NCBI RefSeq assembly: GCF_003703975.1
Contig: NZ_QTJY01000013.1
Location: 1 to 64,000 of the forward strand
DNA: 64,000 nt
Direction of reading: 5' to 3'
DNA from: Larkinella soli
GTDB lineage: Bacteria > Bacteroidota > Bacteroidia > Cytophagales > Spirosomataceae
Shown here: in pieces, positions 1 to 64,000 of the stretch
How the letters are laid out: the number at the start of each line of letters is the position of its first letter
Numbering within the stretch: position 1 is the first letter of the stretch
The notes under the pieces: generated by a model
Databases searched by the model: none
What the model was told of the DNA's origin: nothing
What the model saw: only the letters and a program-made list of their open reading frames with translations
Made by a program: the position numbers and the translations under genes

Positions 1-1
1 G

Positions 2-286
2 ACTTCTTCGACGGCCCGGATAACGGCCGAACCGACCGCACCATCCGCCGAACGGATCACGTACATACTGTATCCGAACCCGACGCCGGAAGGAAAGGTG
101 TATCTGCAACCTGCCTTGCCCTATGACTCCTATCTGCTGATGAATCTGGCCGGTCGCATCGTCCGGAATACGTTCGAAGCCGGGGTGCTGAAGGAACTGG
201 ACCTGAGCGGGCTGGCCTCGGGCGTCTACATCCTGATCAGTCAGGGGCCTGAGGGGTGTCGGCAGTTTAAGATCATCAAACAGTGA
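2..286 (+). CDS. C-terminal part of a type IX-secreted protein
   Basis: The reading frame is open from the left edge and stops with TGA at 284-286, so only the last 94 residues of a larger protein are visible. A Ser/Thr/Pro/Ala-rich linker leads into YPNPTPEGKVYL, then LMNLAGRIV and a closing GVYILISQ...KIIKQ. That order (YPNP, a strand, the N-x-x-G turn, then GxYxxxxx) is the hallmark of the type A C-terminal sorting domain, about 70 residues long, which sends proteins through the type IX secretion system to the surface or medium of Bacteroidota. The catalytic or binding part lies outside the window, so the function cannot be named. Confidence 0.85.
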   Translation, partial: TSSTARITAEPTAPSAERITYILYPNPTPEGKVYLQPALPYDSYLLMNLAGRIVRNTFEAGVLKELDLSGLASGVYILISQGPEGCRQFKIIKQ

Positions 287-297
287 GCGGCTCTACG

Positions 298-343
298 GAA
301 ACGGCCCCGGCACACCCGGTTTTTGGGTGGCCGGGGCCGTTTC
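298..343. terminator. Bidirectional intrinsic terminator
   Basis: A GC-rich inverted repeat (arms 301-317 and 325-340, one bulged base) has a T-rich loop and short T runs on both sides. It lies between two convergent genes, the sorting-domain gene and lhgO, and can end both transcripts. Confidence 0.8.
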
Positions 344-360
344 ATTGATCAGGACGGCTT

Positions 361-1557
361 TCAGAACCGTGCCAGGGCCTTTTCCGATACGGTGAGGCCG
401 ATGGAGAGCGAGGAGGTGGCAGCCGGTGAGGGCGCGTTGCAGACGTTGATGGCCCGTTCGCTTTCCAGAATCGCGAAGTCGTCGAGCAGACCGCCACGGC
501 GGTCGCAGGCCTGGGCCCGGACCCCGGCCCCTCCTTCCACCAGATCCTCTTCCCGCACCTCAGGGATCAGTTCCTGGAGGGCTTTGGTAAAGGCGGCTTT
601 GGAGAACGACCGATACATCTCACCCATGCCGGTCTGCCAGTATTTCCCGGCCACTTTCTGAAAGCCCGGCCAGCTTAGGGTCTCGAACAGTTCTTTCAGG
701 TCGATGTCCGACTTCCGGTAGCCTTCCCGCCGAAAGGCCAGCACGGCGTTCGGCCCGGCTTCGACACCGCCGTGGATCATGCGGGTGAAATGTACGCCCA
801 GGAACGGAAAATTCGGGTCCGGCACCGGATAGATCAGGTTCCGGACCAGATGGTGCTTCTCCGGGCGGATTTTGTAATATTCCCCCCGAAACGGGATGAT
901 CCGAAGGTCGATCTCCCCACGCTGGGTCAACTGCGCCATTTTATCGGAATACAGACCGGCGCAGTTGACGACGAGCTTCGTTTCGTAGGTCGCCTTGTCC
1001 GTTACCACGACCGACAGCGTGTTGCCGGCCGTAATCTGCGTCACTTTCTCGCCCAACCGGATTTCTCCGCCCAGTTTCCGCACGTTTTCGGCGTATTTCT
1101 CACACACCTGAACATAGTCGATGATGCCCGTCTGCGGCACCCACATTCCCTCGACCCCATTGACGTGCGGCTCGATCTCCCGCATCTCGGCTCCGCTCAG
1201 CTTCCGAAGGCCGCCCAGGCCGTTCTGCTGCCCCCGTTCGAAGAGGTTGTTCAGCTGCGGCACCTGCTCCGGTTTGGTAGCGACGACGATCTTCCCGCAG
1301 AGTTCATACGGAACGCCCTCCTGATCGCAGAAGTCGAGCAGCATCCGGTAGCCGCGGATGCAGTTGACGGCCTTGAGGCTGCCGGGTTTATAATACAGGC
1401 CGGAGTGGATCACCCCGCTGTTATGGCCGGTCTGATGAGCTGCCAGCCGGTTTTCTTTCTCCAGTACGGTTACGGACAGGTCGGGGCGCCGGCGTTTGAT
1501 CTGCAGGGCCGTCGCCAGCCCCACAATGCCACCCCCGATGATGATAATGTCGGTCAT
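361..1557 (-). CDS. lhgO: L-2-hydroxyglutarate oxidase/dehydrogenase (LhgO family)
   Basis: This 398-residue FAD-dependent oxidoreductase of the DAO family oxidises L-2-hydroxyglutarate to 2-oxoglutarate and passes electrons to the membrane quinone pool or to oxygen. The N terminus shows a Rossmann nucleotide-binding motif GGGIVG at residues 8-13 and the ribose-binding Glu33. Residues 42-56 (QTGHNSGVIHSGLYY) are the block typical of LhgO. The C terminus has a second FAD-contacting segment (GGAGVRAQ) and the family's usual end. The gene lies 25 nt downstream of anmK on the same strand and is probably cotranscribed with it. The length is normal for the family. Confidence 0.9.
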   Translation of the reverse strand: MTDIIIIGGGIVGLATALQIKRRRPDLSVTVLEKENRLAAHQTGHNSGVIHSGLYYKPGSLKAVNCIRGYRMLLDFCDQEGVPYELCGKIVVATKPEQVPQLNNLFERGQQNGLGGLRKLSGAEMREIEPHVNGVEGMWVPQTGIIDYVQVCEKYAENVRKLGGEIRLGEKVTQITAGNTLSVVVTDKATYETKLVVNCAGLYSDKMAQLTQRGEIDLRIIPFRGEYYKIRPEKHHLVRNLIYPVPDPNFPFLGVHFTRMIHGGVEAGPNAVLAFRREGYRKSDIDLKELFETLSWPGFQKVAGKYWQTGMGEMYRSFSKAAFTKALQELIPEVREEDLVEGGAGVRAQACDRRGGLLDDFAILESERAINVCNAPSPAATSSLSIGLTVSEKALARF

Positions 1558-1582
1558 ATGGTTTGTCTTATAAACTCAAATA

Positions 1583-2779
1583 TCATTCCGGAAACGATAC
1601 TTTTCCCATCGAAACCGTCGGTACACCCTGGCGGTCGCCGAAGGAAGTGGTGCCGCCGGCGACGGCTTCATTGGCCAGCACGGCAAACAGCACGGCTTCC
1701 TTGGCATCGCCCGGGATGCCGAGTTCGTCGGTGGTGCCGAAGGTGCAGCCGGGCAGCAGTTCCCGAATGCCGCCGGTCAGCACCGGGTTATGCATCCCGC
1801 CCCCGCTCAGGTACACATGGTATTCCTCTCCCGGTTTCATAGCCGCCCGGATCGCTTCCGCGATGGTTTCGGCGCTGAAGCGGGTCAGGGTAGCCATGAG
1901 GTCCTCGGGGGTCAGGGAGGTGGTTTTGCTTCGCTGCTGGGCCAGCCGCACATAATCCAGGCTAAAAAGTTCCGGCCCGGTGGTTTTCGGAACCGGTGCC
2001 TGGAAAAACGGATCTTTCTTCAGAATGCGCAGCAGATCCCGGTTTACTTTACCGCCGGCCGCGATCCGCCCCCCGGCGTCGAAGGGCCGGTCGAAGAACC
2101 GACGGGTGAAGGCGTCGATCAGCGTATTGCCGGGCCCGGTATCGGTCGTAAACACCGCCCCGGCGTCCAGGTCGCCGGGCAGGTACGTAAAGTTGGCGAT
2201 ACCGCCCATGTTGAGCATCAGGCGGTTCTGGCCGGACTTTGAAAAAATGAAATAGTCGCCGTACACCGCCAGCGGAGCGCCCTCGCCCCCTTTGGCGATG
2301 TGCTTCTGCCGGAAATCGCTGAGGGTGATGATGCCGGTCGTGACGGCCACGTGGTCGCCGTCGCCGATCTGCAGGGTCGCGTTTGGAAATTTGTCGAGCC
2401 GGTGCTGACTTTTGGGGGCATGAAAAACCGTCTGGCCGTGGCTGGCTACCAGGTCGACCTCGCTGGCAGTCAGCCCCCAGCGTTCCAGACAATCGGTCAC
2501 CATCCGGCCGTGTATCTGGCCGATCCAGGCATTCAGAAGGCAGAGATGCAGAAAATCGATTTCTTTTTTGGCAAAAACTTTCCTTATTTCCGCCTTCAGG
2601 TCGTCCGTATAGGGAACCGTTTCGAAATGGCTCAGGGCCACCTCCGTCCGTCCTCCGCTGCCTTTGATCCGGCAAAGGGCGACATCCAGCCCGTCCATCG
2701 AGGTTCCGGACATCAGGCCGATGATGCGACGTTCGGGTCGTTGAGCCAGTTCGTAAAAATGCTGTACCTGTGAATTCAT
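1583..2779 (-). CDS. anmK: Anhydro-N-acetylmuramic acid kinase
   Basis: AnmK phosphorylates and opens 1,6-anhydro-N-acetylmuramic acid to MurNAc-6-phosphate during cell-wall recycling in the cytoplasm. The ATP-binding signature GLMSGTSMDGLD is at residues 21-32, followed by the SHGQTVFH, NMGGIANFT and DTGPGNTLID motifs of the hexokinase/actin-fold family. The frame stays open upstream to 2866, but those extra 29 residues are not family-like, so the ATG at 2779 was chosen. This gives 398 residues, close to the family norm. lhgO follows at 25 nt. Confidence 0.92.
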   Translation of the reverse strand: MNSQVQHFYELAQRPERRIIGLMSGTSMDGLDVALCRIKGSGGRTEVALSHFETVPYTDDLKAEIRKVFAKKEIDFLHLCLLNAWIGQIHGRMVTDCLERWGLTASEVDLVASHGQTVFHAPKSQHRLDKFPNATLQIGDGDHVAVTTGIITLSDFRQKHIAKGGEGAPLAVYGDYFIFSKSGQNRLMLNMGGIANFTYLPGDLDAGAVFTTDTGPGNTLIDAFTRRFFDRPFDAGGRIAAGGKVNRDLLRILKKDPFFQAPVPKTTGPELFSLDYVRLAQQRSKTTSLTPEDLMATLTRFSAETIAEAIRAAMKPGEEYHVYLSGGGMHNPVLTGGIRELLPGCTFGTTDELGIPGDAKEAVLFAVLANEAVAGGTTSFGDRQGVPTVSMGKVSFPE

Positions 2780-2889
2780 GTCATTAGGTGGATCGTCCGG
2801 CCGTAAGCCCGACAAAAATACCAACTGAAAACCGATTCGTATAATTATTTCAGGGATCGGCAACATCGATTAAACCGGATTTACAAGTA

Positions 2890-3768
2890 ATGTGGCTGGG
2901 AGAAGAACAGTTCGAGTTTTTTGAGGGAATTCTTTTTCAGACGCTGGGAAGCCCGATTGAAGTGCTGGAGGCTCGCTTCCTGTCCGGTGGCGACATCAAC
3001 ACGGCTGCGCAGGTGTTTTCATCGGAGGGACTCTTTTTCGTCAAGTGGAACTCCGCCGACCGGGAGGGGATGTTCGGGTCGGAGGCCCGGGGGCTCGACC
3101 TGCTGCGCTCCGCCGAAGCGATCCATATTCCGGAAGTCATCGGCTACGGGCATTATCAGGACAAGGCCTACCTGATTCTGGAATACATCGACCCCGTTGC
3201 CGCCAGAACCGATTACTGGGAGTCGTTCGGCCAGTCGCTGGCGCTGCTCCACTCCCACACGCAGCCGAAATTCGGCCTGAGTTTCGACAACTATATCGGT
3301 TCGCTGCCGCAGAGCAATACGCCCACCGACAACGGCATTGCTTTCTTCATCGAACAGCGACTCCATCCCCAGGCCGGTATGGCTTTTTACAAAGGGCTGA
3401 TTCCCAAAGAACTGTTTGATAAATTTCCTCAGTTGTATCAGCGCCTGCCGGACCTGCTGCCCAACGAACGCCCCGCCCTCCTGCACGGTGACCTGTGGTC
3501 GGGCAACGTGATGGTCAACGAGCAGGGCAATGTGGCGCTCATCGATCCGGCGGTTTATTACGGCTTCCGGGAGGCCGAACTGGCCTTTACGACCCTATTC
3601 GGCGGCTTCGACGACCGGTTCTACGACGCCTACGATGAGACGTTCCCGCTGGAAGACGGTTTTAAGGAGCGTATCCCCATCTATAATCTCTACCCCCTGC
3701 TGGTCCACCTGAATCTGTTCGGAACCGGCTACCTGAGCGGGATCGAACGGGTGCTGGACCGGTTCTGA
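2890..3768 (+). CDS. Fructosamine kinase family protein
   Basis: This 292-residue protein belongs to the fructosamine-3-kinase (YniA/FN3K) branch of the aminoglycoside phosphotransferase fold. These enzymes phosphorylate sugar adducts on glycated amines and so help repair glycated proteins. The catalytic loop HGDLWSGNVM is at residues 199-208, and the metal-binding LIDPAVYYG follows around 217-225. The N lobe has VKWN as the likely ATP lysine region at about 51-54. The end of the protein (AFTTLFGGFDDRFYDAY) also matches the family. The gene starts about 110 nt from the divergent anmK start. The exact substrate cannot be read from the sequence. Confidence 0.88.
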   Translation: MWLGEEQFEFFEGILFQTLGSPIEVLEARFLSGGDINTAAQVFSSEGLFFVKWNSADREGMFGSEARGLDLLRSAEAIHIPEVIGYGHYQDKAYLILEYIDPVAARTDYWESFGQSLALLHSHTQPKFGLSFDNYIGSLPQSNTPTDNGIAFFIEQRLHPQAGMAFYKGLIPKELFDKFPQLYQRLPDLLPNERPALLHGDLWSGNVMVNEQGNVALIDPAVYYGFREAELAFTTLFGGFDDRFYDAYDETFPLEDGFKERIPIYNLYPLLVHLNLFGTGYLSGIERVLDRF

Positions 3769-3858
3769 CCCATTGCCTCATTTTTGACTCAGGCTAAGAA
3801 ATTTTTACCTATCTTACTTACCTGATTATCAGTACATCCCTCCCAACCAGCCTGATTT

Positions 3859-4854
3859 ATGCAATCTACTTCCTCTACCATTGCGCTGCCCGTCGGCGTA
3901 ACGCTCGACCGCTATATCATGCGGCAGCAGCGGGACTTCCCGTTCGCCACGGGAGAACTGTCCCAACTTCTGCGCGACATCGCCCTCGCCGGAAAAATCA
4001 TCAACCGCGAGATCAACAAGGCCGGGCTGATCGACGTTACCGGGGCGCTGGGCTCCAATAACGTCCAGGGCGAATGCCAGCAGAAACTCGACGTCATTGC
4101 CAACATCCGCTTCATCCGGGCGCTGAAGAACGGCGGGGAGGTCTGCGCGATCATCTCGGAGGAAGATGAGGAGATCATCTACACCGACAACGACCACGCC
4201 AAATACGTCGTGGCGATGGACCCCCTCGACGGCTCCTCGAACATCGACGTCAACGTCTCCATCGGGACCATCTTTTCCATCTATCGGCGTGTAACCCCCA
4301 TCGGTACCCGCGCCACCCTCGACGACTTTCTGCAGGGCGGACGCAAACAGGTAGCCGCCGGCTACATTCTTTACGGCTCCTCGACCATGCTCGTCTATAC
4401 CACCGGCCACGGCGTCAGCGGCTTTACCTACGACCACTCCCTCGGGGAATTCTTCCTGTCGCAGGCGCAGATCAACAGTCCTGCCGACGGCTCGATTTAC
4501 TCCTGCAACGACGGGAACTACAACGAATACCCTGAAAATATCCGTCACTATCTGGAAACTTCACGCCGGCAGGGCTACACCGGCCGGTACATCGGTTCGC
4601 TCGTCGCCGACTTTCACCGGAATCTGATCAAGGGCGGTATTTATCTGTACCCGCCCATCCCGAAGGCCCCGACCGGCAAGCTGCGGCTGCTGTACGAATG
4701 CGCCCCGCTGGCCTTTATCGCCGAACAGGCCGGCGGCCGGGCCACCGACGGCTTCCGCGACATCCTCGACATCGAGCCGTCCGAACTGCACCAGCGCACC
4801 CCGCTGTACATCGGCGCAACGAAAATGGTAGAAGCGTTGTTGGAGACGGTATAG
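3859..4854 (+). CDS. fbp: Fructose-1,6-bisphosphatase class I
   Basis: FBPase hydrolyses fructose-1,6-bisphosphate to fructose-6-phosphate in gluconeogenesis. The protein is 331 residues, the usual class I length. The metal-binding acidic stretch (SEEDEE) lies at residues 100-105 and the signature [10 protein letters not shown] at 121-130. The substrate-binding region ([16 protein letters not shown]) and the metal-ligand segment after it are also present. The preceding gap ends in a pyrimidine-rich leader rather than a clear Shine-Dalgarno site, as is usual in this phylum. Confidence 0.95.
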
Positions 4855-4876
4855 CCGGCCACAATCTCCTGCCTGC

Positions 4877-4884
4877 TATCTTTG
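4877..4884 (+). promoter_or_regulatory. Bacteroidota -7 box before the helicase gene
   Basis: TATCTTTG matches the TAnnTTTG consensus and ends four bases before the ATG at 4889, so the transcript would be almost leaderless. No good -33 TTG is seen at 19-21 nt, which lowers confidence. Confidence 0.45.
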
Positions 4885-4888
4885 TGGC

Positions 4889-6259
4889 ATGGAAATCAAT
4901 TCTTTTGAAGATTTTAATCTGAACCGTCAGTTGCTGAACGCCGTTGCGGACCTGGGATACGGGCAGCCGACTCCCATCCAGCAGCAGGCCATTCCGCCCG
5001 TCCTGGCGGGGCAGGATGTACTGGGCATCGCCCAGACCGGCACCGGAAAGACGGCGGCCTATCTGCTGCCGCTGCTGATGAAGATCAAATACGCCCAGGG
5101 GGTACTCCCCCGGGCGATTATTTTAGCCCCTACCCGCGAACTGGTGATGCAGATCGACGCGGCCATCGCGGAACTGGGGAAATATACCGACGTCCGCCAC
5201 CTGGCGATTTACGGCGGCATCGGCCCGAAAACGCAGATCGAAGCGCTGCAGAAAGGCGTCGATATTCTGGTTTCCACCCCGGGGCGGTTTACGGACTTGT
5301 ACCTGAAAGGCGTAATCGGGGTGAAGCAGCTGAACACGATGGTGCTCGACGAAGCCGACAAGATGATGGACATGGGTTTTATGCCCCAGATCCGGAAAAT
5401 TCTGGAGGTAATCCCGGTGAAACGACAGAACCTGCTGTTTTCGGCCACCTTTCCGCCGAAGGTGGAGGAACTCTCGTATGAATTTCTGGAATTCCCGACC
5501 CGCGTCGAGGTGACGCCCCAGGCGTCGACGGCCGAGATGGTCAGCCAGAAGCTGTATGAGGTGCCGAATTTCCGGACCAAAATCAACCTGCTCGCGCACC
5601 TGCTGGCCGATGAAAACGCCACCAACCGGGTTATCGTCTTCACCCGCTCCAAGGAGTCGGCCGACAATATCTACAAGTTCCTGGCCCGCAAGGTCGTTGC
5701 CGACGACCGCATCCGGGTGCTGCACGCCAACAAAGGCCAGAACACGCGCATCAACTCGATGGAAGCCTTCAAAGAGGGCAATATCCGGGTGCTGGTGACG
5801 ACCGACGTCACGGCCCGCGGCATCGACGTCAACGAGGTCAGCCACGTGATCAACTTCGACGTGCCGCTGATCTATGAGGATTATGTCCACCGGATCGGCC
5901 GGACGGGCCGGGCCAACCGCACGGGCGAAGCCGTCACCTTCATGACGATGGCCGAGGAATACCACGTCGCGAAGATCGAGAAGATCATCCGGATGGAAAT
6001 CCCCCGTGAACCGATTCCGGAAGGGATAGAAATTACCGAGACGCCCTTCGACGAGCGTCAGGACATGCTGCGGGAGATCGACAACCAGCGCCGGAAGGAA
6101 GACCCCACCTTCAAGGGCGCTTTCCACGAGAAGAAGCACCAGCCCGCCCCGCGAGGCAAGGCGACGGCCGGCGGCAAATCCGCCAGACGCCCGAAATCTT
6201 CCACACCCGCCCGCCCCGGCAAACCGAAAGCCGGCCCGGCCCGTAATCGACGCAAGTAA
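4889..6259 (+). CDS. DEAD-box ATP-dependent RNA helicase (RhlE-like)
   Basis: This 456-residue helicase unwinds RNA duplexes using ATP and probably acts in ribosome assembly or mRNA decay. Visible motifs are the Q motif (TPIQQQA, about 28-34), Walker A AQTGTGKT (48-55), PTREL (81-85), TPGR (130-133), DEAD (154-157), SAT, then RGID and HRIGRTGR in the second RecA lobe. After about residue 400 a Lys/Arg/Pro/Gly-rich tail follows, which in this family improves RNA binding. The core fits the RhlE group common in Bacteroidota, but the sequence alone does not separate RhlE from close paralogues. Confidence 0.92.
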   Translation: MEINSFEDFNLNRQLLNAVADLGYGQPTPIQQQAIPPVLAGQDVLGIAQTGTGKTAAYLLPLLMKIKYAQGVLPRAIILAPTRELVMQIDAAIAELGKYTDVRHLAIYGGIGPKTQIEALQKGVDILVSTPGRFTDLYLKGVIGVKQLNTMVLDEADKMMDMGFMPQIRKILEVIPVKRQNLLFSATFPPKVEELSYEFLEFPTRVEVTPQASTAEMVSQKLYEVPNFRTKINLLAHLLADENATNRVIVFTRSKESADNIYKFLARKVVADDRIRVLHANKGQNTRINSMEAFKEGNIRVLVTTDVTARGIDVNEVSHVINFDVPLIYEDYVHRIGRTGRANRTGEAVTFMTMAEEYHVAKIEKIIRMEIPREPIPEGIEITETPFDERQDMLREIDNQRRKEDPTFKGAFHEKKHQPAPRGKATAGGKSARRPKSSTPARPGKPKAGPARNRRK

Positions 6260-6276
6260 CCGATTTCTGGAATTTT

Positions 6277-6318
6277 GTACTAACTTAGACGGCCTTAGCG
6301 TTCTATAGGAGTTAGTAC
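6277..6318. repeat. Inverted repeat before the TPR gene
   Basis: GTACTAAC (6277-6284) and GTTAGTAC (6311-6318) form a perfect 8-bp inverted repeat with a 26-nt spacer just upstream of the ATG at 6331. It could be a leader stem or an operator, and no regulator is evident. Confidence 0.4.
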
Positions 6319-6330
6319 GTCGAACGTAAC

Positions 6331-7116
6331 ATGAACAAGCGAGCAAAGATCATCCGGGTTTTCGGCCTTCTGATGTGTTGTCTGCCTTTCGGGGCGGCTG
6401 CCCAGTCAGGTCAATTGGTCAGCTCGGCCCGGAAAATCGATGCGGATAAAAAGGACACGGCGGTAGAGGTTCCCAGAGATAACCGTTCCGTTGCCGAGGT
6501 GGCCGTCAACCCGATGGTACTGCCCTTATTCGGTGAAAAGGGAAAGACGCCCGCGCACATCGAATGGGAAATCCGCTTCCTGAACGAGTGCGACCAGAGC
6601 TTCGCCAACCGCAGCGAGGCCAGCCAGTTCTTTTCCAGCCGCGGCTGGGAGTATCTGACGGAAGGCCAGCTCGATACGGCTACCCACCGCTTCAACCTCG
6701 CCTGGGTCCTCAACGAAAAGAATGTCGATACCTACTGGGGACTGGGCGTCATCGCCTACCAGAAAGGAAAAATACCCGAGTCGATTCACCTGATGAAGCG
6801 CGGGCTGGATGTGGCCGACACCAACGCAGTGCTGATGACCGACCTGGCGACCGTTCAGCTCAAGCTTTACAAGGAAAACCAGGACAAAATGCTCCTGGAG
6901 GAAGCCGTCGGCCTGCTCAACCGGGCACTCAAATACGACACGACCAACCCGAACACCTACATGCGGCTTTCGTGGGCGAGCTTCTCCCAGGGCCAGTATG
7001 AACCGGCCTGGGAATACGTTCATAAAGCCCGGACCCTGGAGCTTTCTTCCGTCGATCTTGCCTACATTCAGGAACTCCTCGCCAAATCCCCGGACCCGAA
7101 GGGATTCTTCCGCTGA
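6331..7116 (+). CDS. Secreted tetratricopeptide-repeat protein
   Basis: The 261-residue product begins with a signal peptide (basic MNKRAK, hydrophobic VFGLLMCCLPFGAAA, then Q), so it is exported, probably to the periplasm. From about residue 105 to 245 it holds TPR helices, recognisable by blocks such as AWVLNEKNVDTYWGLGVIAYQKGK and NTYMRLSWASFSQGQYEPAW (each shown here only in part of its 34-residue unit). TPR domains mediate protein contacts, and no catalytic motif is seen. The gene stands alone between the helicase gene and a convergent membrane-protein gene. The partner is unknown. Confidence 0.75.
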   Translation: MNKRAKIIRVFGLLMCCLPFGAAAQSGQLVSSARKIDADKKDTAVEVPRDNRSVAEVAVNPMVLPLFGEKGKTPAHIEWEIRFLNECDQSFANRSEASQFFSSRGWEYLTEGQLDTATHRFNLAWVLNEKNVDTYWGLGVIAYQKGKIPESIHLMKRGLDVADTNAVLMTDLATVQLKLYKENQDKMLLEEAVGLLNRALKYDTTNPNTYMRLSWASFSQGQYEPAWEYVHKARTLELSSVDLAYIQELLAKSPDPKGFFR

Positions 7117-7150
7117 AGTCGAGGAGTTTGGGGGTTTAGGAGTTTGGGAG

Positions 7151-7179
7151 TTGTCATCCCTCGTGCCTCGGGATGACAA
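7151..7179. repeat. Short palindromic element, probably a dispersed repeat
   Basis: TTGTCATCCC and GGGATGACAA form a perfect 10-bp stem (7151-7160 and 7170-7179) with a 9-nt loop. It is preceded by a purine- and T-rich stretch with repeated GGAGTTTGGG units (7129-7150). It has the look of a REP-like intergenic element, though only one copy is in the window. Confidence 0.5.
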
Positions 7180-7203
7180 TAGAGTCGGGAGCACAAAAAA
7201 TAC

Positions 7204-7233
7204 AGGCCGTCCCTACGCCGGGACGGCCTTTTT
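7204..7233. terminator. Intrinsic terminator after the TPR gene
   Basis: A perfect 10-bp stem (7204-7213 and 7220-7229) with a 6-nt loop is followed by a run of T. It overlaps the last codons of the convergent membrane-protein gene. Confidence 0.85.
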
Positions 7234-7935
7234 GCTGGTACGGCTGAGGTTGAATTTGCGGTGGTAGTAGGCAATCCAGCGGCTGATGAGCAGCCCGCCG
7301 ATGACCCCCGGGAGCGTCCAGGCGGCAATGTCGACCAGGATCGGGTGTTCCGGCAGCATCCGGGTATTGACCGTGGCAAAAGCCGTCAGCGTCGCGATGT
7401 AGGAGCCGACCATCCGGTTAATGTGCCCGAAAAACCACTCCATCTTCCCGTACTTTGCCTTCAGCGGATTGTGAAAGCGCACCACGTCATACCGGGCGTT
7501 GCTGTAGAGTAATCCCCCAAAAAACAGGTATAACAGGTCGAAAACCGAGCCGTTGCCGCCGGTTGCCAGCTGAAAAGCCGCCCGTCCGCCCAGCCCGAGC
7601 ATCAGCAGGGAGGCCGCCAGCGCCCCGTAAGCCGCGATGCGGTCGATGCGCTCCGGCCGGTTTTCAGCTTTTTTCAGCCGAAGCAGCCGCCGGCCGGAGA
7701 AGCAGAAGTAAAAACTCAGCATGGCGATAAACAGCAGAAACAGTGAGCTGGGTTTGAAGAAAACCAGATAAACGGCGGTCAGGCAGACGACGGCCATACA
7801 CCAGTAGAAGACCAGACCGGTGGTATTGTGCAGGCGGCTGCCCTTTCGGGCAATCATCGGGATGACACCCACCAGTAAAGCCGTAAAACCGGCGGCAATG
7901 TGAATCAGAAGCATTCCTTTTACGAAGACATTCAT
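7213..7935 (-). CDS. Uncharacterised multi-pass membrane protein
   Basis: This 240-residue protein has about six or seven hydrophobic helices (for example MLLIHIAAGFTALLVGVIP near the start, then LFLLFIAMLSFYFCFSG, and a C-terminal TLPGVIGGLLISRWIAYY), placing it in the cytoplasmic membrane. Polar conserved-looking spots include the N-terminal HIAAG and the pair RLHNTTG. It resembles the DUF2306-like group of small membrane proteins, but I cannot assign it firmly. It is preceded by three tandem 20-bp repeats and a LytTR regulator gene on the same strand, so it may be that regulator's target. Confidence 0.7.
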   Translation of the reverse strand: MNVFVKGMLLIHIAAGFTALLVGVIPMIARKGSRLHNTTGLVFYWCMAVVCLTAVYLVFFKPSSLFLLFIAMLSFYFCFSGRRLLRLKKAENRPERIDRIAAYGALAASLLMLGLGGRAAFQLATGGNGSVFDLLYLFFGGLLYSNARYDVVRFHNPLKAKYGKMEWFFGHINRMVGSYIATLTAFATVNTRMLPEHPILVDIAAWTLPGVIGGLLISRWIAYYHRKFNLSRTSKKAVPA

Positions 7936-8030
7936 GGCTGTGCGGTTCGTTTGCGTTCGTTCAATGTGAAGGCAAACCTACGCGGCCTGCTTTTGATCGT
8001 CAAATCAAAGGGCTGAGCAGCCGTACTTTG

Positions 8031-8084
8031 GGGAGTTTGACAAAGGGCGGGACGTTTGACAAAACCGCCGGGAGGTTTGGCAAA
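8031..8084. promoter_or_regulatory. Three tandem repeats, candidate LytTR sites
   Basis: Three copies of a G-rich GTTTGACAAA-type unit start at about 8031, 8050 and 8070, a period of about 20 bp, or two helical turns. Two copies read GTTTGACAAA and one GTTTGGCAAA. They lie between the end of the LytTR regulator gene and the start of the next minus-strand gene (7935). LytTR domains usually bind pairs of direct repeats spaced this way. Confidence 0.5.
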
Positions 8085-8086
8085 GC

Positions 8087-8959
8087 CTACGGCAGCGTTT
8101 TCAGGCGGCTTACCAGCGTTTCGTTATACTTCCGGGCCACCGGAATCTGAAACGTGCCCTGAAGGAGATGGAGTTTATAGCCTTGCGCATTGCCCGTCAC
8201 CTTCTCGACCTGGTTCAGATTGACCACAAAGGAACGGTGACACCGGACAAGGGCCGCCCGCACCGCCGGATCGCTGCCGAGCTGGGTTTCCAGGCGGCTG
8301 AGGCTGCTGCGCAGAAGCGTTTTGGCCGCCTGGTGGTCTTTGAGAAAATAAACGGTGCAGTAGTTGTCGCTCGACTCGATGAACAGTAGGTCGGAGGCTG
8401 CGATTCTGAGTACATCCTTCTCATTCTCCGCCGTCAGCGTCAACATAGGCGCACCGGGGCCGGGCGTCGTCGGTTCGTGAAGGGGCAGTTCGGCGGCCGA
8501 CCGGCTGTACTTTTTCAACTGGACGATGTAGTTCAGTACCACGGAGCCGGCGGTCGGAAACAGGCCGATCAGGAACGTAATCAGCACCATCGGCAGCAGG
8601 TCCGGTCCATAGCCGGGCGTATGGATCAGTTCTTTCAGGTACACGTAATTCGCCAGCCCGATCAGCAGCATGTTGATGCTGACCCACCCTATTTCACGCC
8701 CGACAGTCCAGCGTTCGTCCCGAAACTGCCCGGGGGCCAGAGCCGGAAGGAGGATGTATAAACCGGCGGTGATACCGAAGGTGATCAGGCCGAAGCCCAG
8801 TAGTTTTAGCACCTTATAGGGCGTCTCCCATTCTCCCAGCCCGAACGGCTGAAAAATCAGCAGGAACAGCCCCACGAAGGCCCCGATCCAGAACGCTTTC
8901 ACCCAGCGCCGACGCGCCGGTTCCTCGACGGGATACGGTTCCTTCAAAAGCCGCCACAT
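8087..8959 (-). CDS. Membrane-anchored LytTR transcription regulator
   Basis: The 290-residue protein has four predicted membrane helices in its first 150 residues (such as AFWIGAFVGLFLLIFQPFG and the last, MVLITFLIGLFPTAGSVVLN). A linker then leads to a LytTR DNA-binding domain at about 185-288 (LLFIESSDNYCTVYF, LRSSLSRLE, VRCHRSFVVNLNQVEKV). There is no receiver domain, so it is a one-component, membrane-tethered regulator of a kind frequent in Cytophagales. It begins 6 nt after the rhomboid gene and is probably cotranscribed with it. A likely binding array lies just beyond its stop codon. Confidence 0.88.
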   Translation of the reverse strand: MWRLLKEPYPVEEPARRRWVKAFWIGAFVGLFLLIFQPFGLGEWETPYKVLKLLGFGLITFGITAGLYILLPALAPGQFRDERWTVGREIGWVSINMLLIGLANYVYLKELIHTPGYGPDLLPMVLITFLIGLFPTAGSVVLNYIVQLKKYSRSAAELPLHEPTTPGPGAPMLTLTAENEKDVLRIAASDLLFIESSDNYCTVYFLKDHQAAKTLLRSSLSRLETQLGSDPAVRAALVRCHRSFVVNLNQVEKVTGNAQGYKLHLLQGTFQIPVARKYNETLVSRLKTLP

Positions 8960-8965
8960 GGTGGG

Positions 8966-9586
8966 TCAGAACAGCCGCCAGTTTGAAATCTGCTCGATGA
9001 AGAAAGGAATGACCGGCGGATAGATCAGCACGATCACGAGTACTCCGAAAATCGCTCCGTACAGGTGAGCATCGTGGTTGATAGTGCCGCCCCCGCGCCG
9101 GGATTCGTAAAACGAATAGGCCATGTACATCGCCCCGAAAATGAAACCGGGTACGCCGATGGCCCCGTACAGGTAGATTTTCTCGGTCGGCTGGAACAGG
9201 ATGGCCGCAAACAGCAGGGCCGACACCCCGCCCGAAGCCCCCAGCGAGTTGTAATTGGAGCGGTTCCGCTGCCGGATCAGCGTGGGAAGGTCGGAAACCA
9301 CGATGGCGACCAGATAGAAAATCAGCAGGTAGAGCGGCCCGCCGGCCCCGAAAAGCATCCCGAACACCTGTTCGATCAGCCGCCCGAAGAAGTAGAGGCT
9401 GATCATATTGAAAATCAGGTGTCCGAAGTCGGCATGCACGAAGCCGGAGGTCAGCAGCCGGTACCACTGCCCGCCCCGGAGGACCTTCTGCGGGTTCAGC
9501 ACCCAGCTGTCGAGAAAGCGCTCGTTGCGCCAGGCATAGAGACTGATGAGCGTCGTTATTAGAATAATGGCAAGTGTCGTCGTCAT
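8966..9586 (-). CDS. Rhomboid family intramembrane serine protease
   Basis: Rhomboids cleave substrate membrane helices inside the bilayer. This 206-residue protein has about six membrane segments. The catalytic Ser118 lies in the GASG motif (116-119). The His partner is probably His174 in HDAHLYGAIFG, and the oxyanion-side HLIFN motif is at 56-60. These residues are all present, so activity is expected. The first helix is unusually placed (MTTTLAIILITTLISLYA) and followed by a charged loop. The gene sits between a polyprenyl synthase gene (17 nt upstream) and the LytTR regulator gene (6 nt downstream). Confidence 0.88.
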   Translation of the reverse strand: MTTTLAIILITTLISLYAWRNERFLDSWVLNPQKVLRGGQWYRLLTSGFVHADFGHLIFNMISLYFFGRLIEQVFGMLFGAGGPLYLLIFYLVAIVVSDLPTLIRQRNRSNYNSLGASGGVSALLFAAILFQPTEKIYLYGAIGVPGFIFGAMYMAYSFYESRRGGGTINHDAHLYGAIFGVLVIVLIYPPVIPFFIEQISNWRLF

Positions 9587-9602
9587 AGAGGTTTAGGACG
9601 GG

Positions 9603-10586
9603 TCAGCTTTCCCGTCCGATCAGTTGTTCGGCGAAGTCCAGCAGAACCGCCTTACGACCGGGATCGGCCGGAAGGCTTTCAAAATTGGCAAATCCCCGGG
9701 TAAAATAATCCGCGATCCGCTGTTCGGTCAGTTGCCGGATACCCAGCCGATCGTAAATGGCCGTAACGGCCTGTACTTTTTCCTGTTTGTCGAAATCCGT
9801 CCGGCCCAGCCAGTCCGTCAGTTCCTCCTTCAGCGGACCCGTCGCCTGCTGGAGGGCTTCGATAAGCAGAAACGTCTTCTTGTTGGCAATGATGTCTCCG
9901 CCCACCTGTTTGCCGAACTTGGCCGGGTCGCCGTAGACGTCGAGCAGGTCGTCCTTCAGCTGGAATCCGAGCCCGATGTCGATGCCGCCTTCCCGGAGCA
10001 GGTCGGTAGCCTCGCAGCCGGCTCCGGCGATGATCCCGCCCAGTTCGAGCGCAAAGCCCAGCAGAACCGAGGTTTTGAGCCGGATCATGGCAATGTACTC
10101 TTCTTCCGTAACGTCCCAGCGGGTTTCAAAATTCATATCCAGCTGCTGGCCTTCGCAGACGTCGGCGGCCGTACGGTTGAACCGCATCAGCACCTTTTTC
10201 AGATACGGCGTTTCCACATCCACCAGCAGTTCGTAGGCATTGACCAGCATCACGTCCCCGGAGAGGATGGCGATGTTGTGGTTCCACTTCTCATGCACCG
10301 TCGGACGGCCCCGGCGCAGCGGTGCCTGGTCCATGATGTCGTCGTGCATGAGCGTAAAATTATGAAAAACTTCCACCGCCACGGCCGGTTTCAGGGCCTT
10401 CCGCCAGTCGTCGGTGAAGAGGTAGGCGGCCATGAGGGTCATGAGCGGCCGCATCCGCTTTCCGCCCAGATTCATGATGTAACGTATCGGGTCGTACAGT
10501 TCGGCGGGATGCCGGCCGTAGTCGGTCTGTTGAATCTCCTGATGAAGCGCTTCTAAAAAAAGAGACGGTGTTATCGTTTGGGTCAT
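9603..10586 (-). CDS. Polyprenyl (trans-isoprenyl) diphosphate synthase
   Basis: This 327-residue enzyme condenses isopentenyl diphosphate onto an allylic diphosphate to make a longer isoprenoid, for menaquinone side chains or carotenoids. Substrate-binding GGKRMRP is at 41-47. The first aspartate-rich motif DDIMD is at 82-86, followed by RRGRPTVH, and the second DDLLD is at 212-216. The product chain length cannot be told from the motif alone. The gene is in a minus-strand run with miaA upstream and the rhomboid gene downstream. Confidence 0.9.
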   Translation of the reverse strand: MTQTITPSLFLEALHQEIQQTDYGRHPAELYDPIRYIMNLGGKRMRPLMTLMAAYLFTDDWRKALKPAVAVEVFHNFTLMHDDIMDQAPLRRGRPTVHEKWNHNIAILSGDVMLVNAYELLVDVETPYLKKVLMRFNRTAADVCEGQQLDMNFETRWDVTEEEYIAMIRLKTSVLLGFALELGGIIAGAGCEATDLLREGGIDIGLGFQLKDDLLDVYGDPAKFGKQVGGDIIANKKTFLLIEALQQATGPLKEELTDWLGRTDFDKQEKVQAVTAIYDRLGIRQLTEQRIADYFTRGFANFESLPADPGRKAVLLDFAEQLIGRES

Positions 10587-10659
10587 GGCTCAAAAATAAG
10601 CAAAACTGCCGGTTGTCGGCTACCCCGGAGCCGGTTTTGGGATAAACGGCGCAAGCGGG

Positions 10660-11577
10660 TCAACCATAAACACTTACAATTTCATCGGCCAGCCGGGCGG
10701 TCGGGGCCAGCCCGTCGAGCCACCGGATCGGCAGGCCGTCACGCTCCATTTTCCGGAAAAACGTCATCTGCCGCTTCGCAAACTGATGAATGGCGGTTTC
10801 GAGCCGGGCCGTCATCGTCGGCCGATCCAGTTCACCCTGAAGGTATTGGGTAATGAACTTGTACTCAAGTCCGTAGAAGATCAGCTTTTCAGCCGGGATG
10901 CCCCGGTCCAGCAGGCCCTGCACCTCCTCGATCAGGCCGTTCCGCAGCCGGTCGTGCAGGCGCCGGGTGATGCGCTCCCGCCGAACCTCGACGGGCAGAT
11001 CGATGCCGAAAACGAGGGTTTCAGGCAGCGGAAACACCCGGTCCGGCGCCGTATCGGGATGGCGGGCGAGGTGGCGGGCAATCTCGATGGCCCGGATCAG
11101 CCGCTTTCGCGTCGAGGTGTCGGCCAGCGGGGTATAGGCCGAGGGATTCTCCCGAAAAAGCGCCTGTAATTCTTCCGTGGAACGGCTTTCCAGGTCTCTT
11201 CGCAGTGTTTCGTCGATCGGAATGGCCGTAAACTGATGCCCTTTCAGCACGGCTTCCAGATACAGCCCGGTGCCCCCGCAGACCACCGGAACCCGGCCGC
11301 GCTCCAGAATACCGGGCAGGACGCCGTAAAAATCCTGCTGGTACTGATACAGGTGGTAATCGGCCCCGGCCTCAACCACGTTGATGAGGTGGTACGGGAT
11401 GGTTTTGTCTTCAATCCGGTATTCGTCCAGGTCCTTGCCCGTGCCGAGGTCCATATCGCGGTACACCTGCCGTGAATCCACGCTGACGACCTCCCCGCCC
11501 AACCGGTCGGCCACCTGAACGGCCAGCCGGGTTTTGCCGCTCGCCGTCGGCCCCAGAATGACGATGATTTTCGGCAT
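10660..11577 (-). CDS. miaA: tRNA dimethylallyltransferase
   Basis: MiaA transfers a dimethylallyl group to A37 of tRNAs reading UNN codons. The 305-residue protein shows the P-loop GPTASGKT (8-15) and the substrate motif VVSVDSRQVYRDMDLGTGK around 34-52. It also has the GGTGLYLEAVLKG segment and the RITRRLHDRL region expected of the family. It starts 4 nt after the preceding Vsr-like gene ends, indicating cotranscription. Confidence 0.95.
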   Translation of the reverse strand: MPKIIVILGPTASGKTRLAVQVADRLGGEVVSVDSRQVYRDMDLGTGKDLDEYRIEDKTIPYHLINVVEAGADYHLYQYQQDFYGVLPGILERGRVPVVCGGTGLYLEAVLKGHQFTAIPIDETLRRDLESRSTEELQALFRENPSAYTPLADTSTRKRLIRAIEIARHLARHPDTAPDRVFPLPETLVFGIDLPVEVRRERITRRLHDRLRNGLIEEVQGLLDRGIPAEKLIFYGLEYKFITQYLQGELDRPTMTARLETAIHQFAKRQMTFFRKMERDGLPIRWLDGLAPTARLADEIVSVYG

Positions 11578-11581
11578 GGTC

Positions 11582-12484
11582 TTACAACATCTTTACAAAC
11601 TTAATGCTCCCCGCATTATAAACCGGAACATAACCCCGGGCCGGAAAGTCGGCTTCGGTCAGACCGTCGGGGAGCCGGTGGGGATAATACCGGGTCCACT
11701 CGCCCGGCCGCAGCCAGAAGGTCTGCGGCTCAGTCAGTTCCTGCCGGACGAAGCCCAGTTTTTCGTAGCTCCGCCCGTCGGACCAGTCGCGGTCGGCGTA
11801 GGTCATGAGGTCGTCGGGGCGGTGCTCGCGGATGAACGCTTTGAGCAGCTTATCCAGCCCGCCCACCACCGTGCAGCCCCGAAGGCCGGAAAACCGCACC
11901 AGCTCGACCGAACGCGAAGGGCGACCGTCGCGCAGGACCGACCGCGGATAGCCGAAAGTGGCGACGGCCACCAGCAGTTCGGCCGGTCCGGGCGTCAGTG
12001 GCGGCCGGAAGGCCGGAGACAGCACCCGGAAATACCGCCCGGGCAGAAACAGGCCGTATTTGTATTTCGACTGCGTCACCACCTGGAGATGATTTTCTTC
12101 CAGAAACCGCGCTACTGTGGGCCGGTCGATCCGGCGAACCTGCGTCAGTCGGGCCGGGATTCGTTCCGAGAAGCCCGCCAGCGCCCGGAGCCGCGACAAC
12201 ACGACGGCCGGTTTCTGATACCAGACGTCTTCCCAGAGGTGAACGACCCGCAGCCCTTCGGCCGAAAACCGTTCGGAAAGCCGCTGGAAAAACCTGCTGA
12301 CATCGGCCCGTTGTCGGAAGAAAGAATACGTTTGAAAATCAATGCAATGAATTAAAACGGACGTGCCGGAGAGCCGAAACAGGCGGAATGGACTGAAAGC
12401 CCCGGCTTCGAACGGCTCGACGGCCGGGGCGTCCGATAAGGCTGCGAGGAGGTCCTCCGGAAATTTCGTGATCAAAGCGTCCAA
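11582..12484 (-). CDS. Predicted Vsr-like nuclease fold protein of unknown role
   Basis: This is a 300-residue protein. Around residues 70-100 the order (a basic helix, then VVHLWEDVWYQKP and a leucine-rich helix) recalls the end of Vsr-type very-short-patch endonuclease domains. The C-terminal half has TFGYPRSV, VELVRFSGLRGCTVVGG and MTYADRDWSDGRSYEKLGF. These resemble a domain I recall beside Vsr/EDxHD nuclease domains in phage and homing-type proteins, where SYADRRWS.G..Y..LGF recurs. A full catalytic set is not identifiable by eye. The gene overlaps the miaA operon at 4 nt spacing. The assignment is from remembered patterns, not a search. Confidence 0.5.
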   Translation of the reverse strand: MDALITKFPEDLLAALSDAPAVEPFEAGAFSPFRLFRLSGTSVLIHCIDFQTYSFFRQRADVSRFFQRLSERFSAEGLRVVHLWEDVWYQKPAVVLSRLRALAGFSERIPARLTQVRRIDRPTVARFLEENHLQVVTQSKYKYGLFLPGRYFRVLSPAFRPPLTPGPAELLVAVATFGYPRSVLRDGRPSRSVELVRFSGLRGCTVVGGLDKLLKAFIREHRPDDLMTYADRDWSDGRSYEKLGFVRQELTEPQTFWLRPGEWTRYYPHRLPDGLTEADFPARGYVPVYNAGSIKFVKML

Positions 12485-12595
12485 CGAATTGTCATAAAAA
12501 GATGTCTAAGCCCAAAGACAGGACAGCCGATGGTAGAAATCGCCCTGAAAACCATTATACTTGCCTGAATATCCATATCCTGCAACCCTAACCTG

Positions 12596-13345
12596 ATGAA
12601 CCGGCCACACCTGATGACGTACCGTCCGGCGCTGCTGTTTGTCGTTCTCCTGACGGCGGCCGGCACCGCCTTCGGACAGAATGTTGCCCGGACGACCTTC
12701 CGTGAGCAGGCCGTCGAGTACGCCCGCAACCGCTACCTGCGGTCGACCGCCGATCAGGCCCGGCTGTATAACGGGCCTGAATTTATCCCCTATTCGCCGA
12801 ACATCAAAGGTCACCCCTACCTCGACTCACTCTGGCAAACCGGCTCGGTTCAGTACGACGGGGTGCTTTACCGGAATATTTCCCTGCTGTACGACGTGGT
12901 CGGCGACGCGGTGATCGTGCCCCATTCCGACAGTCTGTACCGCATCCGGCTTCAAAGTATGCGGATCGGCGGTTTCGACCTGCCCGGCCATACCTTCATC
13001 CGGGTCGATGCCGACAGCGCCCGCAATTCCGGCCTGAAAACCGGCTTTTACGACCGGCTGTACGACGGCCGCAGGGTGGACCTATTGGCGAAACGGGTGA
13101 AAACCATCAAAACCGACTTCGTGCATGGTGCCGTAGTGGAGGAGTACCTCAACGGTGATACCTATTACATCGGCAGAAACGGCGTATTTACGCCCGTCCG
13201 GTCGAAGCGGGCGGTGCTGGCGATGTTCGCCGACCAGAAAAAACCGCTGCGGAAATACCTGCGCGAGAACCGCATCAAGTTCCGACGGGACCGCGAAGGC
13301 GCCATCGTGAAACTCACCCGACGTTATGACGAAACCAGCCAGTGA
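12596..13345 (+). CDS. Secreted protein of a TonB/DUF4249 cluster
   Basis: The 249-residue product starts with a signal peptide (LMTYRPALLFVVLLTAAGTAFG, cleavage before QN) and is otherwise soluble and basic. No known domain is recognised. It carries several aromatic and Asp/Gly turns (NISLLYDVVGDAVIV, FYDRLYDGRRVDLLAK) that suggest a beta-rich fold. It heads a four-gene plus-strand cluster, and its TGA overlaps the ATG of the TonB receptor gene in TGATG, so translation is coupled. A role in the uptake or surface assembly served by that receptor is inference only. Confidence 0.65.
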   Translation: MNRPHLMTYRPALLFVVLLTAAGTAFGQNVARTTFREQAVEYARNRYLRSTADQARLYNGPEFIPYSPNIKGHPYLDSLWQTGSVQYDGVLYRNISLLYDVVGDAVIVPHSDSLYRIRLQSMRIGGFDLPGHTFIRVDADSARNSGLKTGFYDRLYDGRRVDLLAKRVKTIKTDFVHGAVVEEYLNGDTYYIGRNGVFTPVRSKRAVLAMFADQKKPLRKYLRENRIKFRRDREGAIVKLTRRYDETSQ

Positions 13346-16119
13346 TGATGCCCAATTCCTACCGAGCCCTTCTCCTGCTTTTCTGCCTGACGCTCCCGCT
13401 TTCTGCGGCCGTCGGCCAGTCGAACGACGACCGGCCGATTCAGCGTAATTTTTCGGGCCTGAACTTCCGGCAGTTCGTCGGGGAAATCGAATCGCAGAGC
13501 GACTACCGGTTCTACTTCAACCCGCGCGACGTCGACAGCCTGCGCGTCGATGTTCAGGGCAATAACCGCCGGCTGCCCGCCCTGCTCTCCGAAATTCTGG
13601 GTCCCAAAAATCTCTATTTCGCCATCGACGCCCGGAAGCGGGTGTTCATCACCGCCGAGCGGGGCATCCGGACGGAACTTCCCATCGGCTTTTCGGATCG
13701 CGGCAGCGGCCCGGGTGACGCCGACACGAACGTGGTCGACTATCTGGCCGAAAAGGAACAACGACGCATCACGCTCGAAACCCGCCTGTTCGAAATCGGC
13801 CGGCGGACGAATCCCATCCGCCCCGGTACGGCCAACCTGGCCGGCCACATCCGCAATGCGGCCTCGGGCGAACCCGTGATCGGCGTGGCGGTGTACATCG
13901 AAAAACCACGCATCGGCGTTCTGACCGACCAGTTCGGCTACTACTCGATCACACTGCCCCGCGGGCGGCATGAGCTGAAAATCCGAAGCATCGGTATGAA
14001 AGACACCCGGCGCCAGATTCTGCTCTATAACGAAGGCAAGCTCGACATCGAAATGGAGGACGACGTCATTCCCCTCCGGGAGGTGGTGATCGAAGCCGAG
14101 AAGGACGTGAACGTCTCCGGGATGCAGATGGGCCTGGAACGGCTCGATATCCGGACGCTGAAGCAGGTGCCGACGGCTTTCGGCGAAGCCGACCTGCTGA
14201 GGGTGGTGCTGACGCTGCCGGGCGTCAAATCGGTCGGTGAAAGCAGCGTCGGCCTCAACGTACGGGGCGGCTCCACCGACCAGAACCTGATCCTGTACAA
14301 CGACGCGACCATCTACAATCCCTCCCACCTGTTCGGGTTCTTCTCGGCCTTCAACCCGGACATGATCAAGAACGTCGAGTTGTATAAAAGCGGTATTCCG
14401 TCGCGCTACGGCGGCCGGCTTTCGTCGGTGCTGGAGGTAACCACCCGCGACGGCAACAAGAAAAAGCTGGCCGGCTCGGGCGGCATCGGGCTGCTGACGG
14501 GGCGCCTGACGCTCGAAGGGCCGATCATAAAGGAAAAATCCTCTTTTCTGATCGGAGCACGTTCGACCTATTCCGACTGGCTGCTCCGGAATCTGAAAAA
14601 CCGGGCCTTCCAGAACAGCGCGGCCTCGTTCTATGACCTCAACGCCCACATTACACACGAGTTCAGCGAGAAAAACACGATTTATCTGACCGGTTATCTT
14701 AGCCGGGACCGGTTCCGGCTCAACAGCGACACCGCCTATCAGTACCGGAATCAGAACGCATCCCTGAAGTGGAAACACATCTTCAATCCCAAACTGTACA
14801 GTGTCTTTACGACCAGTTACAGCGGCTACCGGTACAGTGTGTCGAGCGACCGGAATCCGGTCAACGCCTATCAACTGGACTTCGGCATCGAGCAGTATAC
14901 CTTCAAAACCGACTTCAACTACTATCCCACCGCCCGGCATACCCTGGACTTCGGCCTGAGTTCGACCCTGTACAAACTCCGGCCGGGTAACTACCAGCCG
15001 CTGGGTTCCGAAAGCCTGATCCGGCCGGAGGTGGTCTCGCCCGAGCAGGGGCTGGAAACCGCCCTGTATGCCGGCGACCGCTTCGACATCTCGCCCCGGC
15101 TGTCGATCAGCTTCGGCCTGCGGTATTCGCTGTTCAACTACCTCGGCCCGAAAAACCTCTTCGTGTATCCGACCGGCAGCCGGATGACCGAAGCCAACAT
15201 CCGCGACACGCTCTCCTACGGAGCCGGAAAGAACATCCAGACCTACCACGGCCCCGAATACCGTATTTCGGCCCGGTATGCCTTTACGTCCGATGCCTCC
15301 ATCAAGCTCAGCTACAACCGGATGCGGCAATACATCCATATGCTGTCGAACACGACGTCGATGGCCCCTACCGACATCTGGAAGCTCAGCGACCCCAACA
15401 TTCGCCCCCAGGTCGGCGACCAGTATTCCATCGGCCTGTATAAAAACCTGAAAAACAATACCATCGAAACCTCGGTCGAAGCGTACTACAAAACCATGCA
15501 GAACATGCTGGACTTCCAGAGCGGGGCCACCCTCATCATGAACCAGCACCCTGAAACGGAGGTCGTCCGGGCGGAGGGGCTGGCCTATGGGGTCGAGTTT
15601 CTGGTTAAAAAGCTGACCGGCCGGTTCAACGGCTGGCTCAGTTACACCTACGCCCGCACCTTCCTGCGCGTCGACCGGAGCATTCCGCAGGAGAACATCA
15701 ACCGGGGTGACTATTACCCGAGCAATTTCGATAAACCGCACGACGTCACCTGGGTCGGAAATTACCGCATCAACCGCCGGTTCAGCATCTCCCTGAATTT
15801 TACCTACAGCACCGGTCGGCCGATCACGCTGCCGCTGGCGAAATATGAACTGGGCGGTTCGCAGCGGGTTTACTACTCCGAACGGAACCGGTACCGCATC
15901 CCGGATTACTACCGCTCGGACCTGTCGCTGAACGTCGAAGGCAACCACCGCGTCCGGAAGCTGGCCCACAGTTCGTGGACCTTCGCCGTGTATAACCTGA
16001 CCGGCCGCCGTAACGCCTACTCGGTCTATTTCAGCTCCTTAGGCGGGGTGGTGCGGGGGTATAAACTGTCGATCTTCGGGCAGCCGATTCCAACGGTGAC
16101 CTATAATTTCAAATTCTGA
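13345..16119 (+). CDS. TonB-dependent outer-membrane receptor with STN domain
   Basis: This is a TonB-dependent outer-membrane receptor of 924 residues. It has a signal peptide (ALLLLFCLTLPLSAAVG) and a secretin/TonB short N-terminal domain at about 35-115. A carboxypeptidase-regulatory-like beta sandwich follows at about 168-235 (LAGHIRNAASGEPVIGVAVY). The plug domain has LNVRGGSTDQNLILYNDATIY and is followed by a 22-strand-type barrel. The STN domain suggests signalling through an anti-sigma factor, but none is adjacent. The ATG at 13345 was chosen over the GTG at 13342 because it forms the TGATG overlap; a third ATG follows at 13348. The transported substrate is unknown. The paired DUF4249 gene begins 3 nt downstream. 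Confidence 0.88.
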   Translation: MMPNSYRALLLLFCLTLPLSAAVGQSNDDRPIQRNFSGLNFRQFVGEIESQSDYRFYFNPRDVDSLRVDVQGNNRRLPALLSEILGPKNLYFAIDARKRVFITAERGIRTELPIGFSDRGSGPGDADTNVVDYLAEKEQRRITLETRLFEIGRRTNPIRPGTANLAGHIRNAASGEPVIGVAVYIEKPRIGVLTDQFGYYSITLPRGRHELKIRSIGMKDTRRQILLYNEGKLDIEMEDDVIPLREVVIEAEKDVNVSGMQMGLERLDIRTLKQVPTAFGEADLLRVVLTLPGVKSVGESSVGLNVRGGSTDQNLILYNDATIYNPSHLFGFFSAFNPDMIKNVELYKSGIPSRYGGRLSSVLEVTTRDGNKKKLAGSGGIGLLTGRLTLEGPIIKEKSSFLIGARSTYSDWLLRNLKNRAFQNSAASFYDLNAHITHEFSEKNTIYLTGYLSRDRFRLNSDTAYQYRNQNASLKWKHIFNPKLYSVFTTSYSGYRYSVSSDRNPVNAYQLDFGIEQYTFKTDFNYYPTARHTLDFGLSSTLYKLRPGNYQPLGSESLIRPEVVSPEQGLETALYAGDRFDISPRLSISFGLRYSLFNYLGPKNLFVYPTGSRMTEANIRDTLSYGAGKNIQTYHGPEYRISARYAFTSDASIKLSYNRMRQYIHMLSNTTSMAPTDIWKLSDPNIRPQVGDQYSIGLYKNLKNNTIETSVEAYYKTMQNMLDFQSGATLIMNQHPETEVVRAEGLAYGVEFLVKKLTGRFNGWLSYTYARTFLRVDRSIPQENINRGDYYPSNFDKPHDVTWVGNYRINRRFSISLNFTYSTGRPITLPLAKYELGGSQRVYYSERNRYRIPDYYRSDLSLNVEGNHRVRKLAHSSWTFAVYNLTGRRNAYSVYFSSLGGVVRGYKLSIFGQPIPTVTYNFKF

Positions 16120-16122
16120 GCG

Positions 16123-17298
16123 ATGATGCGAATCGGTGAGGAAATCAGCAAAAATAGCCGGGCCGGAATGCACTGGAAGCGGGTTCCGGCTCTGGTCGGG
16201 TTGCTGCTGGCAGTGCTCTGGGGCTGCGTGGACCCCTATCGTCCGCCGGCTATTTCGGCCCCCAATACGTACCTGGTCGTCGACGGTTTCCTGAACGGCG
16301 CGGGGCCGAGTACCATCCGGCTGTCGCGCACCCAGAACCTGAGCGACAACAAAAGAGTGACGGTGGAAACCAAAGCCGTCGTGCAGGCTGAAGCCCAAAC
16401 CGGGGGCAGCTTTCCCTTCACCGACAAAGGCGACGGCACTTATACCCGCCCGACCGCCGACTTCCGCTTCGGTCAGAAATACCGCCTTCGCATCAAAACC
16501 AACGGCGGGCGCGAATACCTGTCGGACTACGTGACGGTGCTGAAAACGCCGGCCGTCGACAGCCTCAGCTGGCAGGCGCAGGGCGACGGCGTTCAATTTC
16601 ACGTCAGCACCCACGACCCCGCCAACAACACCCGGTATTACCGCTGGGAGTTTGAGGAAACCTGGGAGTATTACGTGAATTTCTTTTCCCGGATCGAATA
16701 CCAAAACGGGAAGTTCGACGTCCGGCAGGAAGACATCAGCCACTGCTGGCGGACCGAGAAATCGACCAGCATCTGGCTGGGTTCGTCGTCGCGGCTGTCG
16801 CAGGACGTCATCAGCAAGGCACAGCTGCTGAAGGTATCTCCGTCGACCTCCGACCGTCTGCGAATCCGCTACAGCCTGCTGGTCAAACAATACGCCCTCA
16901 CGGCCGAGTCCTATGAGTTCTGGCAGAACCTGAAAAAGAACACCGAAAGCCTGGGGTCGCTGTTCGATCCGCAACCCTTCCAGGCGATGGGCAACATCCA
17001 CAGCGTGGCCGATCCCAATGAGCCGGTTATCGGCTACCTGAGCGGCTATTCGGTGGAAGAGAAACGGATCTTCATCGCCCGCACCCAACTGCCCGACTGG
17101 CGGGTGCCGACCCTTTATGAAAGCTGTGAACCCGACACGATTCCGGTCAAAGACGCCGTGACCGAAGTCGAACGCGGTCTGGTGCCGATCGACGAAATCC
17201 TGAATATGCGCGGTCAGGTGGTCGGCTATTCCATGTCGTCCGAATACTGCGTCGACTGCCGCACCCGGGGTTCCAACGTCAGACCCAGTTACTGGTAA
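16123..17298 (+). CDS. DUF4249 lipoprotein
   Basis: The 391-residue protein has a lipobox-ending signal peptide (LVGLLLAVLWGC), so it is anchored to the outer membrane. The rest fits DUF4249, a beta-rich family encoded almost always beside TonB receptors in Bacteroidota: YLVVDGFLNGAGPSTIRLSRTQ, then YRLRIKTNGGREYLSDYV and a late VIGYLSGYSVEEKRIFI. The C terminus contains paired cysteines (YCVDCRTRG) that could form a disulfide. It probably forms an outer-membrane complex with the receptor encoded 3 nt upstream. Confidence 0.85.
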   Translation: MMRIGEEISKNSRAGMHWKRVPALVGLLLAVLWGCVDPYRPPAISAPNTYLVVDGFLNGAGPSTIRLSRTQNLSDNKRVTVETKAVVQAEAQTGGSFPFTDKGDGTYTRPTADFRFGQKYRLRIKTNGGREYLSDYVTVLKTPAVDSLSWQAQGDGVQFHVSTHDPANNTRYYRWEFEETWEYYVNFFSRIEYQNGKFDVRQEDISHCWRTEKSTSIWLGSSSRLSQDVISKAQLLKVSPSTSDRLRIRYSLLVKQYALTAESYEFWQNLKKNTESLGSLFDPQPFQAMGNIHSVADPNEPVIGYLSGYSVEEKRIFIARTQLPDWRVPTLYESCEPDTIPVKDAVTEVERGLVPIDEILNMRGQVVGYSMSSEYCVDCRTRGSNVRPSYW

Positions 17299-17315
17299 CC
17301 GAAAAGCCGTAGCCT

Positions 17316-19718
17316 ATGCCCTTTCTCCTGAAATACCGCTGGTGGATCATCGGATTGCTCACGTCGGCGCCGTTTGCGGAAGTCCATGCCCAGACCCGAA
17401 CCACCCACCCGATCCTCCCGAAACTGGAAGCCTACCGCAGCCGTTCCCTGACCGAAAAGTTGTTCGTCCATACGGACCGTTCCTGGTACGTGACCGGCGA
17501 ACTGATCTGGTTCCGGATCAATTACGTGGACGGGACGTTCCACCAGCCGCTGTCGCTGAGCAAAGTGGCGTATCTGGAAGTGCTCGACAAGGAGAACCGG
17601 CCGGTGCTGCAAAGCAAGGTGGAACTCGACAAGGGCCGGGGCAGCGGTTCGCTTTTCCTGCCCACTACCCTGCTTTCGGGTAACTACCTCATCCGGGCCT
17701 ATACCGCCTGGATGAAAAATGCTTCGCCCGATTATTTCTTCGAAAAAGCCGTTACCGTCGTCAACCCGTTCCGAAAGCTCGAATTGCCGGTGCTGAAAGA
17801 CACACTCGCCTACGACGTCCAGTTTTTTCCCGAGGGCGGCAACCTCATCCGCGACCTGCCCGGAACGGTGGCCTTCCGCATGACCGGCACGGACGGAAAA
17901 GGCACTGACCTCCAGGGCGTCGTTCTCAGCCAGACCAACGATACGGTCGCCCGGTTCCGGCCGCTTCGGTTCGGCATCGGCCGGTTTTCATTTACGCCGA
18001 AGAACGGAACCACCTACCGGGCCGTTCTGACCGACCGGCGGGGCCGGTCGTTTATCTGCCCGCTACCCCCCGTGCGCGGAGAAGGCTATGCGATGCAGGT
18101 GGAGGAAGCCGGTGAGCAGTTGAAGATCACGGTTCGGGCCCGGCTTGCGGCACCGCCGGCATCGGTTTATCTCCTGACGCACACGCGCATGGCGGCTGCC
18201 GGGGCTTACCAGGAAGTGTTTCGGGACGGCTCGGCTACATTCATCGTGGACAGAAAGTCGCTCGAAGAGGGCGTTTCGCACCTGACGGTTTTCGACGAAG
18301 CCCGGCGGCCGGTGAGCGAGCGGCTCTATTTCAAACGACCCGAACGCCGGCTCTCCATCCTCCCGAAAACCGCCGTCGCTACCTTCGATGCCCGCGAAAA
18401 AGTCAGCGTGAACATTTCGACGGCGGACGAAACTGGTAACCCCACCCCGGCCGATCTTTCGGTGGCGGTGTATCGGCTCGATTCCCTGCAACCGGCCGAA
18501 TCCGGCGATATTCTGAGTTACCTGCTGCTGTCTTCCGACCTACGTGGCACCGTCGAATCGCCCGAATATTATCTGTCCGCGGCTGATGGTGACGTCGGCC
18601 AGGCTACCGACAACCTGATGCTGACGCATGGCTGGCGACGGTTCCGCTGGGAAGACGTTCTCCAGGACTCGGCCCGGATCGGCGACCTTATTCCGGAGGT
18701 GAACGGCCACCTGATCCGGGGCCGCATCGTCCATTCGGAAACGGGCCTCCCGGTCGGCAACACGAGCGCCTACCTGTCGGTGCCCGGCAAGCACGTGCTG
18801 CTGTATGCGTCGCGCAGTGACGACAAGGGACGGGTTCAGTTCGAAATGAAGGACTTCTTCGGTCCGAAAGACGTGGTGGCGCAGTTGAATCCCATGGACA
18901 GCCTGAAGCGCATCGAACTGGATAATCCTTTTTCCGAACGGTTTTCCACCACGCGCCTGCCGCCCTTCGATTTCCGGAAAGCATCGGAAGATGAACTGTT
19001 GGAACGCAGCATCCCGATGCAGGTCCAGAATGCGTATTACCGGGAAAACCTGAGCCGGTATCGCCCGCCCAAAGTGGACAGTGTGGCTTTTTACGGGGTT
19101 GCGGACGAAACATTCCGGCTCGATGATTTCACCCGGTTTCCGGTCATGGAGGAGGTATTCCGGGAATATGTCCCCGGCGTGATGGCCCGCAAACGGCGCG
19201 ACGGCTACCACATTTCGGTGCTGGACGCGCCCCGCAAAGCGTTTCATACCGGCAGTCCGCTGGTGCTGCTCGACGCCGTGCCGATGTTCGATATGAACCG
19301 GGTAATGGAGATCGACCCCCGAAAAATGCAGAAGCTGGAGGTGATGACCCGAAAATACGTGCTGGGGCCGATGGTCTTCGACGGGGTGATCAGTTTCACG
19401 ACCTATAAAGGCGATCTGGCGGGTTACCGGCCCGACGCCCGCGCCCTGCCGGCCGAATACGAAGGACTTCAGTTCCGTCGGGAATTCTACGCGCCCCGTT
19501 ACGATTCTCCCCAGCGCACGGAGGCACGGATGCCCGACTTCCGCACGCTGCTGCACTGGTCGCCGGCCCTTTCGACGGACGCACAGGGCCGGGCCGCCCT
19601 GGATTTTTACACGTCCGACCAGGAAGGCAGCTACCTCGTCATGATCAACGGCCTGACCGCCGACGGGCGTCCGGGCAGCGGGCAGCTGCGGTTCGAGGTC
19701 AGGAAAGTAGCGAAGTAG
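17316..19718 (+). CDS. MG2-domain surface protein of the TonB cluster
   Basis: The 800-residue secreted protein has a signal peptide (WWIIGLLTSAPFAEVHA) and a macroglobulin MG2-type domain at about 45-150 (KLFVHTDRSWYVTGELIWF is the classic start). Further beta-sandwich domains follow, and a carboxypeptidase-like segment lies around 465-525 (IRGRIVHSETGLPVGNTSAYL). Near 640-690 is a plug-like stretch (SPLVLLDAVPMFDMNRVMEIDP). This architecture is common beside TonB receptors in Bacteroidota and may serve as a surface-binding or assembly partner. It lacks the thioester motif of true alpha-2-macroglobulins. It starts 17 nt after the DUF4249 gene and is the last gene of the cluster. Confidence 0.75.
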   Translation: MPFLLKYRWWIIGLLTSAPFAEVHAQTRTTHPILPKLEAYRSRSLTEKLFVHTDRSWYVTGELIWFRINYVDGTFHQPLSLSKVAYLEVLDKENRPVLQSKVELDKGRGSGSLFLPTTLLSGNYLIRAYTAWMKNASPDYFFEKAVTVVNPFRKLELPVLKDTLAYDVQFFPEGGNLIRDLPGTVAFRMTGTDGKGTDLQGVVLSQTNDTVARFRPLRFGIGRFSFTPKNGTTYRAVLTDRRGRSFICPLPPVRGEGYAMQVEEAGEQLKITVRARLAAPPASVYLLTHTRMAAAGAYQEVFRDGSATFIVDRKSLEEGVSHLTVFDEARRPVSERLYFKRPERRLSILPKTAVATFDAREKVSVNISTADETGNPTPADLSVAVYRLDSLQPAESGDILSYLLLSSDLRGTVESPEYYLSAADGDVGQATDNLMLTHGWRRFRWEDVLQDSARIGDLIPEVNGHLIRGRIVHSETGLPVGNTSAYLSVPGKHVLLYASRSDDKGRVQFEMKDFFGPKDVVAQLNPMDSLKRIELDNPFSERFSTTRLPPFDFRKASEDELLERSIPMQVQNAYYRENLSRYRPPKVDSVAFYGVADETFRLDDFTRFPVMEEVFREYVPGVMARKRRDGYHISVLDAPRKAFHTGSPLVLLDAVPMFDMNRVMEIDPRKMQKLEVMTRKYVLGPMVFDGVISFTTYKGDLAGYRPDARALPAEYEGLQFRREFYAPRYDSPQRTEARMPDFRTLLHWSPALSTDAQGRAALDFYTSDQEGSYLVMINGLTADGRPGSGQLRFEVRKVAK

Positions 19719-19723
19719 ATTAC

Positions 19724-20539
19724 TCAGACGTAAGCGTTCAGCTTCTCCCGCTCCGACCATTCGATCTTCTCCGAGCCGGTATTTTCCAGCAGGTGATTGA
19801 TGAAGGTCGTGCTCCGGCCGGGCAGGTAGCCGGCCGAGGTGTTGTCGATGAGGGAGATTTTGCGCTTCACGAACCGCCCGACCAGCGATTTGTCGGCCAG
19901 TTCGAACAGGAAGTTGGCTTTGGTGATGCTGTTGTTGAAGTAATAGAGATTGCTTCCGGTGATGTAGTTGATTAGAATCAGCCGGGAGGGCGAACTTTTA
20001 ATGACCGCGTTGACCCGGATTTGCTTTTTGTCGTCCAGATACGCGCCCAGCTCGATTTTTTCCTTTGAAAAGACCAGCTGCATATACTCATTGGCCAGCC
20101 GCCGGAAGCGTTCCTTGGTGTCGCGCTCCTCGCGTTCCGTAAACTCGATTTCCGAGGTACTGATCAGGGCCGAAATGAAGTTCGACAGGTCGAAAACCAG
20201 CGTCGGAACGGCCACGGGGGAGAGCGTTTTCTTATAGAAATAGGCTTTCTGGCTGGGGCCTTTCACCTCCCGGACGTCGAAGGCGTTCACAAAGTGCTGG
20301 ACGATTTTCCGGTAGTTGTCGTCTTCGATATTGAACACGTTGTCGTACAGGCCATTATCGATCCAGCCGCCGTCGGAAACGACGTATTCCCCGTCCTGAA
20401 CCGTCAGGAAGACCGAGATGAATTTTCGGGAGGTGGTAGCGTAGGGCGTAATGATTTCCAGCGACTTACCCCGTTCCTTGAAGGTCCAGAGCTGGCCGAA
20501 GGCATTCTTTATATCGTTGTATATCTCTTCGAATACCAT
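19724..20539 (-). CDS. DUF1828-type protein
   Basis: The 271-residue cytoplasmic protein has an N-terminal block (residues about 15-100) with LEIITPYATTSRKFISVFL and EYVVSDGGWIDNG, which matches DUF1828. The C-terminal half (ITGSNLYYFNNSITKANF, VGRFVKRKISLIDN) resembles the region often found behind it. Its function is unproven. The ATG overlaps the TAA of the upstream gene by one base, so the two are translationally coupled. The local DNA is less GC-rich and less Arg/Gly-rich in coding than its flanks, consistent with acquisition as a unit. It converges with the MG2 gene, with only 5 nt between stops. Confidence 0.65.
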   Translation of the reverse strand: MVFEEIYNDIKNAFGQLWTFKERGKSLEIITPYATTSRKFISVFLTVQDGEYVVSDGGWIDNGLYDNVFNIEDDNYRKIVQHFVNAFDVREVKGPSQKAYFYKKTLSPVAVPTLVFDLSNFISALISTSEIEFTEREERDTKERFRRLANEYMQLVFSKEKIELGAYLDDKKQIRVNAVIKSSPSRLILINYITGSNLYYFNNSITKANFLFELADKSLVGRFVKRKISLIDNTSAGYLPGRSTTFINHLLENTGSEKIEWSEREKLNAYV

Positions 20540-21099
20540 TACAGAAACAGAACGGTTGAATTGGGGTCTTTCTGCGTGACGTGGAGCGGCAGGGCATCCG
20601 GCAGAATACTGATCTCCGGAAATTCGTCGTCCCGGAGGTTCAGCTTCGCTTCATGGCAGAAGTGGATGATGCCGAGGTTGATGTCCTCCAGGGCCTTCCG
20701 CTCGTTTTCCTGTTCGAGCTGCTCCGTCTTGTAGGCCATATTCACACCCACGGGGTTGTACCGATGAAAGTGGGGCGTCGTCACCCGCTGCTCCGCAAGG
20801 GGAATGGACTCGTCCATATTCCGGTGCGTGCAGCCGTCGCTGTGAAATTCGAAAAACGGCAGGTCGCCCAGTTCTTCGCAGCGCAGTTCAAACCGAAAGA
20901 AGTTGTGATCGTTAGCTTTGACGCAGACCTTCAGCGAAATAGACGTATCCAGATCGATATGGGAAACATAGGCCCGGCCTACCAGATAAGTCGGGTCCTG
21001 ACTGGTCTTTACGACTTCGACCCTGTCTCTGAAAACGTACTTATGCTCCCGCAGCAGTTTTCGGTAAAACCCGTATTTGTTTCGAATAGCCGGTACCAT
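20539..21099 (-). CDS. Partner of the DUF1828-type protein
   Basis: From ATG 21099 the protein has 186 residues with no recognised domain. Its core (YVFRDRVEVVKTSQDPTYLV, SHIDLDTSISLKVCVKANDH, then HRNMDESIPLAEQRVTTPHFHRYN) is rich in His and acidic residues. It ends with an acidic/aromatic tail. The gene is coupled to the DUF1828-type gene by TAATG, so they act together. The frame continues upstream through a signal-peptide-like stretch that has no start codon, as described in the findings. If the true product is exported, this start is wrong. Confidence 0.6.
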   Translation of the reverse strand: MVPAIRNKYGFYRKLLREHKYVFRDRVEVVKTSQDPTYLVGRAYVSHIDLDTSISLKVCVKANDHNFFRFELRCEELGDLPFFEFHSDGCTHRNMDESIPLAEQRVTTPHFHRYNPVGVNMAYKTEQLEQENERKALEDINLGIIHFCHEAKLNLRDDEFPEISILPDALPLHVTQKDPNSTVLFL

Positions 21100-21243
21100 C
21101 GACTCACCTGATTGCGTTACGGTTGCAGATTGGGAAAAAGCGGAAGTGTAAGTAAGCAAAAGAAAACAAAAAATGGAGAGTAATTCCGGAAAATTTATGC
21201 ATTTACAGGCCGTAAAGTTATCAAGCTGATCCTGGGTAATCGA

Positions 21244-22878
21244 ATGATAAAACCGTTGTTGTTGGGTTCTGCACCCCCCTTTTGGAGCCGGTTGGCGGTA
21301 TGGGCCGGTATTCTTCTCGCGCTGTCCGGTCTGCTTTCGGCGGTTGCCCGGAACCGGCCGCCCGGGCGGCTGGAAGTGCGGGTGACGGCCGGGACCGGAA
21401 CGACTCCCACGCCCGTTCGGGTGCGGCTGACGCAGGGCGGGCGGGTGGTGAAGACGCTGCCGAAGGAAGCCGTCGGCGTCATGTACGGCCTCTGGGACCA
21501 CGAAGACGGCTTCGGTTTCCAGCCCGACAGTTCGTTTTACGTCGCCGGAACCTTCACCCTCACGCTGCCGCCGGGAACGTACCGGCTCTCGCTCTCCAAA
21601 GGCATCGAGTTTGTCGATCAGCAGCATTCGCTGGTCATCCAACCGGGCAAACCGCTGAAAAAAACCTTCCGGCTGGCGCGCTGGATCGACATGGCCGCCC
21701 GACGCTGGTACTCGACCGACGGCCACGTGCATATCCGGCGGTCTCCGCGCGAAGACCCGCTGCTGGCAACCTGGACGCAGGCCGAGGATGTGCGGGTGGG
21801 CGTGCTGCTCCGCATGGGCGATTTCTGGGAAACCTATTACCCGCAGTATGCCTACGGCGAATCGGGTGTCTTTCGGCAGAACGACTACCTGCTCGTATCG
21901 GGTCAGGAAGATCCGCGAACTCCGGAACTGGGCCATGCGCTGGGCTACGGCGCATCCAACCGGGTCCGCTACCGCGACGAGTATTATTTCTACGATAAAG
22001 TATTCGATCAACTGCACGCACTGGGTGGGCTGGCCGGCTATGCGCACCACGCCGAACTGTTTCACGGCTACCGGGGGCTGACGCTGGACGGCCTGCGCGG
22101 CAAGGTGGACGTGCTCGAAATCCTCCAGTACTGCGTAGCCGAGGACCCGCTTCGAACCGATCACTACTACCATCTGCTGGACCTCGGCTTTCCGGTGACG
22201 GCCACGGCCGGCTCCGACTTCCCCTGGTGCGGGCAGGACCACGGCCACGGCCCGGTGGAGCGGTCGGCCCGGATCGGCAACGCCCGGTTTTATACGTACG
22301 TCGACGGGCCGTTGACGCATGCCTCCTGGAAACAGGCGCTGGCAGCCGGCCGTACCTTCACCACCAGCGGCCCGATGCTCGATTTTCGGGTTAACAACGC
22401 CCGGCCCGGCGACCGGCTGGACATTCGGCCGGGAACCCGGCTTTCCATTTCGGCCGAGGCTTTCGGCCATCCGGGGCAGGTGCCGCTGACGGCGCTGGAA
22501 ATTGTCGGGCATGGCCGGGTGCTGGCCCGCGTCACCCCTGCCGAAGCCGGGCAGTCGGTCGGGAAGCTGTCGGTGAAACTGGACCTGGACACACTGAAGC
22601 GGGGCATGTGGCTGGCGGCCCGGTGTTTGGCCGGAACGCAGCAGGCCGCCCACACGACCCCGGTGTACGTGACGGTCGACGGGGGCGGTTTTCACAACCC
22701 GGCCACGGCCGGGCGGTATCTGACCCTGAGCGAACAGTATCTGCGGGAGATCGAGCAGGAGCTGGAAAAACACCAGGACAATCCCGAATACCGGGCCTGG
22801 TACTACAAAAAGGGACTGAAAACCCGAATCGAAGAAACCCGGGAAGTCATTGAAGGCTTGCGGAAAAAGTTGAAATAG
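21244..22878 (+). CDS. CehA/McbA-type PHP-fold metallohydrolase
   Basis: The 544-residue protein begins with a hydrophobic export signal (LAVWAGILLALSGLLSAVA) and has a beta domain to about residue 155. A PHP-type metallohydrolase domain follows at about 155-360. Metal ligands visible include STDGHVHIRR, GYAHHAELFHGY and ATAGSDFPW. The relatives CehA and McbA hydrolyse carbamate or phosphoester-like bonds, so an exported hydrolase is likely, but the substrate is unknown. The C terminus is helical and highly charged. The short gap to the divergent DUF1828-partner gene (145 nt) would hold both promoters. Confidence 0.72.
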   Translation: MIKPLLLGSAPPFWSRLAVWAGILLALSGLLSAVARNRPPGRLEVRVTAGTGTTPTPVRVRLTQGGRVVKTLPKEAVGVMYGLWDHEDGFGFQPDSSFYVAGTFTLTLPPGTYRLSLSKGIEFVDQQHSLVIQPGKPLKKTFRLARWIDMAARRWYSTDGHVHIRRSPREDPLLATWTQAEDVRVGVLLRMGDFWETYYPQYAYGESGVFRQNDYLLVSGQEDPRTPELGHALGYGASNRVRYRDEYYFYDKVFDQLHALGGLAGYAHHAELFHGYRGLTLDGLRGKVDVLEILQYCVAEDPLRTDHYYHLLDLGFPVTATAGSDFPWCGQDHGHGPVERSARIGNARFYTYVDGPLTHASWKQALAAGRTFTTSGPMLDFRVNNARPGDRLDIRPGTRLSISAEAFGHPGQVPLTALEIVGHGRVLARVTPAEAGQSVGKLSVKLDLDTLKRGMWLAARCLAGTQQAAHTTPVYVTVDGGGFHNPATAGRYLTLSEQYLREIEQELEKHQDNPEYRAWYYKKGLKTRIEETREVIEGLRKKLK

Positions 22879-22884
22879 AAGGGC

Positions 22885-23322
22885 TTACAACTCGCCGATG
22901 TCTTCGTTCCAGACCTCGGGCTTTTGGGCAATAAACTGGTTCATCATGTCGACGCACTCGGGCAGGTCGAGGTTGATCACCTCCACGCCGTGCTGCTCCA
23001 TGAACTCCCGCGCCCCCGCAAAGGTCCTGGACTCACCCACGATTACCTTCGGAATCTTGAACTGGACGATGGTTCCGGCGCACATGTAACAGGGCATCAG
23101 CGTCGAGTAGATGACGGTATTGCGGAAGGAGCCGACCCGGCCGGCGTTGTTGAGGCAGTCCATCTCGCCGTGCAGGATCGGGTTGTTCTCCTGTACGCGC
23201 TTATTATGGCCGGAAGCCACCAGCTTCCCGTCCTTCACCAGGGCCGAGCCGATGGGAATACCGCCTTCCGAAAGGCTCTTGCGGGCCTGCGCCATGGCCT
23301 CCTGCATGAATTCGTCGATCAT
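22885..23322 (-). CDS. Cytosine deaminase (FCY1-like)
   Basis: This 145-residue zinc deaminase has HGEMDCLNNAG (the His zinc ligand and catalytic Glu) and MPCYMCAGTIV (the two Cys ligands). Outside the motifs it is closer to yeast cytosine deaminase than to tRNA adenosine deaminase: an N-terminal GGIPIGSALVKDG block, an IVGE segment after the PCxMC motif, and the C-terminal ending W.EDIGE. The predicted reaction is cytosine to uracil in pyrimidine salvage. It lies downstream of rnr but is separated from it by a strong terminator, so it has its own promoter. Confidence 0.8.
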   Translation of the reverse strand: MIDEFMQEAMAQARKSLSEGGIPIGSALVKDGKLVASGHNKRVQENNPILHGEMDCLNNAGRVGSFRNTVIYSTLMPCYMCAGTIVQFKIPKVIVGESRTFAGAREFMEQHGVEVINLDLPECVDMMNQFIAQKPEVWNEDIGEL

Positions 23323-23366
23323 AACGTTGTCATAGTTTTAAAATGGAAAACCAAGCGTTTCTTTAA

Positions 23367-23410
23367 TTAACAGAAAAATAGCCGCAGGATTGCGGCTATT
23401 TTTCTGTTAA
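23367..23410. terminator. Perfect 20-bp bidirectional terminator
   Basis: Arms 23367-23386 and 23391-23410 are perfectly complementary over 20 bp with a GGAT loop, and each arm ends in an A or T run. It ends rnr transcription before the deaminase gene. Confidence 0.9.
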
Positions 23411-23419
23411 CGTTTAAGC

Positions 23420-25768
23420 TTACCGCCGTCGGCGCTCTTTGCCGTTGTTGGACTCCCGCCGGCGGCCGCCGGATGCGGAGGAGCCGGAGCTTCGGCGGCT
23501 TTCGGTGCGCGAACTGCGTTCTTCGGTCCGGCGGGACTGGCGGTTTTTGCCGGGAGCCCGCATCACGTCCTTGCCCTCGACGAGCCACAGGTCCAGACTC
23601 CGGCGGGCCAGGTTGGCCTCTTTCACCTTCACCGTGACGGCATCTCCGAAAGCGTAGATCTTCTTGTTGCGCTTGCCGATCAGCCGGTAATTGTCCTTGT
23701 CGAACTCGTAGAAGTCGTCGCCCAGATCGACCATCCGGATCAGCCCTTCGGCGCTCGTTTCAGTGATCTCGACAAACAAGCCGAAATCGGTGACGCCCGT
23801 GATCAGCCCGCTGAACTCCTGGTCGCGGTCCATGTTTTTCATGAACTCGACCTGCTTGTATTTGATCGAGGCCCGTTCGGCTTCGACGGCCACCCGCTCC
23901 CGGTCGGACGAATGCTTGCTGCGTTCCTCGTATTCGGTCCGGTCGACGGATTTGCCTCCGTTCAGATAGTGCTGCAAAAGCCGGTGCGCCATCATGTCCG
24001 GGTAGCGACGGATCGGCGACGTAAAGTGCGAATACCGCCGGAACGCCAGCCCGAAGTGGCCGATGTCTTCCGTGCTGTAACGGGCTTTAGCCATGGTCCG
24101 GATCGCCAGCTGCTGAAGGGCGTTCTGCTCCGGTTTGCCTTCCAGGTTGTCCATCATCGTGTTGAACGATTTCGAAAGTCCTTTCTCGTCTTCGACCTTG
24201 AGCTTATAGCCCAGCCGGCCGGCAAAGGCGGCAAAGGTTTTCAGTTTCTCAAAATCCGGCGACTCGTGCACGCGGTACACCATCACGTTCGGGTGGTCTC
24301 CGCGCGAGAGGCCGTGGACGAACTCGGCCACGCGCTTGTTGGCTAGCAGCATGAATTCCTCGATCAGCTTGTGGGCGTCTTTCCGGATTTTGGGATGAAC
24401 CGACAGCGGCACCCCATTTTCGTCCAGTTTGAAGCGCACCTCCACGGTTTCGAAGTTGATGGCCCCCCGGCGGAACCGCTCATCGCGCAGCTTGAAGGCC
24501 AGTTCGTTCAGCAGGCGCAGTTCTTCCACATAATCGCCCACCCCGCTGTCGATGACGTCCTGTGCTTCTTCATAGGCAAACCGCCGGTCGGAGTGGATCA
24601 CCGTCCGCCCGAACCATTCCTTCACGATTTTGGCGTCCGGCGTCATCTCGAACACCGTTGAAAAAGTCAATTTGTCTTCGTGCGGCCGCAGGGAACACAG
24701 GTTGTTCGACAGTTTTTCGGGAAGCATCGGTACCGTCCGGTCGACCAGGTAGACGGACGTTCCGCGCCGGTAGGCTTCCTCTTCCAGCGCCGTGCCGGGC
24801 TGGATGTAGTGCGTCACATCGGCAATGTGTACCCCAATCTCGTAGTTGCCGTTCTCCAGCATCCGAATCGAGAGGGCATCGTCGAAGTCCTTGGCGTCTT
24901 CCGGGTCGATGGTGAAGGTGGTGGTGTCGCGCATGTCGCGCCGGTTGCCGATTTCCTTCTTCGTAATCTTCTCGGAAATCTTCTTCGACTCCTGCTCGAC
25001 GGCCTCCGGGAAGTGAACCGGCAGCCCGAATTCGGCCAGAATGGCATGCATCTCGGTATCGTTGTGTCCAGCCTTCCCCAGCACGGTAACCACCTCGCCC
25101 TCAGGCCGATGGCGGCCGTCGGGGAAGCGGGTCAGCCGAACGATGACCTTATCGTCGTCGGTGGCGCCGTTCAGCTTGTCTTTCGGGATATGGATTTCCT
25201 CGTAGAGCTTTTTGCTGTCGGGAATTACCTGCCCGTAATTCGGCCAGGTTTCGATGCGTCCGACCAGCTCGGACCGGCCCCGGCTAATGATCTCGACCAC
25301 CTTGCCTTCGATGCGCCGGCCGCGATTCGAGGAGTCGCTGAAGCGCTGCACCTTCACGGTATCGCCGTCGATGGCGCCGTTCAGATCCTCGGTATTGACG
25401 TAAATATCGGTTTCGCGGTCGCCGTCGGCCGTGACGACAAAGGCAAACCGCGGATTGACGTGATCGACGACACCTTCCGTGGTCCGGTCACTTTCGTTAA
25501 ACTGGAATCGGCCGTCCGGATGGCGGGTCAGCACACCGTCGTCGGTCAGTTCACCGATCAGGCCGTGAACGATCAGTTTCATTTTCCGGTCCGTGACGTC
25601 GAAGTTCTCCAGCACGTCAGGCTGTGAAAACGAATCTTCGCTGTTGGTCTCGAAAAAGGACAGGATGTCGTCTTTCAGTTCGTCCAGAAACGAATGTGCC
25701 GACTGAACCGTCTGCTGCGGTCGTCTCCGGTTATGTTGTTCTCTTGGTTTATTTCGGTTATTTCTCAT
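23420..25768 (-). CDS. rnr: Ribonuclease R
   Basis: RNase R degrades structured RNA 3' to 5'. The 782-residue product has an N-terminal Arg/Asn-rich segment and a winged-helix domain. Cold-shock-like OB domains follow, then the RNB catalytic domain with FTIDPEDAKDFDDALS (the four metal-binding aspartates), an S1 domain near 660-720 (GLITGVTDFGLFVEI), and a basic Ser/Arg-rich tail. A GTG at 25801 in the same frame would add 11 residues; the ATG at 25768 is preferred. It is the last gene of a lipB, hypothetical, exonuclease, rnr operon and is followed by a strong terminator. Confidence 0.93.
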   Translation of the reverse strand: MRNNRNKPREQHNRRRPQQTVQSAHSFLDELKDDILSFFETNSEDSFSQPDVLENFDVTDRKMKLIVHGLIGELTDDGVLTRHPDGRFQFNESDRTTEGVVDHVNPRFAFVVTADGDRETDIYVNTEDLNGAIDGDTVKVQRFSDSSNRGRRIEGKVVEIISRGRSELVGRIETWPNYGQVIPDSKKLYEEIHIPKDKLNGATDDDKVIVRLTRFPDGRHRPEGEVVTVLGKAGHNDTEMHAILAEFGLPVHFPEAVEQESKKISEKITKKEIGNRRDMRDTTTFTIDPEDAKDFDDALSIRMLENGNYEIGVHIADVTHYIQPGTALEEEAYRRGTSVYLVDRTVPMLPEKLSNNLCSLRPHEDKLTFSTVFEMTPDAKIVKEWFGRTVIHSDRRFAYEEAQDVIDSGVGDYVEELRLLNELAFKLRDERFRRGAINFETVEVRFKLDENGVPLSVHPKIRKDAHKLIEEFMLLANKRVAEFVHGLSRGDHPNVMVYRVHESPDFEKLKTFAAFAGRLGYKLKVEDEKGLSKSFNTMMDNLEGKPEQNALQQLAIRTMAKARYSTEDIGHFGLAFRRYSHFTSPIRRYPDMMAHRLLQHYLNGGKSVDRTEYEERSKHSSDRERVAVEAERASIKYKQVEFMKNMDRDQEFSGLITGVTDFGLFVEITETSAEGLIRMVDLGDDFYEFDKDNYRLIGKRNKKIYAFGDAVTVKVKEANLARRSLDLWLVEGKDVMRAPGKNRQSRRTEERSSRTESRRSSGSSASGGRRRESNNGKERRRR

Positions 25769-25850
25769 GTTGTTTATTTCATGGCGGGATATCTTTTTCA
25801 CACAAATGGCGGAAAAGACCGGCCTTCCGGCTGTGTTTTATCCAGAACAA

Positions 25851-26579
25851 TCACTCCAGCCGGGTAATGTTTTGTTCTTTTACCAAAGGAGCCCCCAGCA
25901 GCCGCAGATATACCTGCACGAGTGCCACGACGGCTTCGCGGGCCGACTCCCGGACCCGGTTCAGTCCCTGCTTCTGATAATAGACTAAACTGGCCTGGTC
26001 GTCCAACGGTTCGGACTTCGGGGTGGGCAGGTTCAGAATGGTCGCCAGGAGGTCGAGCGGAACATAATGGCGGGTATCGCCGAACCGCCACATTTCCAGC
26101 GTGTCCTGATGCGGGATTTCCCAGGGTTTTCGTCCCGACAGGCGGAGCGTCGACGGCAGGGGCAGCCCGTGCACCAGCATCCGGCGGCACAAAAACGGAT
26201 AATCGAATTCTTTGCCGTTATGGGCACAGAGGATCAGTTCGTTGGCCGGGTATTTCTCGATCAGCTGAATGAACTCGGTCAGCAGGGCGGCTTCGTCGTG
26301 GCCGGACAGGGTTTTCACCTTCAGATAGGCGGCCTCGCCCTCATCCCAGTACAACCCTCCGATGCCGATGCAGACGATTTTACCGTATTCGGCATAGTTG
26401 GCGGCCCGGTTGTCGTACCATCGGGCCGTCGACCATTCCTCTTCGTTCTGGAAGTAGCTGATTTTCTGCTCCCACTGTCGCTGAAGCCGTTCGTCGAGGT
26501 CGCTGAAGGAAGGCGCCCCGGCCACGGTTTTCACATCGATGAACAGCAGGTTTTTAAGCTTTTTCTTCCAGGAGGGCAT
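25851..26579 (-). CDS. PolB-type 3'-5' exonuclease family protein with altered catalytic motif
   Basis: The 242-residue protein matches the predicted DEDD-type 3'-5' exonucleases related to the PolB proofreading domain. Exo II is CAHNGKEFDYPFL, and later DTLEMWRFG is followed by the Exo III region. Exo I normally reads FIDIETV, with the DxE pair binding metal. Here it reads FIDVKTV at residues 14-20, so the Glu is Lys. The gene could encode an inactive or altered nuclease. It lies 2 nt downstream of a small hypothetical gene and just before rnr, which suggests a nucleic-acid role. Confidence 0.75.
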   Translation of the reverse strand: MPSWKKKLKNLLFIDVKTVAGAPSFSDLDERLQRQWEQKISYFQNEEEWSTARWYDNRAANYAEYGKIVCIGIGGLYWDEGEAAYLKVKTLSGHDEAALLTEFIQLIEKYPANELILCAHNGKEFDYPFLCRRMLVHGLPLPSTLRLSGRKPWEIPHQDTLEMWRFGDTRHYVPLDLLATILNLPTPKSEPLDDQASLVYYQKQGLNRVRESAREAVVALVQVYLRLLGAPLVKEQNITRLE

Positions 26580-26581
26580 AG

Positions 26582-26986
26582 TTATTCGTGCAGGATTCCT
26601 TCCAGCCCCAGTTCCTGGATCGGAATCAGGTTCTGTTCGGTGATGCTATCCGGCACGAAGATAAACTTTTTGTCAAAAATCTGGTCACCAATAAAATAGC
26701 TTACCCAATATTCATTATTCAGGTGAAATACATCGGGCATGATGGTTTCAACGACCTGATGTTCACCGGGCTGAAGCTCGGCGAAATAGTGCCGCAGCGT
26801 CGAGGTTTTCTGCTGCACTTCTTCCTGAAAGCCGTACCCCTTCGAGGTGACGAAAACGTTCCGGATGGGCGCGTCGTTCTGATTGATCAGAAACACCTGC
26901 CAGTCATATTGATTTATCTCATTCAGTTTACGGGCAATTACGACCTGAACGCCCTCCACCGGTAAAAAAGCGATGTCTTTCTTCAT
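26582..26986 (-). CDS. Conserved hypothetical protein in the lipB-rnr operon
   Basis: The 134-residue acidic protein has no signal peptide or membrane helix. It contains a beta-rich core (VQVVIARKLNEINQYDWQVF, then APIRNVFVTSKGYGF) and PDVFHLNNEYWVSYFIGDQIFDKK (seen here only in part). No known domain is recognised. It starts 1 nt after lipB ends and stops 2 nt before the exonuclease gene, so it is part of that operon. Its order in the operon looks conserved in type, but I could not test this. Confidence 0.7.
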   Translation of the reverse strand: MKKDIAFLPVEGVQVVIARKLNEINQYDWQVFLINQNDAPIRNVFVTSKGYGFQEEVQQKTSTLRHYFAELQPGEHQVVETIMPDVFHLNNEYWVSYFIGDQIFDKKFIFVPDSITEQNLIPIQELGLEGILHE

Positions 26987-26987
26987 T

Positions 26988-27710
26988 TCAATGCTCTACC
27001 AACTCCATATCGAATAGCTCGGCCAGATGGCCCCGAAGGCGTCCGGACACTTCGGCGAGCGGCACCGCCCGGCCCAGTTCCAGGTGCATGGAGGTCACGG
27101 CCTTGTCCGCAATGCCGCAGGGAACGATATGATTAAAATAACTCAAATCCGTGTTGACGTTCAAGGCAAAACCGTGCATTGTTACCCAGCGGCTGGCTTT
27201 GACGCCCATGGCGCAGATTTTGCGCGGGTGCCGCTGCTCCCGGTGATCCAGCCAGACACCGGTCAGGCCTTCGATGCGACCGGCGTCCAGGCCGTAGCCG
27301 GCCAGCGTGCGGATGACGGCCTCCTCCAGCAGCCGCATATAGCGGTGAATGTCCGTGAAAAAGTTGTCCAGATCCAGAATCGGGTAGCCGACCAGCTGGC
27401 CGGGACCGTGGTAAGTGATATCCCCACCGCGGTTGATCTTGTAATACGTCGCCCCGATGGCGTCCAGAAAGGCTCCGTCGGCCAGCAGGTTCTCCTCTTT
27501 TCCGCTTTTCCCGAGCGTATATACAGGCGGATGTTCGCAGAACAGAAGGTAATTGGTGGTCAGTTGCTGCTCGGTGGCCGGCAGGTTGCGGTTGGCGATT
27601 TTGGTAGCGACAATGTCGGCCAGCAGTCGTTCCTGATACTCCCAGCCCTGCCGGTAATCGATCAGCCCCAACTCCTGAATCTGTACCTGTTTGTTACAGC
27701 GGGTATTCAT
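26988..27710 (-). CDS. lipB: Octanoyl-[acyl-carrier-protein] transferase
   Basis: LipB moves the octanoyl group from acyl carrier protein to lipoyl domains in the first step of lipoate synthesis. The 240-residue protein carries GGDITYHGPGQLVGYPI around 94-110 and the catalytic lysine region MGVKASRWVTMHGFALNV around 166-183. The Cys of the family's PCGI motif is in VPCGIAD. The protein is normal in length. It heads the operon ending with rnr. Confidence 0.93.
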   Translation of the reverse strand: MNTRCNKQVQIQELGLIDYRQGWEYQERLLADIVATKIANRNLPATEQQLTTNYLLFCEHPPVYTLGKSGKEENLLADGAFLDAIGATYYKINRGGDITYHGPGQLVGYPILDLDNFFTDIHRYMRLLEEAVIRTLAGYGLDAGRIEGLTGVWLDHREQRHPRKICAMGVKASRWVTMHGFALNVNTDLSYFNHIVPCGIADKAVTSMHLELGRAVPLAEVSGRLRGHLAELFDMELVEH

Positions 27711-27810
27711 TTTTCACGTAGGTCCGTAAAGAAAAAACACCAAAACCGCCCGCTTTCGTTCGCTTCCCGTACCTATCCCGGTATTTCTCCGTCTAAAAGC
27801 GAAAAAGCCG

Positions 27811-28164
27811 ATGGCGCAGCATAATGAAACGGGAAAGGAAGGCGAAGCGATCGCCGGGCGTTTCCTAGAGAACAAAGGGTATCGAATTCTGGAACGTAAT
27901 TTCCGGTACGGACATACCGAAATCGATCTGATCGCCCAGAAAGAAAAGCTCCTGCTTTTCGTAGAAGTAAAAACCCGAAGCGGCAACCGCTTCGGGCATC
28001 CGGAAGAATTCGTTTCCTCCGCCAAGGTCCGGCTGGTCATGAGAGCCGCCGAACACTATATTTTCGCCAAAGACTGGCCTCACGACGTCCGGTTCGACAT
28101 CGTGGCCGTTTTGACTACACCGAATGGTATAGAGGTCAGTCACATTGAAGATGCCTTCTACTGA
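27811..28164 (+). CDS. yraN: YraN family endonuclease-like protein (UPF0102)
   Basis: The 117-residue protein is a small restriction-endonuclease-fold protein of the YraN family. The conserved core is present: GKEGEAIAGRFLENKGY, then TEIDLIA and LLFVEVKTR, which together give the Glu, Asp and ExK residues of a PD-(D/E)XK site. The role is uncertain, and in some bacteria it is linked to DNA uptake or repair. It is divergent from lipB, about 100 nt away. Confidence 0.88.
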   Translation: MAQHNETGKEGEAIAGRFLENKGYRILERNFRYGHTEIDLIAQKEKLLLFVEVKTRSGNRFGHPEEFVSSAKVRLVMRAAEHYIFAKDWPHDVRFDIVAVLTTPNGIEVSHIEDAFY

Positions 28165-28186
28165 CCCAATCGGTTTGACCTCCGGA

Positions 28187-28663
28187 TCAATAAACCGGTT
28201 CCGGCTTTTCGGAAACGGCCTGAAGTTCCGGAAGGCGGATCCGGCCAAGAAGTTCCTCTTCCAGCAGGACGGCCCACTCGTTCAGGTAGGCCACCACATC
28301 GTCGCGGAGATTATGTTTCAGGAAGCGCTTTTCCAGCGGGAAGCGGGCCAAAACCCTGCGGTCGGACAACTTTTCGAGGTTTTTCAAATCCTCCAGCGAC
28401 AGGCCGGCGTGCAGCATTTCGCTGATCAGCATATCCATCGGCATCCGGCTGGTTGGGCAGTAATCAGCCACCTGTTCGTTCCAGTCGCCGTAACGCTCCA
28501 TGGCATAGGCATGAATCTGGTCTTTGGTCAGGCGGGTTAGTTCCTGGGCGAGGTTGCCGCAATTGCAGCCGCCCATGTGGCCCCATTGGTAAGGAGCTCC
28601 GTTTTTAAGTTTTCTGGCCGTCCTGCGCAGGGCTTCGATCAATTCAGGGGTCGGTCGTGCCAT
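28187..28663 (-). CDS. Conserved hypothetical protein
   Basis: The 158-residue protein is soluble and helical. Near the N terminus it has a Cys-Gly-rich turn, HMGGCNCGNLAQELT (residues about 29-43), and then MERYGDWNEQVADYCPTS (about 55-72). These cysteines could bind metal or form a fold nucleus, but no family is recognised. It converges with yraN (22 nt between the stops) and is divergent from the S41 peptidase gene. Confidence 0.68.
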   Translation of the reverse strand: MARPTPELIEALRRTARKLKNGAPYQWGHMGGCNCGNLAQELTRLTKDQIHAYAMERYGDWNEQVADYCPTSRMPMDMLISEMLHAGLSLEDLKNLEKLSDRRVLARFPLEKRFLKHNLRDDVVAYLNEWAVLLEEELLGRIRLPELQAVSEKPEPVY

Positions 28664-28710
28664 ATTTGTACAAAGTTTACGCTAATCTACTTAACGGCTT
28701 GTAAATCACT

Positions 28711-28740
28711 TTTGTTTCCGGCAAAAAAACGGTAGTTTCG
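28711..28740 (+). promoter_or_regulatory. Promoter of the S41 peptidase gene
   Basis: TTTG at 28711-28714 and TAGTTTCG at 28733-28740 are 18 nt apart and approximate the Bacteroidota -33/-7 promoter. The ATG lies 36 nt downstream. Confidence 0.45.
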
Positions 28741-28775
28741 AGTATAGTAAGTTATTAATTTTTCTGAAACGAAGT

Positions 28776-30305
28776 ATGCGTGTCCTCTGGCTGCTGATGG
28801 TACTGACCGTCAGCACGGTTTATTCGTTTCCAGCCAACCGGAGCAATACCTCCTACCGCCCCCGGATGTTCACGGTCGAGCAGTTGCAGCGGGACTTTTC
28901 CGTGCTGCGCAAAACGCTTGAAGAACGCCATCCGAGCCTCTACCGCTATACCTCCCGTGAAGAGATGAACCGCCGGTTTGAGGAAACCTACCGGCAGATC
29001 AATCATCCGATGACGGAAACCGATTTCCGGGAGCTGCTTCGCCCGCTCGTCGTTCTCATCCGCTGCGGCCATACCGACGTCCAGGAGTCCCGGTATTTGA
29101 GCCGGCAGGTTAAAAAGCCCCAGCCCGAATGGCTGCCCTTCGATATCATCATACAAAACGACCGACTGTTTATCGGACGAAACCGAAGTACCGACTCGTC
29201 CCTGATCTGCGGCACGGAGGTTCTGAAATTAGGGAATTACCCGGTTAAGGAAATTATTCAGGCCGCGCGCGACCGCTGGCCGTCGGACGGCTATAACCAG
29301 ACGTTCAAGAACTACTTTCTGGAGTTATATTATCTGGAGGAAACCTACTGGCGGCATTTCGAAGGCCGCTCGCCCTGGACGATCACCGTCCGCGATACCT
29401 CAGCCGCGTTCGAGCGGATCACGACCGTCCGGCGCCGGCCGCCCGGTGCCATTACCGAGGTTTCAGTGACGCCGACGCCCAGCCAGGCCCGGAAAGCCAG
29501 ACGGGGCCGTCAGAAGGCCGAAGCCTTTTTTGAGGACGACCCGAAACTTCAGCTGGTTCGCTCCCTGCACTTCCTGAACGGTGATTCCTCCGCGGCCGCG
29601 CTGATCATCAACAGCTTCGGCTACGAACGCTACGAATCCTTCCACCGGGAAGTCTTCGAAACCCTGGAGCGTCTGAAGGTGAAGGATCTGGTGATCGACC
29701 TGCGCCAGAATACCGGCGGCAATGCCGAGATCGGCTCGGATCTGATGTCGTATCTGATGGATTCCGACTTCCGGCAGGTCGACCGGGCGGAGTGCCGCGT
29801 GCGCCGACCCAACGCCTGCGCCTATTTCGACCGGAAGGAAAAGCGGATGCTGCGGCAGAATTTCCGGTTTATGAAGTCGGACGGCGGGCGCTACCAGTTC
29901 GGCAAGTCGAATGTGGGCTGGAACAAACCGGCCTCCCAGCATCGCTTCAACGGCCGTGTTTATATCCTGACCAGCGGCCGGACCTTCTCGGCGGCCTCCA
30001 TCTTCACGGCCAGCCTGAAGGCACAGCGGCCCGTCACAATCATCGGGCAGGAAACCGGGGGCGGTGAGGCCGGCTGCAACGGCGGTATCATCCAGACGCT
30101 GACGCTGCCCGAAACCCGCATCCGGGTGCGGTTCCCGGTTTTCTGGATCGCCACGGCCAGCCGGAACCCCGACCGGGGCCGGGGCGTCATGCCGGATTAC
30201 ACCATCGAATACAGCATCACCGACCGCATCAAGCAGCGAGACCGGGACATGGAAAAAGCGTTGCTGTTAATTCAGGAAGGCAAACAGAAGATGACGGCGC
30301 GCTAA
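28776..30305 (+). CDS. Exported S41 family peptidase
   Basis: The 509-residue protein has a signal peptide (MRVLWLLMVLTVSTVYS) and a C-terminal S41 (tail-specific protease-like) catalytic domain. DLVIDLRQNTGGNAEIG at about 307-323 is the substrate-loop region. SGRTFSAAS near residue 400 holds the probable nucleophile, followed by TIIGQETGGGEAG. The place where CtpA-type enzymes have a catalytic Lys is Gly here, as in other Bacteroidota S41 relatives with a GGG segment, so its mechanism may differ. No PDZ domain is recognised between the signal and catalytic regions. Confidence 0.82.
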   Translation: MRVLWLLMVLTVSTVYSFPANRSNTSYRPRMFTVEQLQRDFSVLRKTLEERHPSLYRYTSREEMNRRFEETYRQINHPMTETDFRELLRPLVVLIRCGHTDVQESRYLSRQVKKPQPEWLPFDIIIQNDRLFIGRNRSTDSSLICGTEVLKLGNYPVKEIIQAARDRWPSDGYNQTFKNYFLELYYLEETYWRHFEGRSPWTITVRDTSAAFERITTVRRRPPGAITEVSVTPTPSQARKARRGRQKAEAFFEDDPKLQLVRSLHFLNGDSSAAALIINSFGYERYESFHREVFETLERLKVKDLVIDLRQNTGGNAEIGSDLMSYLMDSDFRQVDRAECRVRRPNACAYFDRKEKRMLRQNFRFMKSDGGRYQFGKSNVGWNKPASQHRFNGRVYILTSGRTFSAASIFTASLKAQRPVTIIGQETGGGEAGCNGGIIQTLTLPETRIRVRFPVFWIATASRNPDRGRGVMPDYTIEYSITDRIKQRDRDMEKALLLIQEGKQKMTAR

Positions 30306-30329
30306 GCCATCCGAAAACAAAAACACAAA

Positions 30330-30359
30330 AAAAGGCAAGCCCGGATGGGTTTGCCTTTT
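30330..30359. terminator. Terminator between S41 peptidase and atpC genes
   Basis: A 13-bp stem with one G-U pair (30330-30342 and 30347-30359) and a GGAT loop has an A run before and a T run after it. It lies between convergent genes and probably serves both. Confidence 0.85.
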
Positions 30360-30384
30360 CATTTGCCTGATGGATGGACGGATG

Positions 30385-30633
30385 TCAGGCGGCAATAACG
30401 GCCTCGGCCAATACCAGCACCCGGTTGTTCAGCACTTCAACGACGCCCCCGTCGACGGTAAACGTCTCGGTGCCGGAGCCGGTGGCGATCGTAACCGGTC
30501 CGCGGGCCAGCGTGCTGACCAGCGGGGCGTGATCGTTCAGAACCTGAAACTGGCCCTCGCTGCCCGGAAACGTAACCGACGTAGCCTCTCCGGTAAAGAC
30601 CTTCCGGTCAGGAGTAATGATTTCGAGATGCAT
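30385..30633 (-). CDS. atpC: F1Fo ATP synthase epsilon subunit, short form
   Basis: The 82-residue protein is the N-terminal beta-sandwich of the epsilon subunit (MHLEIITPDRKVFTGEA, then GSEGQFQVLNDHAPLVS). The C-terminal helical hairpin found in longer epsilon subunits is absent, which is usual in Bacteroidota. It lies 61 nt downstream of atpD and is cotranscribed with it. Confidence 0.93.
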   Translation of the reverse strand: MHLEIITPDRKVFTGEATSVTFPGSEGQFQVLNDHAPLVSTLARGPVTIATGSGTETFTVDGGVVEVLNNRVLVLAEAVIAA

Positions 30634-30694
30634 ATTTATATAGAGTTGGGGAGCTTTGGAAAGAGATATTCAAATACCTCTTTCCAAACTCTTC

Positions 30695-32292
<1,598 letters not shown>

Positions 32293-32494
32293 GTTGCCTT
32301 TTAAGCTATTTTTAACTTTTCCGCTCCGGAACCGTTTTTGTTCCAACAGGTTTTGTATCAGGCTTCCGGCTCCCGGCGAGACCAAGAATTGCACAAAACG
32401 CAGAAGGAAGGCTCACTTCGCACTATAATCCCGTTTGGAACGTTGGTATCTTGTTATCGCGGACCGGTCATTCGGTCCGGCCGTTTTCTTCCTT

Positions 32495-35400
32495 ATGCTT
32501 TTTTTCTGGAAAAACTGGAATACCGCCCACCGGACCGTCTACTGGACGGGTCTGGTGCTGTTTTTAGCCGCCGTCACCGGTATGATCCGGGCATGGAGCC
32601 TCGGGCTGCGGAACGTCGTTCGCTGGGACGTTCTGAGTGAGCTGATCGACCTGCCCGCATCCATCGATACCTTTACCGACGGCCTGTTTGATTTTCCGGT
32701 CACGGGCAAAGCGTACGTGATCACCGAACAGTTCGTAGCCTCGGCGATGCAGACCAATCTGCCGGCGGCCAAACTGGTCACGATGGGCGTCTGCCTCGGG
32801 CTGGTGTTCATCCTGTCGGCCGTGACCCGGTTTCCGCGGGTGCCTTACCTGATCGCCATGACAGTGCTGATCGTGCTGTCGGCCACTTTCCGGCTTGAAA
32901 TTCTTCAGTTTCCGGGCTGGTTCGGCTCCGCCTTCGGCGGCCGGCTGCCCTTCCTGTCGGTGGTGCTGGTGTTTGGGATCGTGAGTTATTACTTTCATGC
33001 CTTCAAACCGGAACTTTCCCTGCCGGTCCGGCTGCTCGTCCATCTCACCCTGGCGCTGGGTTTCTGGCTGCTTTTCAGCCGGCTGGCCGGGCAGCCGCTG
33101 CCGGCGCTGGCTTTTGTCGGTTACGCCATGCCCGGCCTGCTGCTGATTTCGGTGGGTTTCATCTTCTGGATTTCCACTGAAATCATTGCCGCCCTGGTAT
33201 ACATCACGTCGGTGGCCCGCCCAGGCCGCACCGACAGCCAGGCCCGGCCGCTGGGCTTAGGCAACTTTTTATTCATCAGCGGCTTATACCTGGCGAACCT
33301 GGTTTTGATCTGGCTGAGCAATACCAGAACCATCGATTGGAATCCGATCATCGTCAGCCCGTTTATCCTGTTTCTGATTTCCCTCGTGCTGGGCATCTGG
33401 GGCTTCGGGCAGCAGCTGCGTCAGAACGAAGGCTCCCCATCCTTTCGGGATTCCGGGGCGATTCTTTACTTGGGCCTCGCGCTGATTACGCTGCTGACGC
33501 TCACCTACGCCTTTGCTTCGGCCAATGATCCGCTGGTCGAAGCGCTGGAAGACACCATCGTGTACACCCACCTGGGCGTCGGGCTGATGTTCGTCGTGTA
33601 TGTGATTGCCAATTTCCTGCCCCTATACCGACAGGGATTGCCGGTTTACCGGGTCCTGTATAAGCCGCTGAGATTCTCGCTGCTGCAAACCCGCCTTCTG
33701 GCGGTTATGGCCGTCGGCGTACTGCTTTCGACTCAGAATTTCTTTCCCTTCGATCAGGCGGTGGCCGGTTACTTCAACAACCTGGGCGACCTGCATGCGG
33801 CTACGGGCGAGAACCGTGTCGCCGAGCAATATTACCGGCTGGCCCTCAAAAGCGAGTTTCAAAACCATAAGTCCAACTACGCACTGGCTTCGCTGGCGCT
33901 GACGCAGGGCGACAAGGTAACGGCTACCTACTATTTTCAGCGGGCTTTGCTCAAGCAGCCCTCTCCGCAGGCCTACGCCGGGCTGACGTCGGTGCTGCTG
34001 GAAGACAACCTGTTCTTCGAGGCCGTCAAGATGCTTCAGCAGGGCATCCGGGCCTTCCCGAAAAGCGGAGAGCTGCAAAACAACCTCGGGTATCTGTACG
34101 CCAAAACCAGTGTCGCCGACTCGGCCTACTATTATTTAGCCGCATCGACGGGCAACACGGCCCGCGAAGAAGTCCCGCAGACCAACCTGCTGGCCTTCTG
34201 GGTTCGCAACCCACGCCTTCTCTCGCTCGACTCCCTGTCCAGAGCGACGGAAGCCGGTGACTATGAGCCGTTCGAAGCCAACCGCACGGCGCTGGCGATG
34301 CTCCGGAACGAACCCGACAGCGCCCTAACCGACTACCGGCCCGACTGGCTCGGCGAGCCGCTGACCGACGAAGGCCTGAGCGTCGGGAGGTTTGCGCATC
34401 TGTATAACTACGCCGTCCGGAACCGGACCTCCGATACCACCCTGCTGAGCCTGCTGCTGCGGATGGAACAGAACCCCGCCAATCAGGACTTCACCGACGA
34501 TCTGACCTTTGCGCGGGCCGCCGGACAGTATTATACCGGCCATAAACGGACGGCCTTCGAACTCACCGACCAGCTGGGCCGCGATAACGAGCGCACCGGG
34601 GCGTTTTACAACAGCGTTACCGGCTTCTGGATGATGGATCAGGGCCTTTATCGGAAAGCCGCCGAAATTTTCGGCCGGAATACCGACACTCTCTCGACCT
34701 ATTATCAGGCACTGGCGCTGACCAAGGCCGGCGATCCGCTGCTGGCACAGTCCCTCTGGGAGGTGGCCGGTCATAACGATCCCGCCCTCCAGACGCTCGT
34801 TCGGGTGCTGTATGGGGAAAAAGAACCTGCGACTGATCTGGAAAGGGCCTTTTCGCTCTGCTACGACGGCTCGCTCCCCGAGTCCCGGCAGGTGGCGCTG
34901 TTTCAGGGCATCCGCGACGACAACCTGAAGACGATAGCGGCCTGCACGCTGGCAAGACGTAATCTGTCCGAAAAACAAACCGCTGCCGCCAAAAGCTGGT
35001 ATGAAAGAACCCCGCAGGAAGCCCGGCTGACGCCTTATGCCCAATCCCTGCTGACGGTGACCTACCTGCGTCTGCGCAATGCCCAGGGAGAATTCGACCG
35101 GACGATTGCGGACGCCCGGCAGGCGGTCATTCCCCGGTTTCAGGCCGAGAAGGATTTTATCGTCGCGCAGGCCTATCAGGCCGGACGGCAGGCGGCCGCG
35201 GCTCGGCAGCATTACGCCCGGGCCCTCGGCCGGGCGCCGTTCAACGCCGAGGTGGTGGTGGCCGCAGCGGAGTTTGAACGGCAGTCCCGCCAGACGGAAA
35301 AGGCTTATAACCTGGTGCTGAATGCCTTACCGCTGAATGATACGGACCCCGCACTGCTGAAGGCCTACACGCTGCTTTGTCTGGAGATGAGCCTGACCGA

Positions 35401-35524
35401 TTACGCTCAGGACGGCCTGGCACGGCTTCGGGTTCTCACCTCGCCCACCGATTATCAGGCATTTCTGGTGAGCTATCAGGCCAAACGATCGCTGATTGAA
35501 AAACAGCGGGAGGCTTTTCAATAA
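32495..35524 (+). CDS. Large membrane protein with C-terminal TPR domain
   Basis: The 1009-residue protein has roughly ten membrane helices in its first 410 residues, with a GLVFILSAVTRF-type core and a final LLQTRLLAVMAVGVLL. From about 425 onward it is a long run of TPR-like helices, for example AEQYYRLALKSEF and YYFQRALLKQPSPQAYAGL. No transport or enzyme motif is seen. The frame is open to a TTG at 32435 that would add 20 residues; the ATG at 32495 was chosen because the hydrophobic core follows directly. A scaffold or assembly role is likely, but its partner is unknown. Confidence 0.75.
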   Translation: MLFFWKNWNTAHRTVYWTGLVLFLAAVTGMIRAWSLGLRNVVRWDVLSELIDLPASIDTFTDGLFDFPVTGKAYVITEQFVASAMQTNLPAAKLVTMGVCLGLVFILSAVTRFPRVPYLIAMTVLIVLSATFRLEILQFPGWFGSAFGGRLPFLSVVLVFGIVSYYFHAFKPELSLPVRLLVHLTLALGFWLLFSRLAGQPLPALAFVGYAMPGLLLISVGFIFWISTEIIAALVYITSVARPGRTDSQARPLGLGNFLFISGLYLANLVLIWLSNTRTIDWNPIIVSPFILFLISLVLGIWGFGQQLRQNEGSPSFRDSGAILYLGLALITLLTLTYAFASANDPLVEALEDTIVYTHLGVGLMFVVYVIANFLPLYRQGLPVYRVLYKPLRFSLLQTRLLAVMAVGVLLSTQNFFPFDQAVAGYFNNLGDLHAATGENRVAEQYYRLALKSEFQNHKSNYALASLALTQGDKVTATYYFQRALLKQPSPQAYAGLTSVLLEDNLFFEAVKMLQQGIRAFPKSGELQNNLGYLYAKTSVADSAYYYLAASTGNTAREEVPQTNLLAFWVRNPRLLSLDSLSRATEAGDYEPFEANRTALAMLRNEPDSALTDYRPDWLGEPLTDEGLSVGRFAHLYNYAVRNRTSDTTLLSLLLRMEQNPANQDFTDDLTFARAAGQYYTGHKRTAFELTDQLGRDNERTGAFYNSVTGFWMMDQGLYRKAAEIFGRNTDTLSTYYQALALTKAGDPLLAQSLWEVAGHNDPALQTLVRVLYGEKEPATDLERAFSLCYDGSLPESRQVALFQGIRDDNLKTIAACTLARRNLSEKQTAAAKSWYERTPQEARLTPYAQSLLTVTYLRLRNAQGEFDRTIADARQAVIPRFQAEKDFIVAQAYQAGRQAAAARQHYARALGRAPFNAEVVVAAAEFERQSRQTEKAYNLVLNALPLNDTDPALLKAYTLLCLEMSLTDYAQDGLARLRVLTSPTDYQAFLVSYQAKRSLIEKQREAFQ

Positions 35525-35558
35525 ATTAATTAAGTTTAGGGAGTTGTTCTTTACAGAT

Positions 35559-36062
35559 ATGGAAAAGCAACTTCATTGGGTTAAGGAAGTATTCAGCCGG
35601 GATGTGGTCATCATGGACGGCACCCGGGTGGTGGGCGGAATGCACCGCGACCTGCTGTCGTGGGACATGGATGCCTACCTGAACGAAGCCCGCATTCGAT
35701 TCGATGTAAAAGGGTTTCTGGTCCATTCGGTCAACATTCACGATAAAAATGCCGGCGATGCCACCATCGGACGGATCGAGTTCAACTGGTTCAGAAGTGC
35801 GGTCGTTTCGCTGGGACCGGGCGAAATCTACACCTGGAAACGGGAAAATTTCATGATGAACGAATGGAGCCTGCTGGCGGAGAACGCCGATCCGGAAGCC
35901 GGGAATGAAATCGTTCATTATAACCGGATCCGGACGTTTTTTCCCGATGAGGGCGACATCGAACTGGTTCGGGACACGCCCAATGCCGAAATTCTGATTC
36001 TTACCGGATTGTTCGTCCGCAATTATTTCCTGCGCAAACGAAAAATTGCGGCCGCGAGTTAA
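35559..36062 (+). CDS. Hypothetical cytoplasmic protein
   Basis: The 167-residue acidic protein has no signal or membrane helix and no known domain. The middle is beta-rich ([20 protein letters not shown], then [19 protein letters not shown] in part), and the C terminus ends in a basic helix ([14 protein letters not shown]). An upstream ATG at 35496 would overlap the previous gene, so ATG 35559 was preferred. It follows the TPR membrane-protein gene by 34 nt. Confidence 0.6.
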
Positions 36063-36127
36063 CCCTACACAACGGTGTTCCGGCCGAAATCCGGTTCCGG
36101 AATGACCGTACCGTCGACCAGATACTT

Positions 36128-36856
36128 ATGAACATTATCGAAACCCGTGATATTTCGAAACGTTATGTGATGGGAAGTGAGGTCATCGAAGCCCTGAAAT
36201 CGGTGACCATTTCCGTTCGGAAAGGAGAATACGTGGCCTTCATGGGACCTTCCGGTTCCGGCAAATCCACGCTCATGAACATCGTCGGCTGTCTGGATAC
36301 GCCGACTTCCGGAACTTATATCCTGAACGGGCAGGACGTCAGCAACATGAGCGAGAACGCCCTGGCCGAAGTACGGAATAAGGAGATCGGCTTCGTTTTC
36401 CAGACGTTCAACCTTCTGCCCCGGCAGACCTCCCTCGAAAATGTGGCTCTGCCGCTGATTTATGCCGGTTTCAGTAAAGCCGACCGGATCGAAAAGGCCA
36501 TGATCGCCCTGAAAAACGTGGGCCTGGAGAATCGGGCCGGCCACAAGCCCAACGAATTGTCCGGCGGTCAGCGGCAACGGGTGGCGGTGGCCCGGGCGCT
36601 GGTCAACGACCCGAGCATTCTGCTGGCCGACGAACCGACCGGGAACCTCGATACCAAGACCTCCTACGAAATCATGGACCTGTTCGACCAGATCCACAGC
36701 AAGGGGAATACGGTTATCATGGTGACGCACGAAGAGGACATTGCCGAATACGCCCACCGCATCGTCCGGCTCCGCGACGGTCTGGTCGAGACGGACCGGG
36801 TCAATGCCAACATCCGGAAAGCCAGAACATTCATGCAAACGGCGGAAGAACATTGA
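36128..36856 (+). CDS. ABC transporter ATP-binding protein (LolD/MacB-like)
   Basis: The 242-residue ATPase has Walker [10 protein letters not shown] (about 41-49), signature [15 protein letters not shown], Walker [12 protein letters not shown] and the switch His in VTHEED. The size and the [10 protein letters not shown] block place it in the LolD/MacB group that energises lipoprotein or macrolide export. No permease gene is adjacent in the window, so its membrane partner must be elsewhere. The TGA overlaps the start codon of the next gene in TTGA. Confidence 0.9.
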
Positions 36857-37530
36857 GGTTCTGGGTCTTCCTCTTTCTGTTCGCCTGTACGGATTCAGGG
36901 AAAAACCCTTCCATGACGCCATCCCAGCCCTTTACCAATACCTACCTCGCTCTCGGGGATTCCTATACCATCGGGGAGAGCGTCGCGGCCTCCGACCGCT
37001 GGAGCGTTCAGATGGCCGGACTGCTTCGCCGGGAAGGCGTCAGCGTGGCCGACCCGGAAATCATCGCCCGTACGGGCTGGACGACCGACGAGCTGCAGGC
37101 CGGCATCCGCCAAAGCGGGGTGCGCGGCCCCTTCGGTGTCGTCTCGCTCCTGATCGGCGTCAACAATCAGTTCCGGGGCCAGTCGCCGGAAAAATACCGC
37201 ACCGAGTTCAGGGAACTGCTTCAGACCGCCACGCAGTTCGCGGACGAAAAACCGGGCCGGGTTTTTGTGCTTTCCATTCCCGATTGGGGCGTCAGCCCCT
37301 ACGCCAGGACCTTTGATCGCGGGAAGATTGCCCGGGAAATCGATACGTTCAACGCCGTCGCCAAAGAGGAATGCGGCAAAGCCGGGGTGGCTTTCATCGA
37401 TATTACCCCGCTTTCCCGCCAGGCCGCCGGCGACCCGTCCCAGATTGCCGAAGACGGGCTGCACTTTTCGGGGAAACAATACCGCCTGTGGGCCGAAAAG
37501 GCCCTGCCGGTCGTGAAGAAAATGTTTTAA
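36853..37530 (+). CDS. SGNH/GDSL hydrolase lipoprotein
   Basis: From the TTG at 36853 the 225-residue protein has a short hydrophobic segment ending in the lipobox LFAC (Cys12), so it is a lipoprotein, and the TTG start is preferred over an ATG at 36913 that would lose the signal. The SGNH esterase set is present: GDSYTIGE (35-42) with the nucleophile Ser37, GVNNQFRG with the Asn and Gly, and [10 protein letters not shown] with the Asp and His. The TTGA overlap couples it to the ABC ATPase gene. It is an exported hydrolase of esters or acetyl groups, substrate unknown. Confidence 0.82.
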
Positions 37531-37536
37531 CGGAGA

Positions 37537-38469
37537 TTACTGCTCCTCCTCGGCCACTTCCTTGTCTTTGGGCCGCTCGTAAATGAGCTTACCCTTGTCG
37601 TCCCACTCGCTGATCACATACGGTTCGAACTCCTCTTCCCAGCGGTCGCGGGCATACTGGGTGATCTTCTTACGCTGCCGCCGGAACTGGTAATATTCTG
37701 TCCAGCGACCCACCTTGACCCCGTGGTCATATTTTCCTTCGGCGGCCAGCTGGCCGCCATCGTAAAATGCCATGTACTGCCCGTGCAGCCGGCCGAATTC
37801 TCTCGGGAGGACTTCCTTGATCTTTGTATGGGCCGAATCGTAATAGGTGATCAGGGCCTCGGCCGGGAAGCCCCGGTCCCATTTCTGCTTATCGAGCAGC
37901 ATGTAGTGGGCGTCGTATTTCTCCCAGCGGCCGTCCTTCGCGCCCATATAATAAAAACCTTCCTCCAGCAGAATGCCGTTCTGGTAGCGTTTATAGGGGC
38001 CGTGCAGGATCAGGGCTTTCTCCTTGTCCTTGATTAGGGAAGATTTCACGCGCTGCTCTTTCGGATCGAACCAGTAGGTCTCTCGAACATATTGGCTGGG
38101 CTGCCGGTATTCCTTCAGCACGTGGAATTTTTCGATGATGGTCCGGTCTCCACTCCCGAATTTGGTGTAGGCTTCCGCAATGGAGAGGCCTTCATATTCG
38201 GTATGGGATAGTTTTTCTTTCTTTCGTCGCTCGGACCGATCTTTCTGTTCTTTCTTGAATTGCTTAATTTTCAACCCCAGATCAGGCAGGGTTTCTGTGA
38301 CCAGGTGATCGACGTTGGAGGGAACCAACGAGGGCCCGGATTTGTCTGATTTAACAGTAACGGGCGCCTTCGTGGTGGTAAATGAATCATTGGCCGGCGT
38401 GGTCGCAGACTGCGCCAGAACCACCTGCCAGCCACTCAGCACTAACCCTATCAGTGAAATTCGTTTCAT
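37537..38469 (-). CDS. Secreted MORN-like repeat protein
   Basis: The 310-residue protein starts with a signal peptide (MKRISLIGLVLSGWQVVLAQ). The C-terminal half has several repeated GRWEKY/GKYDHGVKVGRWTEY-type strands that match the MORN-like YwqK repeats. A Lys-rich stretch precedes them at about residues 65-85. It probably folds as a beta-repeat sheet in the periplasm or on the surface. Its role is unknown. An upstream in-frame ATG at 38517 exists, but the signal peptide starts at 38469. Confidence 0.7.
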   Translation of the reverse strand: MKRISLIGLVLSGWQVVLAQSATTPANDSFTTTKAPVTVKSDKSGPSLVPSNVDHLVTETLPDLGLKIKQFKKEQKDRSERRKKEKLSHTEYEGLSIAEAYTKFGSGDRTIIEKFHVLKEYRQPSQYVRETYWFDPKEQRVKSSLIKDKEKALILHGPYKRYQNGILLEEGFYYMGAKDGRWEKYDAHYMLLDKQKWDRGFPAEALITYYDSAHTKIKEVLPREFGRLHGQYMAFYDGGQLAAEGKYDHGVKVGRWTEYYQFRRQRKKITQYARDRWEEEFEPYVISEWDDKGKLIYERPKDKEVAEEEQ

Positions 38470-38480
38470 ACCGCAATAAA

Positions 38481-38557
38481 AGAGCGCGCATAGCTTATTA
38501 TTGGCAACGCTTCCCAACCCGTTTTATTTTGTCAAAAAGAATGCCAATGCGCGCTCT
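38481..38557. repeat. Large inverted repeat at the prophage edge
   Basis: AGAGCGCGCAT at 38481-38491 and ATGCGCGCTCT at 38547-38557 form an 11-bp perfect inverted repeat. An inner TTGGCA/TGCCAA pair allows a longer stem with a bulge. Read on the minus strand it ends in CTCTTTTATT, so it could terminate the repressor transcript. It also lies just where chromosome and prophage seem to meet. Confidence 0.55.
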
Positions 38558-38614
38558 CCTCATTCAATCAGCCACTTAGCTGTTTAAAACAGCCTTTGGT
38601 AAGCAGATCGGTAA

Positions 38615-39220
38615 TTAACCTTTCCTTCTTACATTCCTGACTCCGGTCCGATTAGGGGTCGGAACAAAGCCTCTGAAGCGAAGATGGAGCTGGCGACCAC
38701 CGGTGGTATATCTGCTTACCGTCTTAAAATTTGATGGTTTGGTTTCGACTTCACTCCTGGACGCCTGACCTCCCGATGCCGCCGGGGCGAAACGAAAAAG
38801 CAACTCAATCGTTGCATCCCTCTGCTGGAGGGTCTTCTTTAAGATTTCATTTTCTCTCCTCAGCAGATCAAGATCCTTCTCCAGCATAACGGCTTTAAGG
38901 TCCTGCTCACCATGTAGTTCGTGCTGAGCCTCTTTCAGCCTTCCCAGCAGGTGGGAATCCACTGCGTCACTACGCCGGCCAGTCATCACGTAGTCCAGGT
39001 CAAAATCTGGATAGGCCCGACTTAACTTCATCAAAGTGTCAAAGCTGAAACTGTTGCTGGTTCCGTTCTTGACCATGTAAATGGACGCCGAACTGATCCC
39101 GATGCGTTGAGCTACATCTTGGACGCCCTTCTCGGTAATGAATTCCATCGCTCTGGCAATAGCGGCTTCTACCTCCGGGTCGACCTCCTTGGGTTTTCGC
39201 GGCTTTTTTTCTTTGCTCAT
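38615..39220 (-). CDS. HTH (XRE/Cro-C1-type) repressor
   Basis: The 201-residue protein has a helix-turn-helix at about residues 25-75 (VQDVAQRIGISSASIYMVKNG, the recognition turn). A coiled coil follows around 110-145 (leucine- and glutamate-rich, LEKDLDLLRRENEILKKTL), then a basic C-terminal tail. There is no peptidase domain of the LexA/CI type, so induction would not be by self-cleavage. The ATG at 39220 was chosen over an upstream frame extension because the basic SKEKKPRKPKE leader fits. It is transcribed away from the early operon, and a palindromic operator lies 28 bp upstream. It is the likely master repressor. Confidence 0.82.
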   Translation of the reverse strand: MSKEKKPRKPKEVDPEVEAAIARAMEFITEKGVQDVAQRIGISSASIYMVKNGTSNSFSFDTLMKLSRAYPDFDLDYVMTGRRSDAVDSHLLGRLKEAQHELHGEQDLKAVMLEKDLDLLRRENEILKKTLQQRDATIELLFRFAPAASGGQASRSEVETKPSNFKTVSRYTTGGRQLHLRFRGFVPTPNRTGVRNVRRKG

Positions 39221-39221
39221 G

Positions 39222-39251
39222 TTGCTTATATAAATAAACTTATTAAATTTG
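39222..39251 (+). promoter_or_regulatory. Early promoter 1
   Basis: TTG at 39222-39224, a 19-nt spacer and TAAATTTG at 39244-39251 match the Bacteroidota promoter exactly in layout. The -7 box overlaps operator 1, so repressor binding would block initiation toward 39324. Confidence 0.65.
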
Positions 39252-39267
39252 TAAGAGTATTTACAAA
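39248..39267. promoter_or_regulatory. Repressor operator 1
   Basis: TTTGTAA (39248-39254), six bases, TTACAAA (39261-39267) is a perfect palindrome. It is identical in half-sites and spacing to operator 2 and sits between the divergent repressor and early genes. Confidence 0.75.
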
Positions 39268-39286
39268 AAGCCCATTTTCTGGGCTT
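39264..39286 (-). terminator. Terminator-like hairpin before the repressor
   Basis: AAGCCC and GGGCTT (39268-39273 and 39281-39286) flank a 7-nt loop, and on the minus strand the hairpin is followed by a T run. It could stop transcription entering the repressor gene from outside, or act as an attenuator of the early transcript. Confidence 0.5.
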
Positions 39287-39323
39287 CTCCATTAGACTGC
39301 TTTCAAATATAATAAATTTACTT

Positions 39324-39629
39324 ATGGAGACACAAAAAAAATCGCAGCGTGAACGACTTCTTGAGTTAACGGCCGAAATGGGAATTACGGCCAACGAAGC
39401 GTATTCTATCCTAATTCCCAGGCTGAATGAAAGCGGAATGAAGCCGAAACGGGCACGGGAGTATTCCTATTCCGTTTTACATAACGTCTATTCGGGTTTA
39501 ACCGAAGATGACAATGTTCTAATTATGCTTGAAGTCGTTCATAACGAAATGAAGGGTGGAAAGGATCCTAGACTCACCCAAGTAGCCCATCACCTCCAGC
39601 AGGCTCGTCGCGCATACGCCGGAGAATAA
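39324..39629 (+). CDS. First early gene, unknown function
   Basis: The 101-residue basic protein is mostly helical (RLLELTAEMGITANEAYSI, then RLNESGMKPKRAREYSYSVL in part) and has no clear helix-turn-helix, so a Cro role is only a suggestion from position. It lies immediately behind early promoter 1 and divergent from the repressor gene, the place usually held by a Cro-like or anti-repressor gene. Confidence 0.6.
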   Translation: METQKKSQRERLLELTAEMGITANEAYSILIPRLNESGMKPKRAREYSYSVLHNVYSGLTEDDNVLIMLEVVHNEMKGGKDPRLTQVAHHLQQARRAYAGE

Positions 39630-39668
39630 ATCTAGCCGATATTTTTTTGCTCTTTTTTATAAGTATGC

Positions 39669-39700
39669 TTGACAATTAGTTTTAAATTTATTTAAATTTG
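39669..39700 (+). promoter_or_regulatory. Early promoter 2
   Basis: TTGACA begins at 39669, and TAAATTTG at 39693-39700 follows with 21 nt between TTG and TA. This is an excellent -33/-7 match, with the -7 box overlapping operator 2. Confidence 0.75.
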
Positions 39701-39716
39701 TAAACATACTTACAAA
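39697..39716. promoter_or_regulatory. Repressor operator 2
   Basis: TTTGTAA (39697-39703), six bases, TTACAAA (39710-39716) repeats operator 1 in half-site, spacing and position relative to the -7 box. It controls the main early operon starting at 39780. Confidence 0.75.
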
Positions 39717-39779
39717 CACAAACCCCGACGAATAGCCGGGGCTGTGGAGCGAAAAAAAATACTTAAAGCGATCAAAGCT

Positions 39780-40067
39780 ATGAAAAACTTCACTCTCCAA
39801 CAACTGGCTGATCTGGGAGAAGCCGGGGAAAACGAAAAAGCCGCCGACCTGCTGAATCCGGTGCTGGAACGCGTCAAACAGGCCACCGGCGCTGTGGACA
39901 TCGAGCAGTTCGACGACGTGACGTTCCACTGCTTTCTGAAAGTCGGTGACCCGCTGAATCACCCGCCCGTCAAGGTCCGCTTCCAGCCGGACAACACGCT
40001 CGAAGCCGTCGAAGTCTGGCTGATCGAAGAGTGCAACTACGCTTTCAACCGCGAATACGCCTACTGA
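39780..40067 (+). CDS. Small early protein, unknown
   Basis: The 95-residue acidic protein from ATG 39780 (a GTG at 39744 would add 12 residues) has a helical N terminus (TLQQLADLGEAGENEKAADL) and a beta-rich middle (DDVTFHCFLKVGDPLNHPPV). No family is recognised. It is the first gene behind operator-controlled promoter 2. A GC-rich hairpin precedes it at about 39722-39741. Confidence 0.6.
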   Translation: MKNFTLQQLADLGEAGENEKAADLLNPVLERVKQATGAVDIEQFDDVTFHCFLKVGDPLNHPPVKVRFQPDNTLEAVEVWLIEECNYAFNREYAY

Positions 40068-40078
40068 TCCTCCAACCC

Positions 40079-40094
40079 GGCCCCGCAAGGGGCC
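40079..40094. terminator. GC hairpin with GCAA tetraloop between early genes
   Basis: GGCCCC-GCAA-GGGGCC is a perfect stem-tetraloop between two early genes. It lacks a T run, so it is more likely an RNA-processing or stability element than a true terminator. Confidence 0.4.
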
Positions 40095-40109
40095 TAACCT
40101 CTACCCCTG

Positions 40110-40556
40110 ATGAACAAGATTGTCTTTACGGCCAAACGTGCCGATCTGTCCCTAATCATTTCCGAACTGCTCGACGAAGACTTCCGCGATAAACGCTTTG
40201 AGGAGCAGCGAATTTACTTTTATGCGGAGGCTCCGGGCGGAGTTCTGGGAATTGATGCTTCGGCAAAGCTTTGTGAAGTATTGAATGGGCCAGTGGAGGC
40301 CTGGAATCACACCCTGGAGCAAGATTGTCCGGTCCAGATTCCCGTCGTCAAAATCGAAATCTATGCCGACGAAAAGTACTACAGCCCCCTGCGCTCCTTC
40401 CCTATCCCGGTTTACCTGCTTCGTAAATACGTCGATCCGACTGAAGGCCTGACCGGTAGCGCCATCCTCCGGATGATTGATACCTACTTCGGGGGTTTCT
40501 CCGGAACGGTTGACTCGAAACCGATCGTCGCACCTCAAACCCTTCAGGCCGCATGA
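40110..40556 (+). CDS. Early phage protein, unknown
   Basis: The 148-residue acidic protein is predicted soluble with mixed strands (RIYFYAEAPGGVLGIDASAK, VVKIEIYADEKYY). It ends with LRMIDTYFGGFSGT. No family is recognised. Its stop overlaps the next start by ATGA, so the two are coupled in the early operon. Confidence 0.62.
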   Translation: MNKIVFTAKRADLSLIISELLDEDFRDKRFEEQRIYFYAEAPGGVLGIDASAKLCEVLNGPVEAWNHTLEQDCPVQIPVVKIEIYADEKYYSPLRSFPIPVYLLRKYVDPTEGLTGSAILRMIDTYFGGFSGTVDSKPIVAPQTLQAA

Positions 40557-40813
40557 TCCCGTTCCTCGTCTCCGTCGTGGCGATGCTCTTCATCGTCTGT
40601 CTGGCAGGCATGTTCTGCTCGTACATGAACTTCTTTCACCCCGGCTGGCAAGGTCGCCTTCGCCGGTGGTGGAAATCCCCCCGGGTCGCCGAATTCCGGT
40701 ATCGGCTAAGCCTCTTTCTGACGCTGCTGTTGTTCTGGGCCGGCTTTCTGGCGCTGATCTACTTCACCGATGCCCTGGGCTACTGGAACAATCATTCCTA
40801 CGCACGGCCATGA
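40553..40813 (+). CDS. Small membrane protein of the early operon
   Basis: The 86-residue protein has an N-terminal helix (PFLVSVVAMLFIVCLAGMFC) and a second (LSLFLTLLLFWAGFLALIYF), separated by a basic loop (RLRRWWKSPRVAEFRYR) that should face the cytoplasm, leaving both ends outside. Its role is unknown; superinfection exclusion is one option for small prophage membrane proteins. It overlaps both neighbours by ATGA. Confidence 0.65.
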   Translation: MIPFLVSVVAMLFIVCLAGMFCSYMNFFHPGWQGRLRRWWKSPRVAEFRYRLSLFLTLLLFWAGFLALIYFTDALGYWNNHSYARP

Positions 40814-41208
40814 ACCCAGCGACCCCGCACGAATCACCCAGCTGGGCGGCCAACCTGATCTTCTACGAGGTACGGGACAAACTACCCGGCGCGGAAACGA
40901 TGGACGAGCTTACGGCCGAATCGTGGGTGACATATCTGACCAGCCGAAACTTCGCTTTCAGCCTCCAGTGCCGCTATAAACCGCTTCATGGCTTTGATCT
41001 GGTCCGATTGGCCTGGAAGTACGCCCAGACCTTTTGTGACAGTCACCTGCCCACGGCCAACGCGGAAACCCGGCTGCTGTTCTACAGCGCCATCACCCGC
41101 AACCTGCTCTTGATGGTCAACGCCTCGACGGGCGTCAAAGATGCCAACTATTGCTGGTTTCTGGCCTTTGAATACGGCTTCCTAAGAATCTCCTATTGCC
41201 TCAACTGA
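40810..41208 (+). CDS. Early phage protein, unknown
   Basis: The 132-residue protein is helical and rich in Trp, Tyr and Phe (HGFDLVRLAWKYAQTFCDSH, YCWFLAFEYGFLRISYC). No domain is recognised. It starts in an ATGA overlap with the membrane-protein gene, and its TGA overlaps the ATG of the next small gene (TGATG). The in-frame extension upstream to 40477 overlaps other genes and was rejected. Confidence 0.6.
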   Translation: MNPATPHESPSWAANLIFYEVRDKLPGAETMDELTAESWVTYLTSRNFAFSLQCRYKPLHGFDLVRLAWKYAQTFCDSHLPTANAETRLLFYSAITRNLLLMVNASTGVKDANYCWFLAFEYGFLRISYCLN

Positions 41209-41357
41209 TGATGAAAGACTCGAACCGTCGAACGGATTACACCAATCGCTATCCCGGCGACGAAGACCCGAATACGGGCGAATACAAAGATCCGTGGTGG
41301 TTCTGGCCCCTGTGCCTGTTCTGGACCGCCGTGCTGATCTATGCCTGCTGTGCTTAA
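41208..41357 (+). CDS. 49-residue single-helix membrane protein
   Basis: ATG at 41208 gives MMKDSNRRTDYTNRYPG, an acidic middle, and a C-terminal helix (WWFWPLCLFWTAVLIYACC) followed by TAA at 41355-41357. It is coupled to the preceding gene by TGATG. It is a small tail-anchored protein of unknown function and a typical easily missed phage gene. Confidence 0.6.
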   Translation: MMKDSNRRTDYTNRYPGDEDPNTGEYKDPWWFWPLCLFWTAVLIYACCA

Positions 41358-41379
41358 TCCAACAAAACCCCACTGTATC

Positions 41380-41607
41380 ATGAAAACCTTATTGATTCTC
41401 CTGACGCTGGGCGTGATCGGCTGGTGTGCCGACCTCCGCACGAATCACTTTCACCCCGCCTATGTTGAAGCGCGCTTCGAGGGACTAAAAACGGCGGCTA
41501 CCGTGGACACCCAGAACTGGCCGGAAGCGGCCATCATCCTGATGCTGCTGGTACTGGCCTGCTTTATCATGGCGCCCTTCTTCTTTCAGGACAACCAAAA
41601 GCGGTAA
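41380..41607 (+). CDS. Small membrane protein of the early operon
   Basis: The 75-residue protein starts at ATG 41380 with a hydrophobic segment (MKTLLILLTLGVIGWCADL) and ends with a second helix (AAIILMLLVLACFIMAPFFF) and a basic tail. The first segment could be a signal peptide or a helix. Function is unknown. An in-frame ATG at 41341 was rejected as it lies inside the previous gene. Confidence 0.6.
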   Translation: MKTLLILLTLGVIGWCADLRTNHFHPAYVEARFEGLKTAATVDTQNWPEAAIILMLLVLACFIMAPFFFQDNQKR

Positions 41608-41619
41608 TCAGGCGCATTC

Positions 41620-42528
41620 ATGAGGTACTTTTTGCACGATACCGACGCATTCCAGGACGAGAAGATCACCGAACTCTTCATGGCTTTCGGCTATGAGGGT
41701 CTGGGCTTGTTCTATACGATTCTGGAACGGCTCGCGGCCCGGGAAAAACCGATCCGGACGGAAGTGCTGAAACGGCAGTTGGGGGTAGGCAAAAAGCTGG
41801 AGAAAATCTGGAAGTTTCTGGAAGAAATCGAACTGATTTCATCGGAAAACGGCGAAACTTTTAACAAAAGACTGGCAAACTTTCTCGAAACTTTCGACAA
41901 AAAACGAGAAAATACCAAAAAACGCGTCGCGCAATTCCGTGAAAATCAAGACTCTACTGAAAATGTAACGCGTTACAACCGCGTTCGTAACACTTCTAAT
42001 AGTAATAGTATAGAAGTAAATAAGGAAGATAATACAGAAGATAAATCTTCTGTTAATCCTCTCCTTTCAGTCGAGGATATACCGACCCCATCGGAAAAGC
42101 CGATGACTGAGGTACCCCAGAAACCTCCGGAGGCTCCCTCCCCCAGTTCCGGCTCCCCCCCTCCCAAAAAATCGAAATCGGTGGGCAATCACCTGTTCCG
42201 GACCTCGCCCTTCTACGACGAAGAGACGTTCGTCAAGGCGCTGGCCGGGACCGAATACGAAATCTACGATCTGCGCTTCTACCACCGCACGGTGAAAAAC
42301 TGGGCGGATTCGAAAAACGCCATGCGGGCCGACTGGATGGCCACAGCCCGAAACTTCATGCTATCTGACGCCCGGGAGGGCAAAGCCAAACTTCGATCTG
42401 ATCTGAGTCCCTATGGAAGCCAGCAACAATCCCAACCCTACCACGGCCGTCGCTACGACGACCGGAACGGCGACGCCCAGTTTGGAGCAGCAATTGATGC
42501 ACTTGCTGACGCTAAATACGGTAAGTGA
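41620..42528 (+). CDS. DUF4373 phage replication-type protein
   Basis: The 302-residue protein has an N-terminal DUF4373/Lin1244-type winged domain (residues about 1-100). It begins MRYFLHDTDAFQDEKITELF, continues with YEGLGLFYTILERLA, and is often found in phage replisome organisers. A Ser/Pro/Asn-rich disordered linker (about 110-190) follows, encoded by AT-rich codons. The C-terminal domain (SPFYDEETFVKAL, then ADWMATARNFML) resembles those of replication-initiation proteins. The protein likely loads or guides replication factors at the phage origin. The next gene overlaps its end by 116 bp if the long start is used. Confidence 0.72.
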   Translation: MRYFLHDTDAFQDEKITELFMAFGYEGLGLFYTILERLAAREKPIRTEVLKRQLGVGKKLEKIWKFLEEIELISSENGETFNKRLANFLETFDKKRENTKKRVAQFRENQDSTENVTRYNRVRNTSNSNSIEVNKEDNTEDKSSVNPLLSVEDIPTPSEKPMTEVPQKPPEAPSPSSGSPPPKKSKSVGNHLFRTSPFYDEETFVKALAGTEYEIYDLRFYHRTVKNWADSKNAMRADWMATARNFMLSDAREGKAKLRSDLSPYGSQQQSQPYHGRRYDDRNGDAQFGAAIDALADAKYGK

Positions 42529-43192
42529 GCTGCTGACGACGGTTCGCAACGAGCCGGCCCGGATGGCCCTGGCCGAGGTTCGCCAGAACACGTCGATGGA
42601 GAAGGCCCACCTCAAACCGAAGCTGTTCCAGCTAAAGGCCCGGGCCGATTTCGGACCCAAAACCCTGCACAAGCTGCTCTGCTTCATCCTAAAGACCTTC
42701 CAGGATAGTTTGAAGATCACCAACCCGAAAAACGAAATGTCCACTTCGGAAATCTTCAGCGCAGCCGGCATGCTGATGGAGAAGTACACCCACGAGAGCA
42801 TCCACGACTTTCTGATGGCCCTGAAGCTGTATGAGGAATCCGGCAAAGAGGTATATAACCATTTCAGCAAGAAGGTGCTGCTGAGTATCATGAACGCCTA
42901 CCTGAACACGAAGTCGGACTGGCTCGAACAGCTCTGGGACGCGGACAATTTCGGCAACTCAGGCGAAGATCTGGGCCGCTACCTCTCCGATGGACAACTG
43001 AAAGCGGATTATGACGCCCTGAAGCGCGGGGAGCCTACCGAGGCCATGATGCTCCGTCAGCAAACGGAGGACATCGGCAAAATGAAGGCGCTCAAGGAAC
43101 ATGATTTCCAGCTTTTCAAGATGAAATACTACCTCCAGCGGCAGAAGGCGCAGGAAACGACCTACACGGAAACCAACGATGAATCGAACTGA
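42413..43192 (+). CDS. Phage early protein, unknown
   Basis: The 259-residue protein has a Thr/Ala-rich unstructured N terminus and then a helical body (LLTLNTVSELLTTVRNEPAR, LLCFILKTFQDSLKI). It overlaps the preceding gene out of frame by 116 bp from ATG 42413. ATG 42497 is an alternative that reduces the overlap to 32 bp. A role in recombination or replication is suggested by its place between the DUF4373 and RuvC-like genes, but no motif shows it. Confidence 0.6.
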   Translation: MEASNNPNPTTAVATTTGTATPSLEQQLMHLLTLNTVSELLTTVRNEPARMALAEVRQNTSMEKAHLKPKLFQLKARADFGPKTLHKLLCFILKTFQDSLKITNPKNEMSTSEIFSAAGMLMEKYTHESIHDFLMALKLYEESGKEVYNHFSKKVLLSIMNAYLNTKSDWLEQLWDADNFGNSGEDLGRYLSDGQLKADYDALKRGEPTEAMMLRQQTEDIGKMKALKEHDFQLFKMKYYLQRQKAQETTYTETNDESN

Positions 43193-43727
43193 AATGGGCT
43201 ACCAGCTTCCCATTGCCCGGCAGACTCCGCTGATTGCGGGCATCGATCCCGACATCGATAAATCCGGTTTGGCCATCTGGTCCCGTAAAGATCGGAAGTA
43301 CACGGTTCTGAAGGTATTGCCCTTCGCCGAGTTGCAGGAAACCCTGTGCAGTTACGATCCGGCTGAGCTGTCGGTGGTGGTGGAAGCCGCCTGGCTGAAC
43401 GGCGATATCATGTACCGTCACCACGAGAAAAACCTGCCGAAGGATTTCAATAAATGGACCATCGAGGGTCGCTATGCCTACATGTTCAAACGCGGTACGG
43501 ACGTCGGCCGAAACTTCGCCGTCGGTCAGACACTGGTCCATTACCTGAAGGCCAACGGCTACGATGTGGAAGAAAGAAAGCCGGAGTCCAAAAAATGGGA
43601 TTCGGCAACCTTCCAGAGCCTGACCAAGCTAAAAATCAGGACCAATCAGGAAGTCCGAGACGCTGCAAAACTAGTATTCCAAAGAGATCAATCTTTACAT
43701 TTAAAATTATACTATAAATATATGTAA
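43179..43727 (+). CDS. RuvC-like RNase H-fold nuclease with a replaced C terminus
   Basis: The 182-residue protein has an RNase H-type core: AGIDPDIDKSGLAIWS (residues 20-35, first Asp), VVVEAAWLNGD (about 66-76, Glu), and TNQEVRDAAK near the end, the usual final acidic motif of phage RuvC-like resolvases. It overlaps the previous gene by 14 nt. Family members normally stop soon after this motif (LVFG-R). Here, from about nucleotide 43675, the codons turn sharply AT-rich and encode a short unrelated tail (SLHLKLYYKYM). The island beginning here has therefore replaced the stop, and activity may be kept because all acidic motifs remain. Confidence 0.72.
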   Translation: MNRTEMGYQLPIARQTPLIAGIDPDIDKSGLAIWSRKDRKYTVLKVLPFAELQETLCSYDPAELSVVVEAAWLNGDIMYRHHEKNLPKDFNKWTIEGRYAYMFKRGTDVGRNFAVGQTLVHYLKANGYDVEERKPESKKWDSATFQSLTKLKIRTNQEVRDAAKLVFQRDQSLHLKLYYKYM

Positions 43728-43903
43728 ATAAAATAATTTTATTTTTTGATAAAATTGAAACCAGAAATGAAGGTAGAGTAATTTGCCTTTTAATAAAATA
43801 TTGTTAAGCTTATACCAAATGATTTACTACCTTTTGTAGTCTTTAATTATAAAAAATCACCTAAAGCGCCACTACATATTAATTCCAAAATCTTTATAAA
43901 TCA

Positions 43904-46900
43904 ATGAAAAAAATAGCCATATTCTTGATGTTAGCAAACTTTTCTATCTCATGTAATCATTATCCAACTACAAATGAAAGTAATTTTAATATTATTAAAA
44001 ACTGGCAATTTAATGGCTTGTTATTAGCATTAAAAGATACTAATGTCGATGTAAATGAAATAGCAATTGAATCCCTTGATGAAAGATGGCTTTCTGATTC
44101 GACAAAAAGAATTGACCTTCAATTTCTAGATTCGTTACAAAAAAATAAACTATTGGTTGGAATTGAATATGATGCATTGGTTCAAGACAAGCTTGAACCT
44201 GTAACTATAAAATCCCTTATCGATAAACTCATTTCTACAAATGATTTAAGCTTGCAAAATAGGGGCTTTTTCGCATTAAGTCGGCAGAAACTTGAGCCTT
44301 CAGCTATCAAAATATTGATCGATAAACTCAATCAGAGTACAGAAAATTCTCTACGAGAGAATGTGGCTTATGTATTAGGTCGGCAAAAACTTGAGCCATC
44401 AGCAATTAATACACTTATCGATAAGCTCAATTTGAACACTGGAACAGCCCTGCTAGACAATCTGGCAAATATATTAGGCCAGCAGGAACTTGAAACCTGG
44501 GCCATAAATGCCCTTATCCAAAAAATCAATTTGAATGCTGGATCATACATGCAATTAAATATAATTAATGTATTAGGTCGGCAAAAACTTGAACCCTCGG
44601 CAATTAATATACTTATTGATAAGCTCAATTTGTATGCTGGATCAGCTCAAATAAACAATATAGCTAATGCATTAAAACAGCAAAAACTTGAGTCCTCAGC
44701 TATCAATGAACTAATTGATAAATTCAATTCTGTGATTAACAGTAAAGTTGAAAGTAGCATAGCAGCGATATTAGGAGAGCAAGAGCTAGAACCCTCAGTC
44801 ATCAATGAATTAGTCAATAAGTTAAATTATACTACTAATGTAGATGTTGAAACAAGCATAGCAGTGGCATTAGGCAAGCAGAAACTTAGTTTTTCAGCCA
44901 TTAATGCATTAGTCAATAAGTTAAATTCTACGACTGATCTAGATGTTGTAAGAATTGTAGCCAAGGCATTAGGTAAGCAGGAGCTTGAATCCTCAGCCAT
45001 CAATGCATTAGTCAGTAAGCTTTATCAATTCCCATACGAGGAAATTTTTAGCGCAGATTTGACAACACTTAGACCAGACAGAGAATTAGCGATTGCATTA
45101 GGCAATCAAAAACTTGAATCTACGACCATCAATGCTTTAATAGATAAACTTAATGTAAATACGGAAGGAATTTTGCAATACAGAGTGGCTGAGGTATTAA
45201 GTCAGCAAGAACTTGAGCCCTTTGCTATTAACGAGTTAATTAATAAACTCAATTCTACCACTAATCTAAATCTTGAAAAAAATGTGTCACGGGCTTTAGG
45301 AGGGCAGGACCTTGAGCCCTCAGCCATCAACGCTTTAATTGATAAGCTCACTTCAAAGACTGACCATGCGGCAGCAGAATCTGTTGTTTTAGCACTAAAG
45401 AATCAGAAACTCGAGCCAGAGATTATAAATAAAGTAATTAATGAGACGAACAATATAGCTCAATTTAATAAAATTACTCAATTTGATTTCTTAGAATCAC
45501 AAAGCCCTGATGTAAAATGGTCAAACTATATGTTAGCAATATTACTGAATGAGAGATTAAATGCATTTATCCAAGAAGGCCAAGATTATGAAGATCAAGA
45601 TAGGTTTAAAATATTTTATCAAAGTGGCAGAACGACCAAATCTGACACGCCAGTTCGATGGCTATTTGGTATACCTACTGAAAGTATAATGAAAAAAATT
45701 TCTGCAGATGAATTAGAAAGTGAGTTATTTATTCTTACAGAATTTTGGCCGTCTTGCCAGAATTTTCCAATCGTTAAAGAAGAGTTTGCGAAGCAGGTGA
45801 CGGAATTAGCAACATATTTGGAAAATTCAAATAGTGATCATGTTTTAGATCTGTTAAAATTAAATGAAAAAAATTTTTCCGATGAAAATTTTAAGTCAAG
45901 AGCAAATAGTCTTAATAAAGTAATAAATGTAATTGAGAATAAAAAAAGCTGGATAAATAAGTTGATTTCCTTAATTCCTTGGGCAATTTCATTACATCTT
46001 CTCTTTTGGATAGCCTTACTATTTGCTTATCCAAATTCCCCAACAGTTCAAAGTATGTTTTTCTGGAATCCAGAAGTGTTAAAGTGGGGTGGACTTTTTT
46101 ATGTAAAGGCAGCATTAATTCATATTCCATTTTTAAGAAAGCGTATTTTATATCCCTTCCGAAATAGGCTGCTTGAGGATGCCCGTCTTGAAAGTTTCCG
46201 GGAAGATGCTTATTTCTCTGAATCAATAGTAAGGGTTGAGGCGAATGGCCAACATGAAACATTAATTGAACGCATTGCAAAGGAAGATAGAAAAATACTT
46301 TTAATTGGCGAATCTGGTTTGGGGAAAACCATGTATTTAAGAAAATTAGCCCAAACGTATTTAAATGATACAAATCGTTTAGCTGTTTACTTGAGGGCAT
46401 CAGAATGTAATAACGGGGTAGTGGAAGCAATCCAAGAAAAAGTTAAAGGGATCGCTCAGGATACAGATTTCTTAAAGCCTTTGATTTTTATCGGGGCAAT
46501 GGATGTCTTCATAGATGGACTTAATGAGGTAAGCCCTGATACACGGTCATATATTAGGAAGTTTCTTGGAGATTATGGCAAAGGCAAATGCATTGTAACA
46601 TCCCAGCCCATTCCCGACTTACCAAATGATATGAAGCAATTTACTTTATTGCCTTTAAACCAACAGCAATTAACTAATTTTCTTTTAAAACGAAATCAGC
46701 TAGAAGAAAGGCCTATCTCCGAAGCTTCTATTCATGCCTATTTAAGTAAAATGCTAAATCCAATATTACCAATGCAAGAATTAAAAGACAATGAGCGAAT
46801 TTTATCTAATCCGCTCGATTTATCTATAGTCGGGCAACTGCTTGCTTCAGGCATTACTCAACCGAACTTAAATCAATTACAGGAGAAGCTTTATCAGCAA

Positions 46901-47368
46901 ATGGCAGAGGCATACCATTCAGAACATACAAGGGAAGAAGGCAACTTTCCATTAAAAAACTTTTCTGAGAGGACTTACGAACATAGGCTAAATACTGACG
47001 ACAACTCTTTAGATGCAACAAACTATATGGATGAGATTGAATGTATGGCGAAGTTTAAGATGGTTTATAAAAGGGAAAACAAAGAGAGGATTGAATGGTT
47101 CTTCCGACACGATAAAATCCAGGACTTCTTCCTACTTCAAGCGTTTACAAATAAATCAGAGCGTCAGATTCTACATCTTGGCGATCCGAAATTTAGAGGT
47201 GTGTATTTCCTTTTGGCATTAAAATTACCATTTGATGATGCTCAACTACTTCGGGAACAAATTATCCAATACGGTGCAGACCATAATGATAATACAGTTA
47301 GTAATGAGTTCATAAAATTACTTCGGTCAAGGGCTGAAAAAATGAAGAATACACCAACGGGTTTATGA
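43904..47368 (+). CDS. HEAT-like-repeat membrane NACHT-type NTPase
   Basis: The 1154-residue protein begins with a lipoprotein-type signal (MKKIAIFLMLANFSISC). Residues 95-533 hold thirteen repeats, exactly 33 residues each except one of 43. A typical unit is QKLEPSAINALIDKLN, and pairs of helices are expected as in HEAT repeats. An alpha region (about 535-680) leads to a hydrophobic span at 684-708 and perhaps another at 727-745, then a basic turn. The NTPase has Walker A GESGLGKT (802-809) and Walker B DVFIDGLNEV (867-876), the NACHT form. A C-terminal helical region of about 180 residues follows. NACHT proteins are STAND-type switches, many of them in phage defence, but the repeats here lie N-terminal and topology is unclear. 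No operon partner overlaps. Confidence 0.78.
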   Translation: MKKIAIFLMLANFSISCNHYPTTNESNFNIIKNWQFNGLLLALKDTNVDVNEIAIESLDERWLSDSTKRIDLQFLDSLQKNKLLVGIEYDALVQDKLEPVTIKSLIDKLISTNDLSLQNRGFFALSRQKLEPSAIKILIDKLNQSTENSLRENVAYVLGRQKLEPSAINTLIDKLNLNTGTALLDNLANILGQQELETWAINALIQKINLNAGSYMQLNIINVLGRQKLEPSAINILIDKLNLYAGSAQINNIANALKQQKLESSAINELIDKFNSVINSKVESSIAAILGEQELEPSVINELVNKLNYTTNVDVETSIAVALGKQKLSFSAINALVNKLNSTTDLDVVRIVAKALGKQELESSAINALVSKLYQFPYEEIFSADLTTLRPDRELAIALGNQKLESTTINALIDKLNVNTEGILQYRVAEVLSQQELEPFAINELINKLNSTTNLNLEKNVSRALGGQDLEPSAINALIDKLTSKTDHAAAESVVLALKNQKLEPEIINKVINETNNIAQFNKITQFDFLESQSPDVKWSNYMLAILLNERLNAFIQEGQDYEDQDRFKIFYQSGRTTKSDTPVRWLFGIPTESIMKKISADELESELFILTEFWPSCQNFPIVKEEFAKQVTELATYLENSNSDHVLDLLKLNEKNFSDENFKSRANSLNKVINVIENKKSWINKLISLIPWAISLHLLFWIALLFAYPNSPTVQSMFFWNPEVLKWGGLFYVKAALIHIPFLRKRILYPFRNRLLEDARLESFREDAYFSESIVRVEANGQHETLIERIAKEDRKILLIGESGLGKTMYLRKLAQTYLNDTNRLAVYLRASECNNGVVEAIQEKVKGIAQDTDFLKPLIFIGAMDVFIDGLNEVSPDTRSYIRKFLGDYGKGKCIVTSQPIPDLPNDMKQFTLLPLNQQQLTNFLLKRNQLEERPISEASIHAYLSKMLNPILPMQELKDNERILSNPLDLSIVGQLLASGITQPNLNQLQEKLYQQMAEAYHSEHTREEGNFPLKNFSERTYEHRLNTDDNSLDATNYMDEIECMAKFKMVYKRENKERIEWFFRHDKIQDFFLLQAFTNKSERQILHLGDPKFRGVYFLLALKLPFDDAQLLREQIIQYGADHNDNTVSNEFIKLLRSRAEKMKNTPTGL
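44186..45502 (+). repeat. Thirteen tandem 99-bp coding repeats
   Basis: Units start at residues 95, 128, 161, 194, 227, 260, 293, 326, 359, 402, 435, 468 and 501 of the NACHT-type protein, so the period is 99 bp apart from one 30-bp insertion. At the DNA level the blocks near 44375-44435 and 44573-44633 are nearly identical and offset by 198 bp. This indicates repeat duplication by recombination. Confidence 0.85.
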
Positions 47369-47623
47369 AGTTGCATGTCGAAATAGGCAGTCTGCCGATA
47401 TGCAAGATTAATACCTGGCCGAAAGTGCAGCCGATCGTTACTTAAGGTCCATCACTGTTCGCCAGTCTAGTTATGAAGCTTACGGCTTGCGTTTTTAATT
47501 TATTTTACTAATTCTTCGGCTATATTAGGGGTTGGAAAAAGTATTTTTCTTATTAATCGCCGACGTACTTAATTTAACAAGTTATTAGAAAAGTAGATTT
47601 TAAACTTAAATATTTATTTTTTC
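47369..47623. other. Intergenic stretch inside the island
   Basis: This 255-bp gap has no supportable gene. An inverted repeat TTGCAT/ATGCAA with an inner GGCAG/CTGCC stem lies within 47371-47404, just after the NACHT-type gene, and may be a terminator. The middle is less AT-rich than the flanks and could be a relic of older DNA. A leader and promoter for the next gene should lie in the last 100 bp, but no clean consensus is visible. Confidence 0.4.
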
Positions 47624-48433
47624 ATGGAATACCTCATACTTATTTTAGGCTTTTTGGGAGCAGCAATTGGTATTTTTGGCAAGAGCTGGGATAAAGATCG
47701 TAAGAACTTAACAGCTATTGGCTGGCTATCATTTATTGTTGCTTTTGCAGCACTTGTCTTTACGTTTATTAATACAATTAATAGAAATAGGGCACTAGAT
47801 GATCGCAAAGCGATGGTCAAAAATATAACTAATGAAAAAATAATTAACGGTTTGAATTATATAACTGAACATTTAACCAATCAAGAAAATTTAAATGACT
47901 CAATTTTAAAGCTTCTCACAGAAGATACTTTATATTTAGCTAGGCACATTGGTGTCATCCCTTTAATTAATAGTCCATTGATCACAATTGAAAATACTAA
48001 CGACGTTGAAGGTAGATTTGACTACCCTTACCAGAAAATTTCTTCAAATATTAAAGAAGGCAAAAAACAACTACAAGATTTACTTGACAATAATCTTAAT
48101 GATCTTGAAATTGATAAATCAAACTTAATAAATAGTATCTTGAATGATAAATACTTTAAGGATACATATAGCCTATTAGGATTGCATCAATCTTTAATAT
48201 TATCAAGTATCAGTAATGTTGAGGAGAGACCAAGTAAATATATGGATTACAACTCCTATCCTGCATGGAGTTATTTGGGAACACATTACTTTAGTTTGGC
48301 ACCATATATCAGGAATGATACAATTCCTCCATATGATTTAAACATGGGGCCTGGTAATTTCAAAGATTTTCAGGTTTTTGTTGGTAAAATAAGAACACTT
48401 TTTAACAAATGTAACAACGAGCTAAAAGGTTAA
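47624..48433 (+). CDS. Island protein with two N-terminal membrane helices
   Basis: The 269-residue protein has two membrane helices at about 4-19 (LILILGFLGAAIGIFG) and 32-52 (IGWLSFIVAFAALVFTFIN), with WDKDRKN between. A polar, helix-rich C-terminal domain follows, with many Asn and Ile residues and an aromatic cluster (NSYPAWSYLGTHYFSLAPY). No family is recognised. It lies 255 nt downstream of the NACHT-type gene in the same AT-rich island and on the same strand, so a shared role at the membrane is a reasonable guess but unproven. Confidence 0.65.
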   Translation: MEYLILILGFLGAAIGIFGKSWDKDRKNLTAIGWLSFIVAFAALVFTFINTINRNRALDDRKAMVKNITNEKIINGLNYITEHLTNQENLNDSILKLLTEDTLYLARHIGVIPLINSPLITIENTNDVEGRFDYPYQKISSNIKEGKKQLQDLLDNNLNDLEIDKSNLINSILNDKYFKDTYSLLGLHQSLILSSISNVEERPSKYMDYNSYPAWSYLGTHYFSLAPYIRNDTIPPYDLNMGPGNFKDFQVFVGKIRTLFNKCNNELKG

Positions 48434-48589
48434 AATTAGCTCTAACTTATATTAGGTAGAGGATTCCTTGCTTTGATTCGGCAGATTTATCGAGCAACCC
48501 CGTATTGGGGCGAAAAATTCAAATACGGTTTATACGATATGGATAAACTGTTTCAGGGGCTTAAGATATATTATTTGAAATAGGTACAG
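48434..48589. other. Island end with a short unsupported reading frame
   Basis: No firm gene is seen. An open stretch ending in TAG at about 48581-48583 reads ...LIRQIYRATPYWGEKFK and onward, with only a TTG as a possible start near 48473. It may be a small phage gene or the torn end of one displaced by the island. Base composition returns to the phage norm just beyond it. Confidence 0.3.
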
Positions 48590-48619
48590 GCCCGGAGAGC
48601 ATGATCCGGGCTTTGTCTT
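48590..48619 (+). terminator. Terminator closing the plus-strand early region
   Basis: GCCCGGA and TCCGGGC (48590-48596 and 48605-48611) with an 8-nt loop are followed by TTTGTCTTTT. It separates the island from hicAB and probably ended the early operon before the island entered. Confidence 0.7.
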
Positions 48620-48637
48620 TTCCGGTCAGCTAAAAAA

Positions 48638-48655
48638 AGTAAGTAAAAACTTACT
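48638..48655. promoter_or_regulatory. hicAB operator 1
   Basis: AGTAAG-N6-CTTACT is a perfect palindrome upstream of the hicAB promoter. It shares the GTAAG/CTTAC core with operator 2, with centres 35 bp apart. Confidence 0.65.
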
Positions 48656-48662
48656 CGAACCC

Positions 48663-48694
48663 TTGACAAGTAGGTAAGTTTTTGCTTACCTTTG
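48663..48694 (+). promoter_or_regulatory. hicAB promoter
   Basis: TTGAC begins at 48663, and TACCTTTG at 48687-48694 follows with 21 nt between TTG and TA, a close match to the Bacteroidota consensus. The hicA ATG is 36 nt downstream. Operator 2 covers the spacer and part of the -7 box. Confidence 0.8.
48673..48690. promoter_or_regulatory. hicAB operator 2
   Basis: GGTAAG-N6-CTTACC (48673-48678 and 48685-48690) is a perfect palindrome inside the promoter, overlapping the first bases of the -7 box. It is the likely binding site for the HTH tail of HicB. Confidence 0.72.
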
Positions 48695-48729
48695 ATGTGT
48701 AATTAGTTCTTTTACATATTGAATTGCCT

Positions 48730-48915
48730 ATGAAAGCAAGCGACCTAATTCAAATGCTTTTAGATGCTGGCTGGCAGGAGGTTCGGCAGAAAGGTAGTCA
48801 CCGGATTTTTAAACATCCTGACTTTCCAAGGACGATCAGTATTCCTGATCATGGAAAAAGTGACCTCAAAATTGGAACTCTGAACGCCATTCTAAAGCAA
48901 GCCGGGTTGAAATGA
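48730..48915 (+). CDS. hicA: HicA family mRNA interferase toxin
   Basis: The 61-residue toxin has the HicA double-stranded-RNA-binding-like fold: MKASDLIQMLLDAGWQEVRQ and then KGSHRIFKHP with the conserved catalytic His region, and a final LNAILKQAGLK. HicA cleaves mRNA when free of HicB. The ATG at 48730 was chosen, since family proteins start with MKxxxLIxxL; an in-frame TTG lies 6 nt upstream. Its stop codon falls in the loop of a perfect hairpin. Confidence 0.9.
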   Translation: MKASDLIQMLLDAGWQEVRQKGSHRIFKHPDFPRTISIPDHGKSDLKIGTLNAILKQAGLK

Positions 48916-48925
48916 CAACCCGGCT
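48900..48925. promoter_or_regulatory. Intercistronic hairpin at the hicA stop codon
   Basis: Arms 48900-48909 and 48916-48925 are perfectly complementary over 10 bp, and the TGA of hicA (48913-48915) lies in the 6-nt loop. Only C-rich sequence follows, so it is not a classic terminator and may adjust the toxin:antitoxin ratio. Confidence 0.6.
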
Positions 48926-48994
48926 CCCCTTCTGGGGATAAAATTGGGAAGGCTGCTATGTAGTCTTACTTTAACCATATTTTTAGCAGATTGT

Positions 48995-49417
48995 ATGAAA
49001 GCAAGGATGAGCAAAGCATTAACTGTTATCTTAGAAAGAGATGACGGCGAATTTTGGGGACGCATTGAGGCTCCCGACTTTCTACATGTAACCCAGGGGG
49101 CTACGGTAGCAATTGTAACTAAGAATCTGCGCGACCTGGTCGCCGATTCGCTGGAACACGAACTGAAAGACAAACCCGAATGGCAGGGAGTTACTGCCGA
49201 CACGATTCAGTTCGATTATGTTTACGATCTTCAATCTTTTTTCGAACGATTCAAAGAATTAAAAATGACAGCCATCGCCGAGCGTGCAGGATTGAACAAG
49301 AATCTTTTGCACCAATACGTGGCGGGCCATAAACATCCGAGTGAACAGCAGGCAAAGAAGATTGAAAATGCTGTTCACGCTCTGGCTGAGGAACTTAGAA
49401 AAGTCATCCTGGCGTAA
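48995..49417 (+). CDS. hicB: HicB family antitoxin with HTH domain
   Basis: The 140-residue antitoxin has an N-terminal partly degraded RNase H-type HicB domain (LTVILERDDGEFWGRIEAPDF cut short here, with GATVAIVTKNLRDLVADSLE). A C-terminal helix-turn-helix runs from about 86 to 140 (MTAIAERAGLNKNLLHQYV). The HTH represses the operon through the palindromes upstream of hicA. ATG 48995 was used; ATG 49007 in frame is an alternative that trims 4 residues. The gap of 79 nt from hicA is longer than in many hicAB pairs, leaving room for a second promoter. Confidence 0.85.
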   Translation: MKARMSKALTVILERDDGEFWGRIEAPDFLHVTQGATVAIVTKNLRDLVADSLEHELKDKPEWQGVTADTIQFDYVYDLQSFFERFKELKMTAIAERAGLNKNLLHQYVAGHKHPSEQQAKKIENAVHALAEELRKVILA

Positions 49418-49429
49418 CACTTTCAATGG

Positions 49430-49460
49430 AAGCCCGGTCTTAGTTGACCGGGCTTTTTTT
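49430..49460 (+). terminator. hicAB terminator
   Basis: AAGCCCGGTC and GACCGGGCTT (49430-49439 and 49445-49454) with a 5-nt loop are followed by a long T run. The end of the convergent hypothetical gene overlaps the last bases. Confidence 0.9.
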
Positions 49461-49710
49461 ATGGCATCCGTCCCAAGGTCGAAAAGTAGAACAAAATTGC
49501 CGTCTTCAGGTCGGCGTCGGCATACCCTGATTCGCTATTATACAGGTCCAGTTCGCCGTCTTCCGTCATCGTAAAGCTGACAAAGGAAACCCCCAGCGTG
49601 GCCATGCACAACTGAACCGAATCCCGCAAAACGTAAAAACGACCGGTTTCGAAGCCGAGCCGTACGGCCAGCTGCTGCGCCTGTTCGTCGGTAATCCTGA
49701 TTAAAGCCAT
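49459..49710 (-). CDS. Small hypothetical prophage protein
   Basis: The 83-residue protein is acidic and mixed alpha/beta (IRITDEQAQQLAVRLGFETG, FVSFTMTEDGELDLYNSESG in part). It has no membrane helix or known domain. It lies just beyond the late-operon terminator and so may be expressed from its own promoter or by read-through. It is convergent with hicB. Confidence 0.55.
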   Translation of the reverse strand: MALIRITDEQAQQLAVRLGFETGRFYVLRDSVQLCMATLGVSFVSFTMTEDGELDLYNSESGYADADLKTAILFYFSTLGRMP

Positions 49711-49740
49711 CCTGCAAAAAAACGGTCTGTTACCTTTATA

Positions 49741-49775
49741 ACAAAAATGCCGGCCGTCAGCTGACGATCGGCATT
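49741..49775 (-). terminator. Late-operon terminator
   Basis: An outer stem AATGCCG/CGGCATT (49746-49752 and 49769-49775) and an inner CCGTCAG/CTGACG stem make one long hairpin. On the minus strand it is followed by a T run. It ends the 14-kb late transcript. Confidence 0.85.
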
Positions 49776-49792
49776 CCTACCTAACACTGTAC

Positions 49793-49891
49793 TCACTGAA
49801 AAGGATCGTTTTTCCAGTCACCCGATATTATATACGCCAGAACGGCGCCGATCGCCAGACCCGCAGCCATCTGCAGGACGGCCGCTATCAT
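49793..49891 (-). CDS. 32-residue membrane protein closing the lysis cassette
   Basis: The ATG (49889-49891) overlaps the stop of the DUF5675 gene as ATGA. The product MIAAVLQMAAGLAIGAVLAY continues with a short charged tail and ends in TGA at 49793-49795. A single amphiphilic helix followed by an acidic tail resembles small pinholin- or antiholin-like lysis proteins in size, but similarity was not tested. Confidence 0.5.
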   Translation of the reverse strand: MIAAVLQMAAGLAIGAVLAYIISGDWKNDPFQ

Positions 49892-50370
49892 GCGACCTGT
49901 TGAAGCTGACCCGCTAAGAATGCACTATATGCTTCCTGATTGCGTTCTACTGTAACAAAGACCTTACCGGTTTTGATAGCGGACCGGATCCGGAAGAACC
50001 AGCGGTCGAAGGCCGACCGCGAATCCGTGACCATGTTCCTGGCAAACCCAAGGCCCGGAAGTTGACAGCCTTCCGTATCGTCAGCATAGTTGCCCGGATG
50101 CCAGCGGACCCCTTCGAAGCCCGGTACATTCATCAGCAGCGGCAGGTATTTCTGAAACCGGTTGCTGAAGGTGACGGCCATCTCGTAGCGGCCCGTCGGA
50201 ATGGCCGTCTTTCCATACACTTTTGCCTGTTGGATGGCAAAAAGGGGCATGCGGGAGTACAGCCCCCGGTCCCGATCTTCCAGCATATGCCCGCAGAACT
50301 GGCCGTCGATCATCACGTCAGAGATCGTGGCCGACTCGCTGAATATCTTTCTGGTTATGGTGATTTCCAT
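49888..50370 (-). CDS. DUF5675 protein in the lysis cassette
   Basis: The 160-residue protein fits DUF5675: KTAIPTGRYEMAVTFSNRF at about 54-72, VPGFEGVRWHPGNYADDTEGC at 82-102 (written here in its known family form) and LPGLG after it. The conserved His91, the aspartates at 97-98 and Cys102 resemble the catalytic order of L,D-transpeptidase-type active sites, which is inference. No other endolysin is recognised in the late operon, so this may be the lytic enzyme. ATG 50370 was preferred over 50382. The gene lies 12 nt after the coiled-coil gene. Confidence 0.7.
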   Translation of the reverse strand: MEITITRKIFSESATISDVMIDGQFCGHMLEDRDRGLYSRMPLFAIQQAKVYGKTAIPTGRYEMAVTFSNRFQKYLPLLMNVPGFEGVRWHPGNYADDTEGCQLPGLGFARNMVTDSRSAFDRWFFRIRSAIKTGKVFVTVERNQEAYSAFLAGQLQQVA

Positions 50371-50382
50371 AGCTCGGTGCAA

Positions 50383-50823
50383 TTAACGGGTGCTGATAAC
50401 CACTACGACGCCGATCACGGCTAGCAGGGTGATCAGTTGATTACCGGTCGCATAAACCCGGTTCCAGACCCGATCCGCGGCCATGCGTTTATTATTAGCC
50501 TCCAGTAGCCGGTTATCCCCTTCCAGACGGGCGGACCGGGCTTGACTTTCCTGCAGCTGTGCATGGTAGGCGGAAATCCGTCGGCTGGCCTCCTTCGCCA
50601 AGCTGTCGAGCCTCGCTTCCTTTAGCATCAGCAGCGTATCAGTTACGGCCAGCACGTATTCGACCTGGCCCACCCGAGCCTTCAGAGTGCGGTTTTCCTC
50701 CCTCAGCTGAGCTACTTCTCCCGTCAGGCCTTCGATCTGTTTGGCGGGCGGGATCACCAGGTTCAGTGTCTGGGCCGCGGCCGGTCGGGTCAGCAGGACC
50801 AGCAGAATCAGGATCCGGTTCAT
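50383..50823 (-). CDS. Coiled-coil protein with signal peptide and C-terminal helix (spanin-like)
   Basis: The 146-residue protein has an N-terminal signal (ILILLVLLTRPAAAQ), a long coiled coil at about 30-105 (LTGEVAQLREENRTLKARVG and heptad-rich continuation), and a C-terminal membrane helix (LITLLAVIGVVVVIS). The plan recalls spanin or Rz-type proteins that join inner and outer membrane during lysis, although both ends hydrophobic is not the textbook form. It overlaps the previous holin-like gene by ATGA and sits just before the DUF5675 gene. Confidence 0.65.
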   Translation of the reverse strand: MNRILILLVLLTRPAAAQTLNLVIPPAKQIEGLTGEVAQLREENRTLKARVGQVEYVLAVTDTLLMLKEARLDSLAKEASRRISAYHAQLQESQARSARLEGDNRLLEANNKRMAADRVWNRVYATGNQLITLLAVIGVVVVISTR

Positions 50824-51296
50824 TGAGTTTTCAGCAGGCGCCGGGCGCTGTCGAGTTTGGCCTCCAGCACCTTCTCCCGGTCGGTCGGTTCACTCCCCGC
50901 CAGCGAGGTCGGGACCGTCTGGGTCATGGGCTGGAGATACTTTTTCGTCGATTCGCGCTCAAACAGCAGCAGAATCAGGATCAGGGCGAAGGCCGGCACG
51001 AACCACCACAGCAGACGCCGGTTCAGGTCGGCCCGTTTCTCCTTCGGCATCGGCTGCCAGTACGTATACCACAACCAGCTGAAGGCCGTCACGGCCGCGA
51101 AGCTGCTGACCAGAAAGGTCGTCAGGTTCAGCAGGCCCGGCACGAAGCGCCACGCCAGCCAGGTGAAGAAAAAGGATCCGGCGACGCCGATCATCGGCAC
51201 GGATACCCGCTTGGGCAAGCCCTGCGTGGTGGCACAGATCAGGTAGGCCCCGATGGCCGCGCTGATCAGAGAGACTTGAATGAGAATGTCGATCAT
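50820..51296 (-). CDS. Holin-like membrane protein
   Basis: The 158-residue protein has four hydrophobic segments (IQVSLISAAIGAYLICATT, MIGVAGSFFFTWLAWRFV, LTTFLVSSFAAVTAFSWLW, LLWWFVPAFALILILLL). A charged C-terminal tail follows. Its place directly before the spanin-like gene and after another membrane-protein gene, all with ATGA overlaps, makes a holin or antiholin likely. No sequence family is recognised. Confidence 0.6.
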   Translation of the reverse strand: MIDILIQVSLISAAIGAYLICATTQGLPKRVSVPMIGVAGSFFFTWLAWRFVPGLLNLTTFLVSSFAAVTAFSWLWYTYWQPMPKEKRADLNRRLLWWFVPAFALILILLLFERESTKKYLQPMTQTVPTSLAGSEPTDREKVLEAKLDSARRLLKTQ

Positions 51297-51682
51297 GGTT
51301 TGACAGGAGTTTCCAGTTTGGTAAGCACTTGTTTGAGGAGGGTGACGAAGATTTGCCGAAGGGCCAGCATCGGATTCCGGCTCAACTCATCCCCTACACG
51401 ATCCACGGCCACCTGAATGAGACTCCCCAGGTAGGCCAGCAGAAACCAAAGCCAGAACAGCATTTTCCAGTACACTTCGTAGCCGAACAGCAGCACGGCC
51501 GTACACATCACTATCCCGACACCCACACCGCCAAAACAGAAGCCGGTGAAGAACGCCTTCAGGGCGTGGACCAGGTGCATCGCTTCCCGGTTGATGGCCC
51601 GTACGGCTGAGCCCAGAAACAGGCACAACAGCACGATAACCAGATCAGGGACGGCTTCCAGATTTTTGAGCAGTTCGTTCAT
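51293..51682 (-). CDS. Holin-like membrane protein
   Basis: The 129-residue protein has about three membrane helices (VPDLVIVLLCLFLGSAVRA, FFTGFCFGGVGVGIVMCTAV, MLFWLWFLLAYLGSLIQVAV) and an amphipathic C-terminal helix. It is the first of two consecutive small membrane proteins in the lysis region, and its end overlaps the next by ATGA. It may form a holin/antiholin pair with the next, which is inference from context. Confidence 0.6.
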   Translation of the reverse strand: MNELLKNLEAVPDLVIVLLCLFLGSAVRAINREAMHLVHALKAFFTGFCFGGVGVGIVMCTAVLLFGYEVYWKMLFWLWFLLAYLGSLIQVAVDRVGDELSRNPMLALRQIFVTLLKQVLTKLETPVKP

Positions 51683-51715
51683 TCGTTACGGTGGGTGTTA
51701 CGGCCCAGATTGGGT

Positions 51716-53791
51716 TTAATCGGTAATCGGGCGCATCGATCCGGAATACTGGGTGTAGTCCGAACCGTACAGGGTAAAATCGTTGTAGAGAAACGAGATC
51801 GGCCCGCCATTGATAGGGGCATACGGCCGGGCGAGTTTCGTCGATCCGGTCACCATCTGCGTTTTGGTGTAGGCGATTTCGCCCGGCGATCGGGTGTACC
51901 GATCAATATAGGAGGTCGTATTGTCGGCCGACCGGCGAGCAATCAGAATCACATCGTCATAGCTGGGCGTCGATCCAAAAGCCATACCCGGCAGGTAGTT
52001 GGCGTCCTGATCGTAGCCGATACGGGGGCCGGCCACATCCGGGAAGATCTCCGTCATCCACATGGCCGGCAGCGTCTGACTGGAGGCCCTGACGATTGTT
52101 GAACCACTGTTTTGGCTCCAGCTTTCTCCGGCCGTGCCGGTGGTAGCTCCGGTACCGGCCGTGGCGGTGGTAAAGTTGACCCCGGCTACCTCCACACCCG
52201 AGCCGTTCAGGATCCGCACCGACTTGACCAGCAGGTTCAGCGCCAGCGAGGGGTTGGTTGAGTTGTTGGGTACCGTCAGGCTGTTGGTATTGGCAATCGG
52301 GGCGGCCGTGGCGCCGAGGCTGTAGCCCGAGGGGGTCAGTTCCTTCCAGGTGGCTCCGCCATCGGTCGAATAGATCGGGTACACGACTGAGTTGCCTCCG
52401 ACGTTGGTGCGGAAGCGGAAGCCCAGGCCGACCTCATCGGTCCATGCTCCGGGGACATATTCGGTCGTGGTGATCTGGCGCTGGGTACCGCCGGTGATGG
52501 CATAGCTGAAGACGAACCGCCGGTCGGAGGTTAAGGCCGCAAACCAGCCGTTGGTGGCCGTCGATCGGCGCCGGATGAAATCCACCGTTTGGGTGGGTTT
52601 CTGTAGGTACCGGCAGACGACCTGGGCGTCGAAATCATTCAGGTTCAATGCGGCCGAGGAAGCTGTGCCGGTGTACCCGTTTCCCGTGCTGGTCAGCACG
52701 CCGTCGAAAGTGATCGTCGAGGAGGGAATGTAGCGGGTGACCTTGTACTGGGCGGCATTGTAAGTGCCGCCGGTGACATCCCAATCCGCATAGGCAATGG
52801 CCGGTGGCAGCGGCCCCGAGCGAACGTAGAAAAGCCGCCGGGAATAGCCCGTGGCCACCGTCGAGAGGGGCGTCAGATCGGTATCGAGAATAGCGCTTCC
52901 GGAATAAATGTTGCCTGTCAGAGCCGGGGTGACGATCGAAGAAACCGCCCCGGTTTTGACGTCGATCTCCAGATAGTGCAGATCGTGGGCGGAAGCCGCC
53001 GGGTTGTAGCTGAAGGCCATGCGGATCACCTGATTGCCCGAGGTGTTGAAGGCATCGGCCGTGATGATGTAGCTCTGCCGGGTACTGCCGTTAAGAATAT
53101 CCCGGTAAGCCCTCGTCCAGGTCAGCGCCCCGGTGGCCTGATTGACGCTGAAGGTGGCAATGCCCCAGAAGGTATTGTTCTTTCGCGTAAACAGGATAAA
53201 CGTGTCCTGCAGGGAGTCCGAATCCGCCTTGAGCCGATGAATCTGGGTGTAGGACGAAAGCGACCCCAGATTCAGCTGAATTTCCGGACCCCACTTCGTC
53301 ACATCGCCTGATAAACTGCCGACCTTAAACCGGACCAGGTTGTCGTTGTTGTGATTCGTCCAGGCGATGATCGGACGGTGGTCATCCATCGCCCACAGCG
53401 CCGGGCTACAGTGATCATCGACCACCGCCGAGCCAACTTTGAACCGTTTGACTTTGCCCGTCGAATGGGCTATTTCATTAACGACAATGTCGCCGTTGGC
53501 CGCGATACCACCCGAAACTACCCTTTCGTAAGGCTTCCGTAGGTAGGTCGCCACCGGATGTTGCCACCACTCCAGTACGGCATCGGAAAATGGCGTTTTT
53601 CGGCTGGCCTCAATCGCCTGTTTGACCCGGAGGGCCGACATGGCTTTGGAGTTGTCGGAAAGCTGCTCGGCCTCGGTCTGGCTGGCGATGGTGACCGAAC
53701 CTCCGCCACCGCCTGACGACCCACCGAGGCCAGGACGCTGACCAAGGGCCATTAGCGGGGCCAGCAGTAGGAAAAGAAGGGCTTTTTTCAT
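51716..53791 (-). CDS. Tail-fibre-like BNR-4/LamG protein with signal peptide
   Basis: The 691-residue protein opens with MKKALLFLLLAPLMALGQ, a clear signal peptide, then a Gly-rich spacer and a tail-fibre-type segment, IASQTEAEQLSDNSKAMSAL (about 34-53), a pattern known from phage fibre attachment regions. Residues about 85-320 resemble BNR-4/sialidase-like propellers (GSAVVDDHCSPALWAMDDHR; DLHYLEIDVKTGAVSS). A LamG-like jelly-roll follows near 370-560, then a second propeller-like piece. It likely binds or cleaves a surface glycan. The export signal on a virion-type protein is unusual. The next gene lies 1 nt upstream. Confidence 0.68.
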   Translation of the reverse strand: MKKALLFLLLAPLMALGQRPGLGGSSGGGGGSVTIASQTEAEQLSDNSKAMSALRVKQAIEASRKTPFSDAVLEWWQHPVATYLRKPYERVVSGGIAANGDIVVNEIAHSTGKVKRFKVGSAVVDDHCSPALWAMDDHRPIIAWTNHNNDNLVRFKVGSLSGDVTKWGPEIQLNLGSLSSYTQIHRLKADSDSLQDTFILFTRKNNTFWGIATFSVNQATGALTWTRAYRDILNGSTRQSYIITADAFNTSGNQVIRMAFSYNPAASAHDLHYLEIDVKTGAVSSIVTPALTGNIYSGSAILDTDLTPLSTVATGYSRRLFYVRSGPLPPAIAYADWDVTGGTYNAAQYKVTRYIPSSTITFDGVLTSTGNGYTGTASSAALNLNDFDAQVVCRYLQKPTQTVDFIRRRSTATNGWFAALTSDRRFVFSYAITGGTQRQITTTEYVPGAWTDEVGLGFRFRTNVGGNSVVYPIYSTDGGATWKELTPSGYSLGATAAPIANTNSLTVPNNSTNPSLALNLLVKSVRILNGSGVEVAGVNFTTATAGTGATTGTAGESWSQNSGSTIVRASSQTLPAMWMTEIFPDVAGPRIGYDQDANYLPGMAFGSTPSYDDVILIARRSADNTTSYIDRYTRSPGEIAYTKTQMVTGSTKLARPYAPINGGPISFLYNDFTLYGSDYTQYSGSMRPITD

Positions 53792-53792
53792 C

Positions 53793-54122
53793 TTAATAGT
53801 ATTCGGAACGGAGGGCTAAACGAACAATAGGAGTTCCAGAGGTCGCCTTGAACCGGAAGTTTTTGACATCTTCCGCTGATTCGAGTTTGAAGGGTGGGCT
53901 TTTACGGTCCATCTCGCCTTCAATGACTGCTCCCCCGACGGTATTGTAAATAATGGACGCGTTGGTGTTCTGGTCAGTCGAATCACTGATTCCGACCGAA
54001 ACGTAAGCCCCATTATAGTAGGCATTCGGAAAATCGTTCAGGTTGAAGCCCAACCAACTGCTGGTCGCATTGACTTCGGCATTATGAACGGTCTTTGGCT
54101 TGCCCGGGTGCGTGTGTGCCAT
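53793..54122 (-). CDS. Small tail-region protein, unknown
   Basis: The 109-residue protein is beta-rich and soluble (AYYNGAYVSVGISDSTDQNT, IVRLALRSEYY at the end). It starts MAHTHPGKPKTVHNAE, with no signal. It lies between two long fibre-type genes, 1 nt before the BNR gene and 26 nt after the spike gene. It may be a fibre chaperone or connector, which is inference only. Confidence 0.6.
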   Translation of the reverse strand: MAHTHPGKPKTVHNAEVNATSSWLGFNLNDFPNAYYNGAYVSVGISDSTDQNTNASIIYNTVGGAVIEGEMDRKSPPFKLESAEDVKNFRFKATSGTPIVRLALRSEYY

Positions 54123-54148
54123 GCTCGTTTAGTGGTTTGTTTGGAGAA

Positions 54149-57100
54149 TTATTGGGTTCGATACTTGACGTTGAAGGAGAGGTAGTATTCGGTGGCGCTG
54201 GCAAAACTGCCGCCGTAGGTGCCCGCCTGATGGCCGAAAACCAGATTCGGCGTAGTGTCCAGCAAACCCGTATAGACGGCCGTGTCGTTATGGGACGAGA
54301 AGGTGAAATACATATCCACCGAATCCACAAATCCCGGAATGCCCGTAATCGCCGGCTTGCCCGTCGCGGCCAGCGTCGCGTAGGCCACGCCCGTCAGCTC
54401 GAAAGTGCCGTCAATCTTGTTGATCATCACCCGACTGAGGTTGTAAGACGTCAGGGCCGAGCCGTTCTCCCGGGTCATCGCCAGCACCCCGTTATCGGCC
54501 CTTAGCATCTGTACCTCCGAGTTGGCCCAATTGATGGCCGCCCCCGAATAACCCCCCGCTTTGGTGATCACTGTCAGGGCTCTGAGCGAAACGCCTGAGC
54601 CGGCGATGGCCACGTTCTCCCGGACGACCAGACGCTGAATCTGGTGGTTGGTTGCATCGTACTGCACGACCGGCGGATTGGCGTCGGCCGAACCCAGGGT
54701 GTTGAAGTAGAACGTGTTGTTCTTGACGGTGATGGCCGCCGTGTTGGTGCCATCAATGTAGACGCCGTAGTTGCGGGAAAAATCGGTGTTGTTATTGATG
54801 AAGTGGATATAACCTGTCGGTGCCGCCCCTACGCCCAGAAAGGCATTGGGATACTTCGTGTAGTCCATCGTGATCCCGCCAGGCTGCGTATCGTCGGTGA
54901 TCAGGGATTTATAGCTGTTGCCCCGATAGGTATGATTCAGGCCGGCCGAGGAGGTGAACGGCAGCGTGCAGCGGCCTGAAATGCGGTTGTTTTCGACGGT
55001 GATGTCCTTCCCTCGCAGTTGAAAACCTTCGTAGCAGTCGACGACATCGTTATCGTAGAAAGCGATGTTTTCCGCGGCCTCGTGGCAGGCAAAGCCCTGG
55101 GATGTCCCGCCCGTGGTGGCGGAGTTGAACCAGTCCGTTCCCGAGGTGTTCAGACCCGTATTGCCGGTGACCGTATTGCCGTACACCCGGCCCAGACGGC
55201 TGGGACCTGCCGAGCCGCTGCCCGAAAAGTCCACCGCCTTGCGGTTTCCGAAAAATTTGTTGTCGTGGATGTTGTAGATCAGCCCACCCAGCGGGTCGAT
55301 GCCGTACCCTTCCCCGGTTTCGTTGGCCCCCGAAATCGTGCAGCCGGCTACCTCGAAGTCGTACATGGCCTTCGGCTCGATGCCCGTATACTGGAAGCCC
55401 TTCACAACAGAGTTCGTCACCTTGCTTTTCTGCAGGTATTGCAGCGCCAGACCCGTCACCGGGTTGTTGCCCGTATCGTTGCACTGAATCTCGACATTAT
55501 CGATTTCGACGGTGGCCGCGTTGTAGTTGGAAATCGTCACCGTCTCCGAGGACAGATACGAATCCATCAGCGGGTGCCGCAGGGTTACAGTCGTTCCCGA
55601 AATGCCTTCGATGATATTCTGCTCGGCCTTTTTGACGCCTGAGCCGATGGGCCAGTTGGTGGCGCTGGCGATGTTGATCAGGTCACCGACGGCAAAGTTG
55701 GTCACACTGGTAAAGGTGACCGTGCGCGAGCCGATGGCGGCATTAGCCGAGAGCGTCGTACTGCCTGATTTGGCCGAGGCCCGCAGGATCAGCGGGTAGA
55801 GCGCCGTGTCGGGCAGCTTAAAGATGGCTTTTCTAGCCCCCTGCCGGGAGCGGATTTTGATCGTGCCGGCAAAACCGAAGTCGATGGCTGTGCCCAGGTA
55901 GTAGGTTTTGGCCGGGTCCACCGTCAGCGTGCGGCCCGAATTGGCGGCCATATAGGTCAGGGCGGACAGGATTTTGGCGGCATCGTTGGTAGAGCCGTTT
56001 CCGGCCGGATTCCAGATCTCAATAGGCACATCTTCGCCGGGCAGTAGCCTCCAGCGGCCCGTTGACTGTCCTGTCACCTGATGCACAGTCGCTCCGTCGT
56101 CGGCCGTCGTCGACAGCGAATCCCAATAGAACTGCACGGCCGGCATATCGCCCTGTGTCGTGTAGCCTGAGAGTGTCACCACGTGCCCGTTCAGAGGTGG
56201 AACTTTTGCTTTCATAGCCGCAACGGTCGGATATTCGGTCCGGCTATTCACCAGCGCCAGCTGAGCGTCGTTAATGAACCGGTTATTGGTGTTGGTGGCG
56301 ACTTTCCCAGGCGATAGGAGCGGGATATCGTCTTCAATCAGGGCCCGGAAGCCCGGTGCCACCGAAGCCCCTGACACCGGACCGGCAAACACCTGATTGG
56401 CCGTCTGTGCCGGCAGCGACAGGCTCCCCGCCGACAGTGATCCGGCGATACCGACGCCGGTAGGGCTGACTGTCACCATGGTCGTTCCCTTCGTGACGCC
56501 GGCGGACGCGCCGGTGCGGATCTGTAGGTTGGCGTCGGTCCCCAGGATTGAATAACCCGCCGATCCGGACGTGAAGAACTGTACGCTGGATTCGGTCGGC
56601 GTGCCCACGTTGGGCATCAGGTTGATGCCGTTGGCGCCACTGCTTGCCTGCAGGTTCAGCAGCGTTGTCGTCGAGGCCGTGTTCACGCTCAGGCTGCCCG
56701 ACCGCAGGTTGCCGCCCACCCGGCCAGTGCCGCTCAGGTAGAAGCTGGCACTCTGGGCCCGGGCCGTCTGGTTCTCCAGAAAATTGACGCCAGCCCCGTC
56801 CGAGCCGGGCGATCCATAGGACAGCCGTAGCGACGAGTCGCCGGCCGCAATCCACAGGTGCGAGTTGCCCAGCCGCAGGTGGCCGTTATTCCAGCCCCCG
56901 CCCACAATGCGGAAAGAGTTGGCCGCCGAGGTGCCGTTGAGGGTAACTGCGATCGTGTTGTTGGTGCCGTCCGAAGAAGGCGAGATGTTGCCCGTCGAGA
57001 ATCCGCCGGAATAGAATTCCATGATCGGGTTGGAAGCCGCCCGCTGCTTGAAATTGAAGTAGTTTCCCGCATCGCCGGTGCCGGCCGCATTCCGGAAGGA

Positions 57101-58777
57101 GGAGGTGACGATGGCCTGCTCGTCAAATTTGGCGATATGAGCCGCCCCTTTGTTCCAGTAGTCGACTCCCGTGTGATTTTTGACGGTGTTGCCCAGAAAC
57201 GAATTCGCGCCATCGTAGGTGATGCCGATGGTCTGGTTGGCGCTCAGGTTCCCGATGCCGCCCGTGTACGCCCGGCCGTCGACCACGTTGCCGACGACGG
57301 AGACGTTGGCCGATTTTTCCAGCACCAACCCGATCTGGGCCGTGGCATTGCCGAAGCCGGCGAACAGCACCTGGTTATTATTGAAGACTACCCCATCGAC
57401 CCCGCGCAGCTCGGCGCCCGATCCGTAGGACTGGTCAAACCGGTTGTGCGAAATGATCGTGTTGTAGGTACCGAACAGCTGCTGACCGTTGAAGAGAAAG
57501 TTCGTTTCCCGCCCCACCGAGAAGGTCAGCGTGCCGGATCCGGCCGTCGTCAGGTTAACAAATGTCCCAGCTACCGCATTTTCGTAGGTGGTAGCGACCT
57601 TGAAGCTGTTGGCATTGACGGCTTTGATCCAGTACGTCTGGTTGTCGACCAGCGGGCTGGGCAGGGTGCCGGACGTAGTGAAGATCATCACCGGCGTATA
57701 GTCGGGCAGTCCGTAAGCCGTCGCCGTCAGCGCATCGGTGGCCGCATCGGCGGTAAAGGTCCAGTTAAATTCGGGCCGTGCCACATTCGCGCTGGAATTG
57801 TAGCACATGTTATCGGTAATGATGTTGTTGAAACACCGGTACCCCGTTAGCCAGAAGGGGGTGCGGGCGATCGTCCCGTTCGAAACGCCGAAGCCACTGA
57901 ATGCATTCGAGTAAAACCGGCTATCGCGCACGGACTCCCCGTAGAAAGCCCCCTTGGCCGTGTTGTGGTGGAAATGCAGGGTGTTGACTTCTTTGGTGTG
58001 TACCGCAAACAGCTTCGTGCCCGTGAAAGCGCAGTGATCCACCTCGACCCCCCAGACGCCGTACATCCGCAGCCTTTGTAAATATTTATTGTCCCGATCG
58101 CCCCCGGTAAAGTCGAGGTTGGCGATCCGGCCGCCCTGGTAGCGGGCGCTGTCGCCATTCGCCAGCTGGCTGTAGACGGCCGGACCACCGTTCGTGTTCG
58201 CCGATACTTCCAGAATCGGTCCGGACAGGGTGCTGGCCGCTACCAGCCGGGCCATAGGGTTGGAAGCGGCCTGCTCGGTGACCGACACTTCCCCAATCAG
58301 CGAGACGTTGTACTTCAGGGTGATCGTCGTATCGACGGCGTAATCGGCCACCGGCAGAAACACCGTTCCTCCGCCGGCAGCATAGGCGTAGTTGATGGCC
58401 TTGCGGATGCCCGCATCGGAAAGGCTGAAGGCCCGCACATCCAGATACAGCCCTTTTGACCGCTCGTAGTAGTAGCCGGTCGGCCCGCGAAACACGATAG
58501 CCCCGTAGCCGGGTGTCGCCCCGGTCACCGTACCCACCTTCCGGATATAAATTGAGCCGTCGGGATGCTGCACGGCCGGTGCGTTGACGGTGGTAAATTG
58601 GCTGACAGAGGTCAGCACGGTCGGCTTGACGCTCACCGAGTCGTATTTGCTCTTCTGCTGAGTGGTCAGCAGCGATCTGCCCTGGCTGTTGAAGTACTGA
58701 TCCAGGGCCGCCGGGTCGGTCTGGGCCCAGCAAAGGGAGGTGAGCAGCAAAAAGAAGAGGACAAGCAGCTTTTTCAT
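54149..58777 (-). CDS. Large tail-spike-like beta-helix protein with signal peptide
   Basis: The 1542-residue protein starts with a signal peptide (MKKLLVLFFLLLTSLCWAQ). One right-handed beta-helix (pectate-lyase/tail-spike fold) covers about 100-540, with repeats such as NIITDNMCYNS and NVVDGRAYTGGIG. A middle region (about 560-800) leads to AGPVSGASVAPGFRALIEDD, a motif I recognise from phage fibres. A second beta-helix lies at about 930-1400 (GSTNDAAKILSALTYM begins it). Such proteins bind and often cleave capsule or lipopolysaccharide. No catalytic pair could be assigned by eye. It is the longest gene here and lies 2 nt after a baseplate-type gene. Confidence 0.72.
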   Translation of the reverse strand: MKKLLVLFFLLLTSLCWAQTDPAALDQYFNSQGRSLLTTQQKSKYDSVSVKPTVLTSVSQFTTVNAPAVQHPDGSIYIRKVGTVTGATPGYGAIVFRGPTGYYYERSKGLYLDVRAFSLSDAGIRKAINYAYAAGGGTVFLPVADYAVDTTITLKYNVSLIGEVSVTEQAASNPMARLVAASTLSGPILEVSANTNGGPAVYSQLANGDSARYQGGRIANLDFTGGDRDNKYLQRLRMYGVWGVEVDHCAFTGTKLFAVHTKEVNTLHFHHNTAKGAFYGESVRDSRFYSNAFSGFGVSNGTIARTPFWLTGYRCFNNIITDNMCYNSSANVARPEFNWTFTADAATDALTATAYGLPDYTPVMIFTTSGTLPSPLVDNQTYWIKAVNANSFKVATTYENAVAGTFVNLTTAGSGTLTFSVGRETNFLFNGQQLFGTYNTIISHNRFDQSYGSGAELRGVDGVVFNNNQVLFAGFGNATAQIGLVLEKSANVSVVGNVVDGRAYTGGIGNLSANQTIGITYDGANSFLGNTVKNHTGVDYWNKGAAHIAKFDEQAIVTSSFRNAAGTGDAGNYFNFKQRAASNPIMEFYSGGFSTGNISPSSDGTNNTIAVTLNGTSAANSFRIVGGGWNNGHLRLGNSHLWIAAGDSSLRLSYGSPGSDGAGVNFLENQTARAQSASFYLSGTGRVGGNLRSGSLSVNTASTTTLLNLQASSGANGINLMPNVGTPTESSVQFFTSGSAGYSILGTDANLQIRTGASAGVTKGTTMVTVSPTGVGIAGSLSAGSLSLPAQTANQVFAGPVSGASVAPGFRALIEDDIPLLSPGKVATNTNNRFINDAQLALVNSRTEYPTVAAMKAKVPPLNGHVVTLSGYTTQGDMPAVQFYWDSLSTTADDGATVHQVTGQSTGRWRLLPGEDVPIEIWNPAGNGSTNDAAKILSALTYMAANSGRTLTVDPAKTYYLGTAIDFGFAGTIKIRSRQGARKAIFKLPDTALYPLILRASAKSGSTTLSANAAIGSRTVTFTSVTNFAVGDLINIASATNWPIGSGVKKAEQNIIEGISGTTVTLRHPLMDSYLSSETVTISNYNAATVEIDNVEIQCNDTGNNPVTGLALQYLQKSKVTNSVVKGFQYTGIEPKAMYDFEVAGCTISGANETGEGYGIDPLGGLIYNIHDNKFFGNRKAVDFSGSGSAGPSRLGRVYGNTVTGNTGLNTSGTDWFNSATTGGTSQGFACHEAAENIAFYDNDVVDCYEGFQLRGKDITVENNRISGRCTLPFTSSAGLNHTYRGNSYKSLITDDTQPGGITMDYTKYPNAFLGVGAAPTGYIHFINNNTDFSRNYGVYIDGTNTAAITVKNNTFYFNTLGSADANPPVVQYDATNHQIQRLVVRENVAIAGSGVSLRALTVITKAGGYSGAAINWANSEVQMLRADNGVLAMTRENGSALTSYNLSRVMINKIDGTFELTGVAYATLAATGKPAITGIPGFVDSVDMYFTFSSHNDTAVYTGLLDTTPNLVFGHQAGTYGGSFASATEYYLSFNVKYRTQ

Positions 58778-58779
58778 CG

Positions 58780-59448
58780 TTACGAAGCGGGCATGGTGAC
58801 GCTTTCCAGCAGGGTGGAAAAGCCAGGGATGTAGAGGTATTTTTTATGGTTGGTGATGTCGACGAACTCTTTGGCCAGCGGACCCGTCGCCACCGCCTGG
58901 GCGGCACTCAGCGACGCCACTGGAATCGGCCGGGCCGTGGCCAGGCCCTGTTCCACATCATAAATGCGGCTCTGCAGGGCGGCAGCAATCTCCGTGGTGA
59001 TGGTTTCGCCCCCTTCGGAGGTCAGCTTCGAGACGAACACCTCAGCCATCGACGGCCCCGGCTCATTGGCCGTCTTCGGCAGCCGCTTGTAGACGGTGAT
59101 GTCCGTGTATCGGAAGGTTACCTGACCGTCCGCCGTCTGACGATACCAGCGCAGTTCGTAGGCCGCCGTAATGTTGGCCACCGACAGGCTCAGGCCCGCA
59201 ACGGTTGGCGTAGCGGCCTTCAGCCGGATGATGTGGTTCTGGGGCCGTGACAGCATCGGACTGTCGTTGGCGATGATCACGTTGTGGCTTTCCTGCTGCG
59301 GGTTGGTGATCTGAATGCCGATTACCCAGGCCGATACGTCGCGCGGGCTGTTGTCTTCGTTCAGGAACTGAAGCTCGATCATGAAGGCGTCCGTGGCCAG
59401 GCGGGCGCCGGCGGATTCGGGAATATACGGAGCGGACTGGTCAGCCAT
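58780..59448 (-). CDS. Tail or baseplate protein, unknown
   Basis: The 222-residue protein has no signal or membrane helix. Its N-terminal part is beta-rich (DAFMIELQFLNEDNSPRDVS, AWVIGIQITNPQQES) and resembles tail-associated immunoglobulin-like modules. A helical stretch follows near 150-190 (SEGGETITTEIAAALQSRIY). The closing segment VDITNHKKYLYIPG is typical of fibre-linker proteins. It overlaps its upstream gene by one base and ends 2 nt before the spike gene. Confidence 0.6.
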   Translation of the reverse strand: MADQSAPYIPESAGARLATDAFMIELQFLNEDNSPRDVSAWVIGIQITNPQQESHNVIIANDSPMLSRPQNHIIRLKAATPTVAGLSLSVANITAAYELRWYRQTADGQVTFRYTDITVYKRLPKTANEPGPSMAEVFVSKLTSEGGETITTEIAAALQSRIYDVEQGLATARPIPVASLSAAQAVATGPLAKEFVDITNHKKYLYIPGFSTLLESVTMPAS

Positions 59449-60935
59449 TAGAGCGTATCGTTATAGACCATCAATTCGTGACCTTCCACCTGCTGCTGGA
59501 TCGTTTTACCCGAGCTGTGCTGCATCTCCAGAATCCAAGGCTTACCCGGATGGCAGGCCTGATTCGTCGCCATGAAGGTGATGTTGCCGTCCTTCACCCG
59601 CGTTTCGGCCACGACGGCCATCGCCCGGTTGAGGTTGGTCGGATCGTCGGAGGAAAGCGCCCGGGCGGCCATGTAAAGCACGTCGGAGCCGTTGGGTTTA
59701 GGATCGGTCCAGGGCGACCAGTCGGCATCGCCCTCTCGCTTGATGCGGAATTTGCAGTAGGCTTTCGTGCCGCCGTGGGTGGCCACCGAATCGGCGTAGA
59801 AATGGTTCGAGACGGTCAGCTCGTCGTAGGCCGACAGGCGTTTAGCCGGGAACTGATGGCCTGACCGGCCTGGGAAGTTGCCGGTGCTGCCGCCACCGCC
59901 GTCCGGGTAGAATTCGGTATGGGTATTGATGCTCTGGACGTTGACATCCCGGCCGAATTTCGGTTCACCGTTCCAGTCGATGCGCTTGCCCGTTTCCCAG
60001 AGCGCCAGAAAGCCCATGGCAATGTTCTGGGTCGTCGGCGTCTGGATGTAGCCCACCTGGCGAATTTCTCCACTCGGGTTGGTCGTGCGGATCGACCGCT
60101 TATGGCTGAACTGGCCGACCGCCAGCGTTCCCGTATGCTCGCGCATGGGCCAGTAGAAGCCGCAGCCCTTCGTGTGGCTCAGGCCCAGGTCGGAGCAGGC
60201 GTACTTCATGATCTCGAAGCGGTGCTTGACGTTGTAGAAGTCGAGCATGGACGCCTTATTCGCCGAGGTCGGATACCAGCTGACGTTCCAGCCGATGATG
60301 TTCTTCAGCCGCGAGAAATAGCCGATTTTGTCACGGGCGGCCGCCGGCGAGTTGTACCGGTTCAGGAAATAAGGGTGCAGCGGGTTTTGCTCGCTGGTAT
60401 CGGGCGCCGTGAAGTTGTCGTACTTCTGATAGGTGGCAAATGAGCCGTAGTTGCCGTATATCAGAAACGGCTTCCCGTACAGCACGTGGCTGGGAGGCAG
60501 GTTTTGGTACCGCTCGGCAGTGAACTGGTTGGCCTTGTAATACAGGTCCGTGTACCATTCGATGATCGTCCCATCGTCGTCAGGCTCCCCAAACTGGTTG
60601 CCGTTCCACTGCACGAGCGGGTAACGGTTGACCGCCTGGCGGATCAGGTTGTCGTCGTTGACCACCGGATTGTGTCCCCGGATGCCTACGGCGGAGAACT
60701 GATTGGTACCGTAAACCGAAAACGCCCGGTGATAGTTGGACGTGATGGCATTGTCCCATGAGTTGTGGTCGAGGTGGGTCCGCTGCTTGAGGTACTCCGC
60801 CAGGGGCAGATCACCGTCCTTGCAATAGCCGCCGATCCAGACGTCGGACGGCAGGCTGACCGGCGGGGCGACCCGGATCGCGTTCTCGAAGTTGGAAAGA
60901 GTGTACCAGCTGGGAATTTTAGATCGTTTCGCCAT
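59448..60935 (-). CDS. Large late protein, possibly glycan-active
   Basis: The 495-residue cytosolic-type protein is rich in Trp, Tyr and Asn (WYTDLYYKANQFTAERYQNL, NIIGWNVSWYPTSANKASML in part). Many aromatic loops of this kind suggest a TIM-barrel-like or beta-rich carbohydrate-active fold. No family is recognised, and no acid pair can be pointed to. It is encoded between an Ig-rich tail-protein gene (3 nt) and the baseplate-type gene (1-base overlap). A role in host-surface recognition or degradation is inference from position. Confidence 0.58.
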   Translation of the reverse strand: MAKRSKIPSWYTLSNFENAIRVAPPVSLPSDVWIGGYCKDGDLPLAEYLKQRTHLDHNSWDNAITSNYHRAFSVYGTNQFSAVGIRGHNPVVNDDNLIRQAVNRYPLVQWNGNQFGEPDDDGTIIEWYTDLYYKANQFTAERYQNLPPSHVLYGKPFLIYGNYGSFATYQKYDNFTAPDTSEQNPLHPYFLNRYNSPAAARDKIGYFSRLKNIIGWNVSWYPTSANKASMLDFYNVKHRFEIMKYACSDLGLSHTKGCGFYWPMREHTGTLAVGQFSHKRSIRTTNPSGEIRQVGYIQTPTTQNIAMGFLALWETGKRIDWNGEPKFGRDVNVQSINTHTEFYPDGGGGSTGNFPGRSGHQFPAKRLSAYDELTVSNHFYADSVATHGGTKAYCKFRIKREGDADWSPWTDPKPNGSDVLYMAARALSSDDPTNLNRAMAVVAETRVKDGNITFMATNQACHPGKPWILEMQHSSGKTIQQQVEGHELMVYNDTL

Positions 60936-60938
60936 GGG

Positions 60939-63707
60939 TTAAGTCGGTAAGGTATCGGCAGAGCCGGTCCAAATGTCGTCCTGGAACCAGCGGGTGATGT
61001 AGCGTTGGTTGGCGTTGGTATACGAGCCTACATCCTTGCCCTTGGAATGCACGACGGTAATCGTCAGGTAGTAGTTCTCGCTGACCTCGTAGTTGGTCAT
61101 GGCCGGCCCGAAGGGTAGTTCGACGTTGTTGACGGTCGTAAACCAGCCGTAGCCGTTTTCAGCCGGGGATTTCGGTACGAACGTCAGGTAAACCTTGCCG
61201 TTCGAGTACGAATAGGTGATCGTACCGACATTGACGTTACAGACCGACTCCTTGTAGATTGTATCACCCCCGCCCATGCCTTCGGACACCAGATCAGGCA
61301 GGTTCGAGCCCGTCAGATCGTAGGTGCCGGCCGGCTCGATGAACTCGAAGCTGAGCTGTTTGGTATCATCAGCCAGTTTGCCCGAAATCCGGTAGCGTTC
61401 GTTCTCGGTCAGGGCCCCGAAGTTGTAGCGCCACCGCCGTTCAGTACGGCCGTCGCCCAGCGTCCGGGTCGTGGAGGTCGAAATCGCATCCTTCCAACCG
61501 ATGATGGTGTTCGCTGCACCGGGTGAAATGCCTTCCAACTGCAGTTTTGGCGCGGAACCCGTGGTCCACACGAAGGCTTCCGAAGTTCCCGGCAGGCCGC
61601 TGTCCGAGCCGTTGGTGATCCGCAGGTTAGTCAGGGTCGTTTCCAGCACCGGTCCGGTGTCGGACTTGATGTAGTAGTCGCCGTCGGTGTTGGCCTGCGG
61701 CAGCGTCTGCACCGTCGTATACTCCTCCGAGGTGTTGTTCTTGTTGCGCAGCCAGATTTTGATCTGCTTGCCCTTGAACAGACCGACGCTGGAGCCGCTG
61801 TTCGACAGAAACAGCTTATCGAGCGTATACTGCTGGAAGGTCTGCGCCGTCAGGTCGTAGTAATTCGAGGAGGTAAAGTTCGACCCGCCCGTAATCGCGC
61901 TTCCGTCGGGATTGGTCAACCGTACTTCCATCTGCTGGCTACCCGATACCCGCGCCCGCACGTGATACCCCTTCGAAACGGCATCATAGGAAAAGCCCAG
62001 CCGCTCCAGCCAGGTCGGCGCCCCGGATGTACTACCCGGGTAGTTGACCGTAAAGGTGAACTGGGAGAAGGTCTGACCGCCCCGTGGATCAGTAACCGCC
62101 ACCCCTGATGAATACGTGCCAGCCACCGTCGGCGTGCCGGACAATTCGCGCGTGACAGGGTTGAATGAAAAGCCCTCCGGCAGCTGAAAGGCCCACTCGT
62201 AGGTGAGCGGCTGGCCTTCCGGATCCCGGAACGTGTTCAGCGGTACGATCCAGCTGAAGGGCTGGCCGACGATGGCCGTCATAGCTGGCAGGGGGTTGTC
62301 GACGACGGGAATCTGGTTGGGCGCTTCGGTTGGATTCGAGATGGTGATTTTCAACGTCGTCGATACCTTGGCGCCGTAGTTGTCGGTGGCCGTCACCGTG
62401 GCCGTCGCGACACCCCCCGCCGACGGAGATCCCGAGACAGTCCGGGTGGCGGCCGTATAGGACAGACCACCCGACAGGCCCGTTACTTCGATGGAGATAA
62501 TCTGGCCGTCCGGATCAGAAAATGTATTGGCCGGGATGAGGTAGCTAAAATTCTGACCGACCGTCGCCGTCTGGTCCGGAATGACGTTGGCGACGACGGG
62601 TCCCTGGTTGGTGGAGGTCTGATCGAGCAGCGTCTTCAGCTGAGCGATGGTCATACCCGCCGGCTCCTTGCCGTTGGGGGTATCGATCCACACCCCGATG
62701 ACGTTGAGCGAATTAACCGTCGGTAAATTGCCCACCCGGATGGTTTTGACCTCCGGCGTTTCGTCCTTCGCTTTCGGGTCTTTCTGAAGCGTTTCTTTGA
62801 AGGAGGGCATGGTCAGAATTTTGGCTTGCTCGAAAGACAGTCGGGTAATCTTGCGGCCCTGGCCGCCCGCTTCGATGGCCGCAAATGCCTCGGGATTGAC
62901 CGAGTCGGAGGGCAATTCGATCCGAAGGCCGGAATCGTCGGTAGCGAGACGGAAGGGGTATTGGTCGGGAAGAGCGGAGTCGAAAACGACAGTTCCCGGA
63001 GGACTTTCCATGAAGTCAGGCGACTTCTCAATGTCGGCCTGGAGGCCGTAGACCTTCACCGAATACGCCACAAAATCGCGGTTTAGCCGCACGTACACGG
63101 CGACAGTACCAGCCGCTTCGGCCAGACAGACGAGATCGCAACCCAGCGCGTCGGGCAACATGGCTTCGCGCGTCCACCAGTAGGCAAAGCCTCCCCGGTT
63201 GGCGCAGAACAGGCGGATGACGCCTTTCTGGTAGCCGCCCCAGCCTCCGCCGGTCAGCTCCACGAAAACGTGATCGTAGGTGCCCGCCCCGGAGAGGGGC
63301 AGCGTGGCGACCCGGCGGTAGATGACCTGATTCGATCCGCTGGGACGCGAGTAGGAGATGCCCTCGGCATCCTCGTTTTTCTGGAGCAGTTCGATGACGT
63401 CGGCGGCCGACAGGACGCGGTCCTGCGCTTCCAGATGGCTGGGGTCTTCCGGATCGGCGAGCTTGATGAGGCCCGGCGTCAGGTAGTTGGCCAGTCCGGG
63501 CAGGACGGCATTGGCAATCTGGGCAAAGGAAGGGAACGCCGTGGCCAGGTTGATGTCGGTGACCTCTCCGCCCTGACGGGTGATCGTCAGAATACCATTG
63601 GCGGGGTTGAAGCTGTAAGACGCAGGAATCTGGGCGATCGCGGCATTTACCTTGTCGCGGCCTTCGTTTACAAAATCACCTTCCTGGATGGATTCAAGGA
63701 CTGCCAT
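60939..63707 (-). CDS. Tail protein with two putative Ig (cadherin-like) domains
   Basis: The 922-residue protein heads the late block. N-terminally a helical stretch (MAVLESIQEGDFVNEGRDKV) resembles the N-terminal helices of phage tail proteins. After about 350 residues come two consecutive putative-Ig/cadherin-like domains, seen as ATVGQNFSYLIPANTFSDPDG...TYTAATRTVSGSPS and AIVGQPFSWIVPLNTFRDPEG...FNPVTRELSGTPT. These are the He_PIG-type pattern. Further beta modules follow. Ig-like domains decorate phage tails and bind surfaces weakly. No signal peptide is seen. Its start lies 148 nt before the divergent gene at 63856. Confidence 0.68.
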   Translation of the reverse strand: MAVLESIQEGDFVNEGRDKVNAAIAQIPASYSFNPANGILTITRQGGEVTDINLATAFPSFAQIANAVLPGLANYLTPGLIKLADPEDPSHLEAQDRVLSAADVIELLQKNEDAEGISYSRPSGSNQVIYRRVATLPLSGAGTYDHVFVELTGGGWGGYQKGVIRLFCANRGGFAYWWTREAMLPDALGCDLVCLAEAAGTVAVYVRLNRDFVAYSVKVYGLQADIEKSPDFMESPPGTVVFDSALPDQYPFRLATDDSGLRIELPSDSVNPEAFAAIEAGGQGRKITRLSFEQAKILTMPSFKETLQKDPKAKDETPEVKTIRVGNLPTVNSLNVIGVWIDTPNGKEPAGMTIAQLKTLLDQTSTNQGPVVANVIPDQTATVGQNFSYLIPANTFSDPDGQIISIEVTGLSGGLSYTAATRTVSGSPSAGGVATATVTATDNYGAKVSTTLKITISNPTEAPNQIPVVDNPLPAMTAIVGQPFSWIVPLNTFRDPEGQPLTYEWAFQLPEGFSFNPVTRELSGTPTVAGTYSSGVAVTDPRGGQTFSQFTFTVNYPGSTSGAPTWLERLGFSYDAVSKGYHVRARVSGSQQMEVRLTNPDGSAITGGSNFTSSNYYDLTAQTFQQYTLDKLFLSNSGSSVGLFKGKQIKIWLRNKNNTSEEYTTVQTLPQANTDGDYYIKSDTGPVLETTLTNLRITNGSDSGLPGTSEAFVWTTGSAPKLQLEGISPGAANTIIGWKDAISTSTTRTLGDGRTERRWRYNFGALTENERYRISGKLADDTKQLSFEFIEPAGTYDLTGSNLPDLVSEGMGGGDTIYKESVCNVNVGTITYSYSNGKVYLTFVPKSPAENGYGWFTTVNNVELPFGPAMTNYEVSENYYLTITVVHSKGKDVGSYTNANQRYITRWFQDDIWTGSADTLPT

Positions 63708-63777
63708 AAGACGCTACGGGGGTAAACTATGGTAGCGCTTCGCAGTCCGGTAGTGAAGCAGGTGCTAAGTTAAAGAA

Positions 63778-63808
63778 TTTGGGAAGATTTCCAAAAAATG
63801 ATAATTTG
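63778..63808 (+). promoter_or_regulatory. Probable promoter of the right-edge gene
   Basis: TTTG at 63778-63781 and TAATTTG at 63802-63808 are 20 nt apart, close to the Bacteroidota consensus though the -7 box is one base short. The ATG lies 48 nt downstream at 63856. Confidence 0.45.
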
Positions 63809-63855
63809 ATACCTGACGATCAACCATCTACACTTTTCTACCCTATCTTTTCATC

Positions 63856-64000
63856 ATGGCGTCAGGTAATGGAAGCCAAGAGGCACAGAGTGGAGGCTCC
63901 GTTGAGTCTTCCAAAGCCGGGATATTCATAAATATTCCGGTTCAGGAGTCTTCTAAGGAAGCGAAACCAGCTTCTTGGCTAGAAAGTACCGAACAAGTCC
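63856..64000 (+). CDS. Start of an unidentified gene at the right edge
   Basis: ATG 63856 opens a reading frame that runs past the window, giving at least 48 residues, beginning MASGNGSQEAQSGGSVESSK and then AGIFINIPVQE. The start is Ser/Gly-rich and unstructured. No family can be named. It is divergent from the late tail operon and may begin another phage module. Confidence 0.55.
   Translation, partial: MASGNGSQEAQSGGSVESSKAGIFINIPVQESSKEAKPASWLESTEQV

Follow-up and report, generated by a model that had tools for sequence, protein, structure and literature searches.

Two perfect copies of the palindrome TTTGTAA-N6-TTACAAA, located where a prophage begins on its left side within the window (the whole 64-kb stretch of DNA analysed here), raise the question of what they do there, and which protein reads them. 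The initial annotation had proposed two repressor operators that are fused to the -7 boxes of early promoters and together make up a complete lysogeny switch; this proved largely right but incomplete, in that a host SOS-type locus has the same operator and a second, host-encoded protein may bind. Both copies (O1 and O2; Table 1) are free of mismatches, the first four bases of each double as the TTTG in a TAAATTTG box, and each box is preceded by a TTG, at a spacing of N19 for O1 and N21 for O2. O1 lies between the gene for a phage-type HTH repressor and the divergently encoded first early gene, and O2 ahead of the main early operon, both as claimed. From these sequences and the comparisons below, we consider it highly probable that O1 and O2 serve as operators in a CI/Cro-type switch of a temperate phage, and that they are bound by the 201-residue repressor.

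Table 1. Features of the switch region and early operon, in positions of the window
Feature	Position	Strand	Remarks
Repressor gene, 201 aa	38615..39220	-	CI/XRE-type HTH and long coiled-coil helix, without S24 peptidase
-33 TTG, Cro-like gene promoter	39222..39224	+	from sequence; TTG-N19-TAAATTTG
-7 box TAAATTTG, Cro-like gene promoter	39244..39251	+	
Operator O1	39248..39267	.	TTTGTAA-GAGTAT-TTACAAA
Hairpin, predicted repressor leader	39266..39288	-	GAAGCCCA-GAAAA-TGGGCTTTTTG, terminator-like
Predicted repressor promoter	39304..39335	-	TTTG-N21-TATATTTG; faces Cro-like gene promoter
Cro-like first early gene, 101 aa	39324..39629	+	Cro role inferred from position
-33 TTG, early-operon promoter	39669..39671	+	
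-7 box TAAATTTG, early-operon promoter	39693..39700	+	
Operator O2	39697..39716	.	TTTGTAA-ACATAC-TTACAAA
GC-rich hairpin, early-operon 5' leader	39717..39746	+	fold z -2.07
Early operon	39780..43727	+	small genes, then replication protein, then resolvase
DnaD/Lin1244-like replication protein	41620-42528		within early operon
RuvC-like resolvase	43179-43727		within early operon

The promoters follow the grammar of the phylum: the consensus of the primary sigma factor in Bacteroides combines TAnnTTTG with a TTTG upstream of it, and the TAnnTTTG -7 box is also the consensus in Flavobacterium (PMC7366714, PMC9723704). The pattern TTG-N19-21-TAnnTTTG has seven matches in the 64 kb, both strands included, against a mean of 1.1 in shuffled sequence; the two claimed promoters and the predicted repressor promoter account for three of them. 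The region has just two good forward promoters, and each bears one of the palindromes. The predicted repressor promoter is located within the beginning of the Cro-like gene and would direct transcription toward O1; it and the Cro-like gene promoter (39222-39251) point at each other, ~40 bp apart; the repressor mRNA would start near 39298, hence O1 would lie inside the repressor leader. This head-on arrangement is unlike the layout of lambda. It resembles that of phages 186 and P2, in which the lytic and lysogenic promoters stand face to face, a few tens of bp apart, and the repressor acts on the lytic promoter. The comparison is by layout rather than by sequence kinship and, unlike 186 and P2, the window has promoters of the Bacteroidota type and one operator per promoter, the second being on the downstream early operon.

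The repressor matches the Pfam families HTH_26 and HTH_3 above cut-off, and its PHROG assignment is that of a transcriptional regulator. In its AlphaFold model, a five-helix HTH (helices 15-80) is followed by a helix forming a coiled coil (105-148), the rest being disordered; the HTH matches the N-terminal domains of SinR, P22 c2 and 434 Cro in the PDB with probabilities of 0.97-1.0, albeit with Foldseek E-values of only 0.03-0.2. It thus resembles the CI proteins of lambda, 434 and P22, and the half-sites of 434 operators are likewise spaced by N6. Unlike these proteins, it has no match to the S24 peptidase family (PF00717) and is absent among the genome's five hits to that family; its C-terminal part is modelled as coiled coil and disorder rather than an S24 domain, and its operators are single rather than tandem. 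No repressor relative above 33-39% identity was found in IMG/VR or in phage records; among 390 order-level genomes there is no close relative beyond that in genome G198, and a scan of the genome collection yielded only a contig of G153.

Lacking an S24 peptidase, the repressor cannot be cleaved in the manner of lambda CI, and its release must come either from an antirepressor or from outside. The candidate for the former is an AntA/AntB-family gene (C12:73645-74379, equivalent to L004:13645-14379) just 3' of the integrase, which is of the tyrosine-recombinase type (C12:74376-75821). There is a precedent in the Gifsy-type prophages of Salmonella, whose non-cleavable repressors are released by antirepressors under LexA control (PMC3121763): both there and here, a repressor without a cleavage domain is accompanied by an antirepressor-type gene. 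The protein families differ, however, and a role for AntA in this prophage, or SOS control of it, would be putative.

We infer binding, repression and promoter interference from the sequences, their positions and the conserved layout. A dimer of the repressor would bind O1 and O2 and, once bound, would mask each start site together with the TTTG in the -7 box, blocking the polymerase; in a lysogen, the promoters of the Cro-like gene and of the early (replication) operon would both be shut. The facing repressor and Cro-like promoters would interfere head-on, giving a two-state switch, and an occupied O1 would remove opposing polymerases and so favour repressor synthesis.

For comparison, we collected 16 related early regions from members of the same bacterial family, with the RuvC-like protein as an anchor (41-44% identity); in sister genera, syntenic prophages keep the order repressor, small Cro-like gene and early operon. 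Some of the 16 have S24-type repressors, and six (L053, L060, L062, L069, L070 and L072) have peptidase-free ones, most of them alignable with that of the window. Each of these six has a private sequence common to both intergenic regions, that is, the one between the repressor and Cro-like genes and the one preceding the early operon: ATAACATTTGTTAT in L053, TAATATTTATTA in L060, AATCATTTGATTA in L062, ACAATACTTGT in L069, a TTACCATTTGCTTA-like sequence in L070 and, weakest of all, a 10-base match in L072. In most of the syntenic prophages, a palindrome peculiar to that phage is repeated ahead of both early promoters; it overlaps them as in the window and, in the clearest examples, reaches the -7 box. 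A perfect dyad with 5-bp arms is repeated in both intergenic regions of 6 of the 14 switches scored, the rest being looser, shorter or imperfect. Facing TAnnTTTG boxes occur in five switches, including those of L053, L062, L070 and L071.

The operators also appear to follow the phage repressor. L053 and L060 have a common recognition helix, GILRQTLYY, and near-identical operators (ATAACATTTGTTAT and TTAATATTTATTAT), whereas in the other relatives both helix and operator differ; the comparable cases are few, namely one matching pair and several non-matching ones, and none of the relatives found shares the helix of the window repressor. The window operator begins on the TTTG and lies downstream of the -7 box, whereas those of L053, L060, L062 and L070 lie upstream and end on its TA. 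Since the register differs, the conserved feature is the placing of an operator on the box rather than the register itself, and reuse of the TTTG by the operator, as initially described, is true of the window but is not a general rule: in the relatives it is the other end of the operator that supplies the TA of TAnnTTTG. The window phage is thus no straightforward replica of the phages with which it was compared. In the phage of L053, a third operator cluster, a tandem pair, lies 41 kb away (L129:2744-2862; G198:C1:2244243-2244361), where it precedes a GIY-YIG gene, ahead of a different operon of that phage, and keeps the register of the switch operators relative to the -7 box.

Of the lysogeny switch proposed initially, the phage-type repressor, the divergent small early gene and the two-operator layout, found again in syntenic prophages with other operator sequences, are upheld; its completeness is not, as the repressor is without an S24 peptidase and the means of its release lies outside these 500 bp. 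Among the papers searched, none dealt with the operators of Bacteroidota prophage switches. The set amounts to a readable family of switches written in the phylum's own promoter grammar, in which operator, -7 box and repressor helix can be compared.

That O1 and O2 are chance AT-rich palindromes with no regulatory role is hardly credible. Single palindromes of the 7-6-7 form are common enough (4.6 per shuffled window, against 14 perfect ones in the real window), but TTTGTAA is the sole arm among the 14 to be present twice, and no arm was repeated in any of 200 dinucleotide shuffles of the window; furthermore, both copies are on promoters and the layout is kept in relatives. The rest of the element (C12, 36-100 kb), where the initial annotation had suggested looking for further copies, contains no other exact or close site, all others having at least two mismatches in the 14 fixed bases, and genome-wide there is only one further locus, rather than many copies in unrelated regions. 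A degenerate site at 39656-39677, overlapping the -33 element of the second promoter, has four mismatches and is not claimed; a scan of IMG/VR for TAAATTTGTAA-N6-TTACAAA gave 30 contigs, each with a single copy and lacking a repressor homologue, which are probably chance matches. It is conceivable, if very improbable, that the 101-residue Cro-like protein is the main binder, or that it competes with the repressor as Cro does with CI. Autoregulating Cro proteins use the same operators as CI, O1 and O2 lie on the promoters of its own gene and of the early operon, and the position of the gene is conserved; nevertheless, the operators of the relatives track the recognition helix of the repressor (in few comparable cases), and the small protein has no Pfam or PHROG family and no recognized HTH family. 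A common Cro ancestry with G198 was considered and dropped, as no alignment was obtained; it is the equivalently placed gene of L069 that matches (45% identity over 56 aa, E 2e-10), itself of no assigned family.

The more serious competitor to the phage repressor is encoded by the host. The exact 20-bp operator has a single further copy in the genome, at C7:156909, and the core TGTAA-N6-TTACA occurs in exactly five places in 6.92 Mb: the two phage operators and three sites (C7:156911, 156934 and 157030) between the genes for a DinB-type, error-prone polymerase and an XRE-S24 regulator, which is followed by an SRAP gene. A reversed-pattern control gave one match. With a fourth site that lies between these three, the intergenic region has four copies of GTAA-N6-TTAC, three of them 22-23 bp apart. 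The regulator matches HTH_3 above cut-off and PF00717 slightly below it (E 4e-4), and the locus resembles the non-canonical LexA SOS loci reported from Bacteroidetes, where phage-like S24 regulators of the SOS response are found beside error-prone polymerases (PMC8565304). The CI-type HTH, the divergent polymerase and the repeated palindromes between the two genes all agree with that description; the motif does not, the published operators being CTAA-N5-TTAG or GGA-N5-TCC, with a diverged TTAC-N5-GTAA in Elizabethkingia, whereas CTAA-N5-TTAG is absent from the C7 locus and GTAA-N6-TTAC is there instead. The host has a second XRE-S24 regulator, L052 (G000:C3:232700-233497), 65% identical to the first; its upstream region has direct repeats, AACTATTTTTAACAT, rather than TGTAA-N6-TTACA.

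O1 and O2 might accordingly be mainly SOS boxes for the host regulator, the phage protein being a helper or binding elsewhere. The distribution of the core motif, the cluster of sites beside dinB and the SOS-typical combination of dinB, S24 regulator and SRAP (cf. PMC8565304) are in its favour, as is the lack of a peptidase in the phage repressor. Moreover, when the intergenic regions of 14 phages were compared with the upstream regions of 19 host S24 genes (266 pairs), a perfect dyad with arms of at least 5 bp was present in both phage intergenic regions and in the host for a single pair, that of the window phage with its own host. We nonetheless regard this reading as unlikely. In the relatives, the phage operators differ from those of the host S24 genes, which also disposes of the idea that a phage operator is always modelled on the host SOS box, and they appear to track the phage repressor; the phage family often uses xTAA-N6-TTAx sites (L060, for one, carries GTAATATTTATTAC, and homologous phage repressors commonly use such sites), making convergence on GTAA not very improbable; and the recognition helices of the phage and host proteins differ (SSASIYMVKNG and THPTLSKYEKG, respectively).

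With the phage repressor as the primary binder of O1 and O2, the host regulator probably can bind them as well, since its own locus has the same operator core, and may in this way link the prophage to DNA damage. Such co-repression, suggested by the exclusivity of the motif, is plausible; the stronger proposal, that the prophage has converged on the host SOS operator, with a non-cleavable phage repressor and a cleavable host S24 regulator at one site, we advance only tentatively. If it is true, damage to the DNA would act on the prophage even though its own repressor is blind to it, and in lysogens the host dinB could in turn be kept down by the phage repressor. GIL01 and other phages are known to be repressed by host LexA (PMC4551915), and the early promoters of the window phage likewise carry an apparent host SOS operator; unlike GIL01, however, the window has a clear phage repressor, its relatives do not share the host operator, and host binding is only putative. 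The switch is a new member of the known CI/Cro kind, with a shared host SOS operator as a possible new twist; a LexA-coupled prophage would then exist in a phylum whose SOS regulators were described only in 2021.

Some further features of the region may be recorded. The terminator-like hairpin of the predicted repressor leader stands between the repressor promoter and O1, and has a fold z-score of -3.84, none of 200 shuffles being equally stable. Stems similar to the GC-rich hairpin of the early-operon leader occur in the same place in L053, L060 and L062, with a CTACCAACA-like loop in the last two. Between the early and late prophage genes, 43904-47368 encodes a 1154-residue protein that combines HEAT repeats with a STAND/NACHT-like AAA NTPase; it gave no match in PADLOC and is possibly defence cargo. 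A second HTH gene of the prophage (48944-49417), the N-terminal part of whose product is HicB-like by eye, has its own TTG-N21-TAnnTTTG at 48663. Inside or adjoining the prophage, to the right of the integrase, there are a gene for an HATPase protein with REase_II-type PADLOC matches (L004:16887-19223) and methyltransferase or restriction-type genes (L005:496-2109 and 12415-14935).

Follow-up and report, generated by a model that had tools for sequence, protein, structure and literature searches.

Tailed phages conventionally assemble in the cytoplasm, and because the particles are built there, export signals on their tail spikes are unexpected. The window analysed here, a stretch of 64,000 nucleotides of Larkinella soli, is part of contig C12 of a 6.9-Mb genome and carries the end of a prophage late operon. 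Two of the genes in it, for proteins of 691 and 1542 residues, look like tail-spike or tail-fibre genes and begin with signal peptides. Where do such proteins go, and do they still become part of a virion? The sequence-only reading that drew attention to them weighed three possibilities: adhesins or enzymes sent out of the cytoplasm, virion assembly that follows export, or leaders that are never cleaved. It took for granted that the proteins of a virion remain cytoplasmic, which is an assumption.

Two spike-type genes at the end of the late operon

The late operon, on the minus strand, starts at 112.7 kb of the contig or further out and ends near 49.9 kb, with interruptions by plus-strand genes. 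The portal (phrog_7376), a capsid-type virion protein (phrog_7231), the tape measure and a structural protein of phrog_15220 are encoded in the same operon outside the window; the late placement claimed earlier for the two genes is confirmed. The operon end begins with three tail-region proteins that have no leader: a 922-aa protein with Ig-like domains (60939..63707, minus strand; Pfam He_PIG 2e-25, Big_9 8e-7), a 495-aa protein (59448..60935, minus strand) and a 222-aa protein (58780..59448, minus strand), the last two with no PHROG or Pfam family match. The 222-aa gene adjoins the 1542-aa gene (54149..58777, minus strand, ATG start) on its upstream side. A leaderless 109-aa gene (53793..54122, minus strand; no PHROG or Pfam match) separates the latter from the 691-aa gene (51716..53791, minus strand, ATG start), and a probable lysis cassette, assigned from weak matches and position, follows. 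It comprises a 129-aa membrane protein (51293..51682, minus strand), a candidate holin by its location and a weak match to the phrog_1129 holin family (E 0.038), and a 146-aa protein (50383..50823, minus strand) with a leader cut between AAA and QTLN and a C-terminal hydrophobic stretch. The latter is a candidate spanin or other lysis protein, a role that its position suggests. A location between the tail genes and the lysis cassette is the one expected for a tail spike or fibre.

Several other features were observed around the operon. An AT-rich island adjoins it at 43904-47368 of the window and encodes a 1154-aa repeat protein with a lipoprotein-like leader and, by eye, a P-loop; PADLOC gave no match for this island. 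A HicA/HicB-like toxin-antitoxin pair, recognised from sequence, adjoins the operon at 48724-49417. Within the operon and outside the window, 3-kb inverted repeats of 86.7% identity (contig C12 73404-76414 and 101637-104657) flank about 25 kb with restriction-modification, Vsr and PDC-M68B-type genes, a segment that could be invertible. The end of the tape-measure gene is also present twice there, in inverted orientation and at 82% identity (contig C12 85300-85541 and 95703-95944), as if gene islands had been inserted together with copies of the gene they interrupted.

Both proteins match tail-spike or minor-tail PHROG families. The 1542-aa protein, a double tail-spike protein, matches the phrog_14558 tail spike (E 3e-34) over residues 919-1382 (54632..56023, minus strand). 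Ahead of this unit lies a right-handed beta-helix (Pfam Beta_helix PF13229), whose best stretch covers residues 428-548 (57134..57496, minus strand) and whose whole-protein score is 37.1 bits against a cut-off of 25.9. An AlphaFold model from residue 850 to the end reached a mean pLDDT of 80.5. In a Foldseek search with this model, the best 18 PDB matches were all tailspikes or capsule depolymerases, the top ones being the tailspikes AP22 gp54, phi297 gp61 and LKA1 gp49 (E 6e-17 to 1e-13). The C-terminal unit, and this unit only, is thus predicted to have the beta-helix tailspike fold. AP22, phi297 and LKA1 infect Proteobacteria, and we know of no export of their tailspikes. The 1542-aa protein shares their fold but differs from them in its Sec leader and in the second beta-helix unit ahead of the spike.

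The 691-aa protein, of BNR/minor-tail type, matches the minor tail protein phrog_36751 (E 5e-34) and phrog_31597 (8e-39), with a Pfam BNR_4 match just below the cut-off; its AlphaFold model was unusable (pLDDT 35.5). No N-terminal virion domain was recognised in it; the two PHROG profiles that fit it best are matched only from 264 and 310 positions inward, and in a 416-aa relative the match begins at position 348 of 801. Only short fibre-type modules were seen in the N-terminal attachment region. Named phages likewise match the distal parts alone, Bacillus phage Mater from residue 920 of the 1542-aa protein and Gordonia phage Utz from residue 70 of the 691-aa protein. Scans of IMG/VR with the two proteins returned no relatives, and PDB sequence searches gave no match. 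The motifs quoted in the sequence-only reading are present, QTEAEQLSDNSKAMS at residues 38-52 of the 691-aa protein (53636..53680, minus strand) and AGPVSGASVAPGFRALIEDD at residues 798-817 of the 1542-aa protein (56327..56386, minus strand); that reading takes them to be phage-fibre motifs. The motif D[ST][AILMTV], which we take to be the Bacteroides O-glycosylation motif, occurs once in the 691-aa and eight times in the 1542-aa protein, a raw count to which we give no weight. Type IX secretion cargo was considered and rejected, with no C-terminal sorting-domain family among the Pfam matches of either protein at E up to 0.1.

Leaders at the translated N-termini

The leader of the 1542-aa protein comprises 18 residues (58724..58777, minus strand), MKKLLVLFFLLLTSLCWA followed by QTDP, with the cut after CWA. 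That of the 691-aa protein comprises 17 residues (53741..53791, minus strand), MKKALLFLLLAPLMALG followed by QRPG, with the cut after ALG. Each has a Lys-rich start, a Leu-rich core, a small-x-small site and then Gln. Leaders were called with a rule set of our own (n-region charge, hydrophobic core and small-x-small cleavage site) and not with SignalP; it calls a leader of the Bacteroidota signal peptidase I (SPI) type on both proteins. A Gln at +1 earns an extra 0.5 in this scorer, and the key counts were therefore also made with the bonus removed, whereupon the top site of the 691-aa protein moves two residues earlier. Among 20,000 shuffles of residues 2-40 of each protein, a leader was called in 0.93% for the 691-aa and 0.80% for the 1542-aa protein, and a leader with Gln at +1 in 0.28% and 0.33%. 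Without the bonus, these values were 0.81% and 0.50% for a leader and 0.06% and 0.09% for a leader with Gln at +1. Background ORFs of at least 80 aa from related prophage regions, which are unselected and mostly spurious, gave 7 leaders in 555, three of them with Gln at +1. With open reading frames at these positions, positive calls on both and shuffles below 1%, the signal peptides described from the sequence hold up.

The position of the start codons bears on whether the leaders are translated. The ATG of the 1542-aa gene lies 2 nt past the upstream stop codon, and that of the 691-aa gene 1 nt past. In the 1542-aa gene, the next in-frame ATG comes at codon 175 at the earliest, with only GTG and TTG codons available from codon 10 on. 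The 691-aa gene has a second ATG at codon 14, inside the leader, and a start there would lose the leader. Both cleavage sites comply with the Bacteroidetes "Q-rule". Gln after the cut is a published hallmark of Bacteroidota SPI substrates, with a phylum rate of about 71% (PMC10653852).

Leaders on some fibres of related prophages and not on others

Related prophages were collected with marker A1, a tail-region structural protein that had a match in 23 of 222 searched genomes of the family and at 10 IMG/VR loci; up to 20 kb downstream of the marker was surveyed. Locus L070, which looks identical to the G004 prophage, was dropped. In the close group of 16, 12 prophages carry leader-bearing genes of at least 200 aa between the tail genes and the lysis cassette, one to five each and 24 in total: five in G125, three each in G063 and G523a, two each in the window's own prophage, G004, G048a and G083, and one each in G148a, G072, G530, L071 and L072. 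G518 has none, and three prophages were not judged, G079 and G120 ending too early and G524a being rearranged. Weakly called ORFs of 206 and 258 aa in G083 and G530, which are membrane-type or need an internal start, were left uncounted. Across 15 prophages (G524a left out), 70 genes of this size were listed, and the 24 are part of them. The survey of homologues thus makes the leaders a recurrent trait of the prophage family and not an oddity of two genes.

These leaders resemble each other in layout. In 20 of the 24, the start codon lies between -4 and +15 nt relative to the preceding stop codon, and in 23 a small residue followed by Gln occurs at the predicted cut or a few residues from it. 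Scored without the bonus, Gln is at +1 of the top site in 17 of 24 (71%), against a Gln background of 4%. Several of the proteins with leaders have matches in PHROG families of tail fibres, tail spikes or tail proteins, and several are GDSL/SGNH-type hydrolases or beta-helix proteins. Leaders span several genera and fibre families that have diverged. Prophages further removed vary: a leader is present on the gene at that place in G051, G492 and G086 and absent in most others. The leader codons of G051 and G492 comprise 22 identical, 4 synonymous and 2 non-synonymous ones, against 18, 30 and 24 in the next 72 codons; this is not clean evidence of selection, as synonymous change is low in the leader too. 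The marker did not pick up a phage-like region in G111 (L032) that contains four genes with leaders, one of 189 aa. The prophage regions of genus g47 to which the capsid-type protein led (G343, G367, G373, G460) had no comparable fibre block among the matches listed; G343 has a leader-bearing gene of 197 aa. Phylum-wide searches of 395 genomes gave four weak matches for fibre motif A7 and one for motif A4, and the latter search informs little on distribution, since the sample evidently contained none of the A4 members (G125, G530, G148, G120).

In six related prophages (the window's own, G125, G004, G079, G148, G120), the gene that comes right behind the capsid-type gene encodes a separate small protein with a Q-rule leader. 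In the window's own prophage it is a 154-aa protein cut between SEA and QTTG (contig C12 107641-108105, outside the window; L003:4641-5105, minus strand). Late genes of at least 80 aa between the capsid-type gene and the marker bear a leader in 5 of 62 cases in six relatives, and all five are homologues of this small protein.

In five families, the fibre or its N-terminal module occurs both with and without a leader, and the alignment begins just past the cleavage site. The 621-aa family has a leader in G125, G530 and L071 and none in G148a and G120; a fibre that we ourselves read as BppU-like has one in G125 and none in G148b, G530 and G524b; the phrog_5939-type fibre in G125, with none in G524b and G145a; the YPL domain fibre in G004 and G125, with none in G148a; and the proteins with the NNSKxITA motif in G051, G492 and G086, with none in G124. 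Among five IMG/VR proteins with the latter motif, three have a leader and two are leaderless, with the motif at the extreme N-terminus. Leaderless forms begin at about the start of the mature form, and N-terminal modules common to leaderless tail genes sit directly behind the leader in the leader-bearing forms. With several of the same fibres existing in both forms, the predicted leaders are bolt-ons, and the retention of N-terminal modules right behind them suggests that attachment still matters. A Cys pair in the YPL domain is present in 10 of the 13 members with a leader and in 1 of the 15 without (Fisher p 2.7e-4; 28 members after two duplicates and matches below 25 bits were dropped), an association that is not independent evidence, as it reflects only two to three trait changes on a weakly supported tree. 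Cys content goes in the opposite direction in the 621-aa family and in both directions in other families.

Isolated phages provide a further comparison. In eight isolated Bacteroidota siphophages (11b, 6H, RAP44, B40-8, P2559Y over 40 of its 43 kb, Harreka_1, PD691P3, BF486P1), picked non-randomly and partly from search results, none of 162 ORFs of at least 200 aa has an SPI leader. The portal resembles those of Bacteroides, Flavobacterium, Croceibacter and Parabacteroides phages, with P2559Y, BF486P1 and PD691P3 among the matches listed; these isolates, like B40-8, 6H and others, differ from this prophage in having no SPI leader on such ORFs. On this result and on the g47 regions, we discarded the notion that phages of Bacteroidota carry such leaders as a rule. 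Q-rule SPI leaders are published for five genes of Porphyromonas gingivalis phages, of unknown function and proposed to modify the host outer membrane (Matrishin et al. 2023, PMC10367356). Those proteins likewise have phage-encoded Bacteroidota leaders that expose Gln, whereas the proteins described here are identifiable as tail-spike or fibre-type and stand in blocks at the fibre locus. Phage-encoded target proteins of diversity-generating retroelements are reported to be without signal peptides (PMC6199706), and two rumen Bacteroides phages to have two and one signal peptides (PMC5723332). Q-rule leaders on Porphyromonas phage proteins are already known; for identified tail spikes, the matches listed from PMC, which leaves aside most subscription journals and bioRxiv, included no report of leaders.

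Export, attachment and their alternatives

As judged from sequence, leaders of the right type stand at the translated N-termini, fit the SPI rule of the host phylum and recur in the prophage family, and both proteins are very probably exported by means of them. In the explanation that we prefer, the two proteins would be tail spikes that bind a receptor or process polysaccharide, encoded by a siphophage-type prophage of a cytophagalean bacterium of the Bacteroidota, and their leaders would be functional. Sec would export the unfolded spike chains during late expression. Signal peptidase I would cut before Gln, which would become pyroglutamate, and the chains would fold in the periplasm, presumably as trimers. 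When the lysis cassette breaks the envelope, the finished spikes may join completed virions through their N-terminal modules, the least certain step, and surplus spikes could stay free and work as depolymerases on cell debris. There is a parallel in P22, whose tailspikes can be attached in vitro to particles that are already complete. Export, cleavage, pyroglutamate formation and periplasmic folding are predicted from established knowledge of Sec and SPI in this phylum, and attachment at lysis from the retained N-terminal modules and the leaderless sister forms. The whole chain of export, processing, periplasmic folding and attachment at lysis has, in our estimate, somewhat less than an even chance of being right. 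Against it, no N-terminal virion domain was recognised in the 691-aa protein, close host homologues are plain secreted enzymes, and isolated relatives do without leaders.

A secreted product that never joins the virion would account for the data almost as well. The two proteins could be non-virion depolymerases or adhesins of the late operon, sent to the periplasm or freed at lysis, where they would strip the receptor polysaccharide, so that progeny avoid sticking to debris and superinfecting phages find no receptor; this main alternative is a serious possibility, though not a probable one. The host chromosome speaks for it. It encodes a secreted 442-aa relative of the 691-aa protein, 55% identical over aligned columns and with a leader in the corresponding position, together with two secreted 666-aa proteins related to the C-terminal half of the 1542-aa protein. 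These BNR-type and beta-helix-type proteins (C2:200412-201632; C22:15815-19742) have homologous domains and SPI leaders, at 36-58% identity, but are chromosomal and lack the QTEAEQLSDNSKAMS motif; the 442-aa protein also lacks the region matching 357-575 of the 691-aa protein. The hydrolase and beta-helix relatives with leaders, and the absence here of N-terminal domains that distant phage relatives possess, agree with a secreted product. On the other side, leaderless versions occupy the same block in sister prophages, fibre-type modules are retained behind the leader, and a 562-aa leader protein of G125 is long, Ala/Ser-rich and matches tail-fibre PHROGs, with no enzyme family seen in it. Of the outcomes named in the sequence-only reading, the evidence does not separate an exported adhesin or enzyme from assembly after export.

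The third outcome, leaders that stay uncleaved, fares worse. Such leaders are disfavoured since a Gln at +1 characterises those Bacteroidota SPI substrates that are cleaved, since leaders recur on unrelated fibre families and since leaderless homologues begin at about the start of the mature protein. The wider idea is that these are cytoplasmic fibres whose leader goes unused, owing to fast folding, a hydrophobic tail that docks into the tail tip, or a downstream start. It agrees with conventional tailed-phage assembly, with the ATG at codon 14 of the 691-aa gene, which would delete the leader, and with the existence of leaderless homologues. It appears unlikely, as the Gln makes sense only with cleavage, the 1542-aa gene has no in-frame ATG ahead of codon 175, a single prophage (G125) encodes as many as five distinct proteins of 200 aa or more that have leaders, and 20 of the 24 leaders begin at a codon coupled to the stop of the preceding gene. 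It is similarly improbable that the leaders are recent passengers, with secreted host genes captured as spike modules, leader included, and not yet purged. The strong similarity of the 691-aa protein to the 442-aa host protein, with both leaders beginning MKKAL, would suit such a capture. However, leaders persist over diverged fibre families and several genera, and the leader DNA of the 691-aa and host genes has diverged while the leader itself is retained. As a separate observation, tailspike-like beta-helix proteins adjoin genes that by eye resemble sugar or polysaccharide biosynthesis genes in the host genome and two relatives (L024:7812-11901 in G000 C22, L025:8593-10614, L026:8794-10887), a layout that looks like domestication of spike modules, or the opposite course.

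We put forward, tentatively, that a lineage of tailed phages may complete its virions outside the cytoplasm, with spikes routed through Sec, maturation in the periplasm (pyroglutamate, disulfides) and tail attachment only at lysis. Recurrent, functional-looking signals for the export of tail spikes would imply that the last step of assembly can take place at lysis, or else that some prophage "tail fibre" genes encode secreted receptor-destroying enzymes. The natural pairs of one fibre with and without a leader make this question directly testable, and either outcome would alter tail-gene annotation and host-range prediction in the phages of Bacteroidota.
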